This document shows positions 1-64,000 of a stretch of DNA of 64,000 nt, in pieces. Within the stretch, counting starts at the first letter, position 1. The number at the start of each line of letters is the position of its first letter. Position numbers and translations under genes: made by a program. The notes beneath the pieces were generated by a model. That model did not search any database and was not told the DNA's origin. It saw nothing but the letters and a program-made list of their open reading frames with translations. The DNA is from Epibacterium ulvae (GTDB lineage: Bacteria; Pseudomonadota; Alphaproteobacteria; Rhodobacterales; Rhodobacteraceae): assembly GCF_018678075.1 (NCBI RefSeq), contig NZ_JAHHIR010000033.1, positions 62,001 to 126,000 on the forward strand. Reading direction: 5' to 3'.

Positions 1-3000
1 ACGGCGTTCAGCCTGAATTCAAAATGCTATGCCGCCGCGATGGACAGTTTTGCGGAGGTTCTCGAACAGCTCGAAAGTAACACGCTGAACCGGCAGCCGC
101 AGGACCTGAGCCAGCGCCAATATTTCGCCAAGGCGGATCGCCCCTGGGGGGATGGCCTGCTGGATTTCACCAAATCCGCAACGGATTTGGCGCAACTGAT
201 CCGCGCCCTGGATTTTGGCGACTATTGGAACCCGCTCTGTGCGCCGAAAATCGTAGTCGACGATCACGTTCTGCTGGTCAAGCAAGCCGAAGCGGTCGAT
301 GACGATGGAAGCGCAGGCACGATCCTTGATGTCTCAGACGATACGCTGACCATTGCTTGTGGTGACGGCGCCGTGAAGGTCAACCAGATTTCGCGGGCTG
401 ATGGGGCGCATATTGAGTTGGCGACCCTCGCCGCGGTTGGATCTCAGCTATCTCAACCAGACGCCAAAATGGGGACTGCGGTTGAAGCCGCCATGCGATC
501 CGCGCAGGCGGGTGAAGCCCACTGGCGCGCAGCCCTTGGGCAAATGCATCCGCTCACGGCTCCTTTGGCGCAAAGCACCGGTAGGAGCGGTTGGATCACG
601 GAAACAATTGATCTGCCTGAAGGGCTGAGCCACGCAGAGATCGCAACCGCCGCGTCGGCCTGGGCATTGCTTAGCACGGGGGAGGACTATGGCGATATTG
701 CCCTGCACGTGGACACCTCCAAAGGCTATCCCGGTTTCGTCAGCGATTGGGTGCCGTTGCACAGCCGCCGTGATACAGTGCTATCTGACGCGGTGGCGCA
801 AGCCTCCGACACATTGGCCAAAGCGCAAAAGTTCGGCGGATTTTCCTGTGATCTGATTGCTCGCGCTCCAGAGCTGACCGCCCAAGCAAGGCCCGAGATC
901 GCACTGTCTTTCGGCAATGACACCCCCGTCACCGGCGCGGTGCTGACCCTGTCGGTTGATGACGCGCACGCAACGTTGCATGGCGATGCCGCTCGCTTGG
1001 ATGCGCGCGCTATGTCATTGCTGGGTGAGCGGCTTCGTCTGGTTCTGAAAGCCTTGCCCGACCACGGTGCCCAGCCCCTAAAGTCGTTGCCGATACTGCC
1101 GGATGCCGAACGCAAACTGTTGTTGGAAGAATGGACCGAAACAGCCTGCGACTTCGCCGCTGACCTGACCATTCACCAAGCGTTTGAAGCGCAGGTCGCC
1201 AAGACACCGGATGCAACGGCGCTGGTGTTTGAAGCCGAAACGCTGACCTATGCGCAGCTGAATGCGCGCGCCAATGGCGTGGCCCAGCGCCTGCAGGACA
1301 TGGGGGTGACACCGGGTGCGCATGTTGGGATCTATGTGCGTCGCTCGGTTGATCTGGTGGTGGCCGCATTTGGCGTGCTCAAAGCGGGCGGTGCCTATGT
1401 GCCGCTGGATCCGGCCTACCCTGCCGATCGTATTGCGCATTATGTCTCCGACAGCGAAGCCTCTGTTATTGTGACACAATCGGCCATGGTCGCCAGCCTG
1501 CCGACATCCAATGCAGCCGTGTTGGAGATCGAGAGCCTGCATCACGCCGAACAGGGTGAGAATATCGACAGCGGTGCCAGCGGCGATGATCTGGCCTATT
1601 TGATCTACACCTCAGGCTCGACCGGGCTGCCCAAGGGGGTGATGGTCACACACGCCAATGTCTCAAACTTCTTCACTGGCATGGACCAACGCATTCCTTA
1701 CCAGCCCGGTGACAGCTGGCTCGGGGTGACCTCCCTGTCGTTTGATATCTCGGTGTTGGAGCTATTCTGGACCTTGTCGCGCGGCTTCAAATTGATCCTG
1801 TCGAGTGATGAGAGCCGTCTGCAACTGTCCAACGGCCCCATCGCCACCAGCGACCGCAAGATGGAGTTCAACCTCTTTTACTGGGGCAATGACGACGGGG
1901 CAGGCCCCAAGAAATACGAGCTGCTGCTCGAAGGCGCAAAATTTGCCGACCAAAACGGGTTCAATGCGGTCTGGACGCCGGAACGCCACTTCCACGCCTT
2001 TGGCGGCCCCTACCCCAACCCGTCGGTCACCGGTGCGGCCGTTGCTGCGGTCACGCAGAACATCGGCGTGCGCGCGGGGTCTTGTGTTGCACCGCTCCAC
2101 CATCCGGCGCGGATCGCCGAGGAATGGGCCGTGATCGACAATCTGACCAATGGGCGCACGGGTCTGGGATTTGCCTCTGGCTGGCAGCCTGATGATTTCA
2201 TTCTGCGCCCTGAGAACACGCCGCCTGCAAACAAACCTGCGCTGTTTGAAAGCATCGAAACCGTGCGCAAACTGTGGCGCGGTGAAGAGGTCGCCTTTGC
2301 GCGCAAAGATGGCGGCACGCACAATGTGATCTCGCAACCGCGTCCTGTTTCAAAAGAGCTGGACGTCTGGGTGACAACCGCAGGCAATCCGGACACCTGG
2401 CGCGAAGCGGGGTCCATGGGAGCCAATGTTCTGACCCACCTGTTGGGCCAAAGCATTGAAGAGGTCGCGGGTAAGATCCGCATTTATCACGACGCGCTGC
2501 GTGCGGCAGGCCACGATCCCGCGGATTTCACCGTCACCTTGATGCTGCACACATACCTCGCCGACACCCGCGAAGAAGCCCGGTCCGTGGCGCGCGAGCC
2601 GATGAAGGACTATCTGCGCTCTGCCGCTGGCTTGATCAAACAATATGCCTGGGCCTTCCCCGCGTTTAAGCGGCCCGAAGGGGTGAATAACCCGTTTGAG
2701 GTCGACCTTGGCAGCCTGTCAGGAGAAGAGCTGGAAGCGATCCTCGATTTTGCCTTTGAGCGTTATTTCGAGGAGTCCGGCCTGTTCGGCACGATCAACG
2801 ATGCCTGCACCCGCGTGGAAGAGCTTAAACGCATCGGCGTGGATGAGATCGCCTGTCTGATCGATTACGGCATTGCGCCCGACGTGGTACTGGAAGGGCT
2901 GAAACCACTGGCCGATGTGCTGCGGCTGTCCAATGCGCCACAGGAATTGGCGGATGACGACTTCTCGCTTGCCGCGCAGATGATCCGCCACACTGTGTCC

Positions 3001-4140
3001 CATATGCAGTGCACGCCCTCTATGGCGCGGATGATCACGATGAACAATGAGGCGCGGATGGCCGCGGGGCGTCTGCAACATCTGCTGGTCGGCGGCGAAG
3101 CTTTGCCCGGTGATCTGGTCGCGGCTTTGCGTGAAAACAGCGGCGCGCAGATCCACAATATGTATGGCCCGACCGAGACGACGATTTGGTCAACCGTGCA
3201 GACCCTGGACGGGGTGCCTGCGGGCGTTGCGGATATCGGCACGCCAATTGCCAATACCGATATCTTGGTTGTGAATGATGCGGGCGACCCCCAACCCATT
3301 GGTGCACCAGGCGAATTACTCATCGGCGGCGCAGGTGTCACCGAAGGGTACTGGCAACGCGCTAAGATGACGGCTGATCGTTTTGTCGACGTCCCCCACA
3401 AGCCGGGCACCTTCTATCGCACCGGCGATCTGGTCCGCTGGCGCGCCGATGGGCGGATCGACTTTCTGGGCCGCACCGACCACCAGGTCAAAATTCGCGG
3501 CCAACGGATCGAACTGGGTGAGATCGAGGCGGCGCTTGCCGCATACCCCGGTGTCACAGCCGCCGTTGTCATGCCCCGCAAAATCGGCGAAGGCGAACGG
3601 TTGGTGGGCTATGTCACCGCATCAGCGCCAATTTCTGAGGAGGCGGTGCAAAAATCCCTGGCGACCAAACTGGCAGAGGTCATGGTGCCTGCCCATATCG
3701 TGACGCTTGAAACCTTCCCGCTGACCCCAAACAAAAAGATCGACCGCAAAGCGCTGCCTGATCCCACCCCCGCACGAAAGGTCACCGCAGCCACGGTCGC
3801 TCCCGCCGCCGGTGCGCAGGCGCAAATCGCCGACATCTGGTCGCGTATCCTGGGTGTTTCAAATGTTGGCGCGCAGGACAATTTCTTTGCCCTTGGCGGC
3901 CACTCCCTGCTGGCAGTTCAGGCCCATCGCGAAATTCGCGAAACCCTTGCAGCGGCGCGCCTGTCGATCACGGATATCTTCCGCTTTCCGACCCTATCCG
4001 GGCTGGCCGATCACATCGAAGGCCTGTCTGGTGGCAAAACCGCAGAAGAGCCCGAAGCAGATGCGGTCGATGACGCGACACGCGCGGATCGAATGTCCAA
4101 ACGCCGTGCAATGCGCGCCAACCGGAAGGCGCGGGTGTAA
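1..4140 (+). CDS. NRPS-like formyltransferase / adenylation-LLM / carrier protein (5' end outside window)
   Basis: The frame is open to base 1, so the ATG at 40 is internal and the start lies upstream. Numbering from that ATG: residues 1-125 are the end of a formyltransferase with its C-terminal domain (SFAEVL, PQDLSQRQYF); 135-370 resemble a condensation-domain remnant without HHxxxDG; an adenylation domain begins near 378 (A3 core YTSGSTGLPKG near 520). At about 608-962 the adenylation domain is interrupted by an FMN-dependent luciferase-like monooxygenase of the MupA/Atu3671 type, then resumes (GGEAL, NMYGPTETT, NKKIDRKAL). A carrier domain follows with GGHSL, Ser1289 being the phosphopantetheine site. 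There is no thioesterase; the tail is basic. The domain order is clear; the product is unknown. The next gene begins on its stop codon (TAATG), so it is the first visible gene of a coupled operon. Confidence 0.93.
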   Translation, partial: TAFSLNSKCYAAAMDSFAEVLEQLESNTLNRQPQDLSQRQYFAKADRPWGDGLLDFTKSATDLAQLIRALDFGDYWNPLCAPKIVVDDHVLLVKQAEAVDDDGSAGTILDVSDDTLTIACGDGAVKVNQISRADGAHIELATLAAVGSQLSQPDAKMGTAVEAAMRSAQAGEAHWRAALGQMHPLTAPLAQSTGRSGWITETIDLPEGLSHAEIATAASAWALLSTGEDYGDIALHVDTSKGYPGFVSDWVPLHSRRDTVLSDAVAQASDTLAKAQKFGGFSCDLIARAPELTAQARPEIALSFGNDTPVTGAVLTLSVDDAHATLHGDAARLDARAMSLLGERLRLVLKALPDHGAQPLKSLPILPDAERKLLLEEWTETACDFAADLTIHQAFEAQVAKTPDATALVFEAETLTYAQLNARANGVAQRLQDMGVTPGAHVGIYVRRSVDLVVAAFGVLKAGGAYVPLDPAYPADRIAHYVSDSEASVIVTQSAMVASLPTSNAAVLEIESLHHAEQGENIDSGASGDDLAYLIYTSGSTGLPKGVMVTHANVSNFFTGMDQRIPYQPGDSWLGVTSLSFDISVLELFWTLSRGFKLILSSDESRLQLSNGPIATSDRKMEFNLFYWGNDDGAGPKKYELLLEGAKFADQNGFNAVWTPERHFHAFGGPYPNPSVTGAAVAAVTQNIGVRAGSCVAPLHHPARIAEEWAVIDNLTNGRTGLGFASGWQPDDFILRPENTPPANKPALFESIETVRKLWRGEEVAFARKDGGTHNVISQPRPVSKELDVWVTTAGNPDTWREAGSMGANVLTHLLGQSIEEVAGKIRIYHDALRAAGHDPADFTVTLMLHTYLADTREEARSVAREPMKDYLRSAAGLIKQYAWAFPAFKRPEGVNNPFEVDLGSLSGEELEAILDFAFERYFEESGLFGTINDACTRVEELKRIGVDEIACLIDYGIAPDVVLEGLKPLADVLRLSNAPQELADDDFSLAAQMIRHTVSHMQCTPSMARMITMNNEARMAAGRLQHLLVGGEALPGDLVAALRENSGAQIHNMYGPTETTIWSTVQTLDGVPAGVADIGTPIANTDILVVNDAGDPQPIGAPGELLIGGAGVTEGYWQRAKMTADRFVDVPHKPGTFYRTGDLVRWRADGRIDFLGRTDHQVKIRGQRIELGEIEAALAAYPGVTAAVVMPRKIGEGERLVGYVTASAPISEEAVQKSLATKLAEVMVPAHIVTLETFPLTPNKKIDRKALPDPTPARKVTAATVAPAAGAQAQIADIWSRILGVSNVGAQDNFFALGGHSLLAVQAHREIRETLAAARLSITDIFRFPTLSGLADHIEGLSGGKTAEEPEADAVDDATRADRMSKRRAMRANRKARV

Positions 4141-4859
4141 TGCAGGCGCCCTCACCCGGCCTATGCGCGCAGCGCCACGACTTGGCGCGCGCGTTGTTTG
4201 GACCGGACGTCCGCATTTGTGTCACCGACCCGCAACAACCGCAGCCCGCGCCATTCCCTGACGAAGCCGCGGGCCTGTCCCCGCGCGCGGTGGAGAAACG
4301 CCAGCGCGAATTTGCAGCCGGGCGCGCAGCCGCACATCAGGCCATACACGACCTTGGACACCCGCCCGTTGCCATTCCGGTCGGCGAACACCGGGCACCC
4401 ATTTGGCCCAATGGGTTGACCGGCTCCATCAGCCACACGCACAGCTGCGCCATGGCGGCCGTGGCGGATACCAAGGATTTCGCGGGCCTCGGTCTGGATG
4501 TTGAGGAAGACACGCCGCTTAAACCCGAACTGTGGGATGCGATCTGCTCAGCCGGTGAACAAGACTGGATGCGCCGCCAAAAGAACCCCGGACAGATGGG
4601 TAAACTTATTTTTTCCGCCAAAGAAGCCGCCTATAAATGCCAATATGCGTTGAGTGAGACATATTTTGGGTTTGACGGGATGGAGCTTGAGATCGACAGC
4701 CACGACAACCGTTTCCTGGCGCGGTTCACAGCCGACCGTGCTCCGTTCAAAGCCGCTGACGAGATCGCTGGCCGCTTTGCAATTGGGGCGGGCGTTATCA
4801 TAACTGCCGCAGAACTGCCGCGCGCGGTCGCGGATCATATGCAACAGAGGCCCGAATGA
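4140..4859 (+). CDS. 4'-phosphopantetheinyl transferase (EntD/Sfp type)
   Basis: This enzyme should transfer phosphopantetheine from CoA to the carrier-domain serine of the NRPS-like protein encoded just upstream. The 239-residue protein has the family motifs in order: RQREFAAGRAAAHQAI (residues 54-69), GSISHT (95-100), GLDVEED with metal-binding Asp120 and Glu122, and FSAKEAAYK (158-166). Length and motif order fit the EntD branch rather than the longer Sfp branch. Its ATG overlaps the upstream TAA by one base and its TGA overlaps the next ATG (ATGA), which indicates coupled translation. A dedicated transferase supports the view that the upstream carrier protein is functional. Confidence 0.93.
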   Translation: MQAPSPGLCAQRHDLARALFGPDVRICVTDPQQPQPAPFPDEAAGLSPRAVEKRQREFAAGRAAAHQAIHDLGHPPVAIPVGEHRAPIWPNGLTGSISHTHSCAMAAVADTKDFAGLGLDVEEDTPLKPELWDAICSAGEQDWMRRQKNPGQMGKLIFSAKEAAYKCQYALSETYFGFDGMELEIDSHDNRFLARFTADRAPFKAADEIAGRFAIGAGVIITAAELPRAVADHMQQRPE

Positions 4860-5767
4860 CCGGACGACGCGCGATACTTGGGCTCTTGGCCCTTTTGCCC
4901 TTTGGATCTTGGTCCGGGTTTGCGGAGGCCGCATCTGTACCGGTGCCCGCGCTCGATGCGCCAGAGGGGGCCATGTCCGTCTATCACCTGGGGCATTCGC
5001 TGGTGGGGCCGGTGATGCCACATATGCTGGCGCAGCTGGCCCCAACCGCGCACCGCTGGAACAGCCAGCTGGGCTCGGGCACCTCGCTCAAGGAACATTG
5101 GGAGCCGGGCCTGCCCATTCGTGACTTTGAGATTTCCAATACGCCGCCCAGCTTCCGCGATGCGCGCGAGGCGATTGGTTCGGGCGATTACGACGCAGTG
5201 GTGCTGACGGAAATGGTCGAGCTGCGCGATGCGATCAAATACTTCGGATCTGCGAAATACCTGCGACGCTGGGCGGATCTGGCGCGCACCGCACCCAAAG
5301 CGCCGCGCATCTATTTGTATGAAACCTGGCACAATTTGGATGATCCGGGCGGCTGGTTAGAGCGTATCGATGCAGATCTTGAGCCTTTGTGGCTGGGTCG
5401 TGTTCTGGGTTCCGACAGCCGTCGCAATCCAACTGACCAGCTGTATCTGATCCCAGCCGGACAGGTTATGGCCGCAGTGGTCCGCGCCGCCGAAGCTGGC
5501 GAGATCGACGGGCTGCATACGCGACAAGATCTATTCTCGGACACCATTCACCTTAATGATCTGGGGGCTTATGTGGTCGCGCTCACGCATTTCGCCGTGC
5601 TGTATCACCAGAACCCGGTGGGTCTGCCGCATGTATTGACCCGCCCCGACGGCACCGAAGCAGAGGCGCTTACCCCTACCGGCGTTGCACAGGTACAGGC
5701 GATCGTCTGGCAGGTTGTCACGGCCATGCCGCGCACCGGAATTTCAGGGGCGGCAGAGGCAAAATGA
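4856..5767 (+). CDS. Exported SGNH-hydrolase-like protein
   Basis: A 303-residue protein with an N-terminal export signal (MTGRR, then a hydrophobic stretch ending near FAEAA at residue 26), so it probably acts in the periplasm or outside. The mature part carries the SGNH landmarks: LGHSL with candidate nucleophile Ser48, and DTIHLNDLG with candidate Asp229 and His232. SGNH proteins in polysaccharide loci often add or remove acyl groups, which is the likely role here. It shares order and motifs (GHSL, VLTE/VTEAIP, ETWH, AGQ, DDIHPND-like) with the first domain of the next gene, so the two are probably paralogues. It overlaps both neighbours by 4 bp in ATGA junctions. The substrate is unknown. 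Confidence 0.75.
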   Translation: MTGRRAILGLLALLPFGSWSGFAEAASVPVPALDAPEGAMSVYHLGHSLVGPVMPHMLAQLAPTAHRWNSQLGSGTSLKEHWEPGLPIRDFEISNTPPSFRDAREAIGSGDYDAVVLTEMVELRDAIKYFGSAKYLRRWADLARTAPKAPRIYLYETWHNLDDPGGWLERIDADLEPLWLGRVLGSDSRRNPTDQLYLIPAGQVMAAVVRAAEAGEIDGLHTRQDLFSDTIHLNDLGAYVVALTHFAVLYHQNPVGLPHVLTRPDGTEAEALTPTGVAQVQAIVWQVVTAMPRTGISGAAEAK

Positions 5768-8271
5768 TACTGTCTGAGGTTTTGAAATCCGTCGTTTTTG
5801 TCGGCCACTCGCTGTTTGGCCATGAAAACCCGCAGATGCTCGACCAACTGCTGGACCGCGACCAACCTGCAGCCGTTCAGGCGCAGATCATCAATGGCGC
5901 ACCGCTGAGTTATAACTGGCAACACGCCAGCGAAGCCGAAGGGATCAACGCCCGCGCAGCCCTGCCCACTGGCGTGGACGCGGTGATCGTGACCGAAGCG
6001 ATCCCGCTGGCCAATCACCTCAAATGGAGCAACAGCCGCGAGGCCGTCACCCAGTTCTATGAATTGGCACGGACCGGCAATCCAGACGTGCAGTTTTATC
6101 TGCAAGAAACCTGGCACAGCCTCGACAGCGGCACCGATGAGACCATCCCATTTGACGACGGCATGGCAATCCCTTGGCGTGAACGCCTCACTCAAGATCT
6201 GCCTGCGTGGCAGGCCGTGGTGGACGATGTAAACGCAGAGGTCGGCGGCAATATTAAACTGTTGGAAGCCGGCCAAGCGATGGCGCGTTTGGATGACGCG
6301 ATCACTGCGGGCACGGTTCCCGGGCTGACCGACATTCGCGACGTCTTCGCCGATGACATCCATCCCAATGACATCGGTTTTTACTATCTCAGCCTCTTTC
6401 AATATGCGGTGCTGACGGGGAAATCACCCGAAGGTCTGCCGCGTCAGCTCAAGGATCGCTGGGGCACGCCGTACAAGGCAGCCTCGCAGGCGCAGGCCGC
6501 GCGGTTGCAGGAAATCGCCGCGCGCGCGGCCCGCAAAGATGTGCAGCGCACCGCCCTGCCACCGGATCCCGGAGCCTTGCCGCAAGAGCCCATTCCCGTG
6601 CGTCTGAACCAAGACAGGACGGCGTCCCAGGCTCTGTTTGGCAAGACGCGCCAACAGCCCATCGCCATGAACCTCGCCTCGGTTGTTGACTGGTCGCCGC
6701 AAGCGCCGTTTCTGGATCATTTCAAAACCGCGCGTGCCTGGATCGGCCATCTTCCCGGTCGTTGGGGCGGTGTGACAGCGGCAGAGCTACGTGACGCAGG
6801 CTATCTGGATCAGGATGGCTGGCCCAAGGCGGTTCCGGCCAATCTGGGCTCCATCGGCACTGTTTTATTGGCAGATTTACCCGAAGAAGCCCGTACGCTG
6901 GTCGGACGATACCGGCTGAGCTTTGACGGCGATGGCATTGTCGAGGTGTCGGGACGTGCGGAAAACGTCCGCTACAGACCGGGTGAAGTCTGGTTTGATT
7001 TCACCCCGGGCCCCGGCATTGTCGAGGTACGTATTCAACGCAGTGACCGGCAGGGAAACGGCGACTACGTGCGCAATATCTCGGTCGTGAAACAAGAACA
7101 CCTGGAGGATTTTGCAGCCGGGCGCGTGTTCAACCCGCGATGGCTCGACATTTTGGACGGGTTTGAAGTTCTGCGCTTTATGGACTGGATGGAAACCAAT
7201 GATTCCGAGCAAATCGGCTGGGAAGATCGCCCGCTGATCCAGGACTATAGCTGGGCCATAAAAGGCGTCCCCGCCGAGGTGATGTTGCGTTTGGCCAATG
7301 AGCTGGGCGCAGCACCGTGGTTTTCCATGCCCCATCAGGCCGATGACAGCTATATGCGCAATTTCGCCCGTCTGGCGCATCAGTTCCTGGATGAAGATCT
7401 GCGCCTTTATGTGGAATATTCAAATGAGGTCTGGAATTGGCAATTCAATCAGGCCCAATGGGCCGAGGTTGAGGGGCGCAAACGCTGGGGCGGCGAAAAC
7501 CTGTGGATGCAATACTACGGCGCGCGCGCAGCCGAGATGGCCCAGATTTGGAGCGACGTCTTTGCCGAAAACGCCGACGACCGTCTGGTCCGCGTGATCG
7601 CCACACAAACCGGTTGGCTTGGTCTGGAAGAGCAGCTGTTGGAGGCCCCGCTTTGGCGCGCAGAAGATCCGAAGAACCGTGCTCCGGCTGACTACTTTGA
7701 TGCCTATGCGGTCACCGGCTACTTTGGTGGCGTGCTGGGCCGGGACGACTATGTTGATGTCGTGCGTGCCTGGATTGCGGACAGCCGCGCCCGTGCCGAT
7801 GACGCCGGGCGAAAGAAGGGGCTGATCGGCAGCGCTTTGCGCACCTTTGTACGTGAGCACCAGTTTGACATCGCCAGCGCCCAGGCCACGGCCGAGCTGC
7901 GCGATGGGCTGATCTCTGGTCAGGCCTCAGATACATTGGCCGATCTGTTGAACCGGATCCTGCCCTATCATGGCGAGGTCGCGCAGTCCCATGATCTGGA
8001 TCTGATCATGTATGAAGGTGGCAGCCATATCGTGGGCGTCGGCCCGCATGTGGAGGATGAAACGCTGACGCAGTTCTTTGTGCATTACAATTATTCCGAG
8101 GATATGGGGCTTTTGTACCAAGAGCTGCTGGCCGGGTGGCACGCGCTCGGTGGGCAGCTGTTCAACGCCTACGCCGATGTCTACCCGCCCGGACGCTGGG
8201 GCAGTTGGGGGGCGCTGCGTACGTTGAGCGACCGCAATCCCCGCTGGTCTGCCCTAGAGGCCGCCAAATGA
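5764..8271 (+). CDS. SGNH-like domain fused to a glycosidase-like domain
   Basis: An 835-residue two-part protein. Residues 1-235 repeat the SGNH-like layout of the previous gene (VGHSLFG with Ser16, QETWHS, ADDIHPNDIG with Asp198 and His200). After a linker, residues 300-835 look like a TIM-barrel glycosidase-like module: YVEYSNEVWN offers a candidate acid/base Glu555 and LIMYEGGSH a candidate nucleophile Glu751, as in clan GH-A enzymes, but overall similarity by eye is weak. No convincing signal peptide is visible, unlike the upstream paralogue; the start at 5764 is set by the ATGA overlap. I infer a glycan acyl-modifying or trimming enzyme serving the polysaccharide of this locus. The catalytic class is not established. 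Confidence 0.65.
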   Translation: MILSEVLKSVVFVGHSLFGHENPQMLDQLLDRDQPAAVQAQIINGAPLSYNWQHASEAEGINARAALPTGVDAVIVTEAIPLANHLKWSNSREAVTQFYELARTGNPDVQFYLQETWHSLDSGTDETIPFDDGMAIPWRERLTQDLPAWQAVVDDVNAEVGGNIKLLEAGQAMARLDDAITAGTVPGLTDIRDVFADDIHPNDIGFYYLSLFQYAVLTGKSPEGLPRQLKDRWGTPYKAASQAQAARLQEIAARAARKDVQRTALPPDPGALPQEPIPVRLNQDRTASQALFGKTRQQPIAMNLASVVDWSPQAPFLDHFKTARAWIGHLPGRWGGVTAAELRDAGYLDQDGWPKAVPANLGSIGTVLLADLPEEARTLVGRYRLSFDGDGIVEVSGRAENVRYRPGEVWFDFTPGPGIVEVRIQRSDRQGNGDYVRNISVVKQEHLEDFAAGRVFNPRWLDILDGFEVLRFMDWMETNDSEQIGWEDRPLIQDYSWAIKGVPAEVMLRLANELGAAPWFSMPHQADDSYMRNFARLAHQFLDEDLRLYVEYSNEVWNWQFNQAQWAEVEGRKRWGGENLWMQYYGARAAEMAQIWSDVFAENADDRLVRVIATQTGWLGLEEQLLEAPLWRAEDPKNRAPADYFDAYAVTGYFGGVLGRDDYVDVVRAWIADSRARADDAGRKKGLIGSALRTFVREHQFDIASAQATAELRDGLISGQASDTLADLLNRILPYHGEVAQSHDLDLIMYEGGSHIVGVGPHVEDETLTQFFVHYNYSEDMGLLYQELLAGWHALGGQLFNAYADVYPPGRWGSWGALRTLSDRNPRWSALEAAK

Positions 8272-9110
8272 GTGCGGATTTGGGGCTGAGCGTCCTTATC
8301 CCGGCCCATAATGAGGCTGGCGAAATCGGCGCTTGTCTTGCGGCGGTCTTTGCCTCAGATCCGTTGCCAGATGGGGTTCAAGGCGAGGTTTTGGTGCTGG
8401 CGAATGGCTGCACAGATGCCACGGCAGAGCTCGCCCGCAGCACCACGCCGCCTGCGGGGTGGGACATAAGCGTGCTGGAAATCACCGAGGGCGGCAAGCT
8501 GAACGCTTTGAACCAGGGCGACGCGCAGGCACAGGGCAAAGTCCTGGTCTACCTTGATGCGGATGTACGCGTCTCCCCATCACTCTTGCCGCAGATTTAC
8601 GGCGTTCTGTCACAAGAGGGTGCGGGCTATGCCTCTGGCCAGCCTCAAGTTTTGGGCGGGGCTTCCGCCTTTAGCCGCGCCTATGGTCGCCTGTGGCAGC
8701 GCTTGCCGTTTGTGGTGCACGGCGTGCCGGGCTTTGGTCTGTTTGCCATGAACCGCCAAGGGCGCGCGCGCTGGAACACTTGGCCGCAGATCATTGCCGA
8801 TGACACATATGCGCGGTTGATGTTTACCACCAACGAACGCCACAAGGTCGCCGCCCCCTATGAATGGCCGCTGGTTCAGGGATTTCGCAATCTGGTACGG
8901 GTGCGACGTCGGCAAAACGATGGAGTGCGCGAGATTGAACAGCTCTACCCCGATCTGTTGGAAAACGAAGATAAATTCGCACCCCGCAAAAGCGCGGTGC
9001 TGCGCCTGTTTCTCACCGACCCGGTTGGTTTTCTGACCTACGCACTGGTCACGTTGGCAGTGAAATCTCCACTTTTTCGTAGCAAAACCCGTTGGACGCG
9101 GGGGCGCTAA
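8268..9110 (+). CDS. Family 2 glycosyltransferase
   Basis: A 280-residue GT-A-fold glycosyltransferase. The N-terminus is classic GT2: SVLIPAHNEAGEIGACL, VLANGCTDAT, and the nucleotide-sugar-binding acidic motif in VYLDADVRVS. The ATG at 8268 lies in an ATGA overlap with the upstream stop and directly precedes the conserved fold; the open frame extends further upstream but without conserved sequence. It would add one sugar to the glycan made by this locus, in the cytoplasm or at the inner membrane face. Its stop overlaps the stop of the convergent GT4 gene by 4 bp. Confidence 0.88.
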   Translation: MSADLGLSVLIPAHNEAGEIGACLAAVFASDPLPDGVQGEVLVLANGCTDATAELARSTTPPAGWDISVLEITEGGKLNALNQGDAQAQGKVLVYLDADVRVSPSLLPQIYGVLSQEGAGYASGQPQVLGGASAFSRAYGRLWQRLPFVVHGVPGFGLFAMNRQGRARWNTWPQIIADDTYARLMFTTNERHKVAAPYEWPLVQGFRNLVRVRRRQNDGVREIEQLYPDLLENEDKFAPRKSAVLRLFLTDPVGFLTYALVTLAVKSPLFRSKTRWTRGR

Positions 9111-10306
9111 CGCCTGGTGGACCGGATATGTGCGGCCAGTTTCGCGGCCTCGGTATCGCTGTCATGACGCTCCAATACGCGCAGCCGCCCGACCTGCCCC
9201 ATCTCAGCCCGCCTATCAGTTGAAGTCTCCGCCAGCTCCAGGATCGCGCGCGCCAACTGCTCTTGATCCCCAGCCGGAACCATCCAGCCGGTCTGGCCGG
9301 GCACAACCAGCTCTGGCGTGCCCGCGATATAGGTTGCGATGACAGGACGCGCGGCGGCCATGGCTTCCATCACCACCATAGGAAGCCCTTCGGCAAAGGA
9401 GGGCATAACCAAGGCATGCGCCTGCGCCAATTGCGCCCGCACGCCAGCCTCATCCAGCCAACCGGTTAGGGTCACATTGTCCCCAATGCCGTGATGCGCA
9501 ATTGCGGCTTCCAGATCTGCGCGCAGATCACCATCACCAATCAAGTATAGCTGCGCCTTCGGCTGTGCCTTCACAACATCCGCAAACGCATGCACCAGCA
9601 CCATCTGGCCCTTTTGTTCAACAAACCGACCAATGGCTGCCAAACGCAGGTCGCCATCGGGCATTTCGGCAGGGTCAGCGAATTTTTGCGGCTCAATCCC
9701 GCAATGGACGATTTTGATCCTGTCCCAGGCGTCAAACTCGGCCCAACGGCTTAGCTGACTGCGTCCGAAACTGCTGATGGCCACAGTAAAAGCCGAAGCG
9801 TTGACCTTAGCGCCTAGGGACAAGGACTGGGGTACATCAAACTCCTCTGGTCCGTGGGCGGTGAAACTATAGGTTGGGCCACCCAAAAGATGCGCAAGCA
9901 TCGCAACAGCCGTGGAATTGGTGCCAAAATGCGCGTGCATATGTTCGCCCCCTTGGCTGGCGCAACGCTGTTTGACCCAAGCTGCCTCCCCCAAATAGAT
10001 CAGGTGCCGCAAAACACCGGTCGAGGACTGCCGTCCCATCGCGATGGCCTGTTTCAATACGGTCCCAAACCCCGGCTGTGTGACTTCGCGCAACAGCGCA
10101 CGTGCCAAGGCGCCCAAGCCCTTGGCCAAAACATACTCCGTCTTGGCGGCTTCGGCTGTGTCGCCATCGTCCACCAAGGGCGCATCGCTGGCGCGCATTG
10201 CAAGACGCGCAACCTCAAACCCTTGCCGCTCCAGAGCCTGAATTTCTCGTCGGATAAAAGAATGCGATGGCTGCGGGTAAGTGTTCAGAACATATACAAT
10301 TTTCAC
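9107..10306 (-). CDS. Family 4 glycosyltransferase
   Basis: A GT-B-fold glycosyltransferase of about 399 residues. It starts KIVYVLNTYPQPSHSFIRREI and carries the C-terminal GT4 donor-site block SFAEGLPMVVMEAMAAARP (Glu-x7-Glu) and GTPELV. I chose the GTG at 10306 because AAAGG lies 8 bases ahead and it directly precedes the conserved first beta strand; a TTG at 10369 would add 21 non-conserved residues. It is transcribed towards the GT2 gene and away from the flippase gene, from an intergenic region with a long inverted repeat. The sugar donor and acceptor cannot be read from sequence. Confidence 0.87.
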   Translation of the reverse strand: MKIVYVLNTYPQPSHSFIRREIQALERQGFEVARLAMRASDAPLVDDGDTAEAAKTEYVLAKGLGALARALLREVTQPGFGTVLKQAIAMGRQSSTGVLRHLIYLGEAAWVKQRCASQGGEHMHAHFGTNSTAVAMLAHLLGGPTYSFTAHGPEEFDVPQSLSLGAKVNASAFTVAISSFGRSQLSRWAEFDAWDRIKIVHCGIEPQKFADPAEMPDGDLRLAAIGRFVEQKGQMVLVHAFADVVKAQPKAQLYLIGDGDLRADLEAAIAHHGIGDNVTLTGWLDEAGVRAQLAQAHALVMPSFAEGLPMVVMEAMAAARPVIATYIAGTPELVVPGQTGWMVPAGDQEQLARAILELAETSTDRRAEMGQVGRLRVLERHDSDTEAAKLAAHIRSTRR

Positions 10307-10386
10307 ATCAACGGCCTTTGACAATATGTGCGCCGACCATACGCTACTCTGCGCTTTGAGCCGGTGCAAAATAATGCATCATATTA

Positions 10387-10424
10387 TCAATTGAATTCGC
10401 AAAAATCCCCGCGAATTCGATTGA
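10387..10424. promoter_or_regulatory. 14-bp inverted repeat in divergent intergenic region
   Basis: In the 231-base gap between the divergent GT4 and flippase genes, TCAATTGAATTCGC (10387-10400) is mirrored by GCGAATTCGATTGA (10411-10424): 13 of 14 positions match across a 10-base spacer. Arm centres are 24 bp apart, slightly over two helical turns, which suits a dimeric or tetrameric repressor or activator controlling both genes. It has no adjoining T-run, so a terminator is unlikely. Nothing else is recognised in 10307-10537 except a GAGGGA ribosome site before 10538. Confidence 0.6.
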
Positions 10425-10537
10425 TTTGTTTCCACAACACTACCAGCAAAGGATCAAGGCGCACATGGCCGCGTGGTCACGATTGACCCGCTTTTGCCGC
10501 ATGCCTAGCGTAAAGTGACGGAACGAGGGAATAGTTT

Positions 10538-11905
10538 ATGGCGAGTGTACTTGCGCGATTGCAGGGATCGGGGTTGATGGCCCGGGCGCTGCGGTCGGCG
10601 TCGTGGATGATTGTCGGATACGGCGGCGGTCAGGCCATGCGATTGGCCTCAAACCTGATCCTGACGCGTATCCTGTTTCCCGAAGCCTTTGGCATGATGG
10701 CCCTTGTGACCGTGATCGTCACTGGGCTTGTGCTGTTTTCTGATGTCGGCATTGGCCCCTCGATCCTGCAAAGCGATCGCGGAGATGACCCGGCCTTTCT
10801 GGACACCGCCTGGAGCATCCAAGTGGTGCGTGGACTGTGTCTGTGGGGCGTCACTTTCCTGCTCGCCTGGCCGGTGGCGCAGTTCTATGACGTGCCGGAT
10901 CTGACCTATATTTTGCCGCTGGCCGGGACCATGTTGGCGGTCGAGGGATTCAAAACCACCCGCATTGAAACAGCACATCGCCATCTGATGGTCGGACGGG
11001 TCACGCAGCTTGAACTGGCCAGCCAATTTGTCAGCCTCGCCCTTATGGTTGGTGTTGCCCTTCTCACCCAATCTGTTCTGGCGCTGGTACTTGGAACCGT
11101 GATGCAGTCGCTTACTTATGTGATGTTCACCCACATCAACCTGCCCGGACATCGCAACCGGTTTCACTGGGACAAGGCATCCGCTCGCGAGTTGATCGGA
11201 TTTGGTAAGTGGATTTTCCTGTCTACCGCTTTCTGGTTTGTTACGACCCAAGGTGACCGCGCGATCCTGGGTAAATTCATTTCGCTGGAAACCCTGGGCG
11301 TCTACAATATCGCGTTCTTCCTAGCGAGCTTTCCCATGGCGCTGGGGTATGCCGTCAATCAAAGACTGATGATCCCGGTCTACCGCGACGCGCTGGCGAA
11401 CGCAGATCACACCAGCCGCCGCAAACAACGCATGCTGCGCTTTGCGCTGTCAGCTGGCATCCTGTCGCTTGTGTGGATCATGGCCATCATTGGTCCGTGG
11501 CTGGTCGAACTGTTGTATGATGAACGGTATCATTTGGCCGGTGCCATTATCGTACCGCTCGCCCTCGCACTTGCTCCGGCCGTTATTGTCATGACCTATG
11601 ATCAAGCCGCCTTGGCTGCGGGTGATAGTAAGACCTATTTTATGGTCAGCGCGGCGCGCGCCATTTCGCAAACGGTCTTGTTCTTGTTCGGTGTCGCGTC
11701 CATTGGCCTGCCGGGCGGCATTGCGGCAATGGGTGCGGCGCTTTTGTTCACCTACCCGTTCATCATCGCGCTTGCCCTCAAACATAGGGTTTGGGATCCG
11801 CTTCATGACGGCATTATGGCTGGTTTGACCTTGGGTGTTGGTTATGTCGCCTTGCACATCCATTGGGATTTAATCGTTGCGATGGTCACAGCGTTGCGCC
11901 CGTAA
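10538..11905 (+). CDS. Wzx-type polysaccharide flippase (MOP superfamily)
   Basis: A 455-residue integral membrane protein made almost entirely of hydrophobic segments, about 12 by eye, matching the oligosaccharide-flippase layout and length. The N-terminal SASWMIVGYGGGQAMRLASN and the FPEAFGMMALV that follows are typical of this family. It would move undecaprenyl-linked oligosaccharide across the inner membrane. The start at 10538 has GAGGGA 7 bases ahead. It lies between glycosyltransferases and the Wzz/CpsD/initiating-transferase genes, so it most likely serves the same polymer. It ends 19 bases from the end of the convergent Wzz-type gene. Confidence 0.88.
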   Translation: MASVLARLQGSGLMARALRSASWMIVGYGGGQAMRLASNLILTRILFPEAFGMMALVTVIVTGLVLFSDVGIGPSILQSDRGDDPAFLDTAWSIQVVRGLCLWGVTFLLAWPVAQFYDVPDLTYILPLAGTMLAVEGFKTTRIETAHRHLMVGRVTQLELASQFVSLALMVGVALLTQSVLALVLGTVMQSLTYVMFTHINLPGHRNRFHWDKASARELIGFGKWIFLSTAFWFVTTQGDRAILGKFISLETLGVYNIAFFLASFPMALGYAVNQRLMIPVYRDALANADHTSRRKQRMLRFALSAGILSLVWIMAIIGPWLVELLYDERYHLAGAIIVPLALALAPAVIVMTYDQAALAAGDSKTYFMVSAARAISQTVLFLFGVASIGLPGGIAAMGAALLFTYPFIIALALKHRVWDPLHDGIMAGLTLGVGYVALHIHWDLIVAMVTALRP

Positions 11906-11924
11906 CCAGCGCAAAGGACCGGGT

Positions 11925-13190
11925 TCAAACGCGCGACTGTCTGGCTTTTTGCTGCAGCTTCCTGCGTCGTTTTATGGAACGCGCGTCGGTCTTCAACTCG
12001 GGAACAGACACAACCGGCATCAACCCGGTTTCGCGTTCCATCTGAGCTGCCGTGCGCAAGACAGGACGCATCAATTCCATGGCAAAGGCTGCGCAAATCG
12101 CAAAGATGAAGCCCGCAAAGCCCCCCATAATCGCGAGTTTTTTGCGCCCGCCACTGACCGGGAAGTCGGGCCAGGACGCGGCTTCGATGATGGTCAGCCT
12201 TTCGGATTGGCTGGTGTTTTCCAAACGAAATCCCACCTCAGCCTCGCTACGTCGTTCCACGATTGAGGCCAGTTGGTTCTGCAATTGCTGGATCTGGCGA
12301 TCAAGAGTCCCCAGCTGGCGCTCCACCTGCGGTGAGGTCTGCAAGGCCAATTCCAACTCGGCCTTTCGTTCGCTCAGCAATGTGTTCTGAGCATCCAGCG
12401 TCGCAATCTCTTCCTGCAGTTCCGCCAATTTGCGCCGCGCGGTTGCCGGGCGCTCGCCCTCGTTCACCTGATCCGCAGCGCGGCGCAGCGTGATCATCTC
12501 GCGTGCGATTTCCAACAGGCTCTGATTGAGTTGCGCAATCTCACCACGGCGCAGTTCAATCACGCCGGGTTGCGAGATGTCATGTTCAAACCGAAACTGG
12601 GTCACTTCATCTTCAAGACGCGCCAGTTCGTCTTTGATTGCGTTTTCTTTTTCGGCGAAGAACTCCAACGTCTCCCGCGCCTGTTGAATGCGCGTCTGAA
12701 CGCTCAGCTCCACCAACCTGGCGGCAAATTCATCAGCCACCTGCTGCGCCATCAACGGCGTGCCCATGGTCGCGGTGATCGTGAGCACCGAAATCGTGCC
12801 ATCGTCCGCAAAACCTTCACGTGCGGCAGCGACACCTGTGATGGAAATCGATTGGCGCATGTTCGTGACGATTTCCGACGCCTTCATGGCGGGCGTATCC
12901 GCATAGATGCCAAGCTTATCAACGATATCCAGCAGCATGCTACGGGTCATGAGGCGTTGTTCGATCAGCTGAATGCGCCGCGCGGAAGATCCATCAACAG
13001 TGGAGCGCGCCAGATCATCGGCGATCATGGGCTGGGTCACCTGGATCACGACCGCTGATTCATAAGTATGGTCGCGCTGCAACGCGACAAACACCGAAGC
13101 AATGCACCCCAAAAGAGTGACAGTCACAACGAGGCGCGCACGTCGGCGCACCATGTCGAGGAAATCCCGCAGTGTATAGATCGGACCCAT
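11925..13190 (-). CDS. Wzz/GumC-type polysaccharide chain-length and export protein
   Basis: A 421-residue polysaccharide co-polymerase. It has an N-terminal membrane helix (residues 17-37, LVVTVTLLGCIASVF), a periplasmic region with long heptad-rich coiled coil (about 165-300), the pre-C-terminal proline-glycine block ASWPDFPVSGGRKK, and a second membrane helix (about 345-367). The tail is short and basic with no kinase domain; the partner kinase-like protein is a separate gene upstream. It should set polymer length and help export. It is transcribed after the CpsD-like gene (122-base gap). No strong ribosome site is visible before the ATG. Confidence 0.88.
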   Translation of the reverse strand: MGPIYTLRDFLDMVRRRARLVVTVTLLGCIASVFVALQRDHTYESAVVIQVTQPMIADDLARSTVDGSSARRIQLIEQRLMTRSMLLDIVDKLGIYADTPAMKASEIVTNMRQSISITGVAAAREGFADDGTISVLTITATMGTPLMAQQVADEFAARLVELSVQTRIQQARETLEFFAEKENAIKDELARLEDEVTQFRFEHDISQPGVIELRRGEIAQLNQSLLEIAREMITLRRAADQVNEGERPATARRKLAELQEEIATLDAQNTLLSERKAELELALQTSPQVERQLGTLDRQIQQLQNQLASIVERRSEAEVGFRLENTSQSERLTIIEAASWPDFPVSGGRKKLAIMGGFAGFIFAICAAFAMELMRPVLRTAAQMERETGLMPVVSVPELKTDARSIKRRRKLQQKARQSRV

Positions 13191-13312
13191 TGCGATACTC
13201 TAAAACCGGTTAGTGGACGCAGCCACATCGAACCTGCAGCAGCATGGCCCTGTTGGACCACGGCAAACAGGCGAAACTATGACAAAACCGGGAAGAGTTT
13301 CAAACCCTGCGC

Positions 13313-14176
13313 TTAATCCGCGCGCGCACGGTTCAATACAACGCCAAGCAATTGCGTATGGCCGGCCAGGATTTTTTCACAGGCCGCCAGATCCTTGGCA
13401 GTGGTGCGGGTGCCATCCGCCACAAGAAGAACGCCATCCACCTGCGGCAAAAACGCGGTCAGATCATCGTGTTCCAGCACGGGCGGAAGGTCAAACAAGG
13501 CCACATCCGCGCGGCTGTCTGTCATCATCGTGTCGATGGCTTTGCTGGTGGTTGGATTTTGCAGAATCTCCGAACCAGAGACTTTGCCAGCCCGGTTAAG
13601 GCCAACCGACAAGCCGTCAGACAACCGCATCAGATGGCGATGGGCCGGAACCCGTCCCGACAGGAAACCAACCATGTCACCATCATCGGACAATGCCAGC
13701 GCACGGGCGACATTTGGTTTGCGGAAGTTCATATCCATCACGATGGTGCGCGAATTGGGAACACGTGCCAAACCCTGCGCAAGATTGACCGTCATCCAGG
13801 TGGCTCCGCACCCGCTGGTCGGGGCTGCAATCGCCACACGACGCCACCCTTGGGCGCGCAGGGTATGCAACAGCCGTGTGCGCAGCAGATCAATGGCTTT
13901 TGCGCTTTCGGTGTCGCGGAAGCGATCCACCAGCGGCAAGGCCCGGCGCACCACTTGCGCCGCGTCGATTTTGCCGACACGCAGACGGCTCCACACTGGG
14001 GTCCGCGGGTCTTCGACTGGCTCACGCACGGGCAGCTTAGCTTCTGGTTCCATCAAGATTTCGGGGGCGCGTTCGATCGCCATTGCCGGAGGCTCCACAG
14101 CGATAGGGCCAGATGGCGCAGTCTGCGAGGTGCGGCTGCGGCGGTGAAAACTCTTTATCTTTTTCGGCTCAGACAT
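13313..14176 (-). CDS. CpsD/CapB-like polysaccharide ATPase with altered Walker A
   Basis: A 287-residue P-loop protein of the CpsD/CapB/ParA-like family that partners Wzz-type proteins. The Walker A position reads APTSGCGATWMTVNLA: the invariant lysine is Ala125, while Thr126 remains. The Walker A' block MDMNFRKPNVA and Walker B-like ALFDLPPV are present. The C-terminus has no tyrosine cluster, so it is probably not an autophosphorylating tyrosine kinase of the Wzc type. The ATG at 14176 is chosen because GGAGGGGA lies 5 bases ahead; an ATG at 14287 would add 37 residues. I recall similar GCG(A/T)T loops in related bacteria, so this may be a lineage trait rather than decay. Confidence 0.82.
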   Translation of the reverse strand: MSEPKKIKSFHRRSRTSQTAPSGPIAVEPPAMAIERAPEILMEPEAKLPVREPVEDPRTPVWSRLRVGKIDAAQVVRRALPLVDRFRDTESAKAIDLLRTRLLHTLRAQGWRRVAIAAPTSGCGATWMTVNLAQGLARVPNSRTIVMDMNFRKPNVARALALSDDGDMVGFLSGRVPAHRHLMRLSDGLSVGLNRAGKVSGSEILQNPTTSKAIDTMMTDSRADVALFDLPPVLEHDDLTAFLPQVDGVLLVADGTRTTAKDLAACEKILAGHTQLLGVVLNRARAD

Positions 14177-14338
14177 GAGGCTCCCCTCCAGCGATGGATG
14201 CGCGCCTAGTTCTTGCTGCTCACCAATGTGGTCCGAATTACCCAATTCGCATAGGTCCTTCATCTTGAAATCTCCATGTCTTAACATCTTTAATCAGTTT
14301 GTTTCGCTGTCGAACGGCATTCGCGCCAGTTCGACGTC

Positions 14339-15106
14339 TCAATATCCGGTGCCACGCAGCACCACGCCCACAGTGCGCCGCATAATCTGCAAATCTTCGC
14401 GCAGGCTGACAAAGGACACATACTCCCGATCCAACAATTGTCGCGCGGCAAACCCACTTTCGTTGCGGGCAGAGACCTGCCATTTTCCCGTGATACCTGG
14501 ACGCATCGTGAAATAGGCATCGGAGCTGCCGTACATCTCAAGCTGGTCGGGCAACATCGGGCGGGGGCCAACCAGGCTCATGTCGCCCGTGAGCACATTC
14601 CAAATCTGCGGAAGCTCATCCAGCGAAGTCACCCGCAGGAACCGGCCAACAGGTGTGATCCGTGGGTCATTTTTCAGCTTTTGCGTCGCATCCCACTCCG
14701 CTCGCAACGCGGGATCCGCGTCGAGGTAATAGGCAAGCATCGTATCTGCCTGGCGCACCATCGTGCGAAGTTTAAGGATCGAAAAGACGCGTCCATTCCG
14801 ACCCAAGCGTTTCTGACGGTAAAACGGCAGACCACTTTCGACCCACAGGGCAACCGCACAGAGCGCAATAATCGGCACAACAAGAGGAAGCGCGGCAACC
14901 ACTAGCAAAAGGTCCAAACCACGTTTGCCGAGACGACCGTAAGCACCGCGACGCAACAGGCCACCGTAAAACCCGCTGGCCGCTTTTGGCATCGTTGCGG
15001 TTTGCGACGGGGCATCCGCACAGCCCGCTGCGCCCTGCAGCGATACTGCGTTGGTCTGTTGTCCGACAAAGGGCAACCCTTTGTCCCGCGCAAGCAAATC
15101 GTCCAT
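14339..15106 (-). CDS. Initiating undecaprenyl-phosphate sugar transferase (WbaP/ExoY type)
   Basis: A 255-residue bacterial sugar transferase that would load the first sugar phosphate onto undecaprenyl phosphate. It has one hydrophobic hairpin (GLDLLLVVAALPLVVPIIAL), then the catalytic region: PFYRQKRLGRNGRVFSILKLRTM, SLDELPQIWNVLTGDMSLVGPRP and MRPGITGKWQVSARNE. The ATG at 15106 has GGGGA ahead; the frame runs upstream to 15187 without conserved sequence. It is the first gene of the minus-strand series transferase, CpsD-like, Wzz, and its presence makes this a complete initiation, flipping and length-control set for an exopolysaccharide or capsule. Confidence 0.92.
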   Translation of the reverse strand: MDDLLARDKGLPFVGQQTNAVSLQGAAGCADAPSQTATMPKAASGFYGGLLRRGAYGRLGKRGLDLLLVVAALPLVVPIIALCAVALWVESGLPFYRQKRLGRNGRVFSILKLRTMVRQADTMLAYYLDADPALRAEWDATQKLKNDPRITPVGRFLRVTSLDELPQIWNVLTGDMSLVGPRPMLPDQLEMYGSSDAYFTMRPGITGKWQVSARNESGFAARQLLDREYVSFVSLREDLQIMRRTVGVVLRGTGY

Positions 15107-15442
15107 AAACAGTCCCCACCATTCCAACATTCGACGCACACACAAAAACAGGCCAGGCGCATGTTTGCCCCTGTGCACATCCCACAACGTGCGTGTCTGT
15201 CTAAAAGCCCGGAGGCGAACCTTCGAAATATCGTGGTTCGCTATCCGAAAATTGCGGCGAAATCTTCGTCTACTCTTTTACCTTAAATTTGAGACGCTTT
15301 TTGCGAAATACACTATACGGCTAGGTTACGGTTAATATTGGTTAAGATCACGTCTTACGATGTAAACAGTTTAACTTTTGTATAGGAATTGTTTCTAAAG
15401 CTTGAAAATAGATCATGAGGTTAAGCCCAACGAGCAACGACT
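15107..15442. other. AT-rich intergenic region upstream of the sugar transferase
   Basis: These 336 bases lie upstream of the initiating sugar transferase and downstream of the AraC gene, both on the minus strand, so they should hold the transferase promoter. They are clearly AT-richer than the flanks. I see a perfect short dyad TAAAC-A-GTTTA at 15363-15373 and repeated GGTTA words near 15323-15345, but no motif I can assign with confidence. Confidence 0.4.
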
Positions 15443-16531
15443 CTAATTCCTTTGGGCAGAATCTCTATCTGGTCTCACGGCGAATCCATGCAGGCTGCGA
15501 AATTGCCCTGGGGTCATCGCAAACCAACGTTTGAATGCATCCGTAAAACTACTTAAGCTCGCAAAGCCCAAAGCTTTGGAAATGCCTGACGGGGCCAACT
15601 CGGTGTCACACAAATAGCTTTTCGCTATTTCACGCCGGATTTCATCAAGAACTGAGAAAAAACGCAGATCCTGACTGCTCAACTCGCGGGACAAACTGCG
15701 TGCGCTCATTCCCAATTCCTGCGCCACACTTGCCTGGGTGAGTTTCTGGTCCGACAGATCACGATAGATGACGGCCTTCAGACGGAAATGTAACGTTTGT
15801 TCAAACGCTTCTTCGTCTGCGCGGTGGTGCGCAGCAAAATCTTCCATCAACCTATGCAAATAGGGATCAGCGCTGCGCATGCGCCGGGACAGATCGGACA
15901 GTTGAAACCGCATTTCAAGCCGTCCATTTTCTTTCTGAACCGGACAGCCCCAAAACCGGCTGCGTTTTTTTGTGGACGCAGTTTGCGGCAGATCCATCCA
16001 CACCGCCTTTGCTTCAAGCCCTTGTGCCCCGGACCTTGGCTTCAGATACATGCGAGCTGATTTCAACAAAAGCACAGATAAAAATTCCATGTATTGGTGA
16101 TGCGGCAACTGAGACGGCTCTTTTACGGTCCACACCAAATGGCCCAAATCGGAAAACTGGATATCCACACCATCGGTGTAGCACCGCACAGTGCGGCAAA
16201 AGGACAAAAAGAACTCCTGCACCGTTGGCGCTGTTAGCGCGCAATAGGCTGCAAGGCCAGTGGCGCGAAAATCCCGACGAGTCCCCATGATAGAGCCAAA
16301 ATCAGGGTCCTCACTCAAAAAGGCGCATCGCTCAAAAAAAGCGGCGATCTCGCGAAAGCTCAGCATTGGGTTTTCTTCAGTAAGAAATTCTTGAAAGGTC
16401 CGCCCGCCTATGGAAATCGCCGCGACATCTCGCCCACCCTCGATGAGACTGCGCGCAACCTCTTGTGCCGGAAGCGACAACCGCCGCCGGGGGACAACTA
16501 CGTCTGACATGTTTTCATAAACCTTCGCCAT
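15443..16531 (-). CDS. AraC-family transcriptional regulator
   Basis: A 362-residue regulator with an N-terminal sensing domain of the Arabinose_bd type (FREIAAFFERC, GLAAYCALTAPTVQEF) and a C-terminal AraC double helix-turn-helix: SVAQELGMSARSLSREL for the first recognition helix and SGISKALGFASLSSFTDAFK with RWFAMTPGQFR for the second. The ATG at 16531 follows GGGAG at 8 bases; a GTG at 16657 would extend the protein by 42 proline- and arginine-rich residues. It sits between the polysaccharide genes and the kinase-like pair; its ligand and targets are unknown. The 289 bases up to 16820 show no clear operator. Confidence 0.88.
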   Translation of the reverse strand: MAKVYENMSDVVVPRRRLSLPAQEVARSLIEGGRDVAAISIGGRTFQEFLTEENPMLSFREIAAFFERCAFLSEDPDFGSIMGTRRDFRATGLAAYCALTAPTVQEFFLSFCRTVRCYTDGVDIQFSDLGHLVWTVKEPSQLPHHQYMEFLSVLLLKSARMYLKPRSGAQGLEAKAVWMDLPQTASTKKRSRFWGCPVQKENGRLEMRFQLSDLSRRMRSADPYLHRLMEDFAAHHRADEEAFEQTLHFRLKAVIYRDLSDQKLTQASVAQELGMSARSLSRELSSQDLRFFSVLDEIRREIAKSYLCDTELAPSGISKALGFASLSSFTDAFKRWFAMTPGQFRSLHGFAVRPDRDSAQRN

Positions 16532-16820
16532 TTCCGGTGCTCCCACGGCCCGGCTGCCACTGTCGTCAAACAATGCTTGCGGACCTCTGATGCTTTCTGG
16601 CGGAAAACGCCGCCGTGGCGCTAACAATAGATTTTTCGGTAAAAAGAACGGGTCCACTGAAGCTCAGTCAGCTTTGACTTCTGCGCCGTGACATATCCAA
16701 AGGTATTCAAGTCGGGCCAGAAGGGCGATCCGATTGATACGGTGAACGGTCAGGAGTTTACCAAAAAGACGCAGGAATGTATGCCTTCTGCTTCGACGCA
16801 TCAGTGGGGTACGCAACGAT

Positions 16821-17705
16821 ATGGCGAGAGATTCGAATTCGGACAATTGGGTGGCTGCATCCTGCATGGGCCAGACTCTCACGTTGTGGCGCATGAACGG
16901 GCGCAGTGTCGTGGATCAAGTCGGTTTGACCTCTGCAGTAACGCCCACTGCTGCGGATGTGGCGGAATTCTTGTCCAAAACGGACTGGCCTACCGCACCG
17001 GTCTACGCCTGTGGATTGACGGATGCGCCCGTCGCCATGACACCCGCAAAAAGCGTGGAATTGGCGGTCCAACCCTCCACTTATGGCGATGTGGACGTTC
17101 TATCGGTACATTGTATTGCGCAGGCAAAGCCCGTCGGCCGCCTAGACAGCGCCGCCTGCCAGATCAACGGGTTTCTATCGCTCAACCCCGGTTGGGACGG
17201 CGTGATCTGTATTGTGCAAGAGCGCAGCTTTTGGGTGATGGTCAGCGCCAATGAAGTGGTCAGTTTCGACAGCACGCTGACGCCCAAACTCGCCCATGCG
17301 ATGGGCGCGCAGGACACGGTGGACACAAAGGTTTTGCAGGATGCTCTGCAGGATGGTCTGTCCCGACCCGAAGCTCTGGCCTCGCGGCTTAGCAGCGTGC
17401 AGTGGTCGGCGGATGCCAGCGCGCTCAAGGACAGCGACGCAGCATCCCAAACCTGGGGCGTTCTTCTGGGTGCTGAATTGGCCGCCACCCGGCCGTATTG
17501 GCTGGGTCAAAACCTTGCGTTGATCGCCGATCCTGCCAAATCTGCCATCTATCAATCCGCTTTTGACAGCCAATTTCTGCCCGTCACCGTAACTTCGGCT
17601 GAGCAGATGGTTTTAGCAGGTTTGGCGGCGGCTCGACACCGCCATCTCCGCGGACAAAGCCCGCTATCACGATCCAGAGATTGTCCCAATGGTTCGTGCA
17701 GTTAA
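16821..17705 (+). CDS. Degenerate 2-dehydro-3-deoxygalactonokinase-like protein
   Basis: A 294-residue protein with the length and general run of DgoK, a sugar-acid kinase of the ASKHA fold: GFLSLNPGWDGVICIVQERSF aligns with the family substrate-site region, and TSAEQMVLAGLAAA with its C-terminus. The catalytic signatures are eroded. The N-terminal DWGTSxLRxW phosphate-binding motif is NWVAASCMGQTLTLW, and the GTHSKW motif is replaced by VQERSFW. It is therefore probably not an active KDGal kinase. A second frame (17632-17769) stays open and protein-like after residue 270, so an end-of-gene frameshift is possible but not required. The 3' end overlaps the convergent next gene by 39 bp. Confidence 0.6.
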   Translation: MARDSNSDNWVAASCMGQTLTLWRMNGRSVVDQVGLTSAVTPTAADVAEFLSKTDWPTAPVYACGLTDAPVAMTPAKSVELAVQPSTYGDVDVLSVHCIAQAKPVGRLDSAACQINGFLSLNPGWDGVICIVQERSFWVMVSANEVVSFDSTLTPKLAHAMGAQDTVDTKVLQDALQDGLSRPEALASRLSSVQWSADASALKDSDAASQTWGVLLGAELAATRPYWLGQNLALIADPAKSAIYQSAFDSQFLPVTVTSAEQMVLAGLAAARHRHLRGQSPLSRSRDCPNGSCS

Positions 17706-18677
17706 CTCGAAATTTGGCACCAGGGCCCGGGTCAATTGGGACCGATCAGCCATAAAGGCACCCACCTGACACAGTTGAGAGGCAAAGACTGGGTCAACGC
17801 CGGGGTGTTCCTTGTGGGTGTTCTCCATCTCGCAATGCCAACCATGCTCCTGCGCATCCATGATAATCAACTTAAAGCGCTGCACACAATGTAGCGCCGT
17901 ATATATCGCGAGGTACTCCGCGTAGTCATCAAACGGCACGCCAGAGGTTTGATCATAGGTGTCTTTTACGACTTGGATCAGATCTTCGGGCGCCAGGGGC
18001 CAGCTTTCATCGCCCAAGAGCCACGCCAGATCTTCGGCGCCATGACGCGTGCCAGACAGCTCAAACCCGTTCCAACGCAGAAACCCGTCGTCGCAAATGA
18101 CCGCATAACTGGGTCTGCAATGCCATTTGACGAACGCCCAATGGGTCACGGTCATCTTGTCGGCAACGGCTTGATAGTCAAAGCTGTCGGGAATGCCGCT
18201 TGAAAACAGCTGCAGCGCGTCGACAGAGCACACCAGGTTTTCCATCCATTCCTGTGTGGTGCCGATCTTGGGAACCAAGCGTCCGACCCCGGTTTGCCGC
18301 GCCGCAGCCTGAAATCGAAAGATCGACGCGCAGGCCTCTGCCGCCAGTTCAAGCTGGTCAGCGCGATCGTGTCCCATAACTTCTTTATCAAGACGAATGC
18401 CGCCGAGGTCCGATTGGAACAATATCCCGTCCGTCATGCCAAGGTAGGCCGGAACATCGTCACAAACTGGCGAAAGCTGTTCAAGAACCAGTGCTTCCAA
18501 ATGCGTGCGGCGAAAACTGCGTCGTTGAGAGGCAATGACGGCTTCATCCGAAAACTGAATTCGCACAGACGAAAACGGCGAGTCTTTGAGCGGAGTGACC
18601 GCCACAACATCCTTACCAAAATGGCTTGCTGCGAGACCTGAGATCAGCCGCACACGATCGGTTACAGACCCATCCAT
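17667..18677 (-). CDS. Aminoglycoside-phosphotransferase-like protein, catalytic residues altered
   Basis: A 336-residue protein whose C-terminal half resembles the APH kinase fold: FVKWHCRPSYAVICDDG, then FLRWNGFELSG and AEDLAWLLGDESWP. In active members the first block contains HxDxxxxN and the second DxE; here the catalytic Asp, the Asn and the metal-binding Asp are absent. It may be a pseudokinase, or a family using other residues. The ATG at 18677 follows GGAGGT at 4 bases; an upstream TTG at 18689 is less likely. It converges on the DgoK-like gene, and both appear to be altered kinases. Confidence 0.55.
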   Translation of the reverse strand: MDGSVTDRVRLISGLAASHFGKDVVAVTPLKDSPFSSVRIQFSDEAVIASQRRSFRRTHLEALVLEQLSPVCDDVPAYLGMTDGILFQSDLGGIRLDKEVMGHDRADQLELAAEACASIFRFQAAARQTGVGRLVPKIGTTQEWMENLVCSVDALQLFSSGIPDSFDYQAVADKMTVTHWAFVKWHCRPSYAVICDDGFLRWNGFELSGTRHGAEDLAWLLGDESWPLAPEDLIQVVKDTYDQTSGVPFDDYAEYLAIYTALHCVQRFKLIIMDAQEHGWHCEMENTHKEHPGVDPVFASQLCQVGAFMADRSQLTRALVPNFELTARTIGTISGS

Positions 18678-18754
18678 CGTTACCTCCAATACCTAGAACC
18701 AAGAAACAAAAGGCCTTGCACCAGAGATTATGTGTAAGGTGGAATTCTGAATAT

Positions 18755-18777
18755 ATTTGGGCAAGGCAGGCCCAAAT
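18755..18777 (-). terminator. Hairpin downstream of the rRNA methyltransferase gene
   Basis: ATTTGGGC (18755-18762) and GCCCAAAT (18770-18777) form a perfect 8-bp stem with a 7-base loop, about 60 bases past the stop of the minus-strand methyltransferase gene. The following bases are AT-rich but not a clean T-run, so this is a likely but not certain terminator. Confidence 0.4.
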
Positions 18778-18838
18778 TCTCCTTATGCGGTCTTAAAATA
18801 AGTAAAAATGAATGTGTTATGTTGATCGATTGCCGCGC

Positions 18839-19957
18839 TTAGGCCAGCGGATCTGTTTTGAACAAGCGCACTTTTAACCCACCATGTGCAACCGGCGCGC
18901 CCGTTGGCAGGAAGGGCAATTTGGTCGCCTTGGCCAGGCTGGTGTCGCTGGTGACAATCCCAACGCGCCATCCTTTGAATCGGCTCATCAGAACCTCTCC
19001 CACCGAGCCATACAGAGCAAACAGCAGCTTTTTATTGCCAATGCGCGCACCATAGGGCGGGTTGATCATCACCAAACCTTTTGGACCTGCGGGGGGTTGC
19101 AGATCGCTGATGGAGGCATGGGTAAAGTGGCACACTTCATCGACGCCAGCGCGCGCGGCGTTCTTTTGCGCCATGTTGACGGCGCCGGCGTTGCGGTCTG
19201 ATCCGTAGAAAGCGACAGCAGGTTGCGTTTGCGCCGTGTCTTCTTTCATCGCGTCCCAGGCCGCTGCATCAAAGCTCGCCAGCTGTTCAAACGCAAAGGC
19301 GCGGCTGCGGCCTGGATGCACGCCCGCCGCGATCTCGGCCGCTTCCAAGACGAATGTACCCGACCCGCACATGGGATCGACAACAGGCTCTGTCCCCGAA
19401 TACCCACACTCACGCAAGAACATGGCCGCCATGGATTCGCGCATGGGCGCTTTGCCAACGGCGGGCTTATGACCGCGCTTGTGGAGCGCCTCACCGGAGG
19501 TGTCGATGCTAAAGACACACGTATTGTCGTCGATGCGCAGCTTAACCGTGAGGGGCGCATCCTCTGAGATTTGGATGCCCATTTCTTCGGTCAGCGCGGT
19601 TTCGATACGCTGTGTTGCCGCGCCGGCATGGTAGATTTTGGACTTTTTGTTGGTGCTGGTCTCAACCTTGACCGGGACATCCGCACGCAGCACGTCCGCC
19701 CAGGGAAACTTGCGCGCGCGTTTGTCCAGCTGTGCGAGGTGGAAGGCACGAAACTCTCCGATGCGCGCCAAAACCCGGGTGGCCCCGCGCAAGCACAGGT
19801 TCGCGCGCCAAACATCCGACCAGCCGCCGCGTGTCACCACGCCGCCAGGGATGATCTGTGAGACCTTAAAACCCAGATCACGCGCTTCGGCCGCCAGCGG
19901 GTGTTCCAACCCAGGCGGCACCATCAGAAAAATCTCAAAATCTGCTGTTTTATCCAT
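18839..19957 (-). CDS. THUMP-domain class I RNA methyltransferase (RlmL/YcbY N-terminal type)
   Basis: A 372-residue SAM-dependent guanine-N2 methyltransferase, most likely acting on 23S rRNA. Residues 1-160 form the ferredoxin-like plus THUMP RNA-binding part (GLEHPLAAEARDLGF, ALHKRGHK). The catalytic part has motif I DPMCGSGTFVLEAAEIA, an acidic cofactor-binding residue in YGSDRNAGAV, and motif IV NPPYG. The length matches the single-domain form; the C-terminal RlmK half of the E. coli fusion is absent. The transcript is separate from metK, which has its own promoter and terminator. Confidence 0.88.
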   Translation of the reverse strand: MDKTADFEIFLMVPPGLEHPLAAEARDLGFKVSQIIPGGVVTRGGWSDVWRANLCLRGATRVLARIGEFRAFHLAQLDKRARKFPWADVLRADVPVKVETSTNKKSKIYHAGAATQRIETALTEEMGIQISEDAPLTVKLRIDDNTCVFSIDTSGEALHKRGHKPAVGKAPMRESMAAMFLRECGYSGTEPVVDPMCGSGTFVLEAAEIAAGVHPGRSRAFAFEQLASFDAAAWDAMKEDTAQTQPAVAFYGSDRNAGAVNMAQKNAARAGVDEVCHFTHASISDLQPPAGPKGLVMINPPYGARIGNKKLLFALYGSVGEVLMSRFKGWRVGIVTSDTSLAKATKLPFLPTGAPVAHGGLKVRLFKTDPLA

Positions 19958-20015
19958 GCGCCCCTGATTAGCCCCAATCGCCCTCGCCTGCGATGGTAAA
20001 TTGGACGAACAGACA

Positions 20016-20047
20016 AAAGAAAAACGGGCCCCACTGAGGCCCGTTTT
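20016..20047 (-). terminator. Rho-independent terminator of metK
   Basis: AAAACGGGCC (20021-20030) pairs perfectly with GGCCCGTTTT (20038-20047) around a 7-base loop. Read on the minus strand the stem runs into TTTTTCTTTT, a good U-tract, 24 bases past the metK stop. Confidence 0.85.
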
Positions 20048-20071
20048 CGTTCACTTTGCTGAATTTTGCGT

Positions 20072-21253
20072 TCAGACCGCTTTGGCCAATGCATCCACCA
20101 AATCGGTCCGTTCCCAGCTGAACCCACCATCCGCATCCGGCGTCCGGCCAAAGTGGCCATAGGCAGCGGTGCGTTGGTAAATCGGCTTGTTCAGGCCCAG
20201 ATGGGTGCGAATGCCACGGGGCGTCAGGTCGATCACCTGAGGGATTGCGGCTTCAATCGCTGCAGCCTCAACCTTGCCAGAGCCATGCAGATCCGCATAG
20301 ATCGACAAAGGTGCGGCCACGCCGATCGCGTAAGACAGCTGAATGGTGCAGCGTTCGGCCATGCCAGCGGCGACCACGTTCTTTGCCAGATAGCGCGCAA
20401 CGTAAGCCGCCGAGCGGTCCACTTTGGTCGGATCTTTGCCGGAGAAGGCACCGCCACCATGCGGCGCGGCACCGCCATAGGTATCCACGATGATCTTGCG
20501 GCCCGTGAGACCCGCATCGCCATCCGGACCACCAATCACGAATTTCCCGGTTGGGTTTACGTGCCAGACGGTTTCATCCGTCAGCCAGCCATCGGGCAGA
20601 ACTTCGTGGAAGTAAGGCTCGACAAGGGCGCGGATGTCGTTTGATGTCAGCGTCTCATCCAGGTGCTGTGTCGACAGAACCAGCGAGCTGACGCCAACCG
20701 GTTTGCCATCGCGATAAGAGACCGAGAGCTGCGATTTCGCATCCGGTCCCAGCGCAGGCTCGGTGCCGTCTTTGCGCACTTCGGCCAGACGTCGCAGAAT
20801 GGCGTGCGAATACTGGATCGGCGCGGGCATCAAAGCGTCCGTCTCATCCGTGGCATAGCCAAACATGATCCCCTGGTCGCCGGCACCTTCGTCCTTGTCC
20901 GCGGCGGCATCGACGCCTTGGGCAATATGTGCAGATTGCTCGTGCAGAAGGTTGGTAATTTCCACCGTCTCGTGGTGGAATTTATCCTGTTCGTATCCGA
21001 TGTCTTTGATACAGGCGCGGGTGATCGCGTCGATCTTGCCCATGTAGTCGTGCAGCTTGTCCTGATCGGACAGGCCGACTTCGCCCCCAATAACCACGCG
21101 ATTTGTGGTTGCAAAGGTCTCTGCTGCGACGCGGGCTTCCGGCTCTTCGGCCAGGAATGCGTCCAACACAGCGTCGGAAATCCGGTCACAGACTTTGTCT
21201 GGGTGACCTTCGGATACCGACTCCGAAGTAAACGTGTAATTTAATCGTGTCAT
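20072..21253 (-). CDS. metK: S-adenosylmethionine synthetase
   Basis: MetK joins ATP and methionine into S-adenosylmethionine in the cytoplasm. The 393-residue protein begins [20 protein letters not shown] (substrate loop) and carries [27 protein letters not shown] and the C-terminal FGR region; its length is usual for the family. The start is settled by the leader: the ATG at 21253 is placed 9 bases after GGAG, which is the 3' strand of the SAM/SAH riboswitch, whereas the in-frame ATG at 21268 lies inside the aptamer. Expression should fall when SAM or SAH binds the leader and hides the ribosome site. A terminator follows the gene. Confidence 0.98.
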
Positions 21254-21260
21254 TGGGAGG

Positions 21261-21306
21261 TGCTCCATTGGTTTAACTTGTCACGCCAGGAAGCCGTTGT
21301 GACAAG
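21261..21306 (-). promoter_or_regulatory. SAM/SAH riboswitch
   Basis: On the minus strand CTTGTCAC (21306-21299) and GTGACAAG pair in a perfect 8-bp P1 helix enclosing ACGGCTTCCTGGC, which is the conserved core of the SAM/SAH riboswitch (Rfam RF01727) as I remember it. AATGGAGCA follows just downstream; its GGAGCA forms the pseudoknot with the loop in this class and is also the metK ribosome-binding site. The class is described only upstream of metK in Rhodobacterales, matching gene and lineage. Ligand binding would block translation. Confidence 0.93.
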
Positions 21307-21316
21307 AGGTTCTCCC

Positions 21317-21345
21317 CGCATAAGCGGAGTGTGCTTCAAGGTCAA
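21317..21345 (-). promoter_or_regulatory. Candidate sigma-70-type promoter of metK
   Basis: Read on the minus strand, TTGACC (21345-21340) and TATGCG (21322-21317) are separated by exactly 17 bases. Initiation about 7 bases on would fall near 21310, just before the riboswitch P1 helix, giving metK a leader that is almost entirely aptamer. The -10 match is moderate. Confidence 0.5.
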
Positions 21346-21347
21346 TG

Positions 21348-22859
21348 TTATAGAGACGAGACCTTAACCGCCTGTTTGCGTCGCGCCACATAAATGTGGG
21401 AAAATGCGGGTATTCCGAGAAAAAAGACGCAAAACCCCAACCAGGGCCAGTCACCCGTATGTGCATAAAGGGTCGCGGGCAGCGGCGCTGGAAGCTGTGC
21501 GTCAACGTATCCCGCCTGCCCCAGCGGGATCAATGCGTTGGGCACGATGCGGCCAAAGGGGTCAATCATGGCAGAAACACCGGTGTTTGCGACCCGGACC
21601 ATCGGTAGACCTTGTTCCGCCGCGCGCATCTGCGCCTGAACCAGATGTTGCTGGGGGCCGGAGTAGGTGCCGAACCATGCGTCATTAGTCAACAAGGCGA
21701 GAAAATCGGGGCGATCCGCAACGGTTGGGACCTCATGCGGGAACACGCCCTCATAACAGATCAGCGGCAAAAACCGCCCAACCGGTGAGGACAAAACAGG
21801 CTGGTTCGCCCCGGCCGTGTATCCGGAATTCGCCCGCGCCGCGAGACCGTAGATGCCAAAGCGCGCCACAAGATCCGGGAAGGGCATGTATTCGCCAAAG
21901 GGCACCAGATGCACCTTGTCATAGGTCTCTTGCGGTGTTCCTGCGGCGTCCAACAGCACTGCTGAGTTGAAGTATTTCCCGTCCTCTTCGCGCTGTATAC
22001 CCATCAAGATCGGCGCGCCATTGGCGGATTGCGAAATCACCCCAAGCGTATCGGTGGCATAGTTCAACAGCTGCGGCACAGCCGTTTCCGGCCAGACGAT
22101 CAAATCCGGCTTCGGCGCGATCGCAGAATAGCCGACCTGACGGCGGACAAAGTCCCAGCGTTTGTCTGGATCCCATTTCTCATCCTGAGGGGCGTTGGGC
22201 TGGACCAAACGCACCAGATGATCCGTTGTTGCGACATCTGCCGGTTTTGGCAGCGGCGGCAGCACCGTGAAGACAATCGCGACAGCCGTCCCGGACGGAA
22301 GCAGCGCCCACCATTTTTGTTGCAGCACCAGTGGCAAGGGGAGGAAGACCAAAAGTTTCGCCAAGGCGACCCCCTGCGGGCCGATCCATGGCAGCAGCCG
22401 CAGGGTAAGATCACCCACCGCAAGCTGCCCCAATGCGCCCCAAGGAAAACCGGTTAAGGCGTAGGCACGCAGGAACTCCACCAACGACCAAGCACCAATC
22501 AGCGCAAGGATACGCCAATTGCCGTGGCTCACCCGCTGCGCCACACAAAAGGCCGCGCCCCAAAACAGTGCAAGCCCCCCGGCCAAAAGCACCAGGGCAA
22601 AAGGTGCCATCCAACCATAGGTCGCCGCATCTATTTGGAAGGGTTCAACGATCCACGACAGACCCGTGGCAAAATACCCGGCCCCGAAACACCAGCCGAG
22701 CCACCAAGCACGCGCGCATGTGGTTTCGCGTAAGAAAAGAAAGGCAATACCAACAAGCGCCACCGGGGCAGCAAAGACCAAATTTGTTGGCGCCAGACCC
22801 TGGGCCATGACAGCGCCAAGACCCAGCGCAAGACCCAATGGCCCAAAGAGCCCCAGCAT
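21348..22859 (-). CDS. lnt: Apolipoprotein N-acyltransferase
   Basis: Lnt adds the third acyl chain to lipoproteins at the outer face of the inner membrane. The 503-residue protein has several N-terminal membrane helices, a nitrilase-like periplasmic domain (LVQPNAPQDEKWD; the catalytic-Glu region VWPETAVPQLL; CYEGVFPHEV with the catalytic Cys; TNDAWFGTYSGPQQHL), and a final membrane helix near the C-terminus. The ATG at 22859 has GGAG 10 bases ahead and lies 8 bases past the corC stop. The upstream extension of the frame is arginine-rich and is antisense to nothing useful. It follows corC as in the classic ybeZ-ybeY-corC-lnt series. Confidence 0.95.
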   Translation of the reverse strand: MLGLFGPLGLALGLGAVMAQGLAPTNLVFAAPVALVGIAFLFLRETTCARAWWLGWCFGAGYFATGLSWIVEPFQIDAATYGWMAPFALVLLAGGLALFWGAAFCVAQRVSHGNWRILALIGAWSLVEFLRAYALTGFPWGALGQLAVGDLTLRLLPWIGPQGVALAKLLVFLPLPLVLQQKWWALLPSGTAVAIVFTVLPPLPKPADVATTDHLVRLVQPNAPQDEKWDPDKRWDFVRRQVGYSAIAPKPDLIVWPETAVPQLLNYATDTLGVISQSANGAPILMGIQREEDGKYFNSAVLLDAAGTPQETYDKVHLVPFGEYMPFPDLVARFGIYGLAARANSGYTAGANQPVLSSPVGRFLPLICYEGVFPHEVPTVADRPDFLALLTNDAWFGTYSGPQQHLVQAQMRAAEQGLPMVRVANTGVSAMIDPFGRIVPNALIPLGQAGYVDAQLPAPLPATLYAHTGDWPWLGFCVFFLGIPAFSHIYVARRKQAVKVSSL

Positions 22860-22866
22860 TTTGCGC

Positions 22867-23769
22867 CTACTCCGCCGCGGCCTGCGGCAAGCGCACGCGC
22901 AGTCGTTTGATCCGGCGCGGGTCGGCATCCATCACTTCGAACTCGATCCCTTCGGGGTGGCGGATCACTTCTCCGCGCGCAGGCACCCGTCCACAAAGGA
23001 TAAAGACCAGTCCACCCAAGGTGTCGATCTCTTCCTCGTCGATGTCCTCATGGGCCGTCAGAGATCGCCCCAACTCTGTCTCGAATTCCGGCAGCGGGGT
23101 TTTCGCCTGCGCCACAAAACAACCGGGCTTTTCCTGGAACCAGGTCTGCAGCTCGTTTGCGTCGTGCTCATCCTCAATCTCACCCACGACCTGCTCGATA
23201 AGATCTTCGATGGTCACAAGCCCGTCGACGCCACCGTATTCATCGATGACAAGCGCCATATGGCGACGTTCGGCCTGCATCTTGGTCAAAAGGACCCCGA
23301 TGGGCATTGAAGGCGGCACAAAGAGTAGCGGGCGCAGCATCTGTGTCAGGTCGAAATCATCGGAAACGCCATTGAACCCGCGTGTCAGCGCAAAATCCTT
23401 CAGGTGCGCCATGCCAATCGGCGTATCCAGCGTGCCTTCGTAGACGGGGATTCGCGTGAAACCACTGTCGCGAAACACCTGAACCAGCTCGTCCTGGGTG
23501 ATCGCGGCCGGGATAGACACGATTTCAGCGGTGGGCGTTGCCACATCTTCCACCCGCAAGCGGCGCAGGTTTATCATCCCATGCGGCTGCTGAGGAACGG
23601 GCGCAAAGCCATTCACTTCAACGGGTTTTGGAGGCTCGTTGGCCGACAGATTGCCGAAAAATCGGCTGAGAAAACCAGGTTTTGAGGTGTCGATTGACCT
23701 CATCACCTCTTCGTTGTCGTTCTGCAGCGCGCGTTGCGCTGCGTTAGAACTGCCTTCAATGTCGCCCAT
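22867..23769 (-). CDS. corC: CBS-domain CorC/HlyC-type protein
   Basis: A 300-residue soluble protein with two CBS domains (about 70-130 and 135-195: PAAITQDELVQVFRDSG, FTRIPVYEGTLD, HMALVIDEYGGVDGLVTIED) followed by the CorC_HlyC domain (about 215-295). CorC is linked to Mg/Co efflux in E. coli; its biochemical role is uncertain. It has no DUF21 membrane domain, fitting the short CorC form. The ATG at 23769 is preferred over the TTG three bases upstream. It sits between ybeY and lnt, as in many proteobacteria. Confidence 0.92.
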   Translation of the reverse strand: MGDIEGSSNAAQRALQNDNEEVMRSIDTSKPGFLSRFFGNLSANEPPKPVEVNGFAPVPQQPHGMINLRRLRVEDVATPTAEIVSIPAAITQDELVQVFRDSGFTRIPVYEGTLDTPIGMAHLKDFALTRGFNGVSDDFDLTQMLRPLLFVPPSMPIGVLLTKMQAERRHMALVIDEYGGVDGLVTIEDLIEQVVGEIEDEHDANELQTWFQEKPGCFVAQAKTPLPEFETELGRSLTAHEDIDEEEIDTLGGLVFILCGRVPARGEVIRHPEGIEFEVMDADPRRIKRLRVRLPQAAAE

Positions 23770-23808
23770 CAATCCTATCCGTTAAGGCCCCACAATAGGG
23801 TCGTCTAT

Positions 23809-24303
23809 TTATGTATATGGGTTAGGGATACCTAGTTTGCCAAGTATCTCCACCTCTATTCTTTCCATCAAAGTAGCATCTTCGTCACGAATGTGATCAT
23901 AACCCAAAAGATGCAACATTCCGTGAACGACCAGATGTCGCACGTGATCAACGATCGGTTTCCCTGCTTCTGCAGCTTCGCGTGCACAGGTTTCATAGGC
24001 AATCGCAATATCGCCGAGGGAAATTTCACCCGTAAAATCCGACTGAGGCATTGCCGGGTTTGCGCCTGGATACTCGGCTGCCAGCTCTTCGGCTGGCCAG
24101 CTCAGCACATTTGTGGCCTTGGGCTTGTCACGAAATTCCGAATTGAGCTCGGCAATCCGCGCGTCATCACAGGCAAGGATAACCAATTCGCAGTCCTCGG
24201 CCTCCAGCGACATATGTGCAAGCGTGGCATCAACGGCCTCTTGCGCAAGGTCGACCAGCGCCGTGTCCTGCCAGCGGCTGTCTGCAATCTCGATGTCCAA
24301 CAT
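23809..24303 (-). CDS. ybeY: Endoribonuclease YbeY
   Basis: YbeY is a zinc-dependent endoribonuclease needed for 16S rRNA 3'-end maturation and ribosome quality control. The 164-residue protein carries the diagnostic zinc motif HGMLHLLGYDH near the C-terminus, with NSEFRDKPKATNVLSWP earlier. The ATG at 24303 is used; the TTG four codons upstream is less likely. It lies 24 bases after phoH and 39 bases before corC, as part of one operon. Confidence 0.95.
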   Translation of the reverse strand: MLDIEIADSRWQDTALVDLAQEAVDATLAHMSLEAEDCELVILACDDARIAELNSEFRDKPKATNVLSWPAEELAAEYPGANPAMPQSDFTGEISLGDIAIAYETCAREAAEAGKPIVDHVRHLVVHGMLHLLGYDHIRDEDATLMERIEVEILGKLGIPNPYT

Positions 24304-24327
24304 GCTTTCATCCAACGGGCACAGGCG

Positions 24328-25341
24328 TTATGCCGGTGCTTCGTCGGCCTCATATGCTTCAATGATAGCCGCCACAAGAGGATGGCGCACGACATCGCGC
24401 GATGTGAAGTAATTAAAGCTGATCTTTGGCACATCGCCCAGCAGACGTTCTGCATCACGCAGGCCAGAGGTCACGCCACGCGGCAGATCAACCTGACTGC
24501 GGTCACCTGTGATCACCATACGCGAGCCCTCCCCCAGACGGGTCAGGAACATCTTCATCTGCATGGTCGTGGCATTTTGCGCCTCATCCAACACAACAAA
24601 AGCATTGGACAAGGTACGCCCACGCATAAACGCCAATGGTGCAATCTCGATCGTCTTTTCTTCCTTCAGCTTGGCAAGCTGTTTGCCGGGCAAAAAGTCG
24701 TTCAACGCATCATAAAGCGGCTGCATATAGGGATCGACCTTTTCCTCCTGCGTGCCGGGCAAAAAGCCCAAGCGTTCACCTGCCTCGACGGCGGGGCGAC
24801 ATAGGATGATCTTGTCCACATGTCCGGTGATGTACATCGACACACCGACAGCCACCGCAAGATAGGTCTTACCCGTGCCTGCAGGGCCGATACCAAAGGC
24901 CATTTCATGCTCAAACAGCGACTGGACATAGGCTTTCTGCGCATCGGTGCGCGGCTCAACCAGCTTTTTACGAGTCTTGATCTCAACCTTGCCGCCACGA
25001 AACATTTCAAGCTGGTCACCGGTCGACGGCTCTTCCGCCGCCCTGGTGTCCATGCGCAGCTCGCGGTCCACATCGGCGACCTCAACACTGCGCCCGGTCT
25101 CTAATCGGTCGTAGAGCGCGGTCAGTACAGCCGCCGCCTGTTCACGCATTTCAGCATCGCCCATGATCGACAGCAGATTGCCTCGTCGGACGATTTGAAC
25201 ACCTAATTTTTGTTCGATTTCAGCCAGGTGTCGATCGTATTCACCACAAAGGTCGATCAACAAACGATTATCAGGGAATTCCAAGAGCACTTCATGGGTC
25301 GTGGTCTGGTCTTCTGCAGGGTTCGGGGCACCAAAGGCCAA
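24328..25341 (-). CDS. PhoH-like ATPase (YbeZ)
   Basis: A 337-residue PhoH-family ATPase: Walker A GPAGTGKTYLA, Walker B VVLDEAQN, and TGDRSQVDLP further on, preceded by an N-terminal KH-like part. YbeZ works with YbeY in rRNA processing in bacteria where it has been studied. The start codon is TTG at 25341 with GGAG 7 bases ahead. Its usual upstream partner miaB lies 1.3 kb away because two envelope genes are inserted between them. Confidence 0.93.
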   Translation of the reverse strand: MAFGAPNPAEDQTTTHEVLLEFPDNRLLIDLCGEYDRHLAEIEQKLGVQIVRRGNLLSIMGDAEMREQAAAVLTALYDRLETGRSVEVADVDRELRMDTRAAEEPSTGDQLEMFRGGKVEIKTRKKLVEPRTDAQKAYVQSLFEHEMAFGIGPAGTGKTYLAVAVGVSMYITGHVDKIILCRPAVEAGERLGFLPGTQEEKVDPYMQPLYDALNDFLPGKQLAKLKEEKTIEIAPLAFMRGRTLSNAFVVLDEAQNATTMQMKMFLTRLGEGSRMVITGDRSQVDLPRGVTSGLRDAERLLGDVPKISFNYFTSRDVVRHPLVAAIIEAYEADEAPA

Positions 25342-25429
25342 GCGGTTCTCCTGTTTCCGGCGTTACAGGTTAAGTCTGCCCTTGTCCCCGCCGCCGCGCA
25401 AGCTCCGATCACGAGATTTCATGTAAGTG

Positions 25430-25456
25430 AAACAAATAGACCGCCCCAAGGGGCGG
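25430..25456 (-). terminator. Likely terminator of the small lipoprotein gene
   Basis: CCGCCCC (25441-25447) and GGGGCGG (25450-25456) form a GC stem just past the stop of the minus-strand lipoprotein gene, followed on that strand by TCTATTTGTTT. The two-base spacer means a few stem pairs must open to form the loop. It would insulate phoH from the gene pair upstream. Confidence 0.55.
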
Positions 25457-25484
25457 CCATTTAAGCAGTTTATCGCCAATAAGA

Positions 25485-25796
25485 TCAGAGGCTGTCAGCA
25501 ATATTGGAGCCCTGTTTGAACGGGCCTGTTGCAACATTGCGTGGCAGCTCGCTGTTGCAAACCGGCTTGCCATCTGGGGTACGGCGCAGGTCCGCATACC
25601 CTTCGACACCGTCATCAATAATCCAATGCTCACATCCGTTTGGATCAACCCAGATCCCGGCGGTCAGCTGCGACAGATCCTTGCTGTCGGTGCCCCGGTC
25701 GAGAGATTTATTCGGGCCAACCACACCGTGGCCTGCCGAACATGCACTGGTCAGGCCGGCAACTGCGATCAGGGCGAAAACCTTGGTAACTTTCAT
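25485..25796 (-). CDS. Small lipoprotein with DPxGCEHW module
   Basis: A 103-residue lipoprotein. It has a lipoprotein signal peptide with lipobox LTSAC and lipidated Cys19. The mature part contains WVDPNGCEHWIIDDG followed by a TPDGKPVC box; the two cysteines could form a disulfide. The same module (WVDPDGCEHWVMDDG, TPDGKPVC) opens the mature OmpA-like protein encoded just upstream, so the pair probably arose by domain sharing. The ATG at 25796 has GGGAG 7 bases ahead and lies 12 bases after the OmpA-like gene. Its function is unknown; I infer an envelope role together with that protein. Confidence 0.8.
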   Translation of the reverse strand: MKVTKVFALIAVAGLTSACSAGHGVVGPNKSLDRGTDSKDLSQLTAGIWVDPNGCEHWIIDDGVEGYADLRRTPDGKPVCNSELPRNVATGPFKQGSNIADSL

Positions 25797-25808
25797 ACTC
25801 ACTCTCCC

Positions 25809-26378
25809 TTAACGCAGGCAGTAGATTTCGACACGACGGTTTTCCGCCATGTTTGCAGCATTCGTGTTCGGCTGGCGCGGATCACGTTCACCATAGGCGC
25901 GCACGTCGAACAAGCGGGCACCAACGGAACGCGCAACATTTGCTACCGCACCGGCGCGGCGCTGAGACAGGCTGATGTTATATTCATCAGAGGCGCGGCT
26001 GTCGGTGTGACCTGCAACAACAAACCCGCGGAAGCTGCCTTTTTTCGAATTGAAGAAGTCTTCAAGACGCTCGCGTCCTGCCGCGTTAATGTAATGCTTG
26101 TCGGTGGCAAAGAATTGATCCGTTGGCATCATGCCGCACAGCTCACCCCGGCGGCAAACCGGCTTGCCATCTGGGGTCACGTGCGGGGTCATGAAGCCTT
26201 CGGCGCCATCATCCATCACCCAATGTTCGCACCCATCCGGATCGACCCAGATGGTTGGAATGTAACGTTCACCCACAATTGTACGCGTCTGGGCCGCAGC
26301 ACCAGAAACCCCAAGAGCCAGCGCCAATGCACCCGCAGCAACGACTGCACCTAGTGTTTTTGCTTTTTCAATCACCAC
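25809..26378 (-). CDS. OmpA-family envelope protein with DPxGCEHW module
   Basis: A 189-residue secreted protein: signal peptide to about residue 29 (GVSGAAAQ), then the WVDPDGCEHWVMDDG...TPDGKPVC module (about 43-77), then an OmpA-like peptidoglycan-binding domain (FVVAGHTDSRASDEYNISLS, RRAGAVANVA, YGERDPRQPNTNAANMAENR). There is no beta-barrel domain, so it probably tethers peptidoglycan from the periplasm or outer membrane. The start is one of two tandem GTG codons with AAGGA ahead. It forms an operon with the small lipoprotein gene. Confidence 0.88.
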   Translation of the reverse strand: MVIEKAKTLGAVVAAGALALALGVSGAAAQTRTIVGERYIPTIWVDPDGCEHWVMDDGAEGFMTPHVTPDGKPVCRRGELCGMMPTDQFFATDKHYINAAGRERLEDFFNSKKGSFRGFVVAGHTDSRASDEYNISLSQRRAGAVANVARSVGARLFDVRAYGERDPRQPNTNAANMAENRRVEIYCLR

Positions 26379-26615
26379 GACCCGAAATCCTTCGCTCCGT
26401 TTCCCTCAACAAGGCCACAAAACAAACCCGCACACAGACGGGTTTTGACCTAATTCCGCACGATCATACCCGCTTTAAGGACACAGGGCGCGGATTAATT
26501 CAATTCTTTCCACACAAGTTAATTCAGAATTGAGAACACTAAAACAATTTTAAGGAAATTGTTGCCCGAACCGATGCAATACCGATGCAATAGAGACTCA
26601 CTTTGGCACGGGATG

Positions 26616-26643
26616 CAAAAAAACCGCCACAGATGCGGCGGTT
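26616..26643 (-). terminator. Rho-independent terminator of miaB
   Basis: AACCGCC (26622-26628) and GGCGGTT (26637-26643) form a 7-bp stem with an 8-base loop; on the minus strand the stem is followed by a run of T (26623-26617). It lies 26 bases past the miaB stop. The rest of 26379-26668 is AT-rich and should hold the promoter of the OmpA-like gene. Confidence 0.85.
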
Positions 26644-26668
26644 CTCTCACTCAAAAGGCGTAGTGCAG

Positions 26669-27994
26669 TCAGTCGATCAACTCACCGGCCAAGGAATTGG
26701 TGCGCGATTCAACAATCCGAACGCGCGCCAGATCGCCAATTTCGCGGCCGCAATCCTCGACATGGACGGAGTGCAGGTAATCGGATTTCCCAACCATCTG
26801 CCCCGGTTTGCGCCCCGCACGTTCAAACAAGACACCGACTTCGCGACCAACCATACTGTCTTGGATTTCTTTCTGTTGCTGGGTCAGCAATGCCTGCAGG
26901 CGCTGCAAACGGTCGTCTGCTTCGGCAACGTCAACCTGCGGGCGCTCTGCCGCGGGCGTGCCCGGACGAGTCGAATATTTGAAGGAATAGGCGGTGCCGT
27001 ATTTCACTTCTTCGATCAGGTCGAGCGTGGCTTGGAAGTCTTCTTCGGTCTCTTCCGGGAAGCCGACAATAAAATCACCCGAGATCAAAATGTCCGGACG
27101 CGCCGCACGAATACGCTCGATCACGCGCAGATAGCTTTCGGCCGTGTGACTGCGGTTCATCCGTTTCAAAATACGGTCGGACCCCGCCTGAACCGGCAGG
27201 TGCAGATAAGGCATCAGTTTCTTGCAACTGCCATGCGCTTCGATCAGGTCATCTTGCATGTCGTTGGGGTGACTGGTGGTAAAGCGGATACGTTCCAGCC
27301 CGTCGACCTTGTCCAGCTCCCAGATCAGCTGCGCCAGCGACCAGTCACCGCCACTCGGGCCTCCGCCGTGATAGGCGTTGACGTTCTGCCCCAGCAGCGT
27401 GATCTCACGCACGCCGCGTTCAACCAGATCCCGCGCCTCGGTCAGGATACGATCCACCGGACGCGACACTTCGGCACCTCGTGTATAAGGCACCACGCAG
27501 AAAGCGCAGAATTTGTCGCAGCCTTCCTGCACCGTCAAAAATGCGGTCGGACCCCGTTTGGCCTTGGGGCGGCGTTTCAGCTTTTCGAATTTGTCTTCTT
27601 CGGGGAAATCGGTGTCCAGCACCTTTTCCCCCTGCCCCGCCTTGGCTTCCATCTCAGGCAGACGGTGGTAGCTTTGTGGGCCGACAACCAGATCCACCAA
27701 GGGCTGGCGGCGCATAATCTCTTCGCCCTCAGCCTGCGCGACACAGCCTGCGACACCGATTTTCAGATCCGGCTTGTCGGCTTTTAACCCTTTGAAGCGC
27801 CCCAGTTCGGAATAGACCTTCTCAGCCGCTTTTTCGCGGATGTGACATGTATTCAACAAGATCATGTCCGCATCATCGGGGCTTTTGGTCTCAACATAAC
27901 CCTGCCCACCCAGCGTTTCCGCCATGCGTTCACTGTCATAGACGTTCATCTGACAGCCATAGGTCTTGATATATAGCTTCTTTGGAGCACTCAT
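26669..27994 (-). CDS. miaB: tRNA-2-methylthio-N6-isopentenyladenosine-37 synthase
   Basis: MiaB is a radical-SAM methylthiotransferase acting on A37 of tRNAs. The 441-residue protein has the N-terminal MTTase domain with its three cluster cysteines ([33 protein letters not shown]), the radical-SAM motif [16 protein letters not shown] (CxxxCxxC), and a C-terminal TRAM domain ending near [13 protein letters not shown]. The ATG at 27994 is used; the frame runs 26 codons upstream without conserved sequence. A terminator follows it. Confidence 0.96.
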
Positions 27995-28122
27995 CGCGGT
28001 CAGCCTTCCAAACAGGGTGAGATCAGCCGCGGCACATAGCGTGAAACCGTACCGCTTGCAATGGAGGCGCAATTACTCGATTTTACAGCAAAAGGCCAGA
28101 ATGGCATTACGGACCGGACGCG

Positions 28123-28998
28123 ATGACAGGCATTATGTATCTTTCGTTTGACGATTTCCTCAGCCAGGCATCACAGTTGGGCAAAGGCCCCGTTGCGCTC
28201 ATCTTTGTCGAAGATGACGTCGAGATCGCAACCACCCTGCGCCATCACCTGGACTGCGGCTTCAAACATGTGGTCGCACTGACCCCGGATGCCTTTGATA
28301 TCCCCAAGGATGTCGCGTCAAAAGTGCATCGGGTGCCGTTTGACTGTACGCCGCAGAATGCGGTGGCCAATGCGGTCAACGACATCAATGCGCGCGTGCC
28401 CCAAGGGTGCTGGCTCTATTACTGTTACAACGCGGAATTTCTGTTCTACCCGTTCTGCGAAACGCGCACCGTTGGCGAAATGCTGGCGTTCCATACCGAG
28501 GAACGCCGCGATGCGATGCTAACTTATGTGATTGATCTGTATGCCGGTGATTTGCCGCAGACCCCATCAGCTGTTTCACTGGATCAGGCGCATCTGGATA
28601 AGTCAGGCTATTACGCGCAGGCCCGCAAAGACCCCGAGACCGGTCACCCCTGCGAACGCCAGCTTGATTTCTTTGGCGGGGTGCGCTGGCGGTATGAGGA
28701 ACACATCCCGCAAGCCAGCCGCAAAATTGACCGTATCGCGTTGTTCAAAAGCAAGCCTGGCCTCAAACTGCAGGGCGACCACACGTTCAATGATCAGGAA
28801 TACAACACTTTTTCCTGCCCGTGGCACCATAACCTGACGGCTGCGATCTGTTCTTTCCGCACCGCCAAGGCGCTGAGACGCAATCCAGGCTCGCGTTTTG
28901 AGATCGACAGCTTTCGCTGGCACAATTCCACACCCTTTGAATGGCATTCACGCCAATTGCTGGATTTGGGGCTGATGGAGCCGGGACAGTGGTTTTGA
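28123..28998 (+). CDS. Uncharacterised protein, possibly GT2-like
   Basis: A 291-residue soluble protein that I cannot assign firmly. The N-terminus (LIFVEDDVEIATTLRHHLDCGFKHVVALTPD) resembles the start of Glyco_tranf_2_4-type proteins, where a histidine pair and a GF motif precede a nucleotide-sugar site. The usual acidic DxDEF motif would correspond to YNAEFLFYP, which lacks the first Asp, so glycosyltransferase activity is doubtful. The C-terminal half is rich in Trp, His and Phe (FSCPWHHNLTAAI, FRWHNSTPFEWHSRQ). An in-frame ATG at 28135 is an alternative start. It is divergent from miaB. Confidence 0.6.
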   Translation: MTGIMYLSFDDFLSQASQLGKGPVALIFVEDDVEIATTLRHHLDCGFKHVVALTPDAFDIPKDVASKVHRVPFDCTPQNAVANAVNDINARVPQGCWLYYCYNAEFLFYPFCETRTVGEMLAFHTEERRDAMLTYVIDLYAGDLPQTPSAVSLDQAHLDKSGYYAQARKDPETGHPCERQLDFFGGVRWRYEEHIPQASRKIDRIALFKSKPGLKLQGDHTFNDQEYNTFSCPWHHNLTAAICSFRTAKALRRNPGSRFEIDSFRWHNSTPFEWHSRQLLDLGLMEPGQWF

Positions 28999-29005
28999 TT
29001 ACACA

Positions 29006-29644
29006 ATGATAGAAGTTTCTTTTATCATGCCCCTCATCTTAAGCCTTCCATTGATTTGGTGGGGTGTTCCAGGTTGGATACACTTCCAAAGACGAAGAGC
29101 CGGACGAGAAACTCCTTTTGGGCTGGTTCTTTACTATCATATATCAGCGACGATTACCTTATTCGGTTTTGCTCTTGGCGGATTACAGGGAACCGTAGTG
29201 GTTCTCTTTCCGCCTATATTGCCCATACTCGCCATCAGTACCGTCATAAGCGAACCTAGGCTGACTTTCATTTTGGTTTTTCTGGTCACAGTTTCTGCTC
29301 TTTGCACAACAGCAGCCTTGGTCGCCTTGCGCAAAACAGCTCATACCATTCGCCCTACGGCGAGAATATGGATGATCGCACCGGCAGCTCTGGTGGGCAT
29401 TCTACTAGCATTCATGCTTTTTGACTTAAGAATTGCATATGTCTTGCGGCAAGGAGCGTCACAGCAAAACTTGGAGGTCACGCACCACCATTCCTTGTTC
29501 CATTCACTGCGCGATTTTGATGAACCGTTTCGCCGCTTTCACGCCAGTGCAAAAGGCGAGTGCTGGATTTACTACTGGAGCTACGTGGAGCGAAATTTCT
29601 ATCGATATATTGCGACTTCAAACACGCCGGAATGTTCTGGATAG
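29006..29644 (+). CDS. Uncharacterised membrane protein
   Basis: A 212-residue protein with about four hydrophobic segments: MPLILSLPLIWWGVPGW, ISATITLFGFALGG with VVVLFPPILPILAIS, ILVFLVTVSALCTTAALVAL, and MIAPAALVGILLAFMLF. A soluble tail with a His cluster (VTHHHSLFHS) and several aromatic residues follows. Codon use and base composition are clearly AT-richer than the flanking genes, suggesting recent acquisition. It has no strong ribosome site at 29006; the ATG at 29027 is an alternative. It ends 4 bases from the end of convergent irr. The family is not recognised. Confidence 0.6.
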   Translation: MIEVSFIMPLILSLPLIWWGVPGWIHFQRRRAGRETPFGLVLYYHISATITLFGFALGGLQGTVVVLFPPILPILAISTVISEPRLTFILVFLVTVSALCTTAALVALRKTAHTIRPTARIWMIAPAALVGILLAFMLFDLRIAYVLRQGASQQNLEVTHHHSLFHSLRDFDEPFRRFHASAKGECWIYYWSYVERNFYRYIATSNTPECSG

Positions 29645-29648
29645 AAAC

Positions 29649-30065
29649 TCAGACCTTCCGCAGGCGAATCACAACGTCGACGGATGCGATCTCAAACCCT
29701 TCGGGCGCGTCTGGCAGACGTTGGATCACCAATTCCTCGGATGGTGCATCGGACAGCGACGCCTCGTCCTCTTGGAAGAAATGCGGGTGATCATGAGTGT
29801 TGGTGTCAAAGTAGCTTTTGGAGCCGTCGACCGTGATTTCCTGCAAGACACCCGCCTCGCAGAATGCACGCAACGTGTTGTAAACGGTTGCCAGCGACAC
29901 TGCCGCGCCGCGCGTCTTGGCGGATTCGAACAGGCTTTCGGCGGTGACATGGCGGTGCTTGCCGTCTCCGACCAGTAATTCAGCTAAGGCCACGCGCTGC
30001 CGCGTCGGGCGCAAGCCCGCCGTCACCAGCCACTCGGTCGCCTTTTCCACGCTATTGGGCGTCAT
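29649..30065 (-). CDS. irr: Fur-family iron response regulator Irr
   Basis: A 138-residue Fur-superfamily regulator. The DNA-binding part reads GLRPTRQRVALAELL ... VSLATVYNTLRAFCEAGVLQEI, and the second half has the Irr-type HDHPHFF haem/metal-binding block and the C-terminal IASVDVVIRLRKV. The N-terminal Cys-Pro haem regulatory motif of Bradyrhizobium Irr is absent. In alphaproteobacteria Irr acts under iron limitation, repressing iron-using genes and activating uptake genes. It is divergent from fabA across 187 bases that hold a CACTC-N6-GAGTG dyad (30134-30149) of unknown meaning. Confidence 0.9.
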   Translation of the reverse strand: MTPNSVEKATEWLVTAGLRPTRQRVALAELLVGDGKHRHVTAESLFESAKTRGAAVSLATVYNTLRAFCEAGVLQEITVDGSKSYFDTNTHDHPHFFQEDEASLSDAPSEELVIQRLPDAPEGFEIASVDVVIRLRKV

Positions 30066-30252
30066 GTCTGTTCCTGGCTCTTATTGCTGATCGTATATAT
30101 AAGGCCACCTGCCCCCCGAGTTCAAATGAAATTCACTCGCAACTGAGTGTTATTCCCCCTATCGAATACCCGCTGCGCCCTTGCAGGACAGGTTACGCCG
30201 GTGTTACAGGAAGCCAGATAAAACATATGTACCAGGCAGGAGAAGCGCCAGT

Positions 30253-30762
30253 ATGGCCGAATACCCCAACACCTTTGACAAGGAAGATCTGCTGAAATGT
30301 GCCCGTGGCGAACTGTTCGGCCCCGGCAATGCGCAGCTTCCGGCGCCTCCGATGCTCATGATGGACCGGATCACCGACATCAGTGGCGATGGTGGAGCCC
30401 ATGGCAAAGGTCATATTGTTGCGGAATTCGACATCACTCCGGACCTGTGGTTCTTTGACTGCCACTTCCCCGGCAACCCGATCATGCCCGGCTGTCTGGG
30501 CCTGGATGGGCTGTGGCAGCTGACCGGCTTTAACCTTGGCTGGCGTGGCTGGCAGGGTCGCGGCTATGCGCTGGGTGTGGGTGAGGTCAAACTGACCGGC
30601 ATGGTGCGCCCTGACCGCAAGATGCTTACTTATAAAATCGACTTTACCAAAGCACTCCAAACCCGCCGTCTGACCATGGGTGTTGCGGATGGTATTGTAG
30701 AGGCCGATGGGGAAGTTATCTATCAGGTCAAAGATATGAAAGTGGCGCTGAGCGAGAGCTGA
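30253..30762 (+). CDS. fabA: 3-hydroxydecanoyl-ACP dehydratase / isomerase
   Basis: FabA dehydrates 3-hydroxyacyl-ACP and isomerises trans-2- to cis-3-decenoyl-ACP, opening the anaerobic route to unsaturated fatty acids. The 169-residue protein has the hot-dog fold motif [20 protein letters not shown], containing the active-site His and, further on, the Asp helix. The ATG at 30253 (GGAG 10 bases ahead) gives the normal length; the open frame upstream is not conserved. A strong terminator follows, so fabB appears to be expressed separately. Confidence 0.96.
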
Positions 30763-30801
30763 GACGGAAAGTTAGATCTGTTATCTGTAACCAGACACGA
30801 A

Positions 30802-30826
30802 AGAGGCCACCAGGCCTCTTTTTTTT
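30802..30826 (+). terminator. Rho-independent terminator of fabA
   Basis: AGAGGCC (30802-30808) and GGCCTCT (30813-30819) form a 7-bp stem with a 4-base loop followed by eight T. It lies 40 bases after the fabA stop and separates it from the cupin gene and fabB. Confidence 0.9.
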
Positions 30827-30951
30827 GTAGCCAATGTCCGGTGTGAGCCCCAAATAGACCTGCGAGATTGAAACGATATCTTAACTTGACGAACACAGGA
30901 CCGTGCAGAAAGCTTGCGCAGCAGGGCAAGTTAGGAAGTTAGGAAATTACT

Positions 30952-31293
30952 TTGAACATAACTAATAAAGAGAAGGCTGCACATTACCTGTGGCAGGATG
31001 TTTGTGATGGTTGGCCATTCGTTGCTACGGAGGCGCTTTCCGTGAAACAGGAAAAGATGCCGCCTGATACCTATGAAATTAGGCATTTTCATAAAATAGC
31101 CACGCAATTCTTCTACGTCTTAAGCGGAGTGCTGACCTTAGAGGTCGAAGGGTCGATCATAAAACTCAGCGCTCAGGATGGCCTGCAAATTGACAACGGT
31201 ACGGTTCATCAAGCCCGTAACGAGGACGGCACGGCCGCGGAGTTTCTCGTCGTTTCATCACCATCAACCGCGAACGATAGGCATGAAGTTTGA
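30952..31293 (+). CDS. Small cupin-domain protein
   Basis: A 113-residue single-domain cupin. The metal-site region IRHFHKIATQFFYVLSG offers His45 and His47 (with Gln52 near the usual Glu position), and the second cupin box contains IDNGTVHQARN. The start is TTG at 30952 with AGGA about 8 bases ahead. The gene is AT-richer than fabA and fabB and sits between them, preceded by the fabA terminator, so it looks like an insertion in a usually contiguous fabA-fabB pair. Substrate and metal are unknown. Confidence 0.72.
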   Translation: MNITNKEKAAHYLWQDVCDGWPFVATEALSVKQEKMPPDTYEIRHFHKIATQFFYVLSGVLTLEVEGSIIKLSAQDGLQIDNGTVHQARNEDGTAAEFLVVSSPSTANDRHEV

Positions 31294-31411
31294 CGGTAGC
31301 TTTGTCCGCATAACCGCCCCTCAATCAGCGCGTCTCCTTAACAACCTGTCCCACCTTGCACCCCTGCCCCACACAGCCTAGTAAGGCTTTAACAGAAAAG
31401 GGAGTGCACGT

Positions 31412-32641
31412 ATGCGTCGTGTCGTCGTCACCGGTCTTGGGATCGTTTCCTCGATCGGGAACAATGCCGAAGAGGTCTTGGCCTCTTTGAAAGCCGGGAA
31501 ATCCGGCATCGAAGCCAGCCCGGAAATGGCAGAGCACGGCTTTCGCAGCCAGGTTGCGGGCACCATCAATCTGGACCTGAAAGAGCTGGTCGACAAACGC
31601 ACCCTGCGTTTCATGGGCCCCGGCGCGGCCTATGCGCATATCGCGCTGTCCCAGGCGATCGCAGATGCGGGCCTGTCCGAGGACCAGATCGTCAATGAGC
31701 GCACTGGTCTGGTTGCCGGTTCCGGCGGTCCATCCACATCGGCGATGCTGACCGCACATCAGACTGTGTTGAAAACCGGCGCGACCAAACGGATCGGCCC
31801 TTTTGCTGTGCCAAAATGCATGTCGTCCACGATCTCGGCCAACCTCGCAACTGCGTTCAAGATCAAGGGGATCAACTACTCGATCACCTCGGCCTGCTCA
31901 ACCTCGCTGCATTGCATCGGGAACGCGGCTGAACAGATCATGATGGGCAAACAAGACGTCATGTTTGCAGGCGGCGGTGAAGAGCTGGACTGGACCCTGT
32001 CCTGCCTGTTTGACGCCATGGGCGCGATGTCGTCGAAAAAGAATGACGACCCAACCAAAGCCTCGCGTGCGTTTGATCAGGACCGCGATGGTTTTGTGAT
32101 CTCTGGCGGTGGCGGCATGGTGGTTCTGGAAGAGCTGGACCACGCCGTTGCGCGCGGTGCCAAGATCTATGCCGAAGTGACGGGCTTTGCGGCCACTTCC
32201 GACGGCCACGACATGGTTGCCCCTTCCGGCGAAGGCGGCGAACGCGCGATGCGTCTGGCCCTGCAAACTCTGCCCGAGGGTCGCAAGGTTGACTATATCA
32301 ACGCTCACGGCACCTCGACCCCCGTTGGGGACGTCGGCGAAGTCGAAGCCGCACGTCGTGTCTTTGGCGAAGGCAAGGTGCCTCCGATTTCATCCACCAA
32401 ATCGATGACCGGTCACGCACAGGGTGCCGCAGGCGCGCTTGAGACCATTTTCTGTCTGCTGATGCTGGAAAACGATTTCATCACGCCGTCGATCAATGTG
32501 GACACCCTCGCCGAAGGCATCCTGCCCGGCGAAGTGGCAACCGATCTGGTGGAAAATGCAGGTCTGGATTCCGTTATGACCAACAGCTTCGGCTTTGGCG
32601 GCACCAACGGGTCGATGGTTTTGAGCAAGTACAAAGGGTAA
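31412..32641 (+). CDS. fabB: Beta-ketoacyl-ACP synthase I
   Basis: FabB elongates acyl-ACP with malonyl-ACP and is needed for unsaturated fatty acids. The 409-residue thiolase-fold enzyme shows the Cys-His-His triad: SACSTSLHC with Cys162, NAHGTSTPVGD and STKSMTGHAQGAAG. The C-terminal SFGFGGTNGS is standard. GGGAG precedes the ATG. It lies 6 bases before fabI, so those two genes form an operon; fabA lies upstream beyond a terminator and a cupin gene. Confidence 0.96.
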   Translation: MRRVVVTGLGIVSSIGNNAEEVLASLKAGKSGIEASPEMAEHGFRSQVAGTINLDLKELVDKRTLRFMGPGAAYAHIALSQAIADAGLSEDQIVNERTGLVAGSGGPSTSAMLTAHQTVLKTGATKRIGPFAVPKCMSSTISANLATAFKIKGINYSITSACSTSLHCIGNAAEQIMMGKQDVMFAGGGEELDWTLSCLFDAMGAMSSKKNDDPTKASRAFDQDRDGFVISGGGGMVVLEELDHAVARGAKIYAEVTGFAATSDGHDMVAPSGEGGERAMRLALQTLPEGRKVDYINAHGTSTPVGDVGEVEAARRVFGEGKVPPISSTKSMTGHAQGAAGALETIFCLLMLENDFITPSINVDTLAEGILPGEVATDLVENAGLDSVMTNSFGFGGTNGSMVLSKYKG

Positions 32642-32647
32642 CGTCCA

Positions 32648-33439
32648 ATGTCTGGAGTTCTTCAAGGCAAGCGCGGCCTCATCATGGGCGTCGCAAACGA
32701 GCGCTCGATAGCATGGGGCATCGCAAAAGCCATGCATGCGGCGGGTGCGGAACTGGCTTTCACCTACCAGGGCGAAGCCTTTGGTACGCGGTTGAAACCC
32801 CTCGCAGAAAGCGTCGACAGCGATTTCATGGTGGATGTTGATGTCACCGATGATGCCTCGCTTGATACTGCATTTGCGCAATTGGGCGAACGCTGGCCGA
32901 CCATTGATTTTGTGGTCCACGCCATCGCTTATTCTGACAAATCAGAGCTGACCGGGCGCTTCCTGGACACGAGCCGTGCGAATTTTAAAAATTCCATGGA
33001 TATCTCTGCCTATTCCTTCATCGAGGTGGCGCGTCGTGCCTATCCGATGATGCAGGAAAACGGCGGCACGCTGTTGACGCTGACTTATCTCGGCTCCAAC
33101 CGGGTTGTGCCGAACTATAACGTGATGGGCGTGGCCAAGGCCGCGTTGGAATCCGCCACCCGCTATTTGGCCAACGACCTTGGCCCCGAAGGCATCCGCG
33201 TCAACGCAATCTCACCCGGTCCGATGAAGACGCTGGCAGGCGCGGCCATTGGCGGTGCGCGCAAGACGTTCAAACACTCCGACCAGAACGCTCCCATGCG
33301 CTCCAACGCAACGCTTGAGGCCGTGGGCGGCACAGCCGTATACCTCGCTTCTGACGCAGGTGCCTGCACCACTGGTGAGATCATCAGGGTCGACGGCGGC
33401 TTCCATGTTCTGGGCATGCCACAATCGGATAACCTCTGA
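32648..33439 (+). CDS. fabI: Enoyl-ACP reductase (NADH)
   Basis: FabI reduces trans-2-enoyl-ACP, the last step of each elongation cycle, and is the triclosan target. The 263-residue short-chain reductase has the N-terminal nucleotide site GLIMGVANERSIAWGIA and the active-site block PNYNVMGVAKAAL, where Tyr and Lys are separated by six residues as in FabI rather than the four of typical SDRs. It follows fabB by 6 bases and ends at a clear terminator. Confidence 0.96.
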   Translation: MSGVLQGKRGLIMGVANERSIAWGIAKAMHAAGAELAFTYQGEAFGTRLKPLAESVDSDFMVDVDVTDDASLDTAFAQLGERWPTIDFVVHAIAYSDKSELTGRFLDTSRANFKNSMDISAYSFIEVARRAYPMMQENGGTLLTLTYLGSNRVVPNYNVMGVAKAALESATRYLANDLGPEGIRVNAISPGPMKTLAGAAIGGARKTFKHSDQNAPMRSNATLEAVGGTAVYLASDAGACTTGEIIRVDGGFHVLGMPQSDNL

Positions 33440-33478
33440 CCGATAACCTCTGATTTCGAACGGAATCATGTGAATTTC

Positions 33479-33504
33479 AAAAGGCAGCTCTTGGGCTGCC
33501 TTTT
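33479..33504 (+). terminator. Rho-independent terminator of fabB-fabI
   Basis: AAAAGGCAGC (33479-33488) pairs with GCTGCCTTTT (33495-33504): a 10-bp stem whose outer arm provides the T-run, 39 bases after the fabI stop. Confidence 0.85.
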
Positions 33505-33638
33505 CCTTTACCCGATCCACAACTGCCCCCGCACAAGGCGGCCCATAGGCGAAACACGACGTCAATTTCGGGCAGGTAAAATTCACGCTTTGCGGGTGCG
33601 AAACACTGTGCAACTGTTGCGGCTAGGAGAGTGATACC

Positions 33639-34334
33639 ATGCCCATCAGTACTTGCGTTTTCGATGCTTACGGCACGCTGTTTGACGTGACATCAGCGGC
33701 CCGCCAGGCGGCCCAAGAACCTCAGTTCCCGCATCTGCAGGACCACTGGGTGCAACTGGCCACCCATTGGCGGCTCAAACAGCTGCAATACACCTGGCTG
33801 CGCGCCATCACAGATGCGCATACGGATTTCTGGCAAGTGACCGAAGAGAGCCTGGATTGGGCGCTAGAGGCATGTGGCCTGTCCGGCGACAGCACATTGC
33901 GCCAGCGCCTGATGGATCTGTTTTGGGAGCTGCAGGCCTATCCTGAAGTGCCCGAGGTTCTCAGCACCCTCAAGGAACGCGGATTTAACGTGGCGATCCT
34001 GTCCAACGGCTCCCCCGATATGTTGAACGGCGCGGTGAAATCCGCTGGAATCGGCGCCTCTTTGGATGATGTGCTCTCGGTCGAAAGTGTCGGCGTATTC
34101 AAACCCGCCGCCGCCGTCTACGATCTGGTGGGTGCCCGGTTCAATTGCGCACGTGATGAGGTGCTCTTTGTATCCTCAAACGGCTGGGACGCTGCGGCTG
34201 CGGCCGGTTACGGATTTACCACCGCCTGGGCCAACCGGATGGGCGAGCCTAAGGACCGCCTGCCCTGGACGCCGGACTACACCCTCACCAACCTGCACCC
34301 AATCCCGGATCTGGCAGGGGCAAAAGATGCCTAA
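33639..34334 (+). CDS. HAD-superfamily type II haloacid dehalogenase
   Basis: A 231-residue HAD hydrolase. Its motifs fit the (S)-2-haloacid dehalogenase subgroup: VFDAYGTLFD with nucleophile Asp in motif I, ILSNGSPDML in motif II, GVFKPAAAVY with the motif III lysine, and VSSNGWDAAAAAGYGF in motif IV. Members hydrolyse 2-haloalkanoates, but many act on other small phosphate or halide substrates. AGGAGA precedes the ATG. It is first in a same-strand run of six genes and its end overlaps the next gene by 8 bp. Confidence 0.88.
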   Translation: MPISTCVFDAYGTLFDVTSAARQAAQEPQFPHLQDHWVQLATHWRLKQLQYTWLRAITDAHTDFWQVTEESLDWALEACGLSGDSTLRQRLMDLFWELQAYPEVPEVLSTLKERGFNVAILSNGSPDMLNGAVKSAGIGASLDDVLSVESVGVFKPAAAVYDLVGARFNCARDEVLFVSSNGWDAAAAAGYGFTTAWANRMGEPKDRLPWTPDYTLTNLHPIPDLAGAKDA

Positions 34335-35187
34335 GTTTCAAACCGCTGACGGGCTCTCTCTCTATTTCACGGACAGCGCTGAAACGGATCCAGCGGCCGC
34401 GACCCGCCTGCCGCTCCTGTGCTTGCCTGGCCTTACACGCTGTGGTCTGGACTTTCGCTATTTCGCACCGCATGCGGCGCGATACCGGTTGATCACCCTT
34501 GATTTTCGCGGACGTGGGCAATCCGAGTATGACCCGAATTTCACGACCTATAACGTACCACAAGAAGCGCAGGATGTGATTGCGTTGCTGGATCACCTTG
34601 CGATCCCCAAGGCAGCACTTTTGGGCACATCGCGCGGTGGTCTGGTCGCCATGACGCTCGCCGTGTTGGCCAAGGAGCGCCTTGCCGGGGTGATCCTAAA
34701 CGACGTCGGCCCCGAAATCCCACCCGGCGGCATTGCCCGCATTATGGACTATCTGGGCCGCAAACCCGCAGCCAGGACGCTCGCCCAAGCGGCCAAACAA
34801 CTTGAAACAGCCATGCAAGCAGCCTTTCCGGACGTCAGCGCCGATCGCTGGTTTGAAGAAGTCGCGACCTTTTACACCGAAACCCCATCCGGGCTTGAAC
34901 TGAGCTATGACGCAAAGCTACGCGACGCGCTATTGGCGCAGGCCGAGGCCGGGCCGATCCCAGATTTGTGGCCGCTTTTCCACACCTTGGAAGGCCTGCC
35001 CCTGGCAGCTCTGCGCGGCGAAAACTCTGATATTCTGGCCCGTGACACCTTTGACAAAATGGCGCTGGCCCTGCCCGATGCCATCTGTCAAGAAATCCCC
35101 AATCGCGGGCATGTTCCATTCCTTGACGAACCCGACGCATTAAACGCAATTCATTCCGCCCTGGAGCAGATCAAATGGCCACAATAG
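34327..35187 (+). CDS. Alpha/beta-hydrolase
   Basis: A 286-residue alpha/beta-hydrolase: LPLLCLPGLTRCGLDFRYF (oxyanion region), FRGRGQSEYDP, the nucleophile elbow GTSRGG, and C-terminal NRGHVPFLDEP with the catalytic His. The ATG at 34327, inside the end of the HAD gene, begins the conserved fold; the frame is open further upstream only as an overlap with that gene. The substrate is unknown. It overlaps the next gene by 13 bp, so the three genes are probably translated together. Confidence 0.87.
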   Translation: MPKFQTADGLSLYFTDSAETDPAAATRLPLLCLPGLTRCGLDFRYFAPHAARYRLITLDFRGRGQSEYDPNFTTYNVPQEAQDVIALLDHLAIPKAALLGTSRGGLVAMTLAVLAKERLAGVILNDVGPEIPPGGIARIMDYLGRKPAARTLAQAAKQLETAMQAAFPDVSADRWFEEVATFYTETPSGLELSYDAKLRDALLAQAEAGPIPDLWPLFHTLEGLPLAALRGENSDILARDTFDKMALALPDAICQEIPNRGHVPFLDEPDALNAIHSALEQIKWPQ

Positions 35188-36155
35188 AAAAAATCGAAGC
35201 CGCCGCCAAACGTTTGCACGGAAACGCACGCATCACGCCCCTGCTGTCCTCCCCCTTTTTGGATGAGATCGCCGGGCGCCAGGTTTTGATCAAGGCCGAA
35301 TGCCTGCAGCACACCGGATCCTTCAAATTCCGCGGCGGCTGGGCGGCCGTCTCCTCGCTTGGCTTTCACGCGCGCAAACGCGGGGTCATTGCCTATTCCA
35401 GCGGCAACCACGCCCAGGGTGTGGCGGCCGCCGCCAAGGCTCATAACACGCCTGCGGTGATTGTGATGCCCGCCGATGCGCCACAGCTCAAGATCGACAA
35501 CACCCGCGCCCTTGGGGCCGAGGTGGTGCTGTATGATCGTATCGGCGGCGAAGACCGCGAAGCCATTGGCGCGAAACTCGCCGAAGAGCGCCGCCTGACG
35601 CTGATCGAACCTTACGAACACCCCGAGGTCATTGCGGGTCAAGGCAGCGTGGGTTTGGAAATTGCACAGCAAACAGCCGCGCTTGGCATTACCAAGGCTG
35701 AGGTCGCGATTTGCTGCGGTGGCGGAGGGCTCGCGTCCGGCGTGGCACTCGCGCTCGAAAAATATGCGCCAAACATGCGCGTCCGCCCCGCAGAACCGGT
35801 TGGTTTCGATGACGTGGCGCGGTCCTTGGCGGCGGGTAAAATCATGTCCAACCCAGCTGCGACCGGCTCCATTTGCGACGCCATTTTGACACCTGAACCC
35901 GGCGCAACCACCTTCCCCATTCTCAAACGCCTCGCGGGGGCCGGTGTCGCGGTCACGGACGCCGAGGCCATGCGTGCGGTCGCCCAGGCGTTCCTGCGTC
36001 TGAAACTGGTGGTGGAGCCCGGCGGCGCGGTCTCCCTTGCGGCGGCGCTTTTCCATCCCGACGCCTTTGAAAGCGATACGGTGATCGCGGTTGCAACCGG
36101 CGGCAACATCGATCCCGCAACCTTTCAAACCGCGCTTAGCGAATTCACGGGTTAA
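35175..36155 (+). CDS. Threonine/serine dehydratase-like PLP enzyme
   Basis: A 326-residue fold-type II PLP enzyme of the IlvA/TdcB/serine-racemase group without a regulatory ACT domain. HTGSFKFRGG holds the PLP-binding Lys51, SSGNHAQGVA binds the substrate carboxylate, and CCGGGGLASG forms the phosphate-binding glycine loop. It would deaminate threonine or serine, or act on 3-hydroxyaspartate as some Rhodobacteraceae homologues do; sequence alone does not decide. GGAG lies 8 bases before the ATG. Confidence 0.87.
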   Translation: MATIEKIEAAAKRLHGNARITPLLSSPFLDEIAGRQVLIKAECLQHTGSFKFRGGWAAVSSLGFHARKRGVIAYSSGNHAQGVAAAAKAHNTPAVIVMPADAPQLKIDNTRALGAEVVLYDRIGGEDREAIGAKLAEERRLTLIEPYEHPEVIAGQGSVGLEIAQQTAALGITKAEVAICCGGGGLASGVALALEKYAPNMRVRPAEPVGFDDVARSLAAGKIMSNPAATGSICDAILTPEPGATTFPILKRLAGAGVAVTDAEAMRAVAQAFLRLKLVVEPGGAVSLAAALFHPDAFESDTVIAVATGGNIDPATFQTALSEFTG

Positions 36156-36169
36156 CCAGAGCAGATCAC

Positions 36170-37366
36170 ATGACGGATTTCACGATCGCATCCTTTAACG
36201 TCAAAAACCTGATTGGCGCGGATCAGGAATACTACCGGTTTCAAAGCTACACGCCCGAGGAATACGCGTGGAAAGTGGACTGGATGGCGGATCAGCTGCT
36301 TACACTGGATGCCGATATTGTCGGCTTTCAGGAGATCTTTGACGAAACCGCCCTGCGGGATGTGATTTCAGAGGCCGATCAACGCGGCATCGCCTCAAAC
36401 GCGGCATCGGTGCCGGATGCCTCCAAACGCTATCACCGCCGGGCGATCTTTCGCAAAATTGCCTATACCCCCTACACGGATGCTGCGCTCGCCTTTGCGC
36501 CAAACGTCAAAGACACCGGCAAGCCCGGCGCACGTCGCCCTGGCCTGGCGATCCTGTCGCGTTTTGGTTTTGCCGAAGACCCAATTGTGATCCAGCAGTT
36601 GGACACACCACTGGACATCCCCCTTACTGCGCTCAGCGGTGACACAGATGCCGGCGGGACCTACCGCGTTCAAAGTCTGTCGCGCCCGATCCTCAAGGCG
36701 CGCGTGCCCATCGGTGACCAGATCGTCACCGTCTTCAACTGCCATCTGAAGTCCAAACTGGGGGAGTTCATCACCCCAGAAGGTGCTGACCATGCAGCCG
36801 AGGCCGATCTTACATTCTATGACGCACCCGGCCGCGCATTGGGCGCTTTGCGCGCGGCTCTGCGCCGTATGGCCGAAGCCTATGTGTTGCGTAAAACCAT
36901 TGTGGATGAGCTGGCTCTTGGCCGTCCCGTCATGGTTCTGGGCGATTTCAACGACGGCGAACATGCGGTCAGCAGTGAGATCATCAGCGGTGAAACACCG
37001 TTTCGCAACTATGCCTGGATGCTGCGCCATGACGCGCGCCACCGCAATGATCGCTACACGGATGATGAAAACACCAACATTTCCGAGGCCATCGATTCAA
37101 TGCGGCTGCGGTCGGCAGAACACATGTTCCTGCGCAAATCCCTGCGCGATGTGGTCTACACCACCGCCTTTGGCGGGGTGCATGAAAGCATCGACCAGAT
37201 CTACATGTCCCGCCACTTTGACCCCACCTGGAACGGCGCATCGGGAGAGATGCAATATTACACCGTGTTGAACGATCATCTGACGGATGGCAGCCACCCA
37301 GAGGCCCCCTATAACAAATTGGCCTCCGATCACGGGCAGATCATGGCACATATGCGCTTGCGCTAG
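36170..37366 (+). CDS. Endonuclease/exonuclease/phosphatase-family protein
   Basis: A 398-residue protein of the EEP (DNase I-like) fold. Visible metal and catalytic motifs are FNVKNL near residue 10, ADIVGFQEIFD with the metal-binding Glu, FNCHLKSKL, VMVLGDFNDGEH and the terminal SDHGQIMA. No signal peptide is present, so it should be cytoplasmic. Possible substrates are nucleic acid or phospho-metabolites. It lies 14 bases after the dehydratase gene and 48 before pcaD. Confidence 0.83.
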   Translation: MTDFTIASFNVKNLIGADQEYYRFQSYTPEEYAWKVDWMADQLLTLDADIVGFQEIFDETALRDVISEADQRGIASNAASVPDASKRYHRRAIFRKIAYTPYTDAALAFAPNVKDTGKPGARRPGLAILSRFGFAEDPIVIQQLDTPLDIPLTALSGDTDAGGTYRVQSLSRPILKARVPIGDQIVTVFNCHLKSKLGEFITPEGADHAAEADLTFYDAPGRALGALRAALRRMAEAYVLRKTIVDELALGRPVMVLGDFNDGEHAVSSEIISGETPFRNYAWMLRHDARHRNDRYTDDENTNISEAIDSMRLRSAEHMFLRKSLRDVVYTTAFGGVHESIDQIYMSRHFDPTWNGASGEMQYYTVLNDHLTDGSHPEAPYNKLASDHGQIMAHMRLR

Positions 37367-37414
37367 CACAGCTTGACGCGGCAGAAAGCCTCAGCCCCGC
37401 TGCAGGAGACCCCT

Positions 37415-38209
37415 ATGCCCATTGCCACCATTGGAGAGATCGACCTTCACTACCGTCTGGACGGCCCCGAGACAGGCGCGCCCTTGGTGTTTATCCACGC
37501 GTTGGGCACCCGGCTCGATCTTTGGGATGAAGTGGTCGACCGCCTGCCCGGCGGGTTGCGGGTCTTGCGTTTGGACCTGCGTGGCCACGGGCACTCCAGC
37601 GCGCCAGATGCGCCCTACAGCATGGGCGCGTTGATCAAGGACGTCGAGGGCCTGTTGGACCAGCTCATGATCCGCGATGCCGTGTGTGTTGGCCTGTCAA
37701 TCGGCGGCATGATTGCGCAGGGGCTGGCGGTGAAACGCCTTGATCAGATCCGGGGGCTGGTGCTGTCAAACACGGCTGCAAAGATCGCCACGCCTGCGAC
37801 TTGGAAAGACCGGATCGCATTGATTGACGACAAGGGCCTGTCGGCCATTGCGGACCCGACGCTGGATCGCTGGCTGGCCCGCAGCAACCGACAAGGCCCG
37901 CTGGCCGATCGGCTGCGCGCCATGATCACCTCAACTTCTCAGGCTGGCTACATCGGCTGTTGCGCGGCGATTTCAGGCACTGATTTCTACACACCAACCA
38001 GCGGGCTGCGCCTGCCGACGCTGGGGATTTGCGGCACCGAAGACGGGTCAACCCCGGCGGATCTGGTGCGCGAAACCGTGGACCTGATCCCCGGCAGCCA
38101 GTTTCACCTGATCCGCAAATCCGGTCACATGCCCTGTGTCGAACAGCCGGAAGAATTTACCGTCCATCTGGTGGAGTTCTTGCAACAGATCGGCCATATC
38201 GAGCCTTAA
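37415..38209 (+). CDS. pcaD: 3-oxoadipate enol-lactonase
   Basis: PcaD hydrolyses 3-oxoadipate enol-lactone to 3-oxoadipate in the protocatechuate branch of the beta-ketoadipate pathway. The 264-residue alpha/beta-hydrolase matches in length and motifs: PLVFIHALGTRLDLWDEV, LRGHGHSSAP, nucleophile GLSIGG, ICGTEDGSTP and KSGHMPCVEQP. The ATG at 37415 has GCAGGAG 6 bases ahead. It is followed by pcaB, but pcaC, pcaGH, pcaIJ and a pcaQ regulator are not in the window. Confidence 0.88.
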   Translation: MPIATIGEIDLHYRLDGPETGAPLVFIHALGTRLDLWDEVVDRLPGGLRVLRLDLRGHGHSSAPDAPYSMGALIKDVEGLLDQLMIRDAVCVGLSIGGMIAQGLAVKRLDQIRGLVLSNTAAKIATPATWKDRIALIDDKGLSAIADPTLDRWLARSNRQGPLADRLRAMITSTSQAGYIGCCAAISGTDFYTPTSGLRLPTLGICGTEDGSTPADLVRETVDLIPGSQFHLIRKSGHMPCVEQPEEFTVHLVEFLQQIGHIEP

Positions 38210-38232
38210 TCGAGACGCTACAGGAGGCCCAG

Positions 38233-39573
38233 ATGGCCGCATCCCTTTTTGAAAGCCAGCTTTACAGCGGCGTGTTTGCTGCGGGCGACGCCGCGCGCCT
38301 GTTCTCAGACAGCGCCGAAGTGCGCGCCATGCTGCTGGTCGAAGGGGCCCTGGCCAAGGCACAAGGCGCATTGGGCGTCATCCCCGCCGACAGCGCCGCC
38401 GCGATCCAACGCGCGGTTATGGAAGTGGCCATTGATCCAGGTGCGTTGCGGGCAGAGACCGCACAAAACGGCGTTCCAGTTCCCGCGCTGGTGGCCGCCT
38501 TTCGGGATGAGATGAACGCGCCCGAACATGCGCAATACGTCCATTGGGGCGCCACGTCGCAGGATATCATGGACACTGCCCTAATGCTGCGCCTGCGTCA
38601 GGTGCTGGCACTGATCGAGGCCGATGTAAAAACAACGGTCGTGCAACTGGCCGCGTTGGCGGACACCCATGCAGATCGACCCATCGCCGGGCGCAGTTTT
38701 GGGCTTCATGCGGCACCAACCTCATTTGGCGCAATTGTCGCAAGCTGGGGCGCGCCCTTGCTGGATGCGCTGGAGGAATTGCCACAGTTGCGGTCGTCAA
38801 ATCTGCTGGTCTCGTTGTCCGGGGCCATCGGCACAGGTGGCGCCCTGGGGGGCCAAGCACACGAGACCCGCGCGGCGCTTGCAGCCGGTCTTGCCCTGTC
38901 TGACCCCAAACGCAGCTGGCACACGGACCGCGGGCCTATCTTGCGCCTTGTGGGTTGGATGCACCGCGTGACCCTTGCCCTCGCCAAATTGGGTCAGGAC
39001 TGTCAGGCCATGGTGCAAACCGGGATTGAGACTGTGAAAATTGCCCAAGGTGGCAGCTCTTCGACCCTACCGCACAAGCAAAACCCGGTCACCGCTGCCA
39101 AACTGGTCGCCCTTGCCCATCACAGCACCGGGTTACACGCGAGCCTGCAGATCAGCGCCCCCCATCAGTATCAACGCGACGCCTCTGCTTGGTTCGCAGA
39201 ATGGTTAAGCCTGCCGTCATTGGTTTTGACCGCTGCGACCGCCGCTCAAAGTGCTGCTGCCCTCAGCAAGGCAATTGCCCCGCGCATTGATCAAATCAAC
39301 ATCGATTTATCGCGTAATTTCTATGTGATCCATTCTGAAGCGTTGACTTTCGCCTTAACCGCCCGATTTACTCGACCCGAGGCGCAGGCTATCGTTAAAA
39401 GACTATGCGCCGAAGCGATGACCCAAGGCGTATCACTTTCTCAAGTTGCAATGGAACAGTTTCCGGATCTTACCCTGGATCAGGTGTTTGATCCGATCCG
39501 CCAGATGGGGACCGCTCCGATCGAAGCGCGCGCATTTTCAAAACGCGCACAGGCATATTCAAAGCCCGACTAA
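38233..39573 (+). CDS. pcaB: 3-carboxy-cis,cis-muconate cycloisomerase
   Basis: PcaB cyclises 3-carboxymuconate to 4-carboxymuconolactone. The 446-residue protein belongs to the fumarase/aspartase superfamily and has its signature GGSSSTLPHKQNP, with GATSQDIMDTA (the superfamily TSxD region) earlier. AGGAGG lies 5 bases before the ATG at 38233; the longer open frame upstream overlaps pcaD and is not real. The product needs pcaC or a lactonase fusion, encoded elsewhere, before PcaD can act. Confidence 0.9.
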   Translation: MAASLFESQLYSGVFAAGDAARLFSDSAEVRAMLLVEGALAKAQGALGVIPADSAAAIQRAVMEVAIDPGALRAETAQNGVPVPALVAAFRDEMNAPEHAQYVHWGATSQDIMDTALMLRLRQVLALIEADVKTTVVQLAALADTHADRPIAGRSFGLHAAPTSFGAIVASWGAPLLDALEELPQLRSSNLLVSLSGAIGTGGALGGQAHETRAALAAGLALSDPKRSWHTDRGPILRLVGWMHRVTLALAKLGQDCQAMVQTGIETVKIAQGGSSSTLPHKQNPVTAAKLVALAHHSTGLHASLQISAPHQYQRDASAWFAEWLSLPSLVLTAATAAQSAAALSKAIAPRIDQINIDLSRNFYVIHSEALTFALTARFTRPEAQAIVKRLCAEAMTQGVSLSQVAMEQFPDLTLDQVFDPIRQMGTAPIEARAFSKRAQAYSKPD

Positions 39574-39820
39574 CGCGAGCGCGGACCACGCTCAAACACT
39601 GCTAAAGATAGAAAATCAAATCTGACCCGAATGCCCATTAATACACTTTTGTGAAATTTAGGGAGGCCGTTCAAATCATACACTTAGCTTGGGAAAGCCT
39701 TCACCAAGGTCTGGCTCAGAGCAGCACCGAAGCCCTTGCAATATCTTTAACTTTGCAAAATCAACATGATGCAAGAGAACGCAGCAAGCTATCGTTCGAT
39801 TAGAATATCCGCTTCAAAGG

Positions 39821-39836
39821 TCTAGCCTATACTAGA
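39821..39836. promoter_or_regulatory. Palindrome upstream of the ArsR gene
   Basis: TCTAG-N6-CTAGA (39821-39836) is a perfect dyad ending 13 bases before the first ATG of the ArsR gene and spanning TATACT, a plausible -10 element. A site here would let the regulator repress itself. The rest of 39574-39849 is AT-rich, with nothing else recognised. Confidence 0.5.
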
Positions 39837-39849
39837 CTTTTTATGCAAT

Positions 39850-40248
39850 ATGCCGACAATCCTCCATAACGAGCAACAGAACTTTACGATTATGAATATC
39901 TCAACCCAAACACCGAAACCCGCACCCGCAGACATGTCGACCAACGCAGCCTCCGCCGCTGCATTCCTTAAAGCATTGGCGCACGAAGGCCGTTTGATGA
40001 TTTTATGTCATCTCGTTGATGGTGAGCGTTCTGTGGGCGAGTTGGAGAACTTATTAGGCTTACGCCAAGCCGCTGTCAGCCAAATGCTCGCACGTCTGCG
40101 CGATGAAGGCATGGTTCACACACGGCGCGCGGGAAAAACCGTCTATTACAGCCTCAAAGATCAAAACGCTGCGCAAGTCCTTGATCTGCTTCACAGTTTA
40201 TTCTGCGACAACGACACCCTACCATCGACTGCGGCCCAAACCTCCTAG
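39850..40248 (+). CDS. ArsR-family regulator with SqrR/BigR-like cysteine pair
   Basis: A winged-helix repressor of up to 132 residues: FLKALAHEGRLMILCHL, then the recognition region GLRQAAVSQMLARLRDEGMVHTRR and the wing KTVYYSLKD. Two cysteines, Cys53 (in RLMILC) and Cys119 (in HSLFC), are 66 residues apart, the same spacing and context as Cys41 and Cys107 of SqrR, the Rhodobacter persulfide sensor; BigR is similar. There is no metal-binding CxC motif of classic ArsR. It may thus sense sulfane sulfur, though no sulfide-oxidation gene is adjacent. Start uncertain: ATGs at 39850, 39892 and 39934 all lack a good ribosome site. Confidence 0.82.
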   Translation: MPTILHNEQQNFTIMNISTQTPKPAPADMSTNAASAAAFLKALAHEGRLMILCHLVDGERSVGELENLLGLRQAAVSQMLARLRDEGMVHTRRAGKTVYYSLKDQNAAQVLDLLHSLFCDNDTLPSTAAQTS

Positions 40249-43200
40249 TTGGAGACATAGCCCGCGACAACCTGCAACAGCTTGAACGCTGTCGGGGCAT
40301 CGTTCTCGACAACGGCGAGGAATTCTTCTTCGCCAATGCGCAGGCAGGTCAGATCTGTTTTGGCCACCATGGTCAGCGCGCGCGGTTCGCGTCGGATCAG
40401 GCCCAATTCGCCAACCAAACGTCCCTGACCAAAGGTCACAATATATCGGTCATCCTGACCTGGTTGTGGCAGGTAAAAATCGGCCTCACCTTCGAGAATC
40501 ATGTAGGCGCCATCTGATGCATCATCGTCTTTGTTAAAGATGACATGGCCCGATTTGGCATCATACCACCGCGCGCCAAAGGCTAACAGGCGCAGCTGGC
40601 GGCGATTTAGGCCCGAAAACAACTCTGTTTGCTCCAATGCGCGTAGTTTCCGGGCAAGGTCAGCGCTGGCAGCGCCATCTTCGACGGTCTCGATACGCAC
40701 ATCATCTGTAACAAGCCGCCCCTGTTGCAGCTCATAATAGACATCAAACACCTCAGGCTTGGCGAATTCCGCGCTGAGATACACCAGCGTGGTGTCGGGC
40801 AGCAGTTTACGCAGGTTCTTATGCACCGCGATCCGCGTTTCCAGATCATAGCTGGCCATGGCGTCATCCAGGATCAGCAGATCCGGGCGTTTAACTGTTG
40901 CCCGTGAAAAGGCCAAAGGCTCGGCAAAACTGGCCGGCAGACCCTGCCCGCCCACCGCAATCGGCAGGTCAAAGATCAGCTCCACCACCAGATCGCGCAG
41001 CCCGTTGTCGATCAGTACCTGGGACACCAGCTTGTGCAGTTCTTCGCCTTTGGCTCCGGCTCCATCGGAGATTTTGCCAAACAATGCGTTTTCCAGAACC
41101 GTAAGCCCCGGTGCAAAGTTCGTCCTGGCGATCGGGACAAAGGTCTTTTGCAAGGCACCACGCATGTCATTGCCATGGGCGCGACGGAATTCCAGGATCT
41201 GTACTTTCATCTCGTCCGTAAAGGCCGGGCCGATTTTCTCGGCCGAGATCCGGAAGGGCACGATCAACAGCTGTGCCAGCTCAACCAGATCCAGCCCATC
41301 GGCCCCGTTTTTGCGCGACTTCTCTGTCAGGGCCAGCGCGGTTTCATATGTGCTGGAGCCGATCCCCAATTTGCGAAACAGCGGGTGATCCACTCCGTCG
41401 ATGCCAAAGGTCTGGCGCAACATATCCACTACATCGTGGGTCAAGGCGACCAGATCGTTGACCAGCCCTAGCTCGCGCAGACGTTCCAGAAACTCGCGCT
41501 GTTGGATCAGCTGTTCTTCGGTCAGCGGCTGGCGGAGCGTTGCGTACAGCAGGTTTTCCGCAACCGGCATCGACGCGTTATAGTCCTGTGGTGAGAAGAA
41601 ATGCGTGCAATCCTGCAAGCCTGCTTCCCGCACGGCGGCTTGGATTTGCGGACGCAAGGACACCAGCCGTTGTGCCAGTTCCGGATGCACCTCGCTTTCA
41701 AAACGCTGCTCCACCCCGCGCCGGAACAGATTGGTTTGCGATCCAATCCCCTCGACCAGCCGAAGCCACCATTCCCGCAGTTCATTTTCACTGTTGAGAC
41801 GCGCCAGCCCCGGTTCGAGCCACTGTGTATCGATGGGGTCGTGACTGTTGCCCGCCTTGATCGCGTCCCGATTGCGCTGCGCGTCAACGGCGCTGCCCTG
41901 TGGTCGCAGACGCATCGGCATCAGCACGTTATCACCAAAAGTGCCCTGAAACAGAATGGGGCGCGACGTCGCATATCCAACCCGCGCCGCAAGAACCGCC
42001 TGATGCAGCTGGCGCAGGTCATGCCCTGCCAATGTCACCGTCCCGGCTGATGGCAAAAGCTCACGCGTCAAAAGCTGCGCGAGGGCCCGGCGATCCTCTT
42101 CGGACGGGGCCGCGATACCGACCACTTTGCCCTTTGGCAGGTCAGCATTCAGGTCTTCTAGAACCAGATTACCATCCGCGTCCCGAACATTCACATTTCG
42201 CAATATGACGTCGCCCTGCAGACGTTCAATCACCTCTGGATCACCTTGCATCAAATGGGCATCGACCATGCCAGATGGCGCAAACCGTTCCTGGATCACA
42301 TCCCAACGCAGCCCCATGTCCTGGGTCTGGTTGTAATAGGTCAGCAGCTCCTTCCAAGGCGAAGCCAGGTCTTTGTAAGCTGCCAATGCGGCGACAAGCG
42401 CCCCAAGCGAGACCTTGCCTTGCAGCACCAGAAAACCACCAACGGCATAAAAGAAAAACGGCGTGAGCTGCGTGATGAAGTTATTGATAAACTTCATGAA
42501 AAACTTCTTTTTGTAGATATCAAATCGGATATCGTACAACCGCCCCAGACGCTCCGTGATCACCGCCAACCGGTATCTCCAACCGCCGTTGATCCGCAAG
42601 GTCGAGGCCCCCGCGGCGCTCTCCCCAATTTCCGAGGCCAGGGCGCGCACCTGATGAATACGCTTCTTGTTCAACAGATTGATCCGACGCTGCAAAACGG
42701 GGATCAACCACCCCTGCAAAGGGATCAGCGCAATCGCCGCCAGACCAAACCAGAAATTTTGGGAGAACAGAAAAAACAGGATCGTCAGCATCTGCCCGGC
42801 CTGCAGCACCGGCTGGCTGATTGCATCCCCCATCAACCCGCCCATCGGCTCGCTTTCAGAGGTGACCATGGACACCAATTCACCCTGACTGACCCGTTCA
42901 AAATAGGGCTGTGGGAACCGCAGAACCCGTTCGATCAGTTGAAAGCGGTAGCGGCGCAACATACGCTCTGCCAGGAACCCCTTCATCGTGTTGATCCGCA
43001 TTTTCAGCAGACCGTGACAGAGAACCGAGACCAGAAAGGCTGCGCACAAGAACCAAAGGTAATGCAACTGCTCCAGTTCGTACCCCATCACGGAAATGGT
43101 GGAGGTCTGCGAGCCGATGGCATCGTTGATAATCCGCTTGGGCAGTTCAAGCGTCAGATACAACAGAGGAAATAAACAGGATGTCACCACAAGCAGCACG

Positions 43201-43289
43201 AGTTGATCGCGCTTGGAGTACTTCCAGATAAACTTAAAAAGAGACCGTTCGATGACCCTGCTCCCGATTGTGGCATCGGCCACGTACAT
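40245..43289 (-). CDS. Degenerate ABC-transporter-like protein with cyclic-nucleotide-binding-like tail
   Basis: A 1014-residue protein. Residues 25-340 are an ABC exporter membrane domain with about six helices. The nucleotide-binding domain that follows is badly altered: the Walker A position (391-402) reads GIAAPSEEDRRA, with no glycine loop or lysine; the signature is VGGQGLPASFAEP (779-791); the Walker B end is LILDDAMAS, with Asp809 for the catalytic Glu. Walker A-like and signature-like sites are about 390 residues apart rather than about 100, so some 280 residues are inserted. The last 130 residues resemble a cNMP-binding domain (FSGLNRRQLRLLAFGA, GAYMILEGEADFYL, GELGLIRREPRALTM). ATP-driven transport is doubtful; a regulatory or structural role is possible. 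Its end overlaps the ArsR gene by 4 bp, convergently. Confidence 0.85.
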   Translation of the reverse strand: MYVADATIGSRVIERSLFKFIWKYSKRDQLVLLVVTSCLFPLLYLTLELPKRIINDAIGSQTSTISVMGYELEQLHYLWFLCAAFLVSVLCHGLLKMRINTMKGFLAERMLRRYRFQLIERVLRFPQPYFERVSQGELVSMVTSESEPMGGLMGDAISQPVLQAGQMLTILFFLFSQNFWFGLAAIALIPLQGWLIPVLQRRINLLNKKRIHQVRALASEIGESAAGASTLRINGGWRYRLAVITERLGRLYDIRFDIYKKKFFMKFINNFITQLTPFFFYAVGGFLVLQGKVSLGALVAALAAYKDLASPWKELLTYYNQTQDMGLRWDVIQERFAPSGMVDAHLMQGDPEVIERLQGDVILRNVNVRDADGNLVLEDLNADLPKGKVVGIAAPSEEDRRALAQLLTRELLPSAGTVTLAGHDLRQLHQAVLAARVGYATSRPILFQGTFGDNVLMPMRLRPQGSAVDAQRNRDAIKAGNSHDPIDTQWLEPGLARLNSENELREWWLRLVEGIGSQTNLFRRGVEQRFESEVHPELAQRLVSLRPQIQAAVREAGLQDCTHFFSPQDYNASMPVAENLLYATLRQPLTEEQLIQQREFLERLRELGLVNDLVALTHDVVDMLRQTFGIDGVDHPLFRKLGIGSSTYETALALTEKSRKNGADGLDLVELAQLLIVPFRISAEKIGPAFTDEMKVQILEFRRAHGNDMRGALQKTFVPIARTNFAPGLTVLENALFGKISDGAGAKGEELHKLVSQVLIDNGLRDLVVELIFDLPIAVGGQGLPASFAEPLAFSRATVKRPDLLILDDAMASYDLETRIAVHKNLRKLLPDTTLVYLSAEFAKPEVFDVYYELQQGRLVTDDVRIETVEDGAASADLARKLRALEQTELFSGLNRRQLRLLAFGARWYDAKSGHVIFNKDDDASDGAYMILEGEADFYLPQPGQDDRYIVTFGQGRLVGELGLIRREPRALTMVAKTDLTCLRIGEEEFLAVVENDAPTAFKLLQVVAGYVSN

Positions 43290-43435
43290 CTAGCCTTGGA
43301 ATGACGTTACGCCAAGACCGACTTGTTACTGTTCCTTTTGTAAGTTCTGTGCATTCTTGCAACGAGCAGTGTTTGCCTATGCGATGAAAAACCGTAAGGT
43401 TCAAACGAATTCCGGGTCTCAAGAAGGACAAACCA

Positions 43436-43828
43436 TTGTCAGAACACGTCGCATCATTGCTTGCCTTGCTTCTGCTGTTGCAGGTCAAACATATGTTTGC
43501 GGATTTCTATTTACAGACCCCACGCATGCTTTCGGGCCGGAGCCTTTATTTTCATATGGGTCGCGCGCAACACGCCAGCGTCCATTTGATTGGAACCGCA
43601 TGTGTTTTGACGATCATGTCCGCACCGCTGAAATTCGCTTTCATTATTTGTATTTTGGAATGGATTGCGCATTTCCACATCGACTTTGGCAAAGCGCGAT
43701 ACAATGAAATGAAAGATCTAAAACCGACTCAGTCCTTGTTTTGGTGGGCAATGGGCACCGACCAAGCGCTGCATCAAGCCACTTATCTAGGCATGGGCTG
43801 GGCTTGGTGCGTTTTTGTTTTGCCTTGA
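43436..43828 (+). CDS. DUF3307 membrane protein
   Basis: A 130-residue membrane protein with about three or four hydrophobic segments. The opening (LLLLLQVKHMFADFYLQTPRM) and the HxxxD-type motif ILEWIAHFHIDFGKARYN with DQALHQATYLGM are characteristic of DUF3307. The start is TTG at 43436 with AAGGA about 7 bases ahead. Function is unknown; it is divergent from the large ABC-like gene. Confidence 0.78.
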   Translation: MSEHVASLLALLLLLQVKHMFADFYLQTPRMLSGRSLYFHMGRAQHASVHLIGTACVLTIMSAPLKFAFIICILEWIAHFHIDFGKARYNEMKDLKPTQSLFWWAMGTDQALHQATYLGMGWAWCVFVLP

Positions 43829-43983
43829 TGCATTTTCGTACCACGCCTCTTCACGATCAAGAGAGCGGCCGCGTCCGGTGACCTGGCGTTCGTCTTTCCG
43901 GACCTTTTGCAACATTCGCGCCCTATTATTCACACCTTGTTTCTTTCGTGCTGTTGCCCTTTTCCGGCGCGCGACGGTTTAAA

Positions 43984-44000
43984 CACATCACCGTGGTGTG
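43984..44000. promoter_or_regulatory. Dyad in the region upstream of the peptide ABC operon
   Basis: CACATCAC-C-GTGGTGTG has 7 of 8 arm positions complementary around a single central base. It lies 275 bases before the ABC operon, in a 446-base gap (43829-44274) with no gene. It could be an operator; no regulator is adjacent. Confidence 0.35.
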
Positions 44001-44075
44001 ACTTTGCCAAACGTCCGTCAATGAGTTTGCCCGTTTGGCGGTTAAATCGTGAAATTTTCAAACAGATACTTTATT

Positions 44076-44097
44076 GTTACCGCACAACATCGGTAAC
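44076..44097. promoter_or_regulatory. GTTACCG-N8-CGGTAAC operator candidate
   Basis: A perfect 7-bp inverted repeat with an 8-base spacer, total span 22 bp, located 178 bases upstream of the peptide ABC operon. Arm spacing is about one and a half turns. The symmetry is typical of dimeric repressor sites. Nothing else is recognised between 43829 and 44274. Confidence 0.55.
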
Positions 44098-44274
44098 GTA
44101 GTTTTCAAAGACCAACCATTGGCGCTCTGACAACGTCCGCTGTGAAAAGGTTTGACGGGTGAAGGAAGCGCAAGCGATGCTGCAAAGCGAGATCAGAACT
44201 GGGAATACAATGCATCGCTGCCCAAAATACGAATATTTGCGCATTCAACCAAACTGCGCGGGGGCAACGGCCTT

Positions 44275-46047
44275 ATGACCTCCCTTCTTTCGGTGAATAA
44301 CCTCAGCATTGCCTTCTCAGGGAATGCCCCGGTGGTCGAGGACGTGAGTTTCACGGTCGAAGAGGGGGAAACCCTGGCGCTGGTCGGTGAAAGCGGCTCG
44401 GGCAAGACCTTGACCTGTCGGGCGGCTTTAGGAATTTTGCCGCGCACTGCCAAGCTCACCTCGGGTCAGATCATGTTGCGGTTGGATGACGGTCCGGTGG
44501 ATCTGCTCACGCTCGACAAACGCGCGGTGCGTGACATTCGCGGTAATCAGGTCTCTATGATCTTCCAAGAACCGATGCGCTCGCTGTCGCCCTTGCACCG
44601 GATCGGCAATCAGGTGGTGGAGGTTCTGCACCTGCACGGCGGCCCCTATGGCGCCAAAGCCAAACAAATCGTGTTGGATGTCTTTGAACAGGTGGGGTTT
44701 CCCAACCCTGAGCGCACCTATCGCTCGTATCCGTTTGAGCTTTCGGGCGGGATGCGCCAGCGCGCGATGATCGCCATGGCCATGGTAGCCCGTCCCAAGC
44801 TGATGATCGCAGATGAACCCACAACCGCACTGGATGTCACAACCCAAGCACAGGTGCTGGGGCTAATGAAAGATCTGCAACAGCAGACCGGCATGGCGAT
44901 GATCCTGGTGACCCATGATCTGGGTGTTGTTGCGAATATGGCTGAAAAAATCGTGGTCATGCACAAGGGCAAGGTGATGGAGTCTGGCAACGCAACGCCC
45001 ATCCTCAACGCGCCTGCCCACGCCTATACCAAAGCCTTGATCAAGGCGGCGCCACGTATTCCCGACGACCCCGTGCCGGTGTTGCCCACATCTGGCCATG
45101 ACGTGATCCTAGAAATGAAATCGGTGGCCAAGACATATGCGCTGCGCTCTGGTCGGGGCTGGTCGGGCGCACTTAAGGTCCATGCCTGTCGCGGTGTGGA
45201 TCTGACATTGCCACGGGGCAAGACGCTGGCAATCGTGGGGGAGAGCGGATCTGGCAAAACCACCGCCGCCCGCATTGCTTTGGGTGCCGAGCTTCCAGAT
45301 CCCGGCGGTGAGGTTCTGTTTCGCAGCACACCGGACGGCGACGCCCTGCCCGTGCATGCCATGGACCACGCAACGCGCATGACGTTCCAACGCGAAGCGC
45401 AGATGGTGTTTCAAGATCCCTACTCCTCGCTCAGCCCGAGGATGCGCATTCAGGACGCGCTGACCGAACCTTTGGAAATTCACAATATCGGAAACCGCGC
45501 CGAGCAGCGTGAAAAAGCTGCCAACCTGCTGTGCCTTGTGGGTTTGGGTCCTGATATGCTGCTGCGCTACCCGCATGCCTTCTCTGGCGGTCAACGCCAA
45601 CGCCTGTCGATTGCCCGCGCGCTGATGCTGGATCCTAAATTGCTGGTCTGTGACGAGCCGACCTCGGCCTTGGATGTGTCCGTGCAAGAACAGATCCTGC
45701 AACTGCTCGAAGAGATCCGAAATCAGAAGAAACTGTCATATCTGTTCATCAGTCACGACCTTGCTGTGGTTGCGCGGATCGCCGATGAAGTTGCCGTAAT
45801 GCGACGCGGATTGGTGGTTGAACAGGCGCCCCCTGACACGCTTTTTTACAATCCTCAACATCCCTACACCAAAGCGCTGATTGCCGCCCAACCGGAGCCC
45901 GAGATCGATCGCCCGATTGATCTGAAACTCGTAGCCCAAGGGGCCGGCATGCCCGACCGCTGGCCCGACGCCTATCGGTTCGACGGCAACGACGCCCCTC
46001 CGCTGGTTCATGTGGAACCCGGACATAAAGTGAGATGTCATGTTTAA
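44275..46047 (+). CDS. Peptide ABC transporter, fused double ATPase (YejF-like)
   Basis: A 590-residue protein with two complete nucleotide-binding domains, as in YejF. Domain 1: Walker A GESGSGKT (about 37-44), signature LSGGMRQRAMIAMAM (about 156), Walker B LMIADEPTTALDV. Domain 2: Walker A GESGSGKTTAARI (about 322), signature FSGGQRQRLSIARAL (about 437), Walker B LLVCDEPTSALDV. Each ends with the oligopeptide-transporter tail pattern (HAYTKALI, HPYTKALI). The ATG at 44275 begins the first conserved strand; the 41 extra codons upstream are not conserved. It overlaps the binding-protein gene by 8 bp. Confidence 0.93.
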   Translation: MTSLLSVNNLSIAFSGNAPVVEDVSFTVEEGETLALVGESGSGKTLTCRAALGILPRTAKLTSGQIMLRLDDGPVDLLTLDKRAVRDIRGNQVSMIFQEPMRSLSPLHRIGNQVVEVLHLHGGPYGAKAKQIVLDVFEQVGFPNPERTYRSYPFELSGGMRQRAMIAMAMVARPKLMIADEPTTALDVTTQAQVLGLMKDLQQQTGMAMILVTHDLGVVANMAEKIVVMHKGKVMESGNATPILNAPAHAYTKALIKAAPRIPDDPVPVLPTSGHDVILEMKSVAKTYALRSGRGWSGALKVHACRGVDLTLPRGKTLAIVGESGSGKTTAARIALGAELPDPGGEVLFRSTPDGDALPVHAMDHATRMTFQREAQMVFQDPYSSLSPRMRIQDALTEPLEIHNIGNRAEQREKAANLLCLVGLGPDMLLRYPHAFSGGQRQRLSIARALMLDPKLLVCDEPTSALDVSVQEQILQLLEEIRNQKKLSYLFISHDLAVVARIADEVAVMRRGLVVEQAPPDTLFYNPQHPYTKALIAAQPEPEIDRPIDLKLVAQGAGMPDRWPDAYRFDGNDAPPLVHVEPGHKVRCHV

Positions 46048-47971
46048 GCTGTTTCGAAATCTTTCCCTGACCGCAGCCGCGTTTGTGGTCGCCGCACATA
46101 TGGCGCATGCCCAAACGTTGGAGCGGTCCGATTATCAGGAAAGCAGCTTTTGGAAATCCGAAGTTGATATGGACTTCCTGCCCCCCGTGGCCGAACGGCT
46201 GCCCGACACGCCTTTGATTGTTGACCTCGCGGCCAAGGGGCGCAGCTTTGGCGTTCAAGGCGGCACCCTCAACACGATGGTCAGTCGGTCCAAGGACATC
46301 CGCCAGATGGTGGTCTATGGCTACGCGCGGCTGGTGGGCTATGACGATGATTACAACCTGAAACCCGATCTGCTGCTGGCCTGCGAAAACGACGGCAATC
46401 GCAAGTTCACCATGCGGCTGCGTCCGGGTCACAAATGGTCGGACGGAAGCCCCTTCACGGCCGAGGATTTCCGCTATTGGTGGGAAGACGTGGCCAACAA
46501 CCCGTTGCTGAACCCGGCAGGCCCGCCAGATTTCCTACGAGTCGAAGGCGAGGTGCCGACGGTCACATTCCCGGATGAAACCACCGTTGTTTATGAGTGG
46601 TCCAAACCCAATCCGAACTTTATGCAAAGCCTTGCACAGGCGCGCCCTCCGTTCATCTATCGACCCTCCGCATATCTGAAACAGTTCCACGCGGACTTCA
46701 CCGCGCCCGAAGCGCTGGAGGAAGAGGTCGACTATGCCCGGGTGAAATCCTGGGCCGCGCTGCACAACAAGCTCGACAATATGTACAAGTTCGACAATCA
46801 CGAGCTGCCCACATTGCAGCCCTGGATGAACGCATCTTCGGGCAAGAAGATCCGCCATCAATTCGTCCGCAACCCGTTCTACCACCGGATCGACAGCCGT
46901 GGCGTGCAGTTGCCCTATATCGACACCGTCGAGATGGAGATCGTCTCGGGCGGGTTGATCGCAGCCAAATCCAACGCAGGCGAAGCCGATCTACAGGCCC
47001 GTGGCCTTGGGTTTCGCGACATTCCGATCCTGCGCAAAGGCGAGAATGAAGGCGGCAATTACCGATCCGTCCTGTGGCAAAGCGGCGCCGCCTCGCAAAT
47101 CGCGATCTATCCGAATTTGAACGTAAACGATCCGGTCTGGCGCGAGGTGCTGCGCAATGTGCGCGTGCGCCGCGCCCTGTCGCTTGCGATCAACCGTCGC
47201 GCAATCAACAAAGCACTGTATTTCAAACTGGGCCATCCCGGTGCAATGGCGGTTCTGGAAAAAAGCCCGTTCTTTGAGGACAAGATGCGCTCTGCCTGGG
47301 CTGCATATGACCCTGAGCTGGCCAATCATATGCTGGATGCCGCAGGCCTGTCTGAGAAAGACGCCTATGGCATCCGCTACTTGCCCGATGGCCGCCGGAT
47401 GGAGCTGATTGTCGAAACCGCCGGTGAACGGCAAGAAGTGGAAAACGCGCTGCAGATTATTACCGATGACTGGAACGATATTGGCATCAAACTGATCCTG
47501 CGCCCGCTTGACCGTGACATCCTGCGCAACCGCGTGTTTTCCGGCACCACAATGGCATCGGTCTGGTATGGCTGGGACAACGGGTTGCCCGGCCCCTATA
47601 CCTCACCGTCGTATCTGGCGCCAACCGATCAGACGTTTCTGGCCTGGCCGAAATGGGGGCAATACCACCAAACCAGCGGCCAGGTTGGCGAACATCCCGA
47701 TGATCCGGCAGCAAAACAGCTGATGCATTTGATGCATGATTGGAACAACGCCACCGACGACGCCACCCGCAGCCAGATCTGGCACGACATGCTGATGATT
47801 CACGCGGAACAAGTCTATGGGATTGGGTTGGTTTCAGGCGCGCCGCAACCGGTGGTCATCAACCGCAACCTTCGAAATGTCCCGGACAAAGCCATCTGGG
47901 CTTGGGATCCGGGTGCCCATTTTGGGGTACACCGCGTCGATGAATTCTACTTCGAAGGCGGCCAAGGCTAA
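46040..47971 (+). CDS. Periplasmic peptide-binding protein (YejA-like, family 5)
   Basis: A 643-residue solute-binding protein of the SBP_bac_5 group, with a Sec signal peptide cleaved near AAHMAHA-QT (residue 24). The mature part has the family block LRPGHKWSDGSPFTAEDF, and later VRRALSLAINRRAINKALY and the C-terminal RNLRNVPDKAIWAWD. It is longer than DppA and OppA and nearer YejA-type proteins, which take microcin C-like or longer peptides. The true ligand is not readable. Its stop overlaps the next start by one base (TAATG). Confidence 0.92.
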   Translation: MFKLFRNLSLTAAAFVVAAHMAHAQTLERSDYQESSFWKSEVDMDFLPPVAERLPDTPLIVDLAAKGRSFGVQGGTLNTMVSRSKDIRQMVVYGYARLVGYDDDYNLKPDLLLACENDGNRKFTMRLRPGHKWSDGSPFTAEDFRYWWEDVANNPLLNPAGPPDFLRVEGEVPTVTFPDETTVVYEWSKPNPNFMQSLAQARPPFIYRPSAYLKQFHADFTAPEALEEEVDYARVKSWAALHNKLDNMYKFDNHELPTLQPWMNASSGKKIRHQFVRNPFYHRIDSRGVQLPYIDTVEMEIVSGGLIAAKSNAGEADLQARGLGFRDIPILRKGENEGGNYRSVLWQSGAASQIAIYPNLNVNDPVWREVLRNVRVRRALSLAINRRAINKALYFKLGHPGAMAVLEKSPFFEDKMRSAWAAYDPELANHMLDAAGLSEKDAYGIRYLPDGRRMELIVETAGERQEVENALQIITDDWNDIGIKLILRPLDRDILRNRVFSGTTMASVWYGWDNGLPGPYTSPSYLAPTDQTFLAWPKWGQYHQTSGQVGEHPDDPAAKQLMHLMHDWNNATDDATRSQIWHDMLMIHAEQVYGIGLVSGAPQPVVINRNLRNVPDKAIWAWDPGAHFGVHRVDEFYFEGGQG

Positions 47972-48999
47972 TGCATCTTCTGCGCTACGCGATCTATCGT
48001 TTCGCCACCATGCTGCTGACCTTATGGGTGGTGTCGATCCTGATTTTCATCATCATCAACCTGCCCCCCGGTGACTATCTGTCCAACCAGATTGCCGAGC
48101 TACAAGCCTCAGGTCAGTCCGCAGGCGTTGCCAAGGCCGAGTTTCTGCGCCAAGAATACGCGCTGGACCGCCCCCTGTGGCAGCAATATTTCATCTGGGT
48201 CGGCTTCTTTCCCGGACCACATGGGTTTTCCGGCCTGATCCAGGGCAACTTTGGCTGGTCATTTGAATTTGACGCCCCCGTATCCGAGATTGTCGGCGAC
48301 AGCCTGTGGATGACCGTCATGGTCAATCTGGCGGCCGTCCTGTTTGTCTATCTGGTCGCCCTTCCGCTGGGTGTTCTGGCGGCGGCACGCGCGCGCAGCT
48401 GGGTGGACTACACCTCGGCCTTTGTGGGGTATCTGGGGCTGGCCACGCCGAACTTTTTGCTGGCGCTGGTTTTGTTTTACTATGGGCACAAACACTTGAA
48501 CTTGCCGATCGGCGGCTTGATGGACCCGGTTTACGAAAACGCGCCCTTGTCTTGGGACAAGGTGAAATCCATCCTGCTGCATTTGATCGTGCCCACCTTT
48601 GTGATCGGCACTTCGGGCGCATCCGCCATGATGCAGCGTTTGCGCGCGAATATGCTGGATGAGCTGGGCAAACCCTATGTGGAAACCGCCATAGCCAAAG
48701 GGATGCCACCGCGCCGCATGTTGATGAAATACCCGCTGCGGGTGGCCTTTAACCCCTTTGTTGCGGATATCGGCAACCTGCTGCCCTCGATGGTGTCCGG
48801 CTCTGTTCTGGTATCGGTTGTTCTCGGCCTACAAACCATCGGCCCCGACCTGCTTCAGGCGCTCAAATCGCAAGACATGTTCCTGTCGGCCTTTGTGCTG
48901 ATGTTCGTGGCGCTGCTGACATTGATCGGCACAATGATCTCTGACGTGCTCCTGGTCCTGCTGGATCCGCGTATTCGCTATGAGGGGCGCAAATCATGA
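47971..48999 (+). CDS. Peptide ABC permease (YejB/DppB type)
   Basis: A 342-residue inner-membrane permease with an N-terminal helix (FATMLLTLWVVSILIFIII) followed by NLPPGDYLSNQ, and the cytoplasmic coupling EAA loop ELGKPYVETAIAKGMPPRR. It pairs with the next permease to form the channel. It overlaps the next gene by 4 bp (ATGA). Confidence 0.93.
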   Translation: MHLLRYAIYRFATMLLTLWVVSILIFIIINLPPGDYLSNQIAELQASGQSAGVAKAEFLRQEYALDRPLWQQYFIWVGFFPGPHGFSGLIQGNFGWSFEFDAPVSEIVGDSLWMTVMVNLAAVLFVYLVALPLGVLAAARARSWVDYTSAFVGYLGLATPNFLLALVLFYYGHKHLNLPIGGLMDPVYENAPLSWDKVKSILLHLIVPTFVIGTSGASAMMQRLRANMLDELGKPYVETAIAKGMPPRRMLMKYPLRVAFNPFVADIGNLLPSMVSGSVLVSVVLGLQTIGPDLLQALKSQDMFLSAFVLMFVALLTLIGTMISDVLLVLLDPRIRYEGRKS

Positions 49000-50165
49000 C
49001 CCATTCACCTGACGACCGCTTTGTCAACGACGCGCCCTTTGATCCCAACCCGGCCCTGCTGGAAGTCGAGCGCAAGGATCTGGACGCGCCAAATTGGCTG
49101 TTGGTTTGGCGCAAGTTCCGCACCCATCGGCTGGGTCTGATATCCGGCGCGTTCTTGTTGTTTTGCTATCTGCTGCTACCCGTCATTGGCTTTGTCGCGC
49201 CTTATGGGCCAAATGAACGCCACGCAGAGCATCTGTATTCGCCACCGCAAAGCATTCATTTCTTCCATGACGGGGAATTCCTCGGCCCGTTTATCTATCC
49301 AATGACATCCGAGGCGAACCTGCAGACTTTTCAGTGGGAGTTCATTCCCGATCTCGAAAGCCCCCGCACACTGCGGTTCTTCTGCGAAGGCAAATCCTAC
49401 AAGATCGCAGGCCTTATCCCCTCAGACATTCATCTGTTCTGCCCGCCGGAAGTTTTTGACGAGGAGGTCGTGCCCTTTTTCCTATGGGGATCAGACCGGT
49501 TAGGGCGCGATGTGTTCAGCCGTATCCTTTATGGTGCGCAATTGTCGCTGACCGTGGGTCTGATTGGCATCACCGTGTCCTTTGTGCTCGGCATCTTTTT
49601 TGGCTCGGTCGCGGGCTATTTCGGCGGCACTATCGATTGGGTCATCAATCGTGTGATTGAGGTCCTGCGCTCGCTGCCGGAACTGCCCCTTTGGCTGGCG
49701 CTTTCGGCGGCGGTGCCATCCAACTGGTCGCCGATTGCGGTGTTCTTTGTTATCTCAATCATTCTGGGTCTGCTGGATTGGCCCGGCCTTGCCCGGTCTG
49801 TGCGCGCCAAATTCCTGTCCTTGCGCGAGGAAGAATACGTGCGCGCGGCTGAAATGATGGGGGCCAGCTCGGGCCGGGTGATCCGCAAACACTTGCTGCC
49901 AAACTTCCTTAGCCACCTGATCGCCTCGGCCACCTTGTCGATCCCGGCGATGATCCTGGGGGAGACGGCACTGTCCTATCTCGGCCTGGGTCTGCGCGCA
50001 CCTGCGGTTAGCTGGGGCGTGATGCTGAACGATGCCCAGAACCTCGCCAGTATCGAAATCTACCCCTGGACCGCGATCCCAATGCTGCCCATCGTTGTCG
50101 TGGTTCTGGCCTTCAACTTTTTGGGCGACGGGTTGCGCGACAGTCTGGACCCCTACCAACAATGA
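48996..50165 (+). CDS. Peptide ABC permease (YejE/DppC type)
   Basis: A 389-residue permease. It has the N-terminal OppC-type segment (WLLVWRKFRTHRLGLISGAF), a periplasmic insert of about 120 residues, the FLWGSDRLGRDVFSRILYGA motif, and the EAA loop LREEEYVRAAEMMGASSGR. The long periplasmic insert is typical of YejE-like proteins. It overlaps the CoA-transferase gene by 4 bp (ATGA), so that gene is translationally coupled to the transporter. Confidence 0.93.
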   Translation: MTHSPDDRFVNDAPFDPNPALLEVERKDLDAPNWLLVWRKFRTHRLGLISGAFLLFCYLLLPVIGFVAPYGPNERHAEHLYSPPQSIHFFHDGEFLGPFIYPMTSEANLQTFQWEFIPDLESPRTLRFFCEGKSYKIAGLIPSDIHLFCPPEVFDEEVVPFFLWGSDRLGRDVFSRILYGAQLSLTVGLIGITVSFVLGIFFGSVAGYFGGTIDWVINRVIEVLRSLPELPLWLALSAAVPSNWSPIAVFFVISIILGLLDWPGLARSVRAKFLSLREEEYVRAAEMMGASSGRVIRKHLLPNFLSHLIASATLSIPAMILGETALSYLGLGLRAPAVSWGVMLNDAQNLASIEIYPWTAIPMLPIVVVVLAFNFLGDGLRDSLDPYQQ

Positions 50166-51505
50166 GCCTGCTGGGCGCCCTCCCCAACCCGGACGCGTTT
50201 GAGACATCCGGCACCGGGATCGCGCCCAGCGCCTTTGCTGTCACCGACCTAATGTGCCGTTCAATTACGGCCGTCGGGGTAGAGCTCGCCGCCTATATGT
50301 CCGCAACCGATCTCGTGCCTCAGCCACCTGTGGTTTGCGTCGATCAGCGGCTGGCAACCCTTTGGGGGAAATACAGTTTCCGCCCGCAGGGTTGGGCGAT
50401 GCCGGATCTTTGGGATGATCTGGCCGGGATCTACCAGACGCGTGATGGCTGGATCAGACTGCACACCAATCTGCCCCATCACCGCCGCGCAGCCCTTGCG
50501 GCGCTCAATTGCAACGCGCGTCGCGACGACATTGCCGACGCCTTGCAAAACCAATACGCGGCTCAGGTTGAAGAGGCGATCCATGCCAATGTCGGCGTCG
50601 CTGCTGCTTTGCGTGGGTCGGTGGATTGGGCCAATCACCCACAGGGCAGCGCCGTCGCGCAGGAGCCATTGATCGCCTGGCGGGGCGCACGGCACATCCA
50701 GCCCCGCGCCCTCGACATGGCCACTCCAAACCGGCCACTGCACGGGCTGCGCGTTCTCGACCTGACCCGTGTCCTTGCGGGGCCCATCGCGACACGCACA
50801 CTGGCGGGTCTGGGCGCAAATGTCCTACGCATTGATCCCCCCGATTGGGATGAACCCGGTGTGATCCCCGATATCTCATTGGGTAAATCCATGGCGGCTT
50901 TGGACCTCAAGTCTCCAGAGGGGTGTGAGCGTCTTTCGCAACGGCTGACACAGGCGGATGTCGTGGTGCACGGCTATCGTCCTGGCGCGCTGGACGCGCT
51001 TGGCATTGACCTGGCTCGCCGCGATGCGCTGGCGCCAAACCGGGTTGAAGTCACGCTCAACGCCTATGGCTGGACCGGGCCGTGGGCCAATCGGCGCGGC
51101 TTTGACAGTCTGGTACAGATGAGCAGCGGCATCGCCCATCGTGGCATGACCTGGGCCGGAGCCGCACGCCCGCATCCGCTGCCGTTTCAGGCATTGGACC
51201 ATGCCACCGGTTATCTGATGGCCGCGGCTGCACTCTCTGGATTACGGGCAGCACAGTCTGGCCAACCCGTTGGACATGCGCATCTTTCCCTCGCGCGGAC
51301 GGCTTTTGAGTTGCACAACCTTCAACCTGATGCCAGCGGGCCCGACATCCGCACATGGCAGGATGACGATTTCAGTGATACCGCAGAACACACCACATGG
51401 GGGCCGGGTCAGCGTCTGCGTTCCCCTTTGCGCGTAGGGCAAACGCAGCTGCAATGGGAGCACCCAGCCGTAGCCTGTGACACCCACCCAGCCGACTGGC
51501 GCTAG
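50162..51505 (+). CDS. CaiB/BaiF family III CoA-transferase
   Basis: A 447-residue protein of the class III CoA-transferase family: RVLDLTRVLAGPIATRTLAGLGANVLRID, SLGKSMAALDLKSPEG, and WANRRGFDSLVQMSSGIA containing the candidate active-site Asp. The N-terminal 150 residues are an extra segment, as in long variants. Such enzymes move CoA between carboxylic acids; the substrate is unknown. It is the fifth gene of the peptide ABC operon, which suggests that the imported compound or its product is activated as a CoA thioester. Its TAG shares CTAG with the stop of the convergent mechanosensitive channel gene. Confidence 0.88.
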   Translation: MSLLGALPNPDAFETSGTGIAPSAFAVTDLMCRSITAVGVELAAYMSATDLVPQPPVVCVDQRLATLWGKYSFRPQGWAMPDLWDDLAGIYQTRDGWIRLHTNLPHHRRAALAALNCNARRDDIADALQNQYAAQVEEAIHANVGVAAALRGSVDWANHPQGSAVAQEPLIAWRGARHIQPRALDMATPNRPLHGLRVLDLTRVLAGPIATRTLAGLGANVLRIDPPDWDEPGVIPDISLGKSMAALDLKSPEGCERLSQRLTQADVVVHGYRPGALDALGIDLARRDALAPNRVEVTLNAYGWTGPWANRRGFDSLVQMSSGIAHRGMTWAGAARPHPLPFQALDHATGYLMAAAALSGLRAAQSGQPVGHAHLSLARTAFELHNLQPDASGPDIRTWQDDDFSDTAEHTTWGPGQRLRSPLRVGQTQLQWEHPAVACDTHPADWR

Positions 51506-53838
51506 TCGCCGTCAGAGCCGCCATTCACATCCATCAGATCGTGGTCTATTGCCGCCTGCGCAGCGCCCACGGCGGCGCGTTTCTTCTGCTCAGGCGTCAG
51601 CTCATCCGCCTGATCGGCCGCAAGGCGCACGGTAACTTCGCGGTGGGCAAAATGGATCCCTTCGCGTTCAAACAATTCGCGGATCTCGTGAAAGACCTTC
51701 TTGCGGATCGTCCACTGATCGCCCGGTTTGGTCATAAATTTGACCCGGATGATCATCGCGGAATCCTGCATTTCGATCACACCCTGCGATTTCAGCGGCT
51801 GGATGAAGTTGTCGCCAATTTCGGGATCTTCCAACATGCGCTGACCCAGCTTTTTGATCAGCTTGCGGACCTTTTCCACATCGGTGTCATAGGTCACGCG
51901 CAGCGGCAATTTCATCATCACCCAATCGCGAGAGTAATTGGAGAGCACTTTGATCTCCCCAAAGGGCACTGTGTTCAAAGCACCCAAATGGTGGCGCAGC
52001 TGGAATGACCGGACCGAGATCTTTTCGACCGTCCCCTTCACATCGCCAATGTCGATGTATTCCCCTTTGCGGAACGCATCATCCAACAAAAAGAACGCCC
52101 CGGAAAAGATATCGCGCACCAAGGTCTGTGAGCCAAAGCCCACCGCCAACCCGACAACACCGGCACCCGCGAACAGGGGGCTGACGTTGATGCCGATTTC
52201 CAACAACAAGATCAAGATGATGGAGACCACAACCACCGCTAGGATCGCCCCTCGGAACAAGGGTAGCAATGTCGCCAACCGACTGGCACCACCGGCACCG
52301 CCTTCGTCGCCCAGTTCGGCCTCCTGGGTGTCTTCGGTCTCATCCTCGATCTTGCTGTCGATCCAGATCCGGAACATGTGATAGACGATGTAGCCGATAA
52401 ACACGATTGCAATGATATCCAGACCTTTTGCCGCCCAATCACTGTCGAGCCACTCCGCATCGGGGCTCCAGACAAAGATCAGCGCAATCACCCCAACCAA
52501 AAAGGCCAGAACCGCAGCCACACGTCGGGCCAGATCCTCAAAAGTCGCAACCGGGTGGCGGCGACGCGGCGGGAGTTCTTCGATGTTGTCCATGTCCTCT
52601 GACATCACGCCGTAATCGGTAACGTCCTGGTCAACAACACGGCGCGCCCGTTTCTGAAAGAAGCGCTCGATCACATAGTTGATCACGCCGTAAACGACCA
52701 AAATTGAGGTCAGAACCAAGTAAGTGCCAGCCATCAGCGGAATGGAGACATTGCGTTGCAACACCAGATCCACGCCAAGTTCCAGCCAGCCAAAAATCAT
52801 ATAGGCAACCATCAACGGCGCCCAGGCGACCGATAGAACCCGCACCAACCAGGTACAGGCGTCCTTGGGCTTGCCTGCGCGGATGGCTCCGGAAATGGCG
52901 CGTCCATTGACAATGACCATCACCAGATTGGCCAATGTTCCCACCAGCGCCAGCCCACCGTAGGTCAGAGCATAGACATTGTAGTTCAGGCCAAAATCAC
53001 CCACCCACGTGGCAAACAGAACTGCGCAGATATCATAGGTCGCAATGGCCGAGGCCCAATAATACAGCCGCGTCGCATCACGATCGCTCAGGATTGGAAT
53101 GCGGTATTGCGGTAGAAACGGCGACAGAACCATCCGCCACAGATCCGAGGCGGTGCGCGACAGAAAGAAGGCGGTGAATATGGCAACAATGGTGAATTGG
53201 ATCGACTGATCCTCGGCCCGGCCAAAAAACAACAGCGCCGTTATCTCGACAAACAACATCGCAAAAATGGTGGCGCCAATGCCGGTCAAAAACCGCATGA
53301 CCAAGAACGGCATCTTCTCGGCATAGCCCTGCGGTGCCTCTTTGATACGCGCAACCACGAATTTCTTGGCGATGCGTTTGCCGTAGATCTCGATCGACAG
53401 CCAGCGCCCGATCAGCAGCAAAACCAGCGCTCCGCCCAGCACTTCGACATATTTCATGATCCGCCCATCAGGGCTGGTCTGGCGCAGGACGTACTGGAAC
53501 TCAAACAGCGAATAAGGCAGCGCGTCCAAGCGGTTGGTCAGCGCACTGCGGAAGGCTTCCACCCGGGTCTGCGCCTGCATCAGCCGCGAGGCACCCTCCA
53601 TCGGGTTCTCGGCCTCATCTTCCTCTTCGGCGCTCTCGGGCATGCTGGTGATAGGCTGGCCCGTCGGGTCAATGACAATCACACCAAGCCCGCTTTCGAC
53701 GGCCTGCTCAATGGCCGATTGCAACGCATTCGCGGTCTCATCAGAGCTGCTGTCTTGCGCCCAGACAGAGGCCGCTAGAACAACACTTATCAAAAGACCG
53801 AGAAGTCCCCGCAAAACGCCTGCCATTTCGCCACCCAT
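51502..53838 (-). CDS. Large MscS-family mechanosensitive channel
   Basis: A 778-residue channel with a signal peptide (to about VWAQ, residue 28), a periplasmic segment, about ten membrane helices, and the MscS pore and beta domain: VVGLAVGFGSQTLVRDIFSGAFFLLDD region, then FRKGEYIDIGDVKGTVEKI and the C-terminal alpha/beta domain ending before REVTVRLAAD. Length and extra helices resemble MscK/YbdG-like large members. It would release solutes on hypo-osmotic shock. The ATG at 53838 begins the signal peptide; the ATG at 53826 is an alternative. Confidence 0.9.
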   Translation of the reverse strand: MGGEMAGVLRGLLGLLISVVLAASVWAQDSSSDETANALQSAIEQAVESGLGVIVIDPTGQPITSMPESAEEEDEAENPMEGASRLMQAQTRVEAFRSALTNRLDALPYSLFEFQYVLRQTSPDGRIMKYVEVLGGALVLLLIGRWLSIEIYGKRIAKKFVVARIKEAPQGYAEKMPFLVMRFLTGIGATIFAMLFVEITALLFFGRAEDQSIQFTIVAIFTAFFLSRTASDLWRMVLSPFLPQYRIPILSDRDATRLYYWASAIATYDICAVLFATWVGDFGLNYNVYALTYGGLALVGTLANLVMVIVNGRAISGAIRAGKPKDACTWLVRVLSVAWAPLMVAYMIFGWLELGVDLVLQRNVSIPLMAGTYLVLTSILVVYGVINYVIERFFQKRARRVVDQDVTDYGVMSEDMDNIEELPPRRRHPVATFEDLARRVAAVLAFLVGVIALIFVWSPDAEWLDSDWAAKGLDIIAIVFIGYIVYHMFRIWIDSKIEDETEDTQEAELGDEGGAGGASRLATLLPLFRGAILAVVVVSIILILLLEIGINVSPLFAGAGVVGLAVGFGSQTLVRDIFSGAFFLLDDAFRKGEYIDIGDVKGTVEKISVRSFQLRHHLGALNTVPFGEIKVLSNYSRDWVMMKLPLRVTYDTDVEKVRKLIKKLGQRMLEDPEIGDNFIQPLKSQGVIEMQDSAMIIRVKFMTKPGDQWTIRKKVFHEIRELFEREGIHFAHREVTVRLAADQADELTPEQKKRAAVGAAQAAIDHDLMDVNGGSDGD

Positions 53839-53932
53839 ACCAATATCTTTGAAATTCGGATGAACTTTATCCAGCCGCAGGTTGAAAGGCTATCGCTCAT
53901 TTTGGTTATGATTTGGAAATATCTTTGCTTGA

Positions 53933-53961
53933 TTGCAACTTGGGCACGCGCGCGCTATAGC
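53933..53961 (+). promoter_or_regulatory. Candidate sigma-70-type promoter of the glycosyltransferase operon
   Basis: TTGCAA (53933-53938) and TATAGC (53956-53961) are separated by exactly 17 bases, a good match to the housekeeping promoter pattern of alphaproteobacteria. It faces the seven-gene operon and would start RNA near 53968, leaving a leader of about 257 bases. Confidence 0.5.
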
Positions 53962-53967
53962 GGACGG

Positions 53968-54224
53968 ATAGGAAATGGCGCTTTGACCCATATCTGGACT
54001 GCTGCCGTTCCAGGACGTCTAAATCCCGCGACACCGGGTACTCAACCCTGCGCCTCACCAGGGGCAGATAAGAACACGTGCCAGGTGCCACTACGGGCAA
54101 CCTCGCCAGAACCGAGGCACAGGATGGCCAACGATTGGGGTCACGAATACGGGCACATGGATTTGGCCGCCAGACGTGGAATTTTACGTCTGTCCGCAGG
54201 CTATTGCTCCGCCAAGGCCCCTTC
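53968..54224 (+). other. Long, possibly structured leader of the glycosyltransferase operon
   Basis: No convincing gene lies between the mscS-type gene and the ATG at 54225. The stretch after the proposed start holds three successive perfect hairpins: CCTCG/CGAGG (54101-54117), GGCCAA/TTGGCC (54126-54168) and CAGACGT/ACGTCTG (54171-54192). This could be a regulatory leader or a small RNA. I do not recognise a known riboswitch, tmRNA, RNase P or SRP RNA. Confidence 0.35.
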
Positions 54225-55451
54225 ATGACGCATTTGCCTGATAACACTGTGCTAGATGCCACCGTGCGTGGCCCCCGTGTGGTTCTGTACAGCCACGACA
54301 CCTTTGGCCTGGGTCACCTGCGCCGTTCGCGGGCCCTGGCCGAGGCCATCACCGCCGCTGATCCATCCGCATCCGCCCTGATCCTGACCGGTTCCCCCGT
54401 GGCGGGTCGTTTTACATTTCCGACACGCGTGGACCATGTGCGCCTGCCCGGTGTGATCAAACAGGCAGACGGCTCCTATGCCTCGCGCACCATGGGCATG
54501 GACATCGAAGAGACGACGCAACTGCGCGCAAATCTGATCCTCTCCACCGTCGAAAGCTATGCACCGGACATTCTGATCGTCGACAAGGAACCTAGCGGGT
54601 TTCGCGGTGAATTACTGCCGACATTGGAACGGCTCAGCACCGACGGCTCGGCCAAGGTTGTCCTCGGCCTGCGCGACGTACTGGATGAACCCGAGGTTCT
54701 GGCCCGCGAGTGGGAACGCAAAGACGCCATTCGCGCGACCGAGGCCTATTATGATGAAATCTGGGTCTATGGATCGCGGTCCGTCTATGAACCCACCCAA
54801 GGGCTGCCTCTCAGCGCCGAGACACGAGCGCGAATGCATTGGACCGGCTATCTGCGCCGTGACCTTGGCGAAATTGGCCCTGCGCCGCAGCAACCCTATG
54901 TGCTGATCACCCCCGGTGGTGGCGGTGATGGCGCAACGATGGTGGATCTGGTGTTGTCCGCCTATGAGCAGGATCCGACCCTGGAACCCCGTGCGGTTCT
55001 GGTCTACGGCCCCTTCCTGTCCGGTGAAACGCGCGAGGATTTCGAAACCCGTGTCGCCCGCCTTGAGGGGCGCGTCACCGCCGTGGGCTTTGAGAGCCAG
55101 ATTGAAACGCTCTTTGCCGGTGCGCAAGGCGTGGTTGCGATGGGCGGCTACAATACCTTTTGCGAATTGCTGTCCTTTGACAGACCGGCCGTGATCGTCC
55201 CCCGCACCAAACCGCGCCTGGAACAATGGATCCGGGCCAGCCGCGCCGAAGAGCTGGGTCTTGTCTCCATGCTCGATGAAAACCGCGACGGGCTGACACC
55301 AACATCGATGATCAAAGCGATCCGCGCATTGGAAAACCAAACCCCACCGTCAGCAGCCGGCGCCCATGCGCAATTGCTGGACGGGTTGGATTATGTGACC
55401 GCACGTGTTGAAAGCCTGCTGGCCCAACGCGCGCCAAAGGCAGCCGAATGA
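54225..55451 (+). CDS. MurG-like glycosyltransferase (COG4671 type)
   Basis: A 408-residue GT-B-fold protein. It opens GPRVVLYSHDTFGLGHLRRS, typical of the predicted glycosyltransferases in COG4671, and has a MurG-like donor half (LITPGGGGDGATMVDL, VGFESQIETLFAGAQGVVAM, GGYNTFCELLSFDRPAVIVPR). The ATG at 54225 precedes the conserved start with AAGG ahead; an in-frame GTG at 54078 would add 49 non-conserved residues. First of a seven-gene operon; it overlaps the next gene by 4 bp. Confidence 0.88.
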   Translation: MTHLPDNTVLDATVRGPRVVLYSHDTFGLGHLRRSRALAEAITAADPSASALILTGSPVAGRFTFPTRVDHVRLPGVIKQADGSYASRTMGMDIEETTQLRANLILSTVESYAPDILIVDKEPSGFRGELLPTLERLSTDGSAKVVLGLRDVLDEPEVLAREWERKDAIRATEAYYDEIWVYGSRSVYEPTQGLPLSAETRARMHWTGYLRRDLGEIGPAPQQPYVLITPGGGGDGATMVDLVLSAYEQDPTLEPRAVLVYGPFLSGETREDFETRVARLEGRVTAVGFESQIETLFAGAQGVVAMGGYNTFCELLSFDRPAVIVPRTKPRLEQWIRASRAEELGLVSMLDENRDGLTPTSMIKAIRALENQTPPSAAGAHAQLLDGLDYVTARVESLLAQRAPKAAE

Positions 55452-56686
55452 CACAAACTCCCCCTCTTGCCGTGCTGGTCAAAGGCTGGCCGCGCCTGTC
55501 TGAAACCTTTATTGCACAGGAACTTGTCGCGCTTGAGGAACAGGGCGTTGATTTTGAGATCTGGTCCCTGCGCCATCCCACCGATATCAAACGCCACCCC
55601 CTGCATGACCGTTTGCAGGCGCGGGTGCATTACCTGCCCGAATATCTCTACGAAGAACCCGAACGTGTCTGGGCCGCCCGCGATCACGCCCGCACCTTGC
55701 CTGGATATGCCAAAGCCTATGAGATCTGGCGCGCCGATTTGCGCCGCGATATCACCCCTAACCGGGTGCGCCGCTTTGGTCAGGCCTGTGTTCTGGCGGC
55801 TGAAATGCCGGATGCGGTTCTGGCAATGTATGCGCATTTCCTGCACACGCCCTCGTCCGTTGCGCGTTATGCCGCCATCATGCGCGGCCTGCCGTGGAGC
55901 TTTTCGGCTCACGCCAAAGACATCTGGACCTCCCCCGCTTGGGAGATTTCCGAGAAACTCTCGGACAAGAGCTTTGGCGCGGCCTTTGGGGCCACCTGCA
56001 CCCGGTTTGGTGCCCGTCATCTGCAGGACATGTCCGACGGCACGCCGGTTGATCTGATTTATCACGGGCTCGACCTGAGCCGGTTCCCTGAACCGCCTGA
56101 ACGCCTCTGGCGCACCGCGGATGCGCCGCTCAAACTGATGTCGGTTGGCCGTCTGGTTGAGAAGAAGGGTTTTGACAATCTGATCGCCGCTCTGACCCTG
56201 CTGCCAGAGAATCTGAACTGGCATTTCACCCACATCGGCGGCGGTGCCCTGGGTGAAAAACTACAGGCGCAGGCGATTGAGGCCGGCATTGCTGACCGCA
56301 TCACCTGGCGCGGCGCCTGCGACCAGCTCGAGGTGATTGCCGCCATGCGCGACAGCGATCTCTTTGTTCTGCCCAGCCGGGTTGCCAAGGACGGCGATCG
56401 CGACGGCCTGCCCAATGTCTTGATGGAGGCCGCCTCGCAGCGCCTGCCTATCCTGTCCACGGCCGTCTCTGCAATTCCTGAATTTATCGACACCGGCACC
56501 CACGGCACCCTCAGCTCTGATCAGCCCAAGGATCTGGCGACGGCCATTGCCTCCATCGCCCGGTCCCCGGAGAATGCCGCTGAAATGGCCGAGGCCGCGC
56601 TAGCCCGCTTGCGCCAGGAATTTGGTATGATGCCCGGCATTCACCAGCTCAAATCTCGTATCACCGCCATGTTGCAGGACCAGTAA
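55448..56686 (+). CDS. Family 4 glycosyltransferase
   Basis: A 412-residue GT-B glycosyltransferase. The N-terminus AVLVKGWPRLSETFIAQEL and the central FSAHAKDIW are typical of colanic-acid-type GT4 enzymes; the donor half has SVGRLVEKKGFDNLI and the Glu-x7-Glu block DGLPNVLMEAASQRLPI. It overlaps the previous gene by 4 bp and ends 2 bases before the next start. Donor and acceptor are unknown. Confidence 0.9.
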   Translation: MTQTPPLAVLVKGWPRLSETFIAQELVALEEQGVDFEIWSLRHPTDIKRHPLHDRLQARVHYLPEYLYEEPERVWAARDHARTLPGYAKAYEIWRADLRRDITPNRVRRFGQACVLAAEMPDAVLAMYAHFLHTPSSVARYAAIMRGLPWSFSAHAKDIWTSPAWEISEKLSDKSFGAAFGATCTRFGARHLQDMSDGTPVDLIYHGLDLSRFPEPPERLWRTADAPLKLMSVGRLVEKKGFDNLIAALTLLPENLNWHFTHIGGGALGEKLQAQAIEAGIADRITWRGACDQLEVIAAMRDSDLFVLPSRVAKDGDRDGLPNVLMEAASQRLPILSTAVSAIPEFIDTGTHGTLSSDQPKDLATAIASIARSPENAAEMAEAALARLRQEFGMMPGIHQLKSRITAMLQDQ

Positions 56687-56688
56687 CC

Positions 56689-57780
56689 ATGCCCCCGGCG
56701 CCTCGCATCGCCTTTTATGCGCCTATGAAATCCCCGGACCACCCGGTGCCCTCCGGGGACCGCGAGGTGGCGCGCAATCTGATGCGAATGATGGAGCACG
56801 CCGGGTGTTCGGTTGATCTGGTCAGCACCTGGCGCTGCCGTGACAAACAGGGGGATCCCTCCGTTCAGGCTCAGTTCTTTGACGCAGCCACGGCTGAGGT
56901 GGAGCGCCTGAAAGCAGACCTGCCCGCCTTTGACCTGTGGGTGACCTATCACAATTACTACAAAGCACCCGACCTGCTGGGACCCGCCCTGTCACAGATC
57001 CGCGCCACGCCCTATGTGCAGATTGAAAGCACCCGTGCCTTGAAACGGCTGGATGGCCCCTGGGACCGGTTCGCGCGCGCCGCACATGCCGCCGCGGACC
57101 ATGCGGACCTGATCCTGTCGCTGACACAGCGTGATCAGAAAACGCTGATCCGGGACCGGTTTCAGGATCAATCCCTTGCGGTGCTCGCCCCCTTTTTGAA
57201 CTGCACCGACCTGCCGCCCGCCTCACGCCTCAGTGGACCGATGCTGAGTGTTGGCATGATGCGCGAAGGGGACAAGCTTGCCTCGTACAAATTCATCGCC
57301 GAGAGCCTTTTGCATCTGCCCGGCGACTGGCAGCTCAATATCGTTGGCGACGGCCCGGCCCGCCAACGGGTCGAGGCACTGTTTGCCCCCTTTGGTGCGC
57401 GGGTGCGCTTTCTTGGCCAGCTCACGCGTGACGCGTTGGAAGACGAATACCGCAACGCCCGCCTGTTCTTTTGGCCCGGCGTGAATGAAGCCTTTGGCAT
57501 GGTCTACCTTGAGGCACAAAGCTTTGGCCTGCCAGTGGTCGCTCAAAATCGCCCCGGCGTTGACGAGGTCCTTTCTCCCACAAATCGCGCCCTCGCCCCG
57601 GCGCCATCTGCGGGCCCCGTCGCCCTTGCAGCTGTGCTACAATCTTTGAACACCAGCCCGGCGATGCGGCAATCACATCTCACGGACGCCCGGGCCCATA
57701 CGCAGGAACGCCACCTGATGCCCGCCGCCGCACAAAGCTTTCGCGCGGCAATTACCCCTTTGTTGGAGCGCCGCCAATGA
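56689..57780 (+). CDS. Family 4 glycosyltransferase, second
   Basis: A 363-residue GT-B glycosyltransferase. It starts RIAFYAPMKSPDHPVPSGDREVARNLMRMM; the donor half has LSVGMMREGDKLASYKFIAESL and FWPGVNEAFGMVYLEAQSFGLPVV with the conserved acidic pair. It differs clearly from the GT4 upstream, so a separate linkage is likely. It overlaps the phosphatase gene by 4 bp (ATGA). Confidence 0.87.
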   Translation: MPPAPRIAFYAPMKSPDHPVPSGDREVARNLMRMMEHAGCSVDLVSTWRCRDKQGDPSVQAQFFDAATAEVERLKADLPAFDLWVTYHNYYKAPDLLGPALSQIRATPYVQIESTRALKRLDGPWDRFARAAHAAADHADLILSLTQRDQKTLIRDRFQDQSLAVLAPFLNCTDLPPASRLSGPMLSVGMMREGDKLASYKFIAESLLHLPGDWQLNIVGDGPARQRVEALFAPFGARVRFLGQLTRDALEDEYRNARLFFWPGVNEAFGMVYLEAQSFGLPVVAQNRPGVDEVLSPTNRALAPAPSAGPVALAAVLQSLNTSPAMRQSHLTDARAHTQERHLMPAAAQSFRAAITPLLERRQ

Positions 57781-58364
57781 TCCGCCTTGCCATGCTACGT
57801 CACGGCCATACGCCCTGGAACCGGATGGGCCGCATCCAGGGGCGCAGTGATATCGCATTGGACGCCGACGCCCGCGCCGAGCTGCAGGCGCAATCACTGC
57901 CAGCGGATTGGTCGGCCGCGGATCTGGTGGCAAGCCCGCTGGAGCGCGCATGGGACACCGCCGCGTTGGTCGCAGATCGCCCTGCCACCCGTATTGATGC
58001 ATTGGTCGAGATGAACTGGGGCACCTGGGAAGGGCTGCACGGGTGCGACCTTAAGGCCGATCCAACCAGCGGTTTCAAAGATATCGAAGACTGGGGCTGG
58101 GACTACCGTCCCCCCAGCGGTGAAACCCCGGCAGAGGTCTGGCAGCGCCTCGCCCCTTGGCTGTTGGGCCTGCAACGAGACACCATTGCCGTCTGTCATA
58201 TCGGCATCATGCGTGTGATCCTGGCCCGCGCTTATGGGTGGGATTTCGCGGGGCCTGCCCCCTTTGCCGTGAAACGCAACCGGCTTTTTGTGGTTGAAAT
58301 CGACGGCACAACCCTTACCCCAGTGCCAGACCCCATCCGCCTGATCAGGGAAGTCGCAGAATGA
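57777..58364 (+). CDS. Histidine-phosphatase-family protein
   Basis: A 195-residue member of the phosphoglycerate-mutase-like family: LRHGHTPWN with catalytic His9, ASPLERAWDTA, the acid residue in EMNWGTWEG, and CHIGIMRVIL with the second histidine. It is likely a cytoplasmic phosphatase. In this operon it may release phosphate from a sugar-phosphate or lipid-sugar intermediate, which is inference from context. ATGA overlaps join it to both neighbours. Confidence 0.87.
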   Translation: MIRLAMLRHGHTPWNRMGRIQGRSDIALDADARAELQAQSLPADWSAADLVASPLERAWDTAALVADRPATRIDALVEMNWGTWEGLHGCDLKADPTSGFKDIEDWGWDYRPPSGETPAEVWQRLAPWLLGLQRDTIAVCHIGIMRVILARAYGWDFAGPAPFAVKRNRLFVVEIDGTTLTPVPDPIRLIREVAE

Positions 58365-59506
58365 AGGTTCAGATCATCGTCACCCATCTTCTGGGCGCTG
58401 GCCACTTGTCGCGCGCGCTGACTTTGGGCCGTGCCTATGCCGATGCCGGAGATGAGGTTCAGGTGCTGTCCGGCGGCTTTCCCGTGCCGCAGTTGGACGC
58501 AACCGGTGTGGAACTGGTGCAACTGCCGCCTTTGCGCTCGGATGGTGTGAATTTCAAACGTCTGCTGGGTGAAGACGGCGATCTGGCCGATGACGCCTAT
58601 TACATACGCCGCAAACAGGCCTTGCGCGACACATTCGCGGCCTTTCAGCCCGATGTGCTGATCACCGAACTGTACCCTTTTGGCCGCCGCACCCTGCGTG
58701 TGGAGTTCCGCGACACTATCGAAACCGCACATCAGGCCACGAACCGCCCGCTGATTTTGTCGTCTATTCGCGACATCCTGGCACCGCCCACCAAACCCGA
58801 ACGCATCGCCGAGGCGGAAGATATTCTCGCAACCCTTTATGATGGCGTGCTGGTCCATTCGGACCCCGAAACAACCCGGCTCGACCTCAGCTGGCCGGTC
58901 AAAGACGACCTCGCGGCCAAGCTCCACTACACGGGCTACGTGGTCCCGGCAGCACCCAAGCCGCAGGCCGACGGCATCGGCAAAGGTGAGATCCTGGTCA
59001 GCGCCGGTGGCGGCTCCATCGGTGATGAGCTGTTCGACGCCGCGCTTGAGGCCGCCCGCCTGACACCGGATCTGACCTGGCGGATCTTGATCGGCGGCTC
59101 GGACGCCGCAGAAAGGATCGCCAATTTCCGCGCCAAAGGCTCTCCGGCCATTGTCGAGGCCGCGCGCTCGGATTTTCGCGAAATGATGTGCCACGCGCGG
59201 GCCTCGATTTCCATGTGTGGCTACAACACCGCGCTCGATGTTCTGCAATCAGGCGTGCCGGCGATTTTCATCCCCTTTGATGCGGGCACCGAGGTAGAAC
59301 AGGGCATCCGTGCAGAGGCCTTGTCAAAACTTGGCAGTATCAAGACCCTGCGTCGCGCCACCCTGACCCCGCAGCAACTGCTGGAGGGGCTGGACGAGCT
59401 GGCGCGTGCGCCCAAACGCGAGATCACGCAAAAAGGGTTCGATGGCGCAGCCCAGACCGCCGCCCTCACCCGCCGTCTTGTGGATGACCACCGGAGCCGC
59501 CAGTGA
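58361..59506 (+). CDS. MurG-like glycosyltransferase, second
   Basis: A 381-residue GT-B protein of the same general type as the first gene of the operon: QIIVTHLLGAGHLSRALTLG at the start, and VSAGGGSIGDELFDAAL, CGYNTALDVLQSGVPAIFIPFD in the donor half. Similar motif order suggests duplication followed by specialisation. It is joined to the next gene through a GTGA overlap. Confidence 0.87.
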   Translation: MKVQIIVTHLLGAGHLSRALTLGRAYADAGDEVQVLSGGFPVPQLDATGVELVQLPPLRSDGVNFKRLLGEDGDLADDAYYIRRKQALRDTFAAFQPDVLITELYPFGRRTLRVEFRDTIETAHQATNRPLILSSIRDILAPPTKPERIAEAEDILATLYDGVLVHSDPETTRLDLSWPVKDDLAAKLHYTGYVVPAAPKPQADGIGKGEILVSAGGGSIGDELFDAALEAARLTPDLTWRILIGGSDAAERIANFRAKGSPAIVEAARSDFREMMCHARASISMCGYNTALDVLQSGVPAIFIPFDAGTEVEQGIRAEALSKLGSIKTLRRATLTPQQLLEGLDELARAPKREITQKGFDGAAQTAALTRRLVDDHRSRQ

Positions 59507-60303
59507 CTGGGCAACCTGACTGGTCAGCGCTCGATGCGGAATTACGCCTTTGGCAGCGGGCGGGGCTGACCCTGCCCCTGTGGTGGCGCGACGATGATGC
59601 GGTGGCACCGACCCCGGCGCTCGCGCGGTTGACCACCCTCTCGGAGGCTCTGGAACTGCCCGTGCATCTGGCGGTGATCCCTGCCCGTGCCGAACAGACC
59701 CTGGCAGACAATCTATCGCCCCAACTGATCCCAGTTGTGCACGGCTGGGCCCATAAATCGCACAGTTTCCTGCGGCAGAGAAAATCGGAATTTTCGCCCT
59801 CTCGTGCCATGAAGGCGAAGCAAAGCGAGGCCAAATCCGCGCTCCACCGCCTTCAGAATCTGTTTGGCGATCGATTGGTTCCGATGTTTGTGCCGCCTTG
59901 GAATCGCATCGGCGACGAGATGATGCCGGTTCTTGCAGACCTCGGCTATCAGGCGGTCTCAACCTACAAACCCCGCAGCGCGGTAGAGGCCGCGCCGGGG
60001 TTGCTCCAGATGAACACCCATCTGGATCCCATAGATTGGCGCGGCTCCCGCTCGGTTGTTGATCCCACAGTGCTGGTCGAACAGACCTGTCAAAACCTGC
60101 AGGACCGTCGTTTGGGGCATGCAGACAATCGCGAAGCTTTTGGCATCCTGACGCACCATCTGGTTCACGATGCTGCGATTTGGTCTTTTGCCGAAGCGCT
60201 GATTGGGCGACTTTTGCAAGGCCCTGCCGAGGTCTGGCAGTTTCCCACCGCGCCCCAGACCAATCAGGGTGCGTCAACCAACAACGATCAGGAGCAGATA
60301 TGA
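59503..60303 (+). CDS. NodB-type polysaccharide deacetylase-like protein, cytoplasmic
   Basis: A 266-residue protein. LPLWWRDDDAV (Asp30-32), HGWAHKSHSF (His80, His84, His87), FVPPWNRIG and ILTHHLVHD match the order of the catalytic and metal-binding motifs of carbohydrate esterase 4 enzymes. No signal peptide or membrane anchor is visible, so unlike most family members it should work in the cytoplasm, probably on an activated or lipid-linked sugar. The start is GTG at 59503, fixed by the overlap with the upstream stop. Confidence 0.78.
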   Translation: MTGQPDWSALDAELRLWQRAGLTLPLWWRDDDAVAPTPALARLTTLSEALELPVHLAVIPARAEQTLADNLSPQLIPVVHGWAHKSHSFLRQRKSEFSPSRAMKAKQSEAKSALHRLQNLFGDRLVPMFVPPWNRIGDEMMPVLADLGYQAVSTYKPRSAVEAAPGLLQMNTHLDPIDWRGSRSVVDPTVLVEQTCQNLQDRRLGHADNREAFGILTHHLVHDAAIWSFAEALIGRLLQGPAEVWQFPTAPQTNQGASTNNDQEQI

Positions 60304-60785
60304 GCCGGCTCGACAGTGTAATTCGAAGACTAACCGCCCAACGTGCAGGGCTGAATTGGGCAGCTGAACAGCTTGGCGATGCTCCAGGCGATGTGCTCGA
60401 ACTGGGCCTTGGCAATGGGCGCACCTATGACCACCTGCGCAGCCTGATGCCCAACCGTCGGATCTGGGTGATCGACCGCAATCTGAACTGCCATCCGGCC
60501 TGCGTTCCCTCGGCTGATGAATTTCTACAAGGCGACGCGGATGCAATGTTGATCAAACTTTCCGAAGGTGGGCCACGGCTGTCCCTGGCGCACTATGACC
60601 TCGGCACAGGCGTCAAAGAAGCCGATCGCGAGATTTCCAAGGTCCTGTCGCCGCTTCTGGCCAAGTCGATGCGTCCGGGCGGCGTTATTGTCGCCGACCA
60701 ACCCCTGTTTGGATTTGAACAACTGCCCGAACCGAGTGAGATCCCCGAGGGCCGCTATATGTTCTACCGCCAACTGCAGACCTAG
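60300..60785 (+). CDS. Small class I SAM-dependent methyltransferase-like protein
   Basis: A 161-residue protein with a Rossmann methyltransferase start: VLELGLGNGRTYDHLRSLMP (motif I), an acidic residue at the end of strand 2 (WVIDRNL), and GGVIVADQPLFGF later. The ATG overlaps the previous stop (ATGA) and follows GGAG. It is short for the fold but complete in the core. A methyl cap or methylated sugar on the operon's glycan is a reasonable guess. Confidence 0.78.
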   Translation: MSRLDSVIRRLTAQRAGLNWAAEQLGDAPGDVLELGLGNGRTYDHLRSLMPNRRIWVIDRNLNCHPACVPSADEFLQGDADAMLIKLSEGGPRLSLAHYDLGTGVKEADREISKVLSPLLAKSMRPGGVIVADQPLFGFEQLPEPSEIPEGRYMFYRQLQT

Positions 60786-60943
60786 AGAACAGGCGGTTCT
60801 TATTGAGGTATTTCGCGGCTGCGCCACGACTCGCGCCGTGCCTTCGGCGCGGCGCTACGCCCAACGCTTGGCCACGTTCTGGCCGCCAGGCCAGTGCGGG
60901 GACCAAGGGGCGGGAGCCCGCCGCCTTTTACCCGGTCACAACT
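60786..60943. repeat. GC-rich palindromic intergenic stretch
   Basis: Between the convergent ends of the glycosyltransferase operon and phnM lie several GC-rich hairpins, including CGCGCCG/CGGCGCG (60832-60838 and 60845-60851) and TGGCC/GGCCA words near 60870-60892. Such clusters are common as dispersed palindromic elements in this bacterial group; copy number cannot be judged from one window. Confidence 0.4.
60909..60929 (+). terminator. Probable terminator of the glycosyltransferase operon
   Basis: GGCGGG (60909-60914) and CCCGCC (60917-60922) form a 6-bp GC stem followed by GCCTTTT on the plus strand. The two-base loop requires opening of the top pairs. Confidence 0.45.
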
Positions 60944-62086
60944 TTACGCAACACGATGTCCACGAGACCAGACGCCGCGCAGTGCAGGTGTGCCGCCGCG
61001 CATGCGGAAACGGATCAGATCGGCGCGTTTGCCAACCTCGATCCGGCCACGATCCTGCAGCCGCACCGCATCTGCAGGCGCCGACGTGACGGTCGACAAG
61101 CCGCGCGCCATGTCGCCCCAAATCTCCCCCAGCATCACCGCTGACATCAGCAACGCGGCCGGCACATAGTCCGAAGACACAATATCCAAGAGCTCCAAGT
61201 CGGCCAGATCCTTGGCCGCGACATTGCCGGAATGCGATCCGCCACGGATCAAGTTCGGCGCGCCCATCATGACCTTGATATCATGGGCTTGACAGGCCTT
61301 CGCGGCCTCAACCGTTGTTGGGAATTCCGCCAAGCGGATGCCATAGCCCGCAGAGACATCAACCTGCCCTTCGGTCGTGTCATCATGGCTCGCCAGAACC
61401 GCACCAAAGCGTTTTGCTGCCTTTACGGTTTCTGCCTCATGCTTGTCGCCATAGATCTCACGCATCTCTTTCAACTCAGCGATATGGCGCTGGAACCCGG
61501 CGTCATCAAACCCGTGTTTGCCTTTCACATAGGCTTCCAGCTTGCTCACATCGCGAAACTGGCGTTGCCCCGGTGTATGGTCCATCAAGGAGACCAGACC
61601 AACGCGATCCTCAGAACCAAACTCATCCAGCTCTTCTACCAAAGTCTCGGAACAGACCTCGGCGCGCAGATGCAGGAAATGGCTGATCTTCAACGCATCT
61701 GCCTCACGCAGCTCCCACAGCTCGCTGGCCAGCCCGCGGGCGTACTTTGCGTAGTTTGCTTCCTCGCGGCGCACCGATCCCACCCGCAACGCGTCAAACA
61801 CCGTGGTGATCCCCGTGCCCGCCAGTTCGGCGTCATGGGCGATGATTGCGGCTGCATGTGGCCAGTCAACCTTGGGGCGTGGCTGTATATGACGTTCCAG
61901 ATTGTCCGTATGTAATTCCACCAAGCCGGGGCTGACAAAATCGCCCTCACAATTCACCGCACCTGCGGGCACCGCTGTCCCGGTGGACACATCAACAATC
62001 GTGCCCCCCACACATTTCACAGATCCGTGGAGAGTTTCATCAGCCAAAACAACCGTGGCATTGGCAAGGATCAATTCTTCTGTCAT
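60944..62086 (-). CDS. phnM: Alpha-D-ribose 1-methylphosphonate 5-triphosphate diphosphatase
   Basis: PhnM removes pyrophosphate from the ribose-phosphonate triphosphate made by PhnGHIL, before C-P lyase cleavage. The 380-residue amidohydrolase-fold protein has GDFVSPGLVELHTDNLERH (metal histidines), LVSLMDHTPGQRQF, LASHDDTTEGQ, MGAPNLIRGGSHSGN, and the SSDYVPAALLMS block typical of PhnM. It is separated from phnN and phnL by a gene on the opposite strand, so it has its own promoter in the short gap before 62139. Confidence 0.95.
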   Translation of the reverse strand: MTEELILANATVVLADETLHGSVKCVGGTIVDVSTGTAVPAGAVNCEGDFVSPGLVELHTDNLERHIQPRPKVDWPHAAAIIAHDAELAGTGITTVFDALRVGSVRREEANYAKYARGLASELWELREADALKISHFLHLRAEVCSETLVEELDEFGSEDRVGLVSLMDHTPGQRQFRDVSKLEAYVKGKHGFDDAGFQRHIAELKEMREIYGDKHEAETVKAAKRFGAVLASHDDTTEGQVDVSAGYGIRLAEFPTTVEAAKACQAHDIKVMMGAPNLIRGGSHSGNVAAKDLADLELLDIVSSDYVPAALLMSAVMLGEIWGDMARGLSTVTSAPADAVRLQDRGRIEVGKRADLIRFRMRGGTPALRGVWSRGHRVA

Positions 62087-62138
62087 CTCGGTTTCACAAC
62101 TTTCGGGCTATGGGAACGGCCACGTATAGGAGGCCATT

Positions 62139-62822
62139 GTGACATTCACGCGATACGCGATTTACTACGCGCCCCCCGCCAACGCGGCGTGGAGCATGTT
62201 CGGAACCAGCTGGCTGGGCTGGGATATGGAGAGCGGCACAGATGTGGCGCATCCTGATATCGCGGGCCTCGATGTGGCGGACATCACGGCGACGCCCCGC
62301 AAATACGGGCTGCACGCAACGATGAAACCGCCAATGCGACTGGCAGAGGAGCAAACACCCGAGGCGCTGCATGTGGCCTGTCAGGCCTTGGCCGCCACCC
62401 AGGCGCCGGTCGTTCTGGACGGGTTGGAGATTGCACGGCTGGGTCGGTTTCTCGCCCTGCGCCCTTTGGGCGATCAAAGCGCGCTGAACGCATTGGCCGC
62501 CGCCTGCGTGACCGAGCTTGACCCGTTTCGCGCCCCGTTGAGCGATGCGGACCTGGAAAAGCGCCGCGCCAATGGGCTGACGCCGGAACAGGACGCGCAT
62601 CTGGTGCAATGGGGCTACCCGTATGTGCTGGACCAGTTCCGCTTTCACATCACCCTGTCTGGAAGGCGCCCCAAGGCAGAGTTGCCCGCAATCGAGGCCG
62701 CCCTGGACGCAGCCCTCGCACCCCATCTGCCCACCCCGTTTGAGATCCGCGATCTCGCCCTGATGGGAGAGGCTGAGGATGGGCGCTTCCACCTGATGCA
62801 CCGCTACGCGCTCTCGGGCTGA
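62139..62822 (+). CDS. DUF1045 phosphonate-locus protein (2H phosphoesterase-like)
   Basis: A 227-residue protein that recurs in C-P lyase loci. It carries two short histidine motifs, HATMKPP and HITLSG, spaced as in 2H phosphoesterases, so it may open or cleave a cyclic ribose phosphate left after C-P cleavage, an alternative to PhnP; this function is inferred. The start is GTG at 62139 with a strong AGGAGG 5 bases ahead. It is divergent from phnM and its end overlaps phnN, on the other strand, by 19 bp. Confidence 0.85.
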   Translation: MTFTRYAIYYAPPANAAWSMFGTSWLGWDMESGTDVAHPDIAGLDVADITATPRKYGLHATMKPPMRLAEEQTPEALHVACQALAATQAPVVLDGLEIARLGRFLALRPLGDQSALNALAAACVTELDPFRAPLSDADLEKRRANGLTPEQDAHLVQWGYPYVLDQFRFHITLSGRRPKAELPAIEAALDAALAPHLPTPFEIRDLALMGEAEDGRFHLMHRYALSG

Positions 62823-63382
62823 TCTGCAAAGATCACGTTGAGCGCTGCTGTGACGGCGGCGCTCAAATCGCCGCTGTTGTCGATCTGATAGACCCGCTCT
62901 AACCCCTCGGGCAGCGCTTTTGTCGCCTGTGCCAGACGTTTGGCCTGTTCTTCCTCGGTCTCGCGCCCGCGCCCTGCCAGCCGTGCTGCCAGAACCTCGG
63001 GGCTGGCAGTGACGGACAAGACGATGAAGTTGCCAAAGATGCGCTGCGCATCCAGCAGCACCGAGCGGGAGAAATTCACCAAGACGCCGCGCCCTTCCGC
63101 GCGCTGCGCTGCAACTGCGGCCGCTGGCACGCCATAAAACAACCCATGCGCTTGCCAATGCAGGGCAAATTCACCGGCGGCGCTGCGCGCGGCAAACTCA
63201 GCCTCGGACACAGGGGTGTAGTCCTCCCCCCCCGCCTCAGGCGCGCGGGTGATCACCCGTTTCAACAAGGACAGGCGCGGATCGCCGGTGGCGAGCCCCG
63301 TCATCACACTGTCCTTGCCGACGCCAGAGGGGCCCACAACCGCAATCACCGGCCCCAAGGTTGAAGATGCGCTATCCGTCAT
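62804..63382 (-). CDS. phnN: Ribose 1,5-bisphosphate phosphokinase
   Basis: PhnN phosphorylates ribose 1,5-bisphosphate to PRPP, recycling the sugar of the phosphonate pathway. The 192-residue P-loop kinase of the guanylate-kinase-like fold has Walker [28 protein letters not shown], and [15 protein letters not shown]. It overlaps phnL by 4 bp (ATGA), so it is translated from the same message. Confidence 0.93.
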
Positions 63383-64000
63383 GCGGCCACCTGTGGCGAA
63401 AATCCGGTCACGTCCAGGAACCGATCACAGACCTCTTCGCGCGCGGCTTCATCATGGAAGATCCCGATGATCGCCGCACCGCGTGCCTTGGCGGCATTAA
63501 TCAGCCCCAGAACCGTGGCGCGGTTCTTTGCATCCAGGCTCGCGGTTGGTTCATCCAGCAACATCGCCGGATACTCATAGGCAAAGCCGCGCGCGATGTT
63601 CACCCGCTGCTGTTCACCGCCCGAAAATGTCGTCGGGCTCAGCGACCACAGACGTTCGGGAATATTCAGTTGCGCCAACAGACTGGCAGCCTTGTCACGT
63701 GCCACTCCCTGATCCTCGCCCACGGCCAGCAACGGCTCGGCGACGACATCCAGCGTTGGCACACGTGGCACGACCCGCAGGAACTGGCTGACATAACCCA
63801 GCGTGTTGCGGCGCAGCTCCAGGATCTCACGCGGTTCAGCCTGGGCCACGTCCACATCGCCGATCAAGATCTGCCCGCTGGCGGCCAGATAGTTGCCGTA
63901 GATCAGCCGCATCAGAGTGGATTTTCCCGCCCCGGATGCGCCCACCAGACCGACACATTCGCCGACAGCAACCTTTAAGCTTGCTCCCTCCATCACTGGG
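63379..64000 (-). CDS. phnL: Phosphonate C-P lyase ABC-type protein PhnL (5' end outside window)
   Basis: An ABC-type ATPase component of the phosphonate machinery. Visible motifs: Walker [16 protein letters not shown]-loop region [15 protein letters not shown], signature [15 protein letters not shown], Walker [13 protein letters not shown]. The open frame reaches the window edge; by comparison with known PhnL about 20 N-terminal residues lie beyond base 64000, and the GTG at 63996 is internal. The rest of the phn operon is expected upstream of the window edge on this strand. Confidence 0.93.

Follow-up and report, generated by a model that had tools for sequence, protein, structure and literature searches.

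A candidate NRPS-PKS line for exopolysaccharide decoration in Epibacterium ulvae

In myxothiazol and melithiazol biosynthesis, the modules MtaG and MelG carry a flavin monooxygenase between motifs A4 and A5 of a glycine adenylation (A) domain and cleave the preceding chain off as an amide (extracts of PMC10204066 and PMC11342130). Formyltransferase (FT), A and peptidyl carrier (PCP) domains make up the initiation modules of LgrA, CongA and OzmO, and the glycine A domain of CongA feeds a PKS (extracts of PMC4504003). Type I PKSs, RkpA and WcbR, are known among capsule genes (extracts of PMC3908369). In Rhodobacterales, orphan hybrids are on record for Phaeobacter inhibens T5 (PKS Inhi_1972 and NRPS Inhi_1974, two tags apart; PMC4062626), Tritonibacter mobilis (a T1PKS/NRPS hybrid; PMC11225332) and Paracoccus marcusii CP157 (an NRPS/PKS hybrid on a 225-kb replicon; PMC8273931); the extracts of these papers handle them as secondary metabolism and draw no link to polysaccharide. 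A literature search on roseobacter hybrids with polysaccharide and on the Phaeobacter locus tags returned nothing beyond the genome paper.

Roseobacter surface polysaccharides are regarded as important for the attachment of these bacteria to algae, particles and surfaces; to our knowledge, little is known of their chemistry. In Dlt D-alanylation, an A domain, a carrier and an SGNH-fold protein are found near a surface polymer.

The operon and its surroundings

We analysed a window of 64,000 nucleotides of E. ulvae DNA, the whole stretch presented here. The initial annotation had noted an NRPS-like module in an exopolysaccharide locus, and this observation is confirmed, though the window truncates the operon. 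All of the genes that it listed (FT, split A domain, luciferase-like monooxygenase (LLM), carrier, PPTase, two SGNH proteins and GT2) were recovered with Pfam/NCBIfam and structure models, as were the overlaps of 1-4 bp between adjoining operon genes. When the sequence was extended upstream, as had been proposed, the full NRPS-like ORF of 1520 aa was obtained (start at G000:C27:61578), together with the genes of a 2148-aa PKS and of a GT2, each of them coupled to the NRPS gene. The complete set forms one coupled operon, in the order PKS, GT2, NRPS, PPTase, SGNH1, SGNH2 and a last GT2 (GT2b), within a Wzx/Wzy locus. A Wzy-like gene (25.1 against a Pfam cut-off of 31.7) and another GT2 also lie outside the window. 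After the operon come a GT4, the flippase, Wzz, the CpsD-like protein and the initiating sugar transferase, the last four of which had been correctly placed beside it. The features are as follows, in window coordinates.

1..4140, + strand: NRPS-like protein, FT-halfC-A1-LLM-A2-PCP, 1520 aa; start 422 bp before the window
1..441, + strand: N-formyltransferase, C-terminal part, residues 142-288 (Pfam); catalytic residues just before the window
442..1161, + strand: half C, the C-terminal lobe of a condensation domain without the HHxxxDG lobe (hhalign, AlphaFold2, Foldseek)
1162..1863, + strand: adenylation domain, first piece, up to motif A4 (Pfam, alignment)
1867..2919, + strand: FMN-dependent luciferase-like monooxygenase (TIGR04020), between A4 and A5 (NCBIfam)
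2920..3762, + strand: adenylation domain, second piece (Pfam); code DILQLGMIWK (glycine)
3823..4017, + strand: peptidyl carrier domain, serine S1443 (Pfam, alignment)
4030..4137, + strand: basic C-terminal tail of the RRxxMR type, docking-like (motif in 55 of 60 tails)
4140..4859, + strand: Sfp-type 4'-phosphopantetheinyl transferase (PPTase; Pfam/NCBIfam); 1-bp overlap with the NRPS stop
4856..5767, + strand: SGNH1, single SGNH domain with a hydrophobic N-terminus; 34% identity to the SGNH2 N-domain
5764..8271, + strand: SGNH2, N-terminal SGNH domain and a C-terminal part like TIM-barrel glycoside hydrolases (AlphaFold2, Foldseek)
8268..9110, + strand: GT2 glycosyltransferase (GT2b); 4-bp overlap of its ATG with the SGNH2 stop
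9107..10369, - strand: GT4 glycosyltransferase (Pfam)
10538..11905, + strand: Wzx-type flippase (Polysacc_synt_3; Pfam)
11925..13190, - strand: Wzz-like chain-length protein (24.3 bits, just under the Pfam cut-off of 25.5, in one scan; 26.6 bits in another)
13313..14287, - strand: CpsD-like P-loop protein (weak Pfam matches)
14339..15187, - strand: initiating sugar transferase (Bac_transf; Pfam)

This gene content is that of a Wzx/Wzy exopolysaccharide locus, with Wzy below its cut-off, Wzz borderline and the CpsD-like protein weakly matched. Similar loci hold genes named CpsD/CapB, which are likened to the CpsD-like protein by name alone.

Neither SGNH1 nor SGNH2 had a Pfam match. Against solved sequences, SGNH1 had no match and SGNH2 had only two insignificant ones (E 0.015 and 0.021). 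In the AlphaFold2 model of SGNH2 (mean pLDDT 82, pTM 0.61), the best Foldseek matches of the first domain were SGNH enzymes, PatB included, and the second part showed weaker matches to glycoside hydrolases (GH2, GH5, GH26 and xylanase). By eye, the start of SGNH1 was export-like, and the carrier proteins had no such start.

Domains of the NRPS-like protein and its PKS partner

Conservation was assessed in 61 neighbourhoods, namely that of E. ulvae and 60 of the 69 places outside its genome at which the monooxygenase domain exceeded the cut-off; the other nine (G118, G158, G028, G098, G087, G108, G069, G166 and G022) were left out as lying on short or awkward contigs, whose lengths were known only in part. 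Presence means within about 20 kb, or less near contig ends, and gene families were assigned by profiles built up from the E. ulvae locus, so that divergent genes are missed. In G009 the PKS and NRPS are split over several frames, and the G132 contig starts inside the PKS. A set of 57 loci gave a first view of layouts and alignments and were kept out of the counts.

The NRPS-like protein carries N- and C-terminal formyltransferase domains, an AMP-binding domain in two pieces flanking Bac_luciferase, and a PP-binding domain (Pfam and NCBIfam). Its monooxygenase domain scored 471 bits with TIGR04020 (cut-off 244), and the nearest solved structure was PuwE (6ket, 335 bits). The interval between FT and A was considered as a new domain, and this was dropped; the stretch is the half C domain. 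It was matched by hhalign (E 2.8e-5, probability 74), its AlphaFold2 model reached a pLDDT of 91, and the top Foldseek matches of that model were NRPS C domains (E 1.3e-10).

The catalytic FT residues N87, H89 and D125 were kept in 60-61 of the 61 aligned sequences, and the PCP serine in 59-61. Nine of the ten A-domain code positions were likewise kept in 59-61 of 61, with position 299 variable, and eight of eight relatives compared showed DILQ.GM[IV]WK. The code positions were assigned by eye from the known GrsA numbering. DILQLGMIWK is also the code in four of four Gly-MOX A domains (extracts of PMC12283262), and it supports glycine as the predicted substrate. By sequence, the solved structures nearest to the FT domain were sugar N-formyltransferases, with LgrA ranking lower; therefore, the FT substrate may be a sugar. 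The RRxxMR motif of the tail, which was written after inspection of the tails, occurred in 55 of 60 NRPS tails, against a mean of 1.3 and a maximum of 6 for shuffled tails, and in none of 60 PKS tails.

The PKS has the domains KS-AT-KR-DH-ACP-TE and no ER domain. The KS Cys/His/His, AT Ser, KR Tyr/Asn, DH His/Asp, ACP Ser and TE Ser/Asp/His were each kept in 59-61 of 61 aligned rows, which stand for 60 neighbourhoods (G144 twice, G132 absent). By these residues, the KS, AT, KR, DH, ACP and TE domains of a type I modular PKS are all intact.

A PKS homologue was present in all 61 neighbourhoods and the order FT-halfC-A-LLM-A-PCP in 60 of them, so that chance is no issue for the arrangement. The distance correlation between NRPS and PKS, taken without species-tree control and with less noise for long proteins, was 0.83, against 0.27-0.56 for either protein with seven other families; on the same terms, the GT2 encoded between them correlated moderately (0.41 with NRPS, 0.44 with PKS) and the PPTase weakly (0.39 and 0.29). 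Given that the PKS is a constant partner, the glycine unit more probably serves as a primer for extension; a lone amino acid as the cargo, as first annotated, finds no support. Of 60 family loci measured, 58 have the PKS gene ahead of the NRPS gene, which runs against simple colinearity. The NRPS lies immediately before the PKS in Planctomycetota L082, Henriciella L084, G479, G537, G144 and Deinococcus L234, which argues for a reading order of NRPS, then PKS.

Distribution and polysaccharide context

Of 198 family genomes, 68 have a monooxygenase domain that scores above the cut-off. At least two of five polysaccharide markers (homologues of Wzx, Wzy, Wzz, CpsD and the initiating transferase) were found in 55 of the 61 neighbourhoods. 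The link to exopolysaccharide genes drawn initially is thus upheld within the family, where the homologues do not lie regularly elsewhere; outside the family, cassettes can lie apart. In 24 of 25 hand-picked genomes, among which those of the six marker-poor neighbourhoods are all absent, a Wzz place (Pfam, E <= 0.001; 46 such places in all) lay at most 20 kb from the NRPS, the chance expectation being about 1.7% per 40 kb by our arithmetic.

Within about 20 kb, 24 of the 61 neighbourhoods showed SGNH1 and 41 showed SGNH2 homologues, whereas in 17 neither was found. The lack of a match for both in those 17 weakens the proposal that SGNH enzymes handle the transfer, and the SGNH proteins are accessory. 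No MBOAT was found among the own-locus genes scanned (all but a few small ORFs). The SGNH-free locus L065 holds Acyl_transf_3, a different membrane acyltransferase.

Pairs of NRPS and PKS genes inside polysaccharide loci occur again in roughly one third of the related genera sampled and in certain distant bacteria, a sign that these coats may bear an as yet undescribed chemical group. Among eight plasmid records examined of 28 matched, related cassettes in polysaccharide context were seen on Aminobacter and Shinella plasmids; a plasmid search with the Deinococcus PKS at a strict limit of 1e-150 returned its own record only. In a Deinococcus polysaccharide locus, the related cassette has a C-type domain in the place of the TE, a replacement that would suit transfer to an acceptor.

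Of the 385 class genomes searched with the PKS as query, 12 gave a match at E <= 1e-200, and five of these belong to the family; among the other seven, near-full-length matches were found only in G479 and G537, the two examined. G185 holds an orthologous PKS-NRPS-PPTase set without the GT2 and no polysaccharide gene among the genes checked. Related NRPS-PKS lines in G479, G537, G144 and Aliiroseovarius showed no polysaccharide genes among the ORFs that were Pfam-scanned, and those of G144 and Aliiroseovarius are larger and natural-product-like. Since some cassettes stand alone, a small-molecule product has to be weighed.

Proposed function and comparison with known systems

From gene order, domain order, conserved active sites, the glycine code, the half C domain, conservation and locus context, all read from sequence, we infer the following reactions, hand-overs, acceptor and product. 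A short hybrid NRPS-PKS line would serve the Wzx/Wzy exopolysaccharide. The PPTase would prime the carriers of both NRPS and PKS, the A domain would load glycine onto the carrier of the NRPS-like protein, and the FT domain would formylate the glycine nitrogen. The built-in flavin monooxygenase would then oxidise the alpha carbon to give an N-formyl-alpha-hydroxyglycyl thioester or, if formamide is then lost, a glyoxylyl thioester. The carrier, perhaps guided by its basic tail, would deliver this starter to the KS on the separate PKS protein, where one malonyl-type unit (or a few) may be added and could be reduced and dehydrated. The TE would put the short acyl group on a sugar hydroxyl or amine of the lipid-linked repeat unit at the cytoplasmic side; the most likely acceptor is the residue attached by the GT2 whose gene lies between those of PKS and NRPS. 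Export and polymerisation of the decorated repeat unit would fall to Wzx, Wzy, Wzz and the CpsD-like protein; the accessory SGNH enzymes perhaps trim the exported glycan or its substituents.

That a short N-formylated, alpha-oxidised, glycine-primed acyl group is put on a repeat-unit sugar before export is the reading we prefer, with a confidence that falls a little short of even. The general proposal is held somewhat more tentatively: a dedicated NRPS-PKS line may decorate the exopolysaccharide with a short acyl group for which N-formyl-alpha-hydroxyglycine or glyoxylate is the primer. Such a substituent is undescribed in the literature searched; it would be conserved across much of Rhodobacterales, and Hyphomicrobiales and Deinococcus would either share it or have invented it anew.

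The cassettes of G185, G479 and G537, beside which no polysaccharide genes were seen, and the natural-product-like lines of G144 and Aliiroseovarius would also suit a diffusible or glycosylated small molecule, with the polysaccharide genes as mere neighbours or as a sugar supply via the GT2; moreover, TE domains commonly release free products. We consider this unlikely, though a serious contender, given the markers around most family cassettes, the return of that context in Hyphomicrobiales and Deinococcus, and the flippase as the only exporter seen among the own-locus genes scanned. A siderophore line was set aside, since the scanned part of the locus showed no genes for one. An oxazole product as in conglobatin is less likely, because the KR and DH active sites look undamaged and a cyclodehydratase was not found among the genes scanned.

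It is improbable that the PKS product is an acyl anchor or primer of the polysaccharide, the role that RkpA/WcbR PKSs perhaps have in capsule loci: type I PKSs do occur in such loci (extracts of PMC3908369), but the PKS here lacks an ER, ends in a TE and has a glycine-primed partner, and the locus has an ordinary initiating sugar transferase and a Wzx flippase, with no ABC capsule exporter among the genes scanned. The initial annotation had a carrier-bound amino acid formylated and oxidised, after which the SGNH pair would transfer it to the glycan, a scheme that resembles Dlt. One operon does unite A domain, carrier and SGNH proteins, and formylation and oxidation on the carrier are retained as putative chemistry, with glycine added by the code; Dlt-like aminoacylation by the SGNH pair was set aside and seems very improbable, since the PKS is constant, neither SGNH family was found in 17 of 61 neighbourhoods, SGNH1 looks exported by eye and the carriers do not, and no MBOAT was seen among the genes scanned.

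If the coat receives a reactive or formamide-bearing group from this line, orphan "secondary metabolism" clusters would be coat-modifying systems, a widespread hybrid-cluster family would gain a testable function, and natural-product enzymology would be joined with glycan assembly. The Phaeobacter and Tritonibacter hybrids are likened to this cassette by their description in the extracts cited above, not by sequence.

Like MtaG and MelG, the E. ulvae protein has an LLM between A4 and A5 and a PCP after it; unlike them, it has the C-terminal lobe alone in place of a complete upstream C domain, an FT in front and a PKS partner. As in the LgrA type, an N-terminal FT with catalytic N, H and D is followed by A and PCP, with the half C and LLM as extras; we know of neither monooxygenase nor half C domain in LgrA, CongA or OzmO. 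Compared with LgrA, sugar N-formyltransferases are the closer matches of the FT here, and the context is one of polysaccharide genes. The locus resembles RkpA/WcbR in its type I PKS, whereas no NRPS partner is described for those in the extracts of PMC3908369. As with Dlt, A domain, carrier and SGNH-fold protein lie beside surface polymer genes; unlike Dlt, the locus shows no MBOAT among the genes scanned, and it pairs predicted glycine, instead of D-alanine, with a PKS partner.

Layout and distribution of the cassette

The initial annotation had described an NRPS-like operon within a polysaccharide locus; this proved to be real and conserved but incomplete, as a PKS gene lies upstream, outside the stretch then in view. 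When the operon was read with added upstream sequence (window G000:C27:62001-126000; coordinates in window numbering), the full NRPS-like gene from -422, a glycosyltransferase gene (GT2a) and the PKS gene were recovered.

about -7893 to -1447: PKS, domains KS-AT-KR-DH-ACP-TE
-1450 to -419: GT2a
-422 to 4140: NRPS-like protein
4140 to 4859: PPTase
4856 to 5767: SGNH1
5764 to 8271: SGNH2
8268 to 9110: GT2b

The gene junctions are overlaps of 1-4 bp. On its 5' side the operon is preceded by a further GT2 and a Wzy-like protein whose match to the O-antigen ligase Pfam falls below cut-off; on its 3' side it is followed by GT4, Wzx, Wzz, a CpsD-like protein and an initiating transferase. TamA/TamB-type genes were seen upstream of the polysaccharide locus (locus L003, 13239-18490); homologues of TamA and TamB occur in 4/61 and 7/61 neighbourhoods, respectively, the own one counted.

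The luciferase-like monooxygenase (LLM) domain of the NRPS-like protein, TIGR04020, was above cut-off in 68 of 198 Rhodobacteraceae genomes (198 genera), at 70 places by row count. Of the 69 places in other genomes, 60 were taken with about 20 kb of flanking sequence on each side, which together with the own neighbourhood makes 61 (see table). A six-domain PKS on a single ORF was present in 59/61, the PKS being broken in genome G009 and truncated by a contig end in G132. PKS and NRPS were co-stranded in all 60 neighbourhoods measured, with the PKS first in 58 (exceptions, G144 and G126b); GT2a lay ahead of the NRPS ORF, its end no more than 500 bp away, in 55/61, and in 46/61 no more than 500 bp separated the NRPS from the start of the PPTase. 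Two genomes, G126 (contigs C6 and C47) and G132 (C72 and C142), carry two cassette copies with differing gene orders.

Content of the neighbourhoods (n = 61)
Cassette: PKS homologue 61; FT-halfC-A-LLM-A-PCP 60; GT2a 59; PPTase 50
Polysaccharide markers: Wzz 54; CpsD 53; Wzx 47; Wzy 43; initiating transferase 27
Others: GT2z 49; GT4 49; GT2b 42; SGNH2 41; SGNH1 24

Active-site residues were each kept in 59-61 of the 61 aligned sequences: FT (formyltransferase) Asn, His and Asp, PCP Ser, KS Cys and two His, AT Ser, KR Tyr and Asn, DH His and Asp, ACP Ser, and TE Ser/Asp/His. The KR serine position was Ser or Thr in 57/61. Judged from sequence, the PKS-NRPS pair looks like a functioning line under selection.

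Association with polysaccharide genes

The proposed co-occurrence with polysaccharide genes held across the family, as at least two of the five markers were found in 55/61 neighbourhoods; there were none in G144 and G185 and one each in G178, G040, G126b and G132. In 25 hand-picked cassette genomes, which did not include those of these six marker-poor neighbourhoods, Pfam Wzz matched 46 places at E ≤ 0.001 (zero in G032), and a Wzz lay within 20 kb of the NRPS in 24/25, where about 1.7% would be expected per random 40-kb stretch. Plasmid records were also searched (28 found, 8 opened, one of these without a gene table). Paracoccus, Ruegeria and Parasedimentitalea plasmids carry PKS, GT2 and NRPS within polysaccharide genes, and Aminobacter and Shinella plasmids carry a divergent PKS, with no GT2 between PKS and NRPS, flanked by flippase, export and glycosyltransferase genes. 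In another phylum, a Deinococcus actinosclerus plasmid (L234, 7926-20711) carries, in a row among capsule genes, a stand-alone formyltransferase gene, an NRPS of the type A-LLM-PCP and a PKS. This PKS is KS-AT-KR-DH-ACP-C, a condensation-type domain with HHLAADA where HHxxxDG is expected replacing the TE; with this putative domain, the acceptor of the chain could be an amine or a hydroxyl group.

Our best reading, held tentatively and at somewhat less than even odds, is that the cassette is an assembly line making an acyl substituent for the exopolysaccharide. The main rival, that its product is a free small molecule, we consider rather unlikely. No polysaccharide genes were seen, in the subset of ORFs scanned or the gene tables read, around the cassettes of G185, G479, G537, G144 and Aliiroseovarius, so the cassette is not bound to polysaccharide everywhere. 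G144 (L091+L092) and Aliiroseovarius (L231) have an FT-A-LLM-PCP module ahead of larger NRPS-PKS proteins, and these lines look like ordinary natural-product clusters. The G185 cassette (L191+L192) is PKS-NRPS-PPTase without GT2a, near glutamine synthetase and MTTB genes, which hints that GT2a may be the bridge between cassette and glycan. In the parts of the open-licence literature available to us, no published link of the PKS-NRPS pair to polysaccharide was found; in the passages seen, the Phaeobacter inhibens genome paper gives a PKS and an NRPS by tag (PMC4062626), and hybrid clusters are mentioned for Tritonibacter (PMC11225332) and Paracoccus (PMC8273931).

The SGNH pair had been assigned the transfer of the carrier-bound amino acid to the glycan. 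Since neither family was found in 17/61 neighbourhoods, the SGNH proteins are unlikely to be general transfer enzymes, and this part of the proposal is weakened. In L065, one of the loci with neither SGNH protein, an Acyl_transf_3 gene was seen instead. SGNH2 combines an SGNH domain with a part resembling, by weaker matches, TIM-barrel glycoside hydrolases; some relatives match this second part only, and in others the SGNH part, by eye, begins like a signal sequence and seems to belong to a different type.

Order of action

In the Planctomycetota locus L082, the NRPS is followed after a 15-bp gap by the PKS and then a PPTase homologue; in Henriciella (L084) the two genes share 4 bp and are flanked by a PPTase on the NRPS side and a flippase on the PKS side. 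The NRPS stops 22 bp ahead of the PKS in G479 and 54 bp ahead of it in G537 (other families of the class), and 6 bp ahead of a PKS-NRPS in G144; an NRPS/PKS gene likewise follows the NRPS in Aliiroseovarius, and in the Deinococcus plasmid the PKS comes next after the NRPS. All of these spacings depend on mechanical ORF starts or the records' own gene tables. A basic tail motif, defined after inspection of the tails, was present in 55/60 NRPS (shuffled mean 1.3, maximum 6) vs 0/60 PKS. NRPS and PKS distances correlated at 0.83, as did Wzz-CpsD (0.82) and Wzz-Wzy (0.83), vs 0.27-0.56 for NRPS or PKS against seven other families, all without species-tree control. On the basis of gene order, tail motif and distance correlation, we read the NRPS as acting first and the PKS second, as two separate proteins. 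One PKS cycle would then give a four-carbon acyl group, such as 4-formamido-(4-hydroxy)-butenoyl or 4-oxobutenoyl.

Architecture and chemistry of the NRPS-like protein

The domain order is FT, half C, A1, LLM, A2, PCP and tail. In an hhalign comparison (E 2.8e-5, probability 74), the FT-to-A stretch matched the C-terminal lobe of the full C domains found in relatives from Planctomycetota and Poribacteria, and its predicted model (pLDDT 91) had NRPS C domains as best fold matches (E 1.3e-10), indicating that the HHxxxDG lobe is absent and FT occupies its position. The relatives L082 (Planctomycetota) and L079 (Poribacteria) have a full C domain and lack FT, the complete C domain taking the place of FT plus half C, so that these relatives and Rhodobacterales appear to differ by an exchange of FT and the N-lobe of C. 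Taken together, FT in place of the HHxxxDG lobe and the FT-less relatives lead us to read the protein, from its sequence, as a loading module. The L084 and L079 relatives have an additional methyltransferase domain ahead of the PCP (FT-A-LLM-MT-PCP and C-A-LLM-MT-PCP, respectively).

By sequence, sugar N-formyltransferases are nearer to FT (73 bits) than the LgrA F domain is (about 31 bits), and FT may thus formylate a sugar; that it is fused to the NRPS speaks for the aminoacyl carrier as substrate.

The A-domain code reads DILQLGMIWK; position 299 varies, and the other nine are each conserved in 59-61 of the 61 sequences. According to a survey (PMC12283262), exactly this code is common to four glycine A domains with a monooxygenase. 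The LLM of myxothiazol/melithiazol modules is reported to lie between A4 and A5 (PMC10204066), the same site as here. Those modules hydroxylate the alpha carbon of glycine and cleave its C-N bond, so that a glyoxylyl thioester remains (PMC10204066, PMC11342130), whereas solanimycin B retains the hydroxyglycine (PMC10204066).
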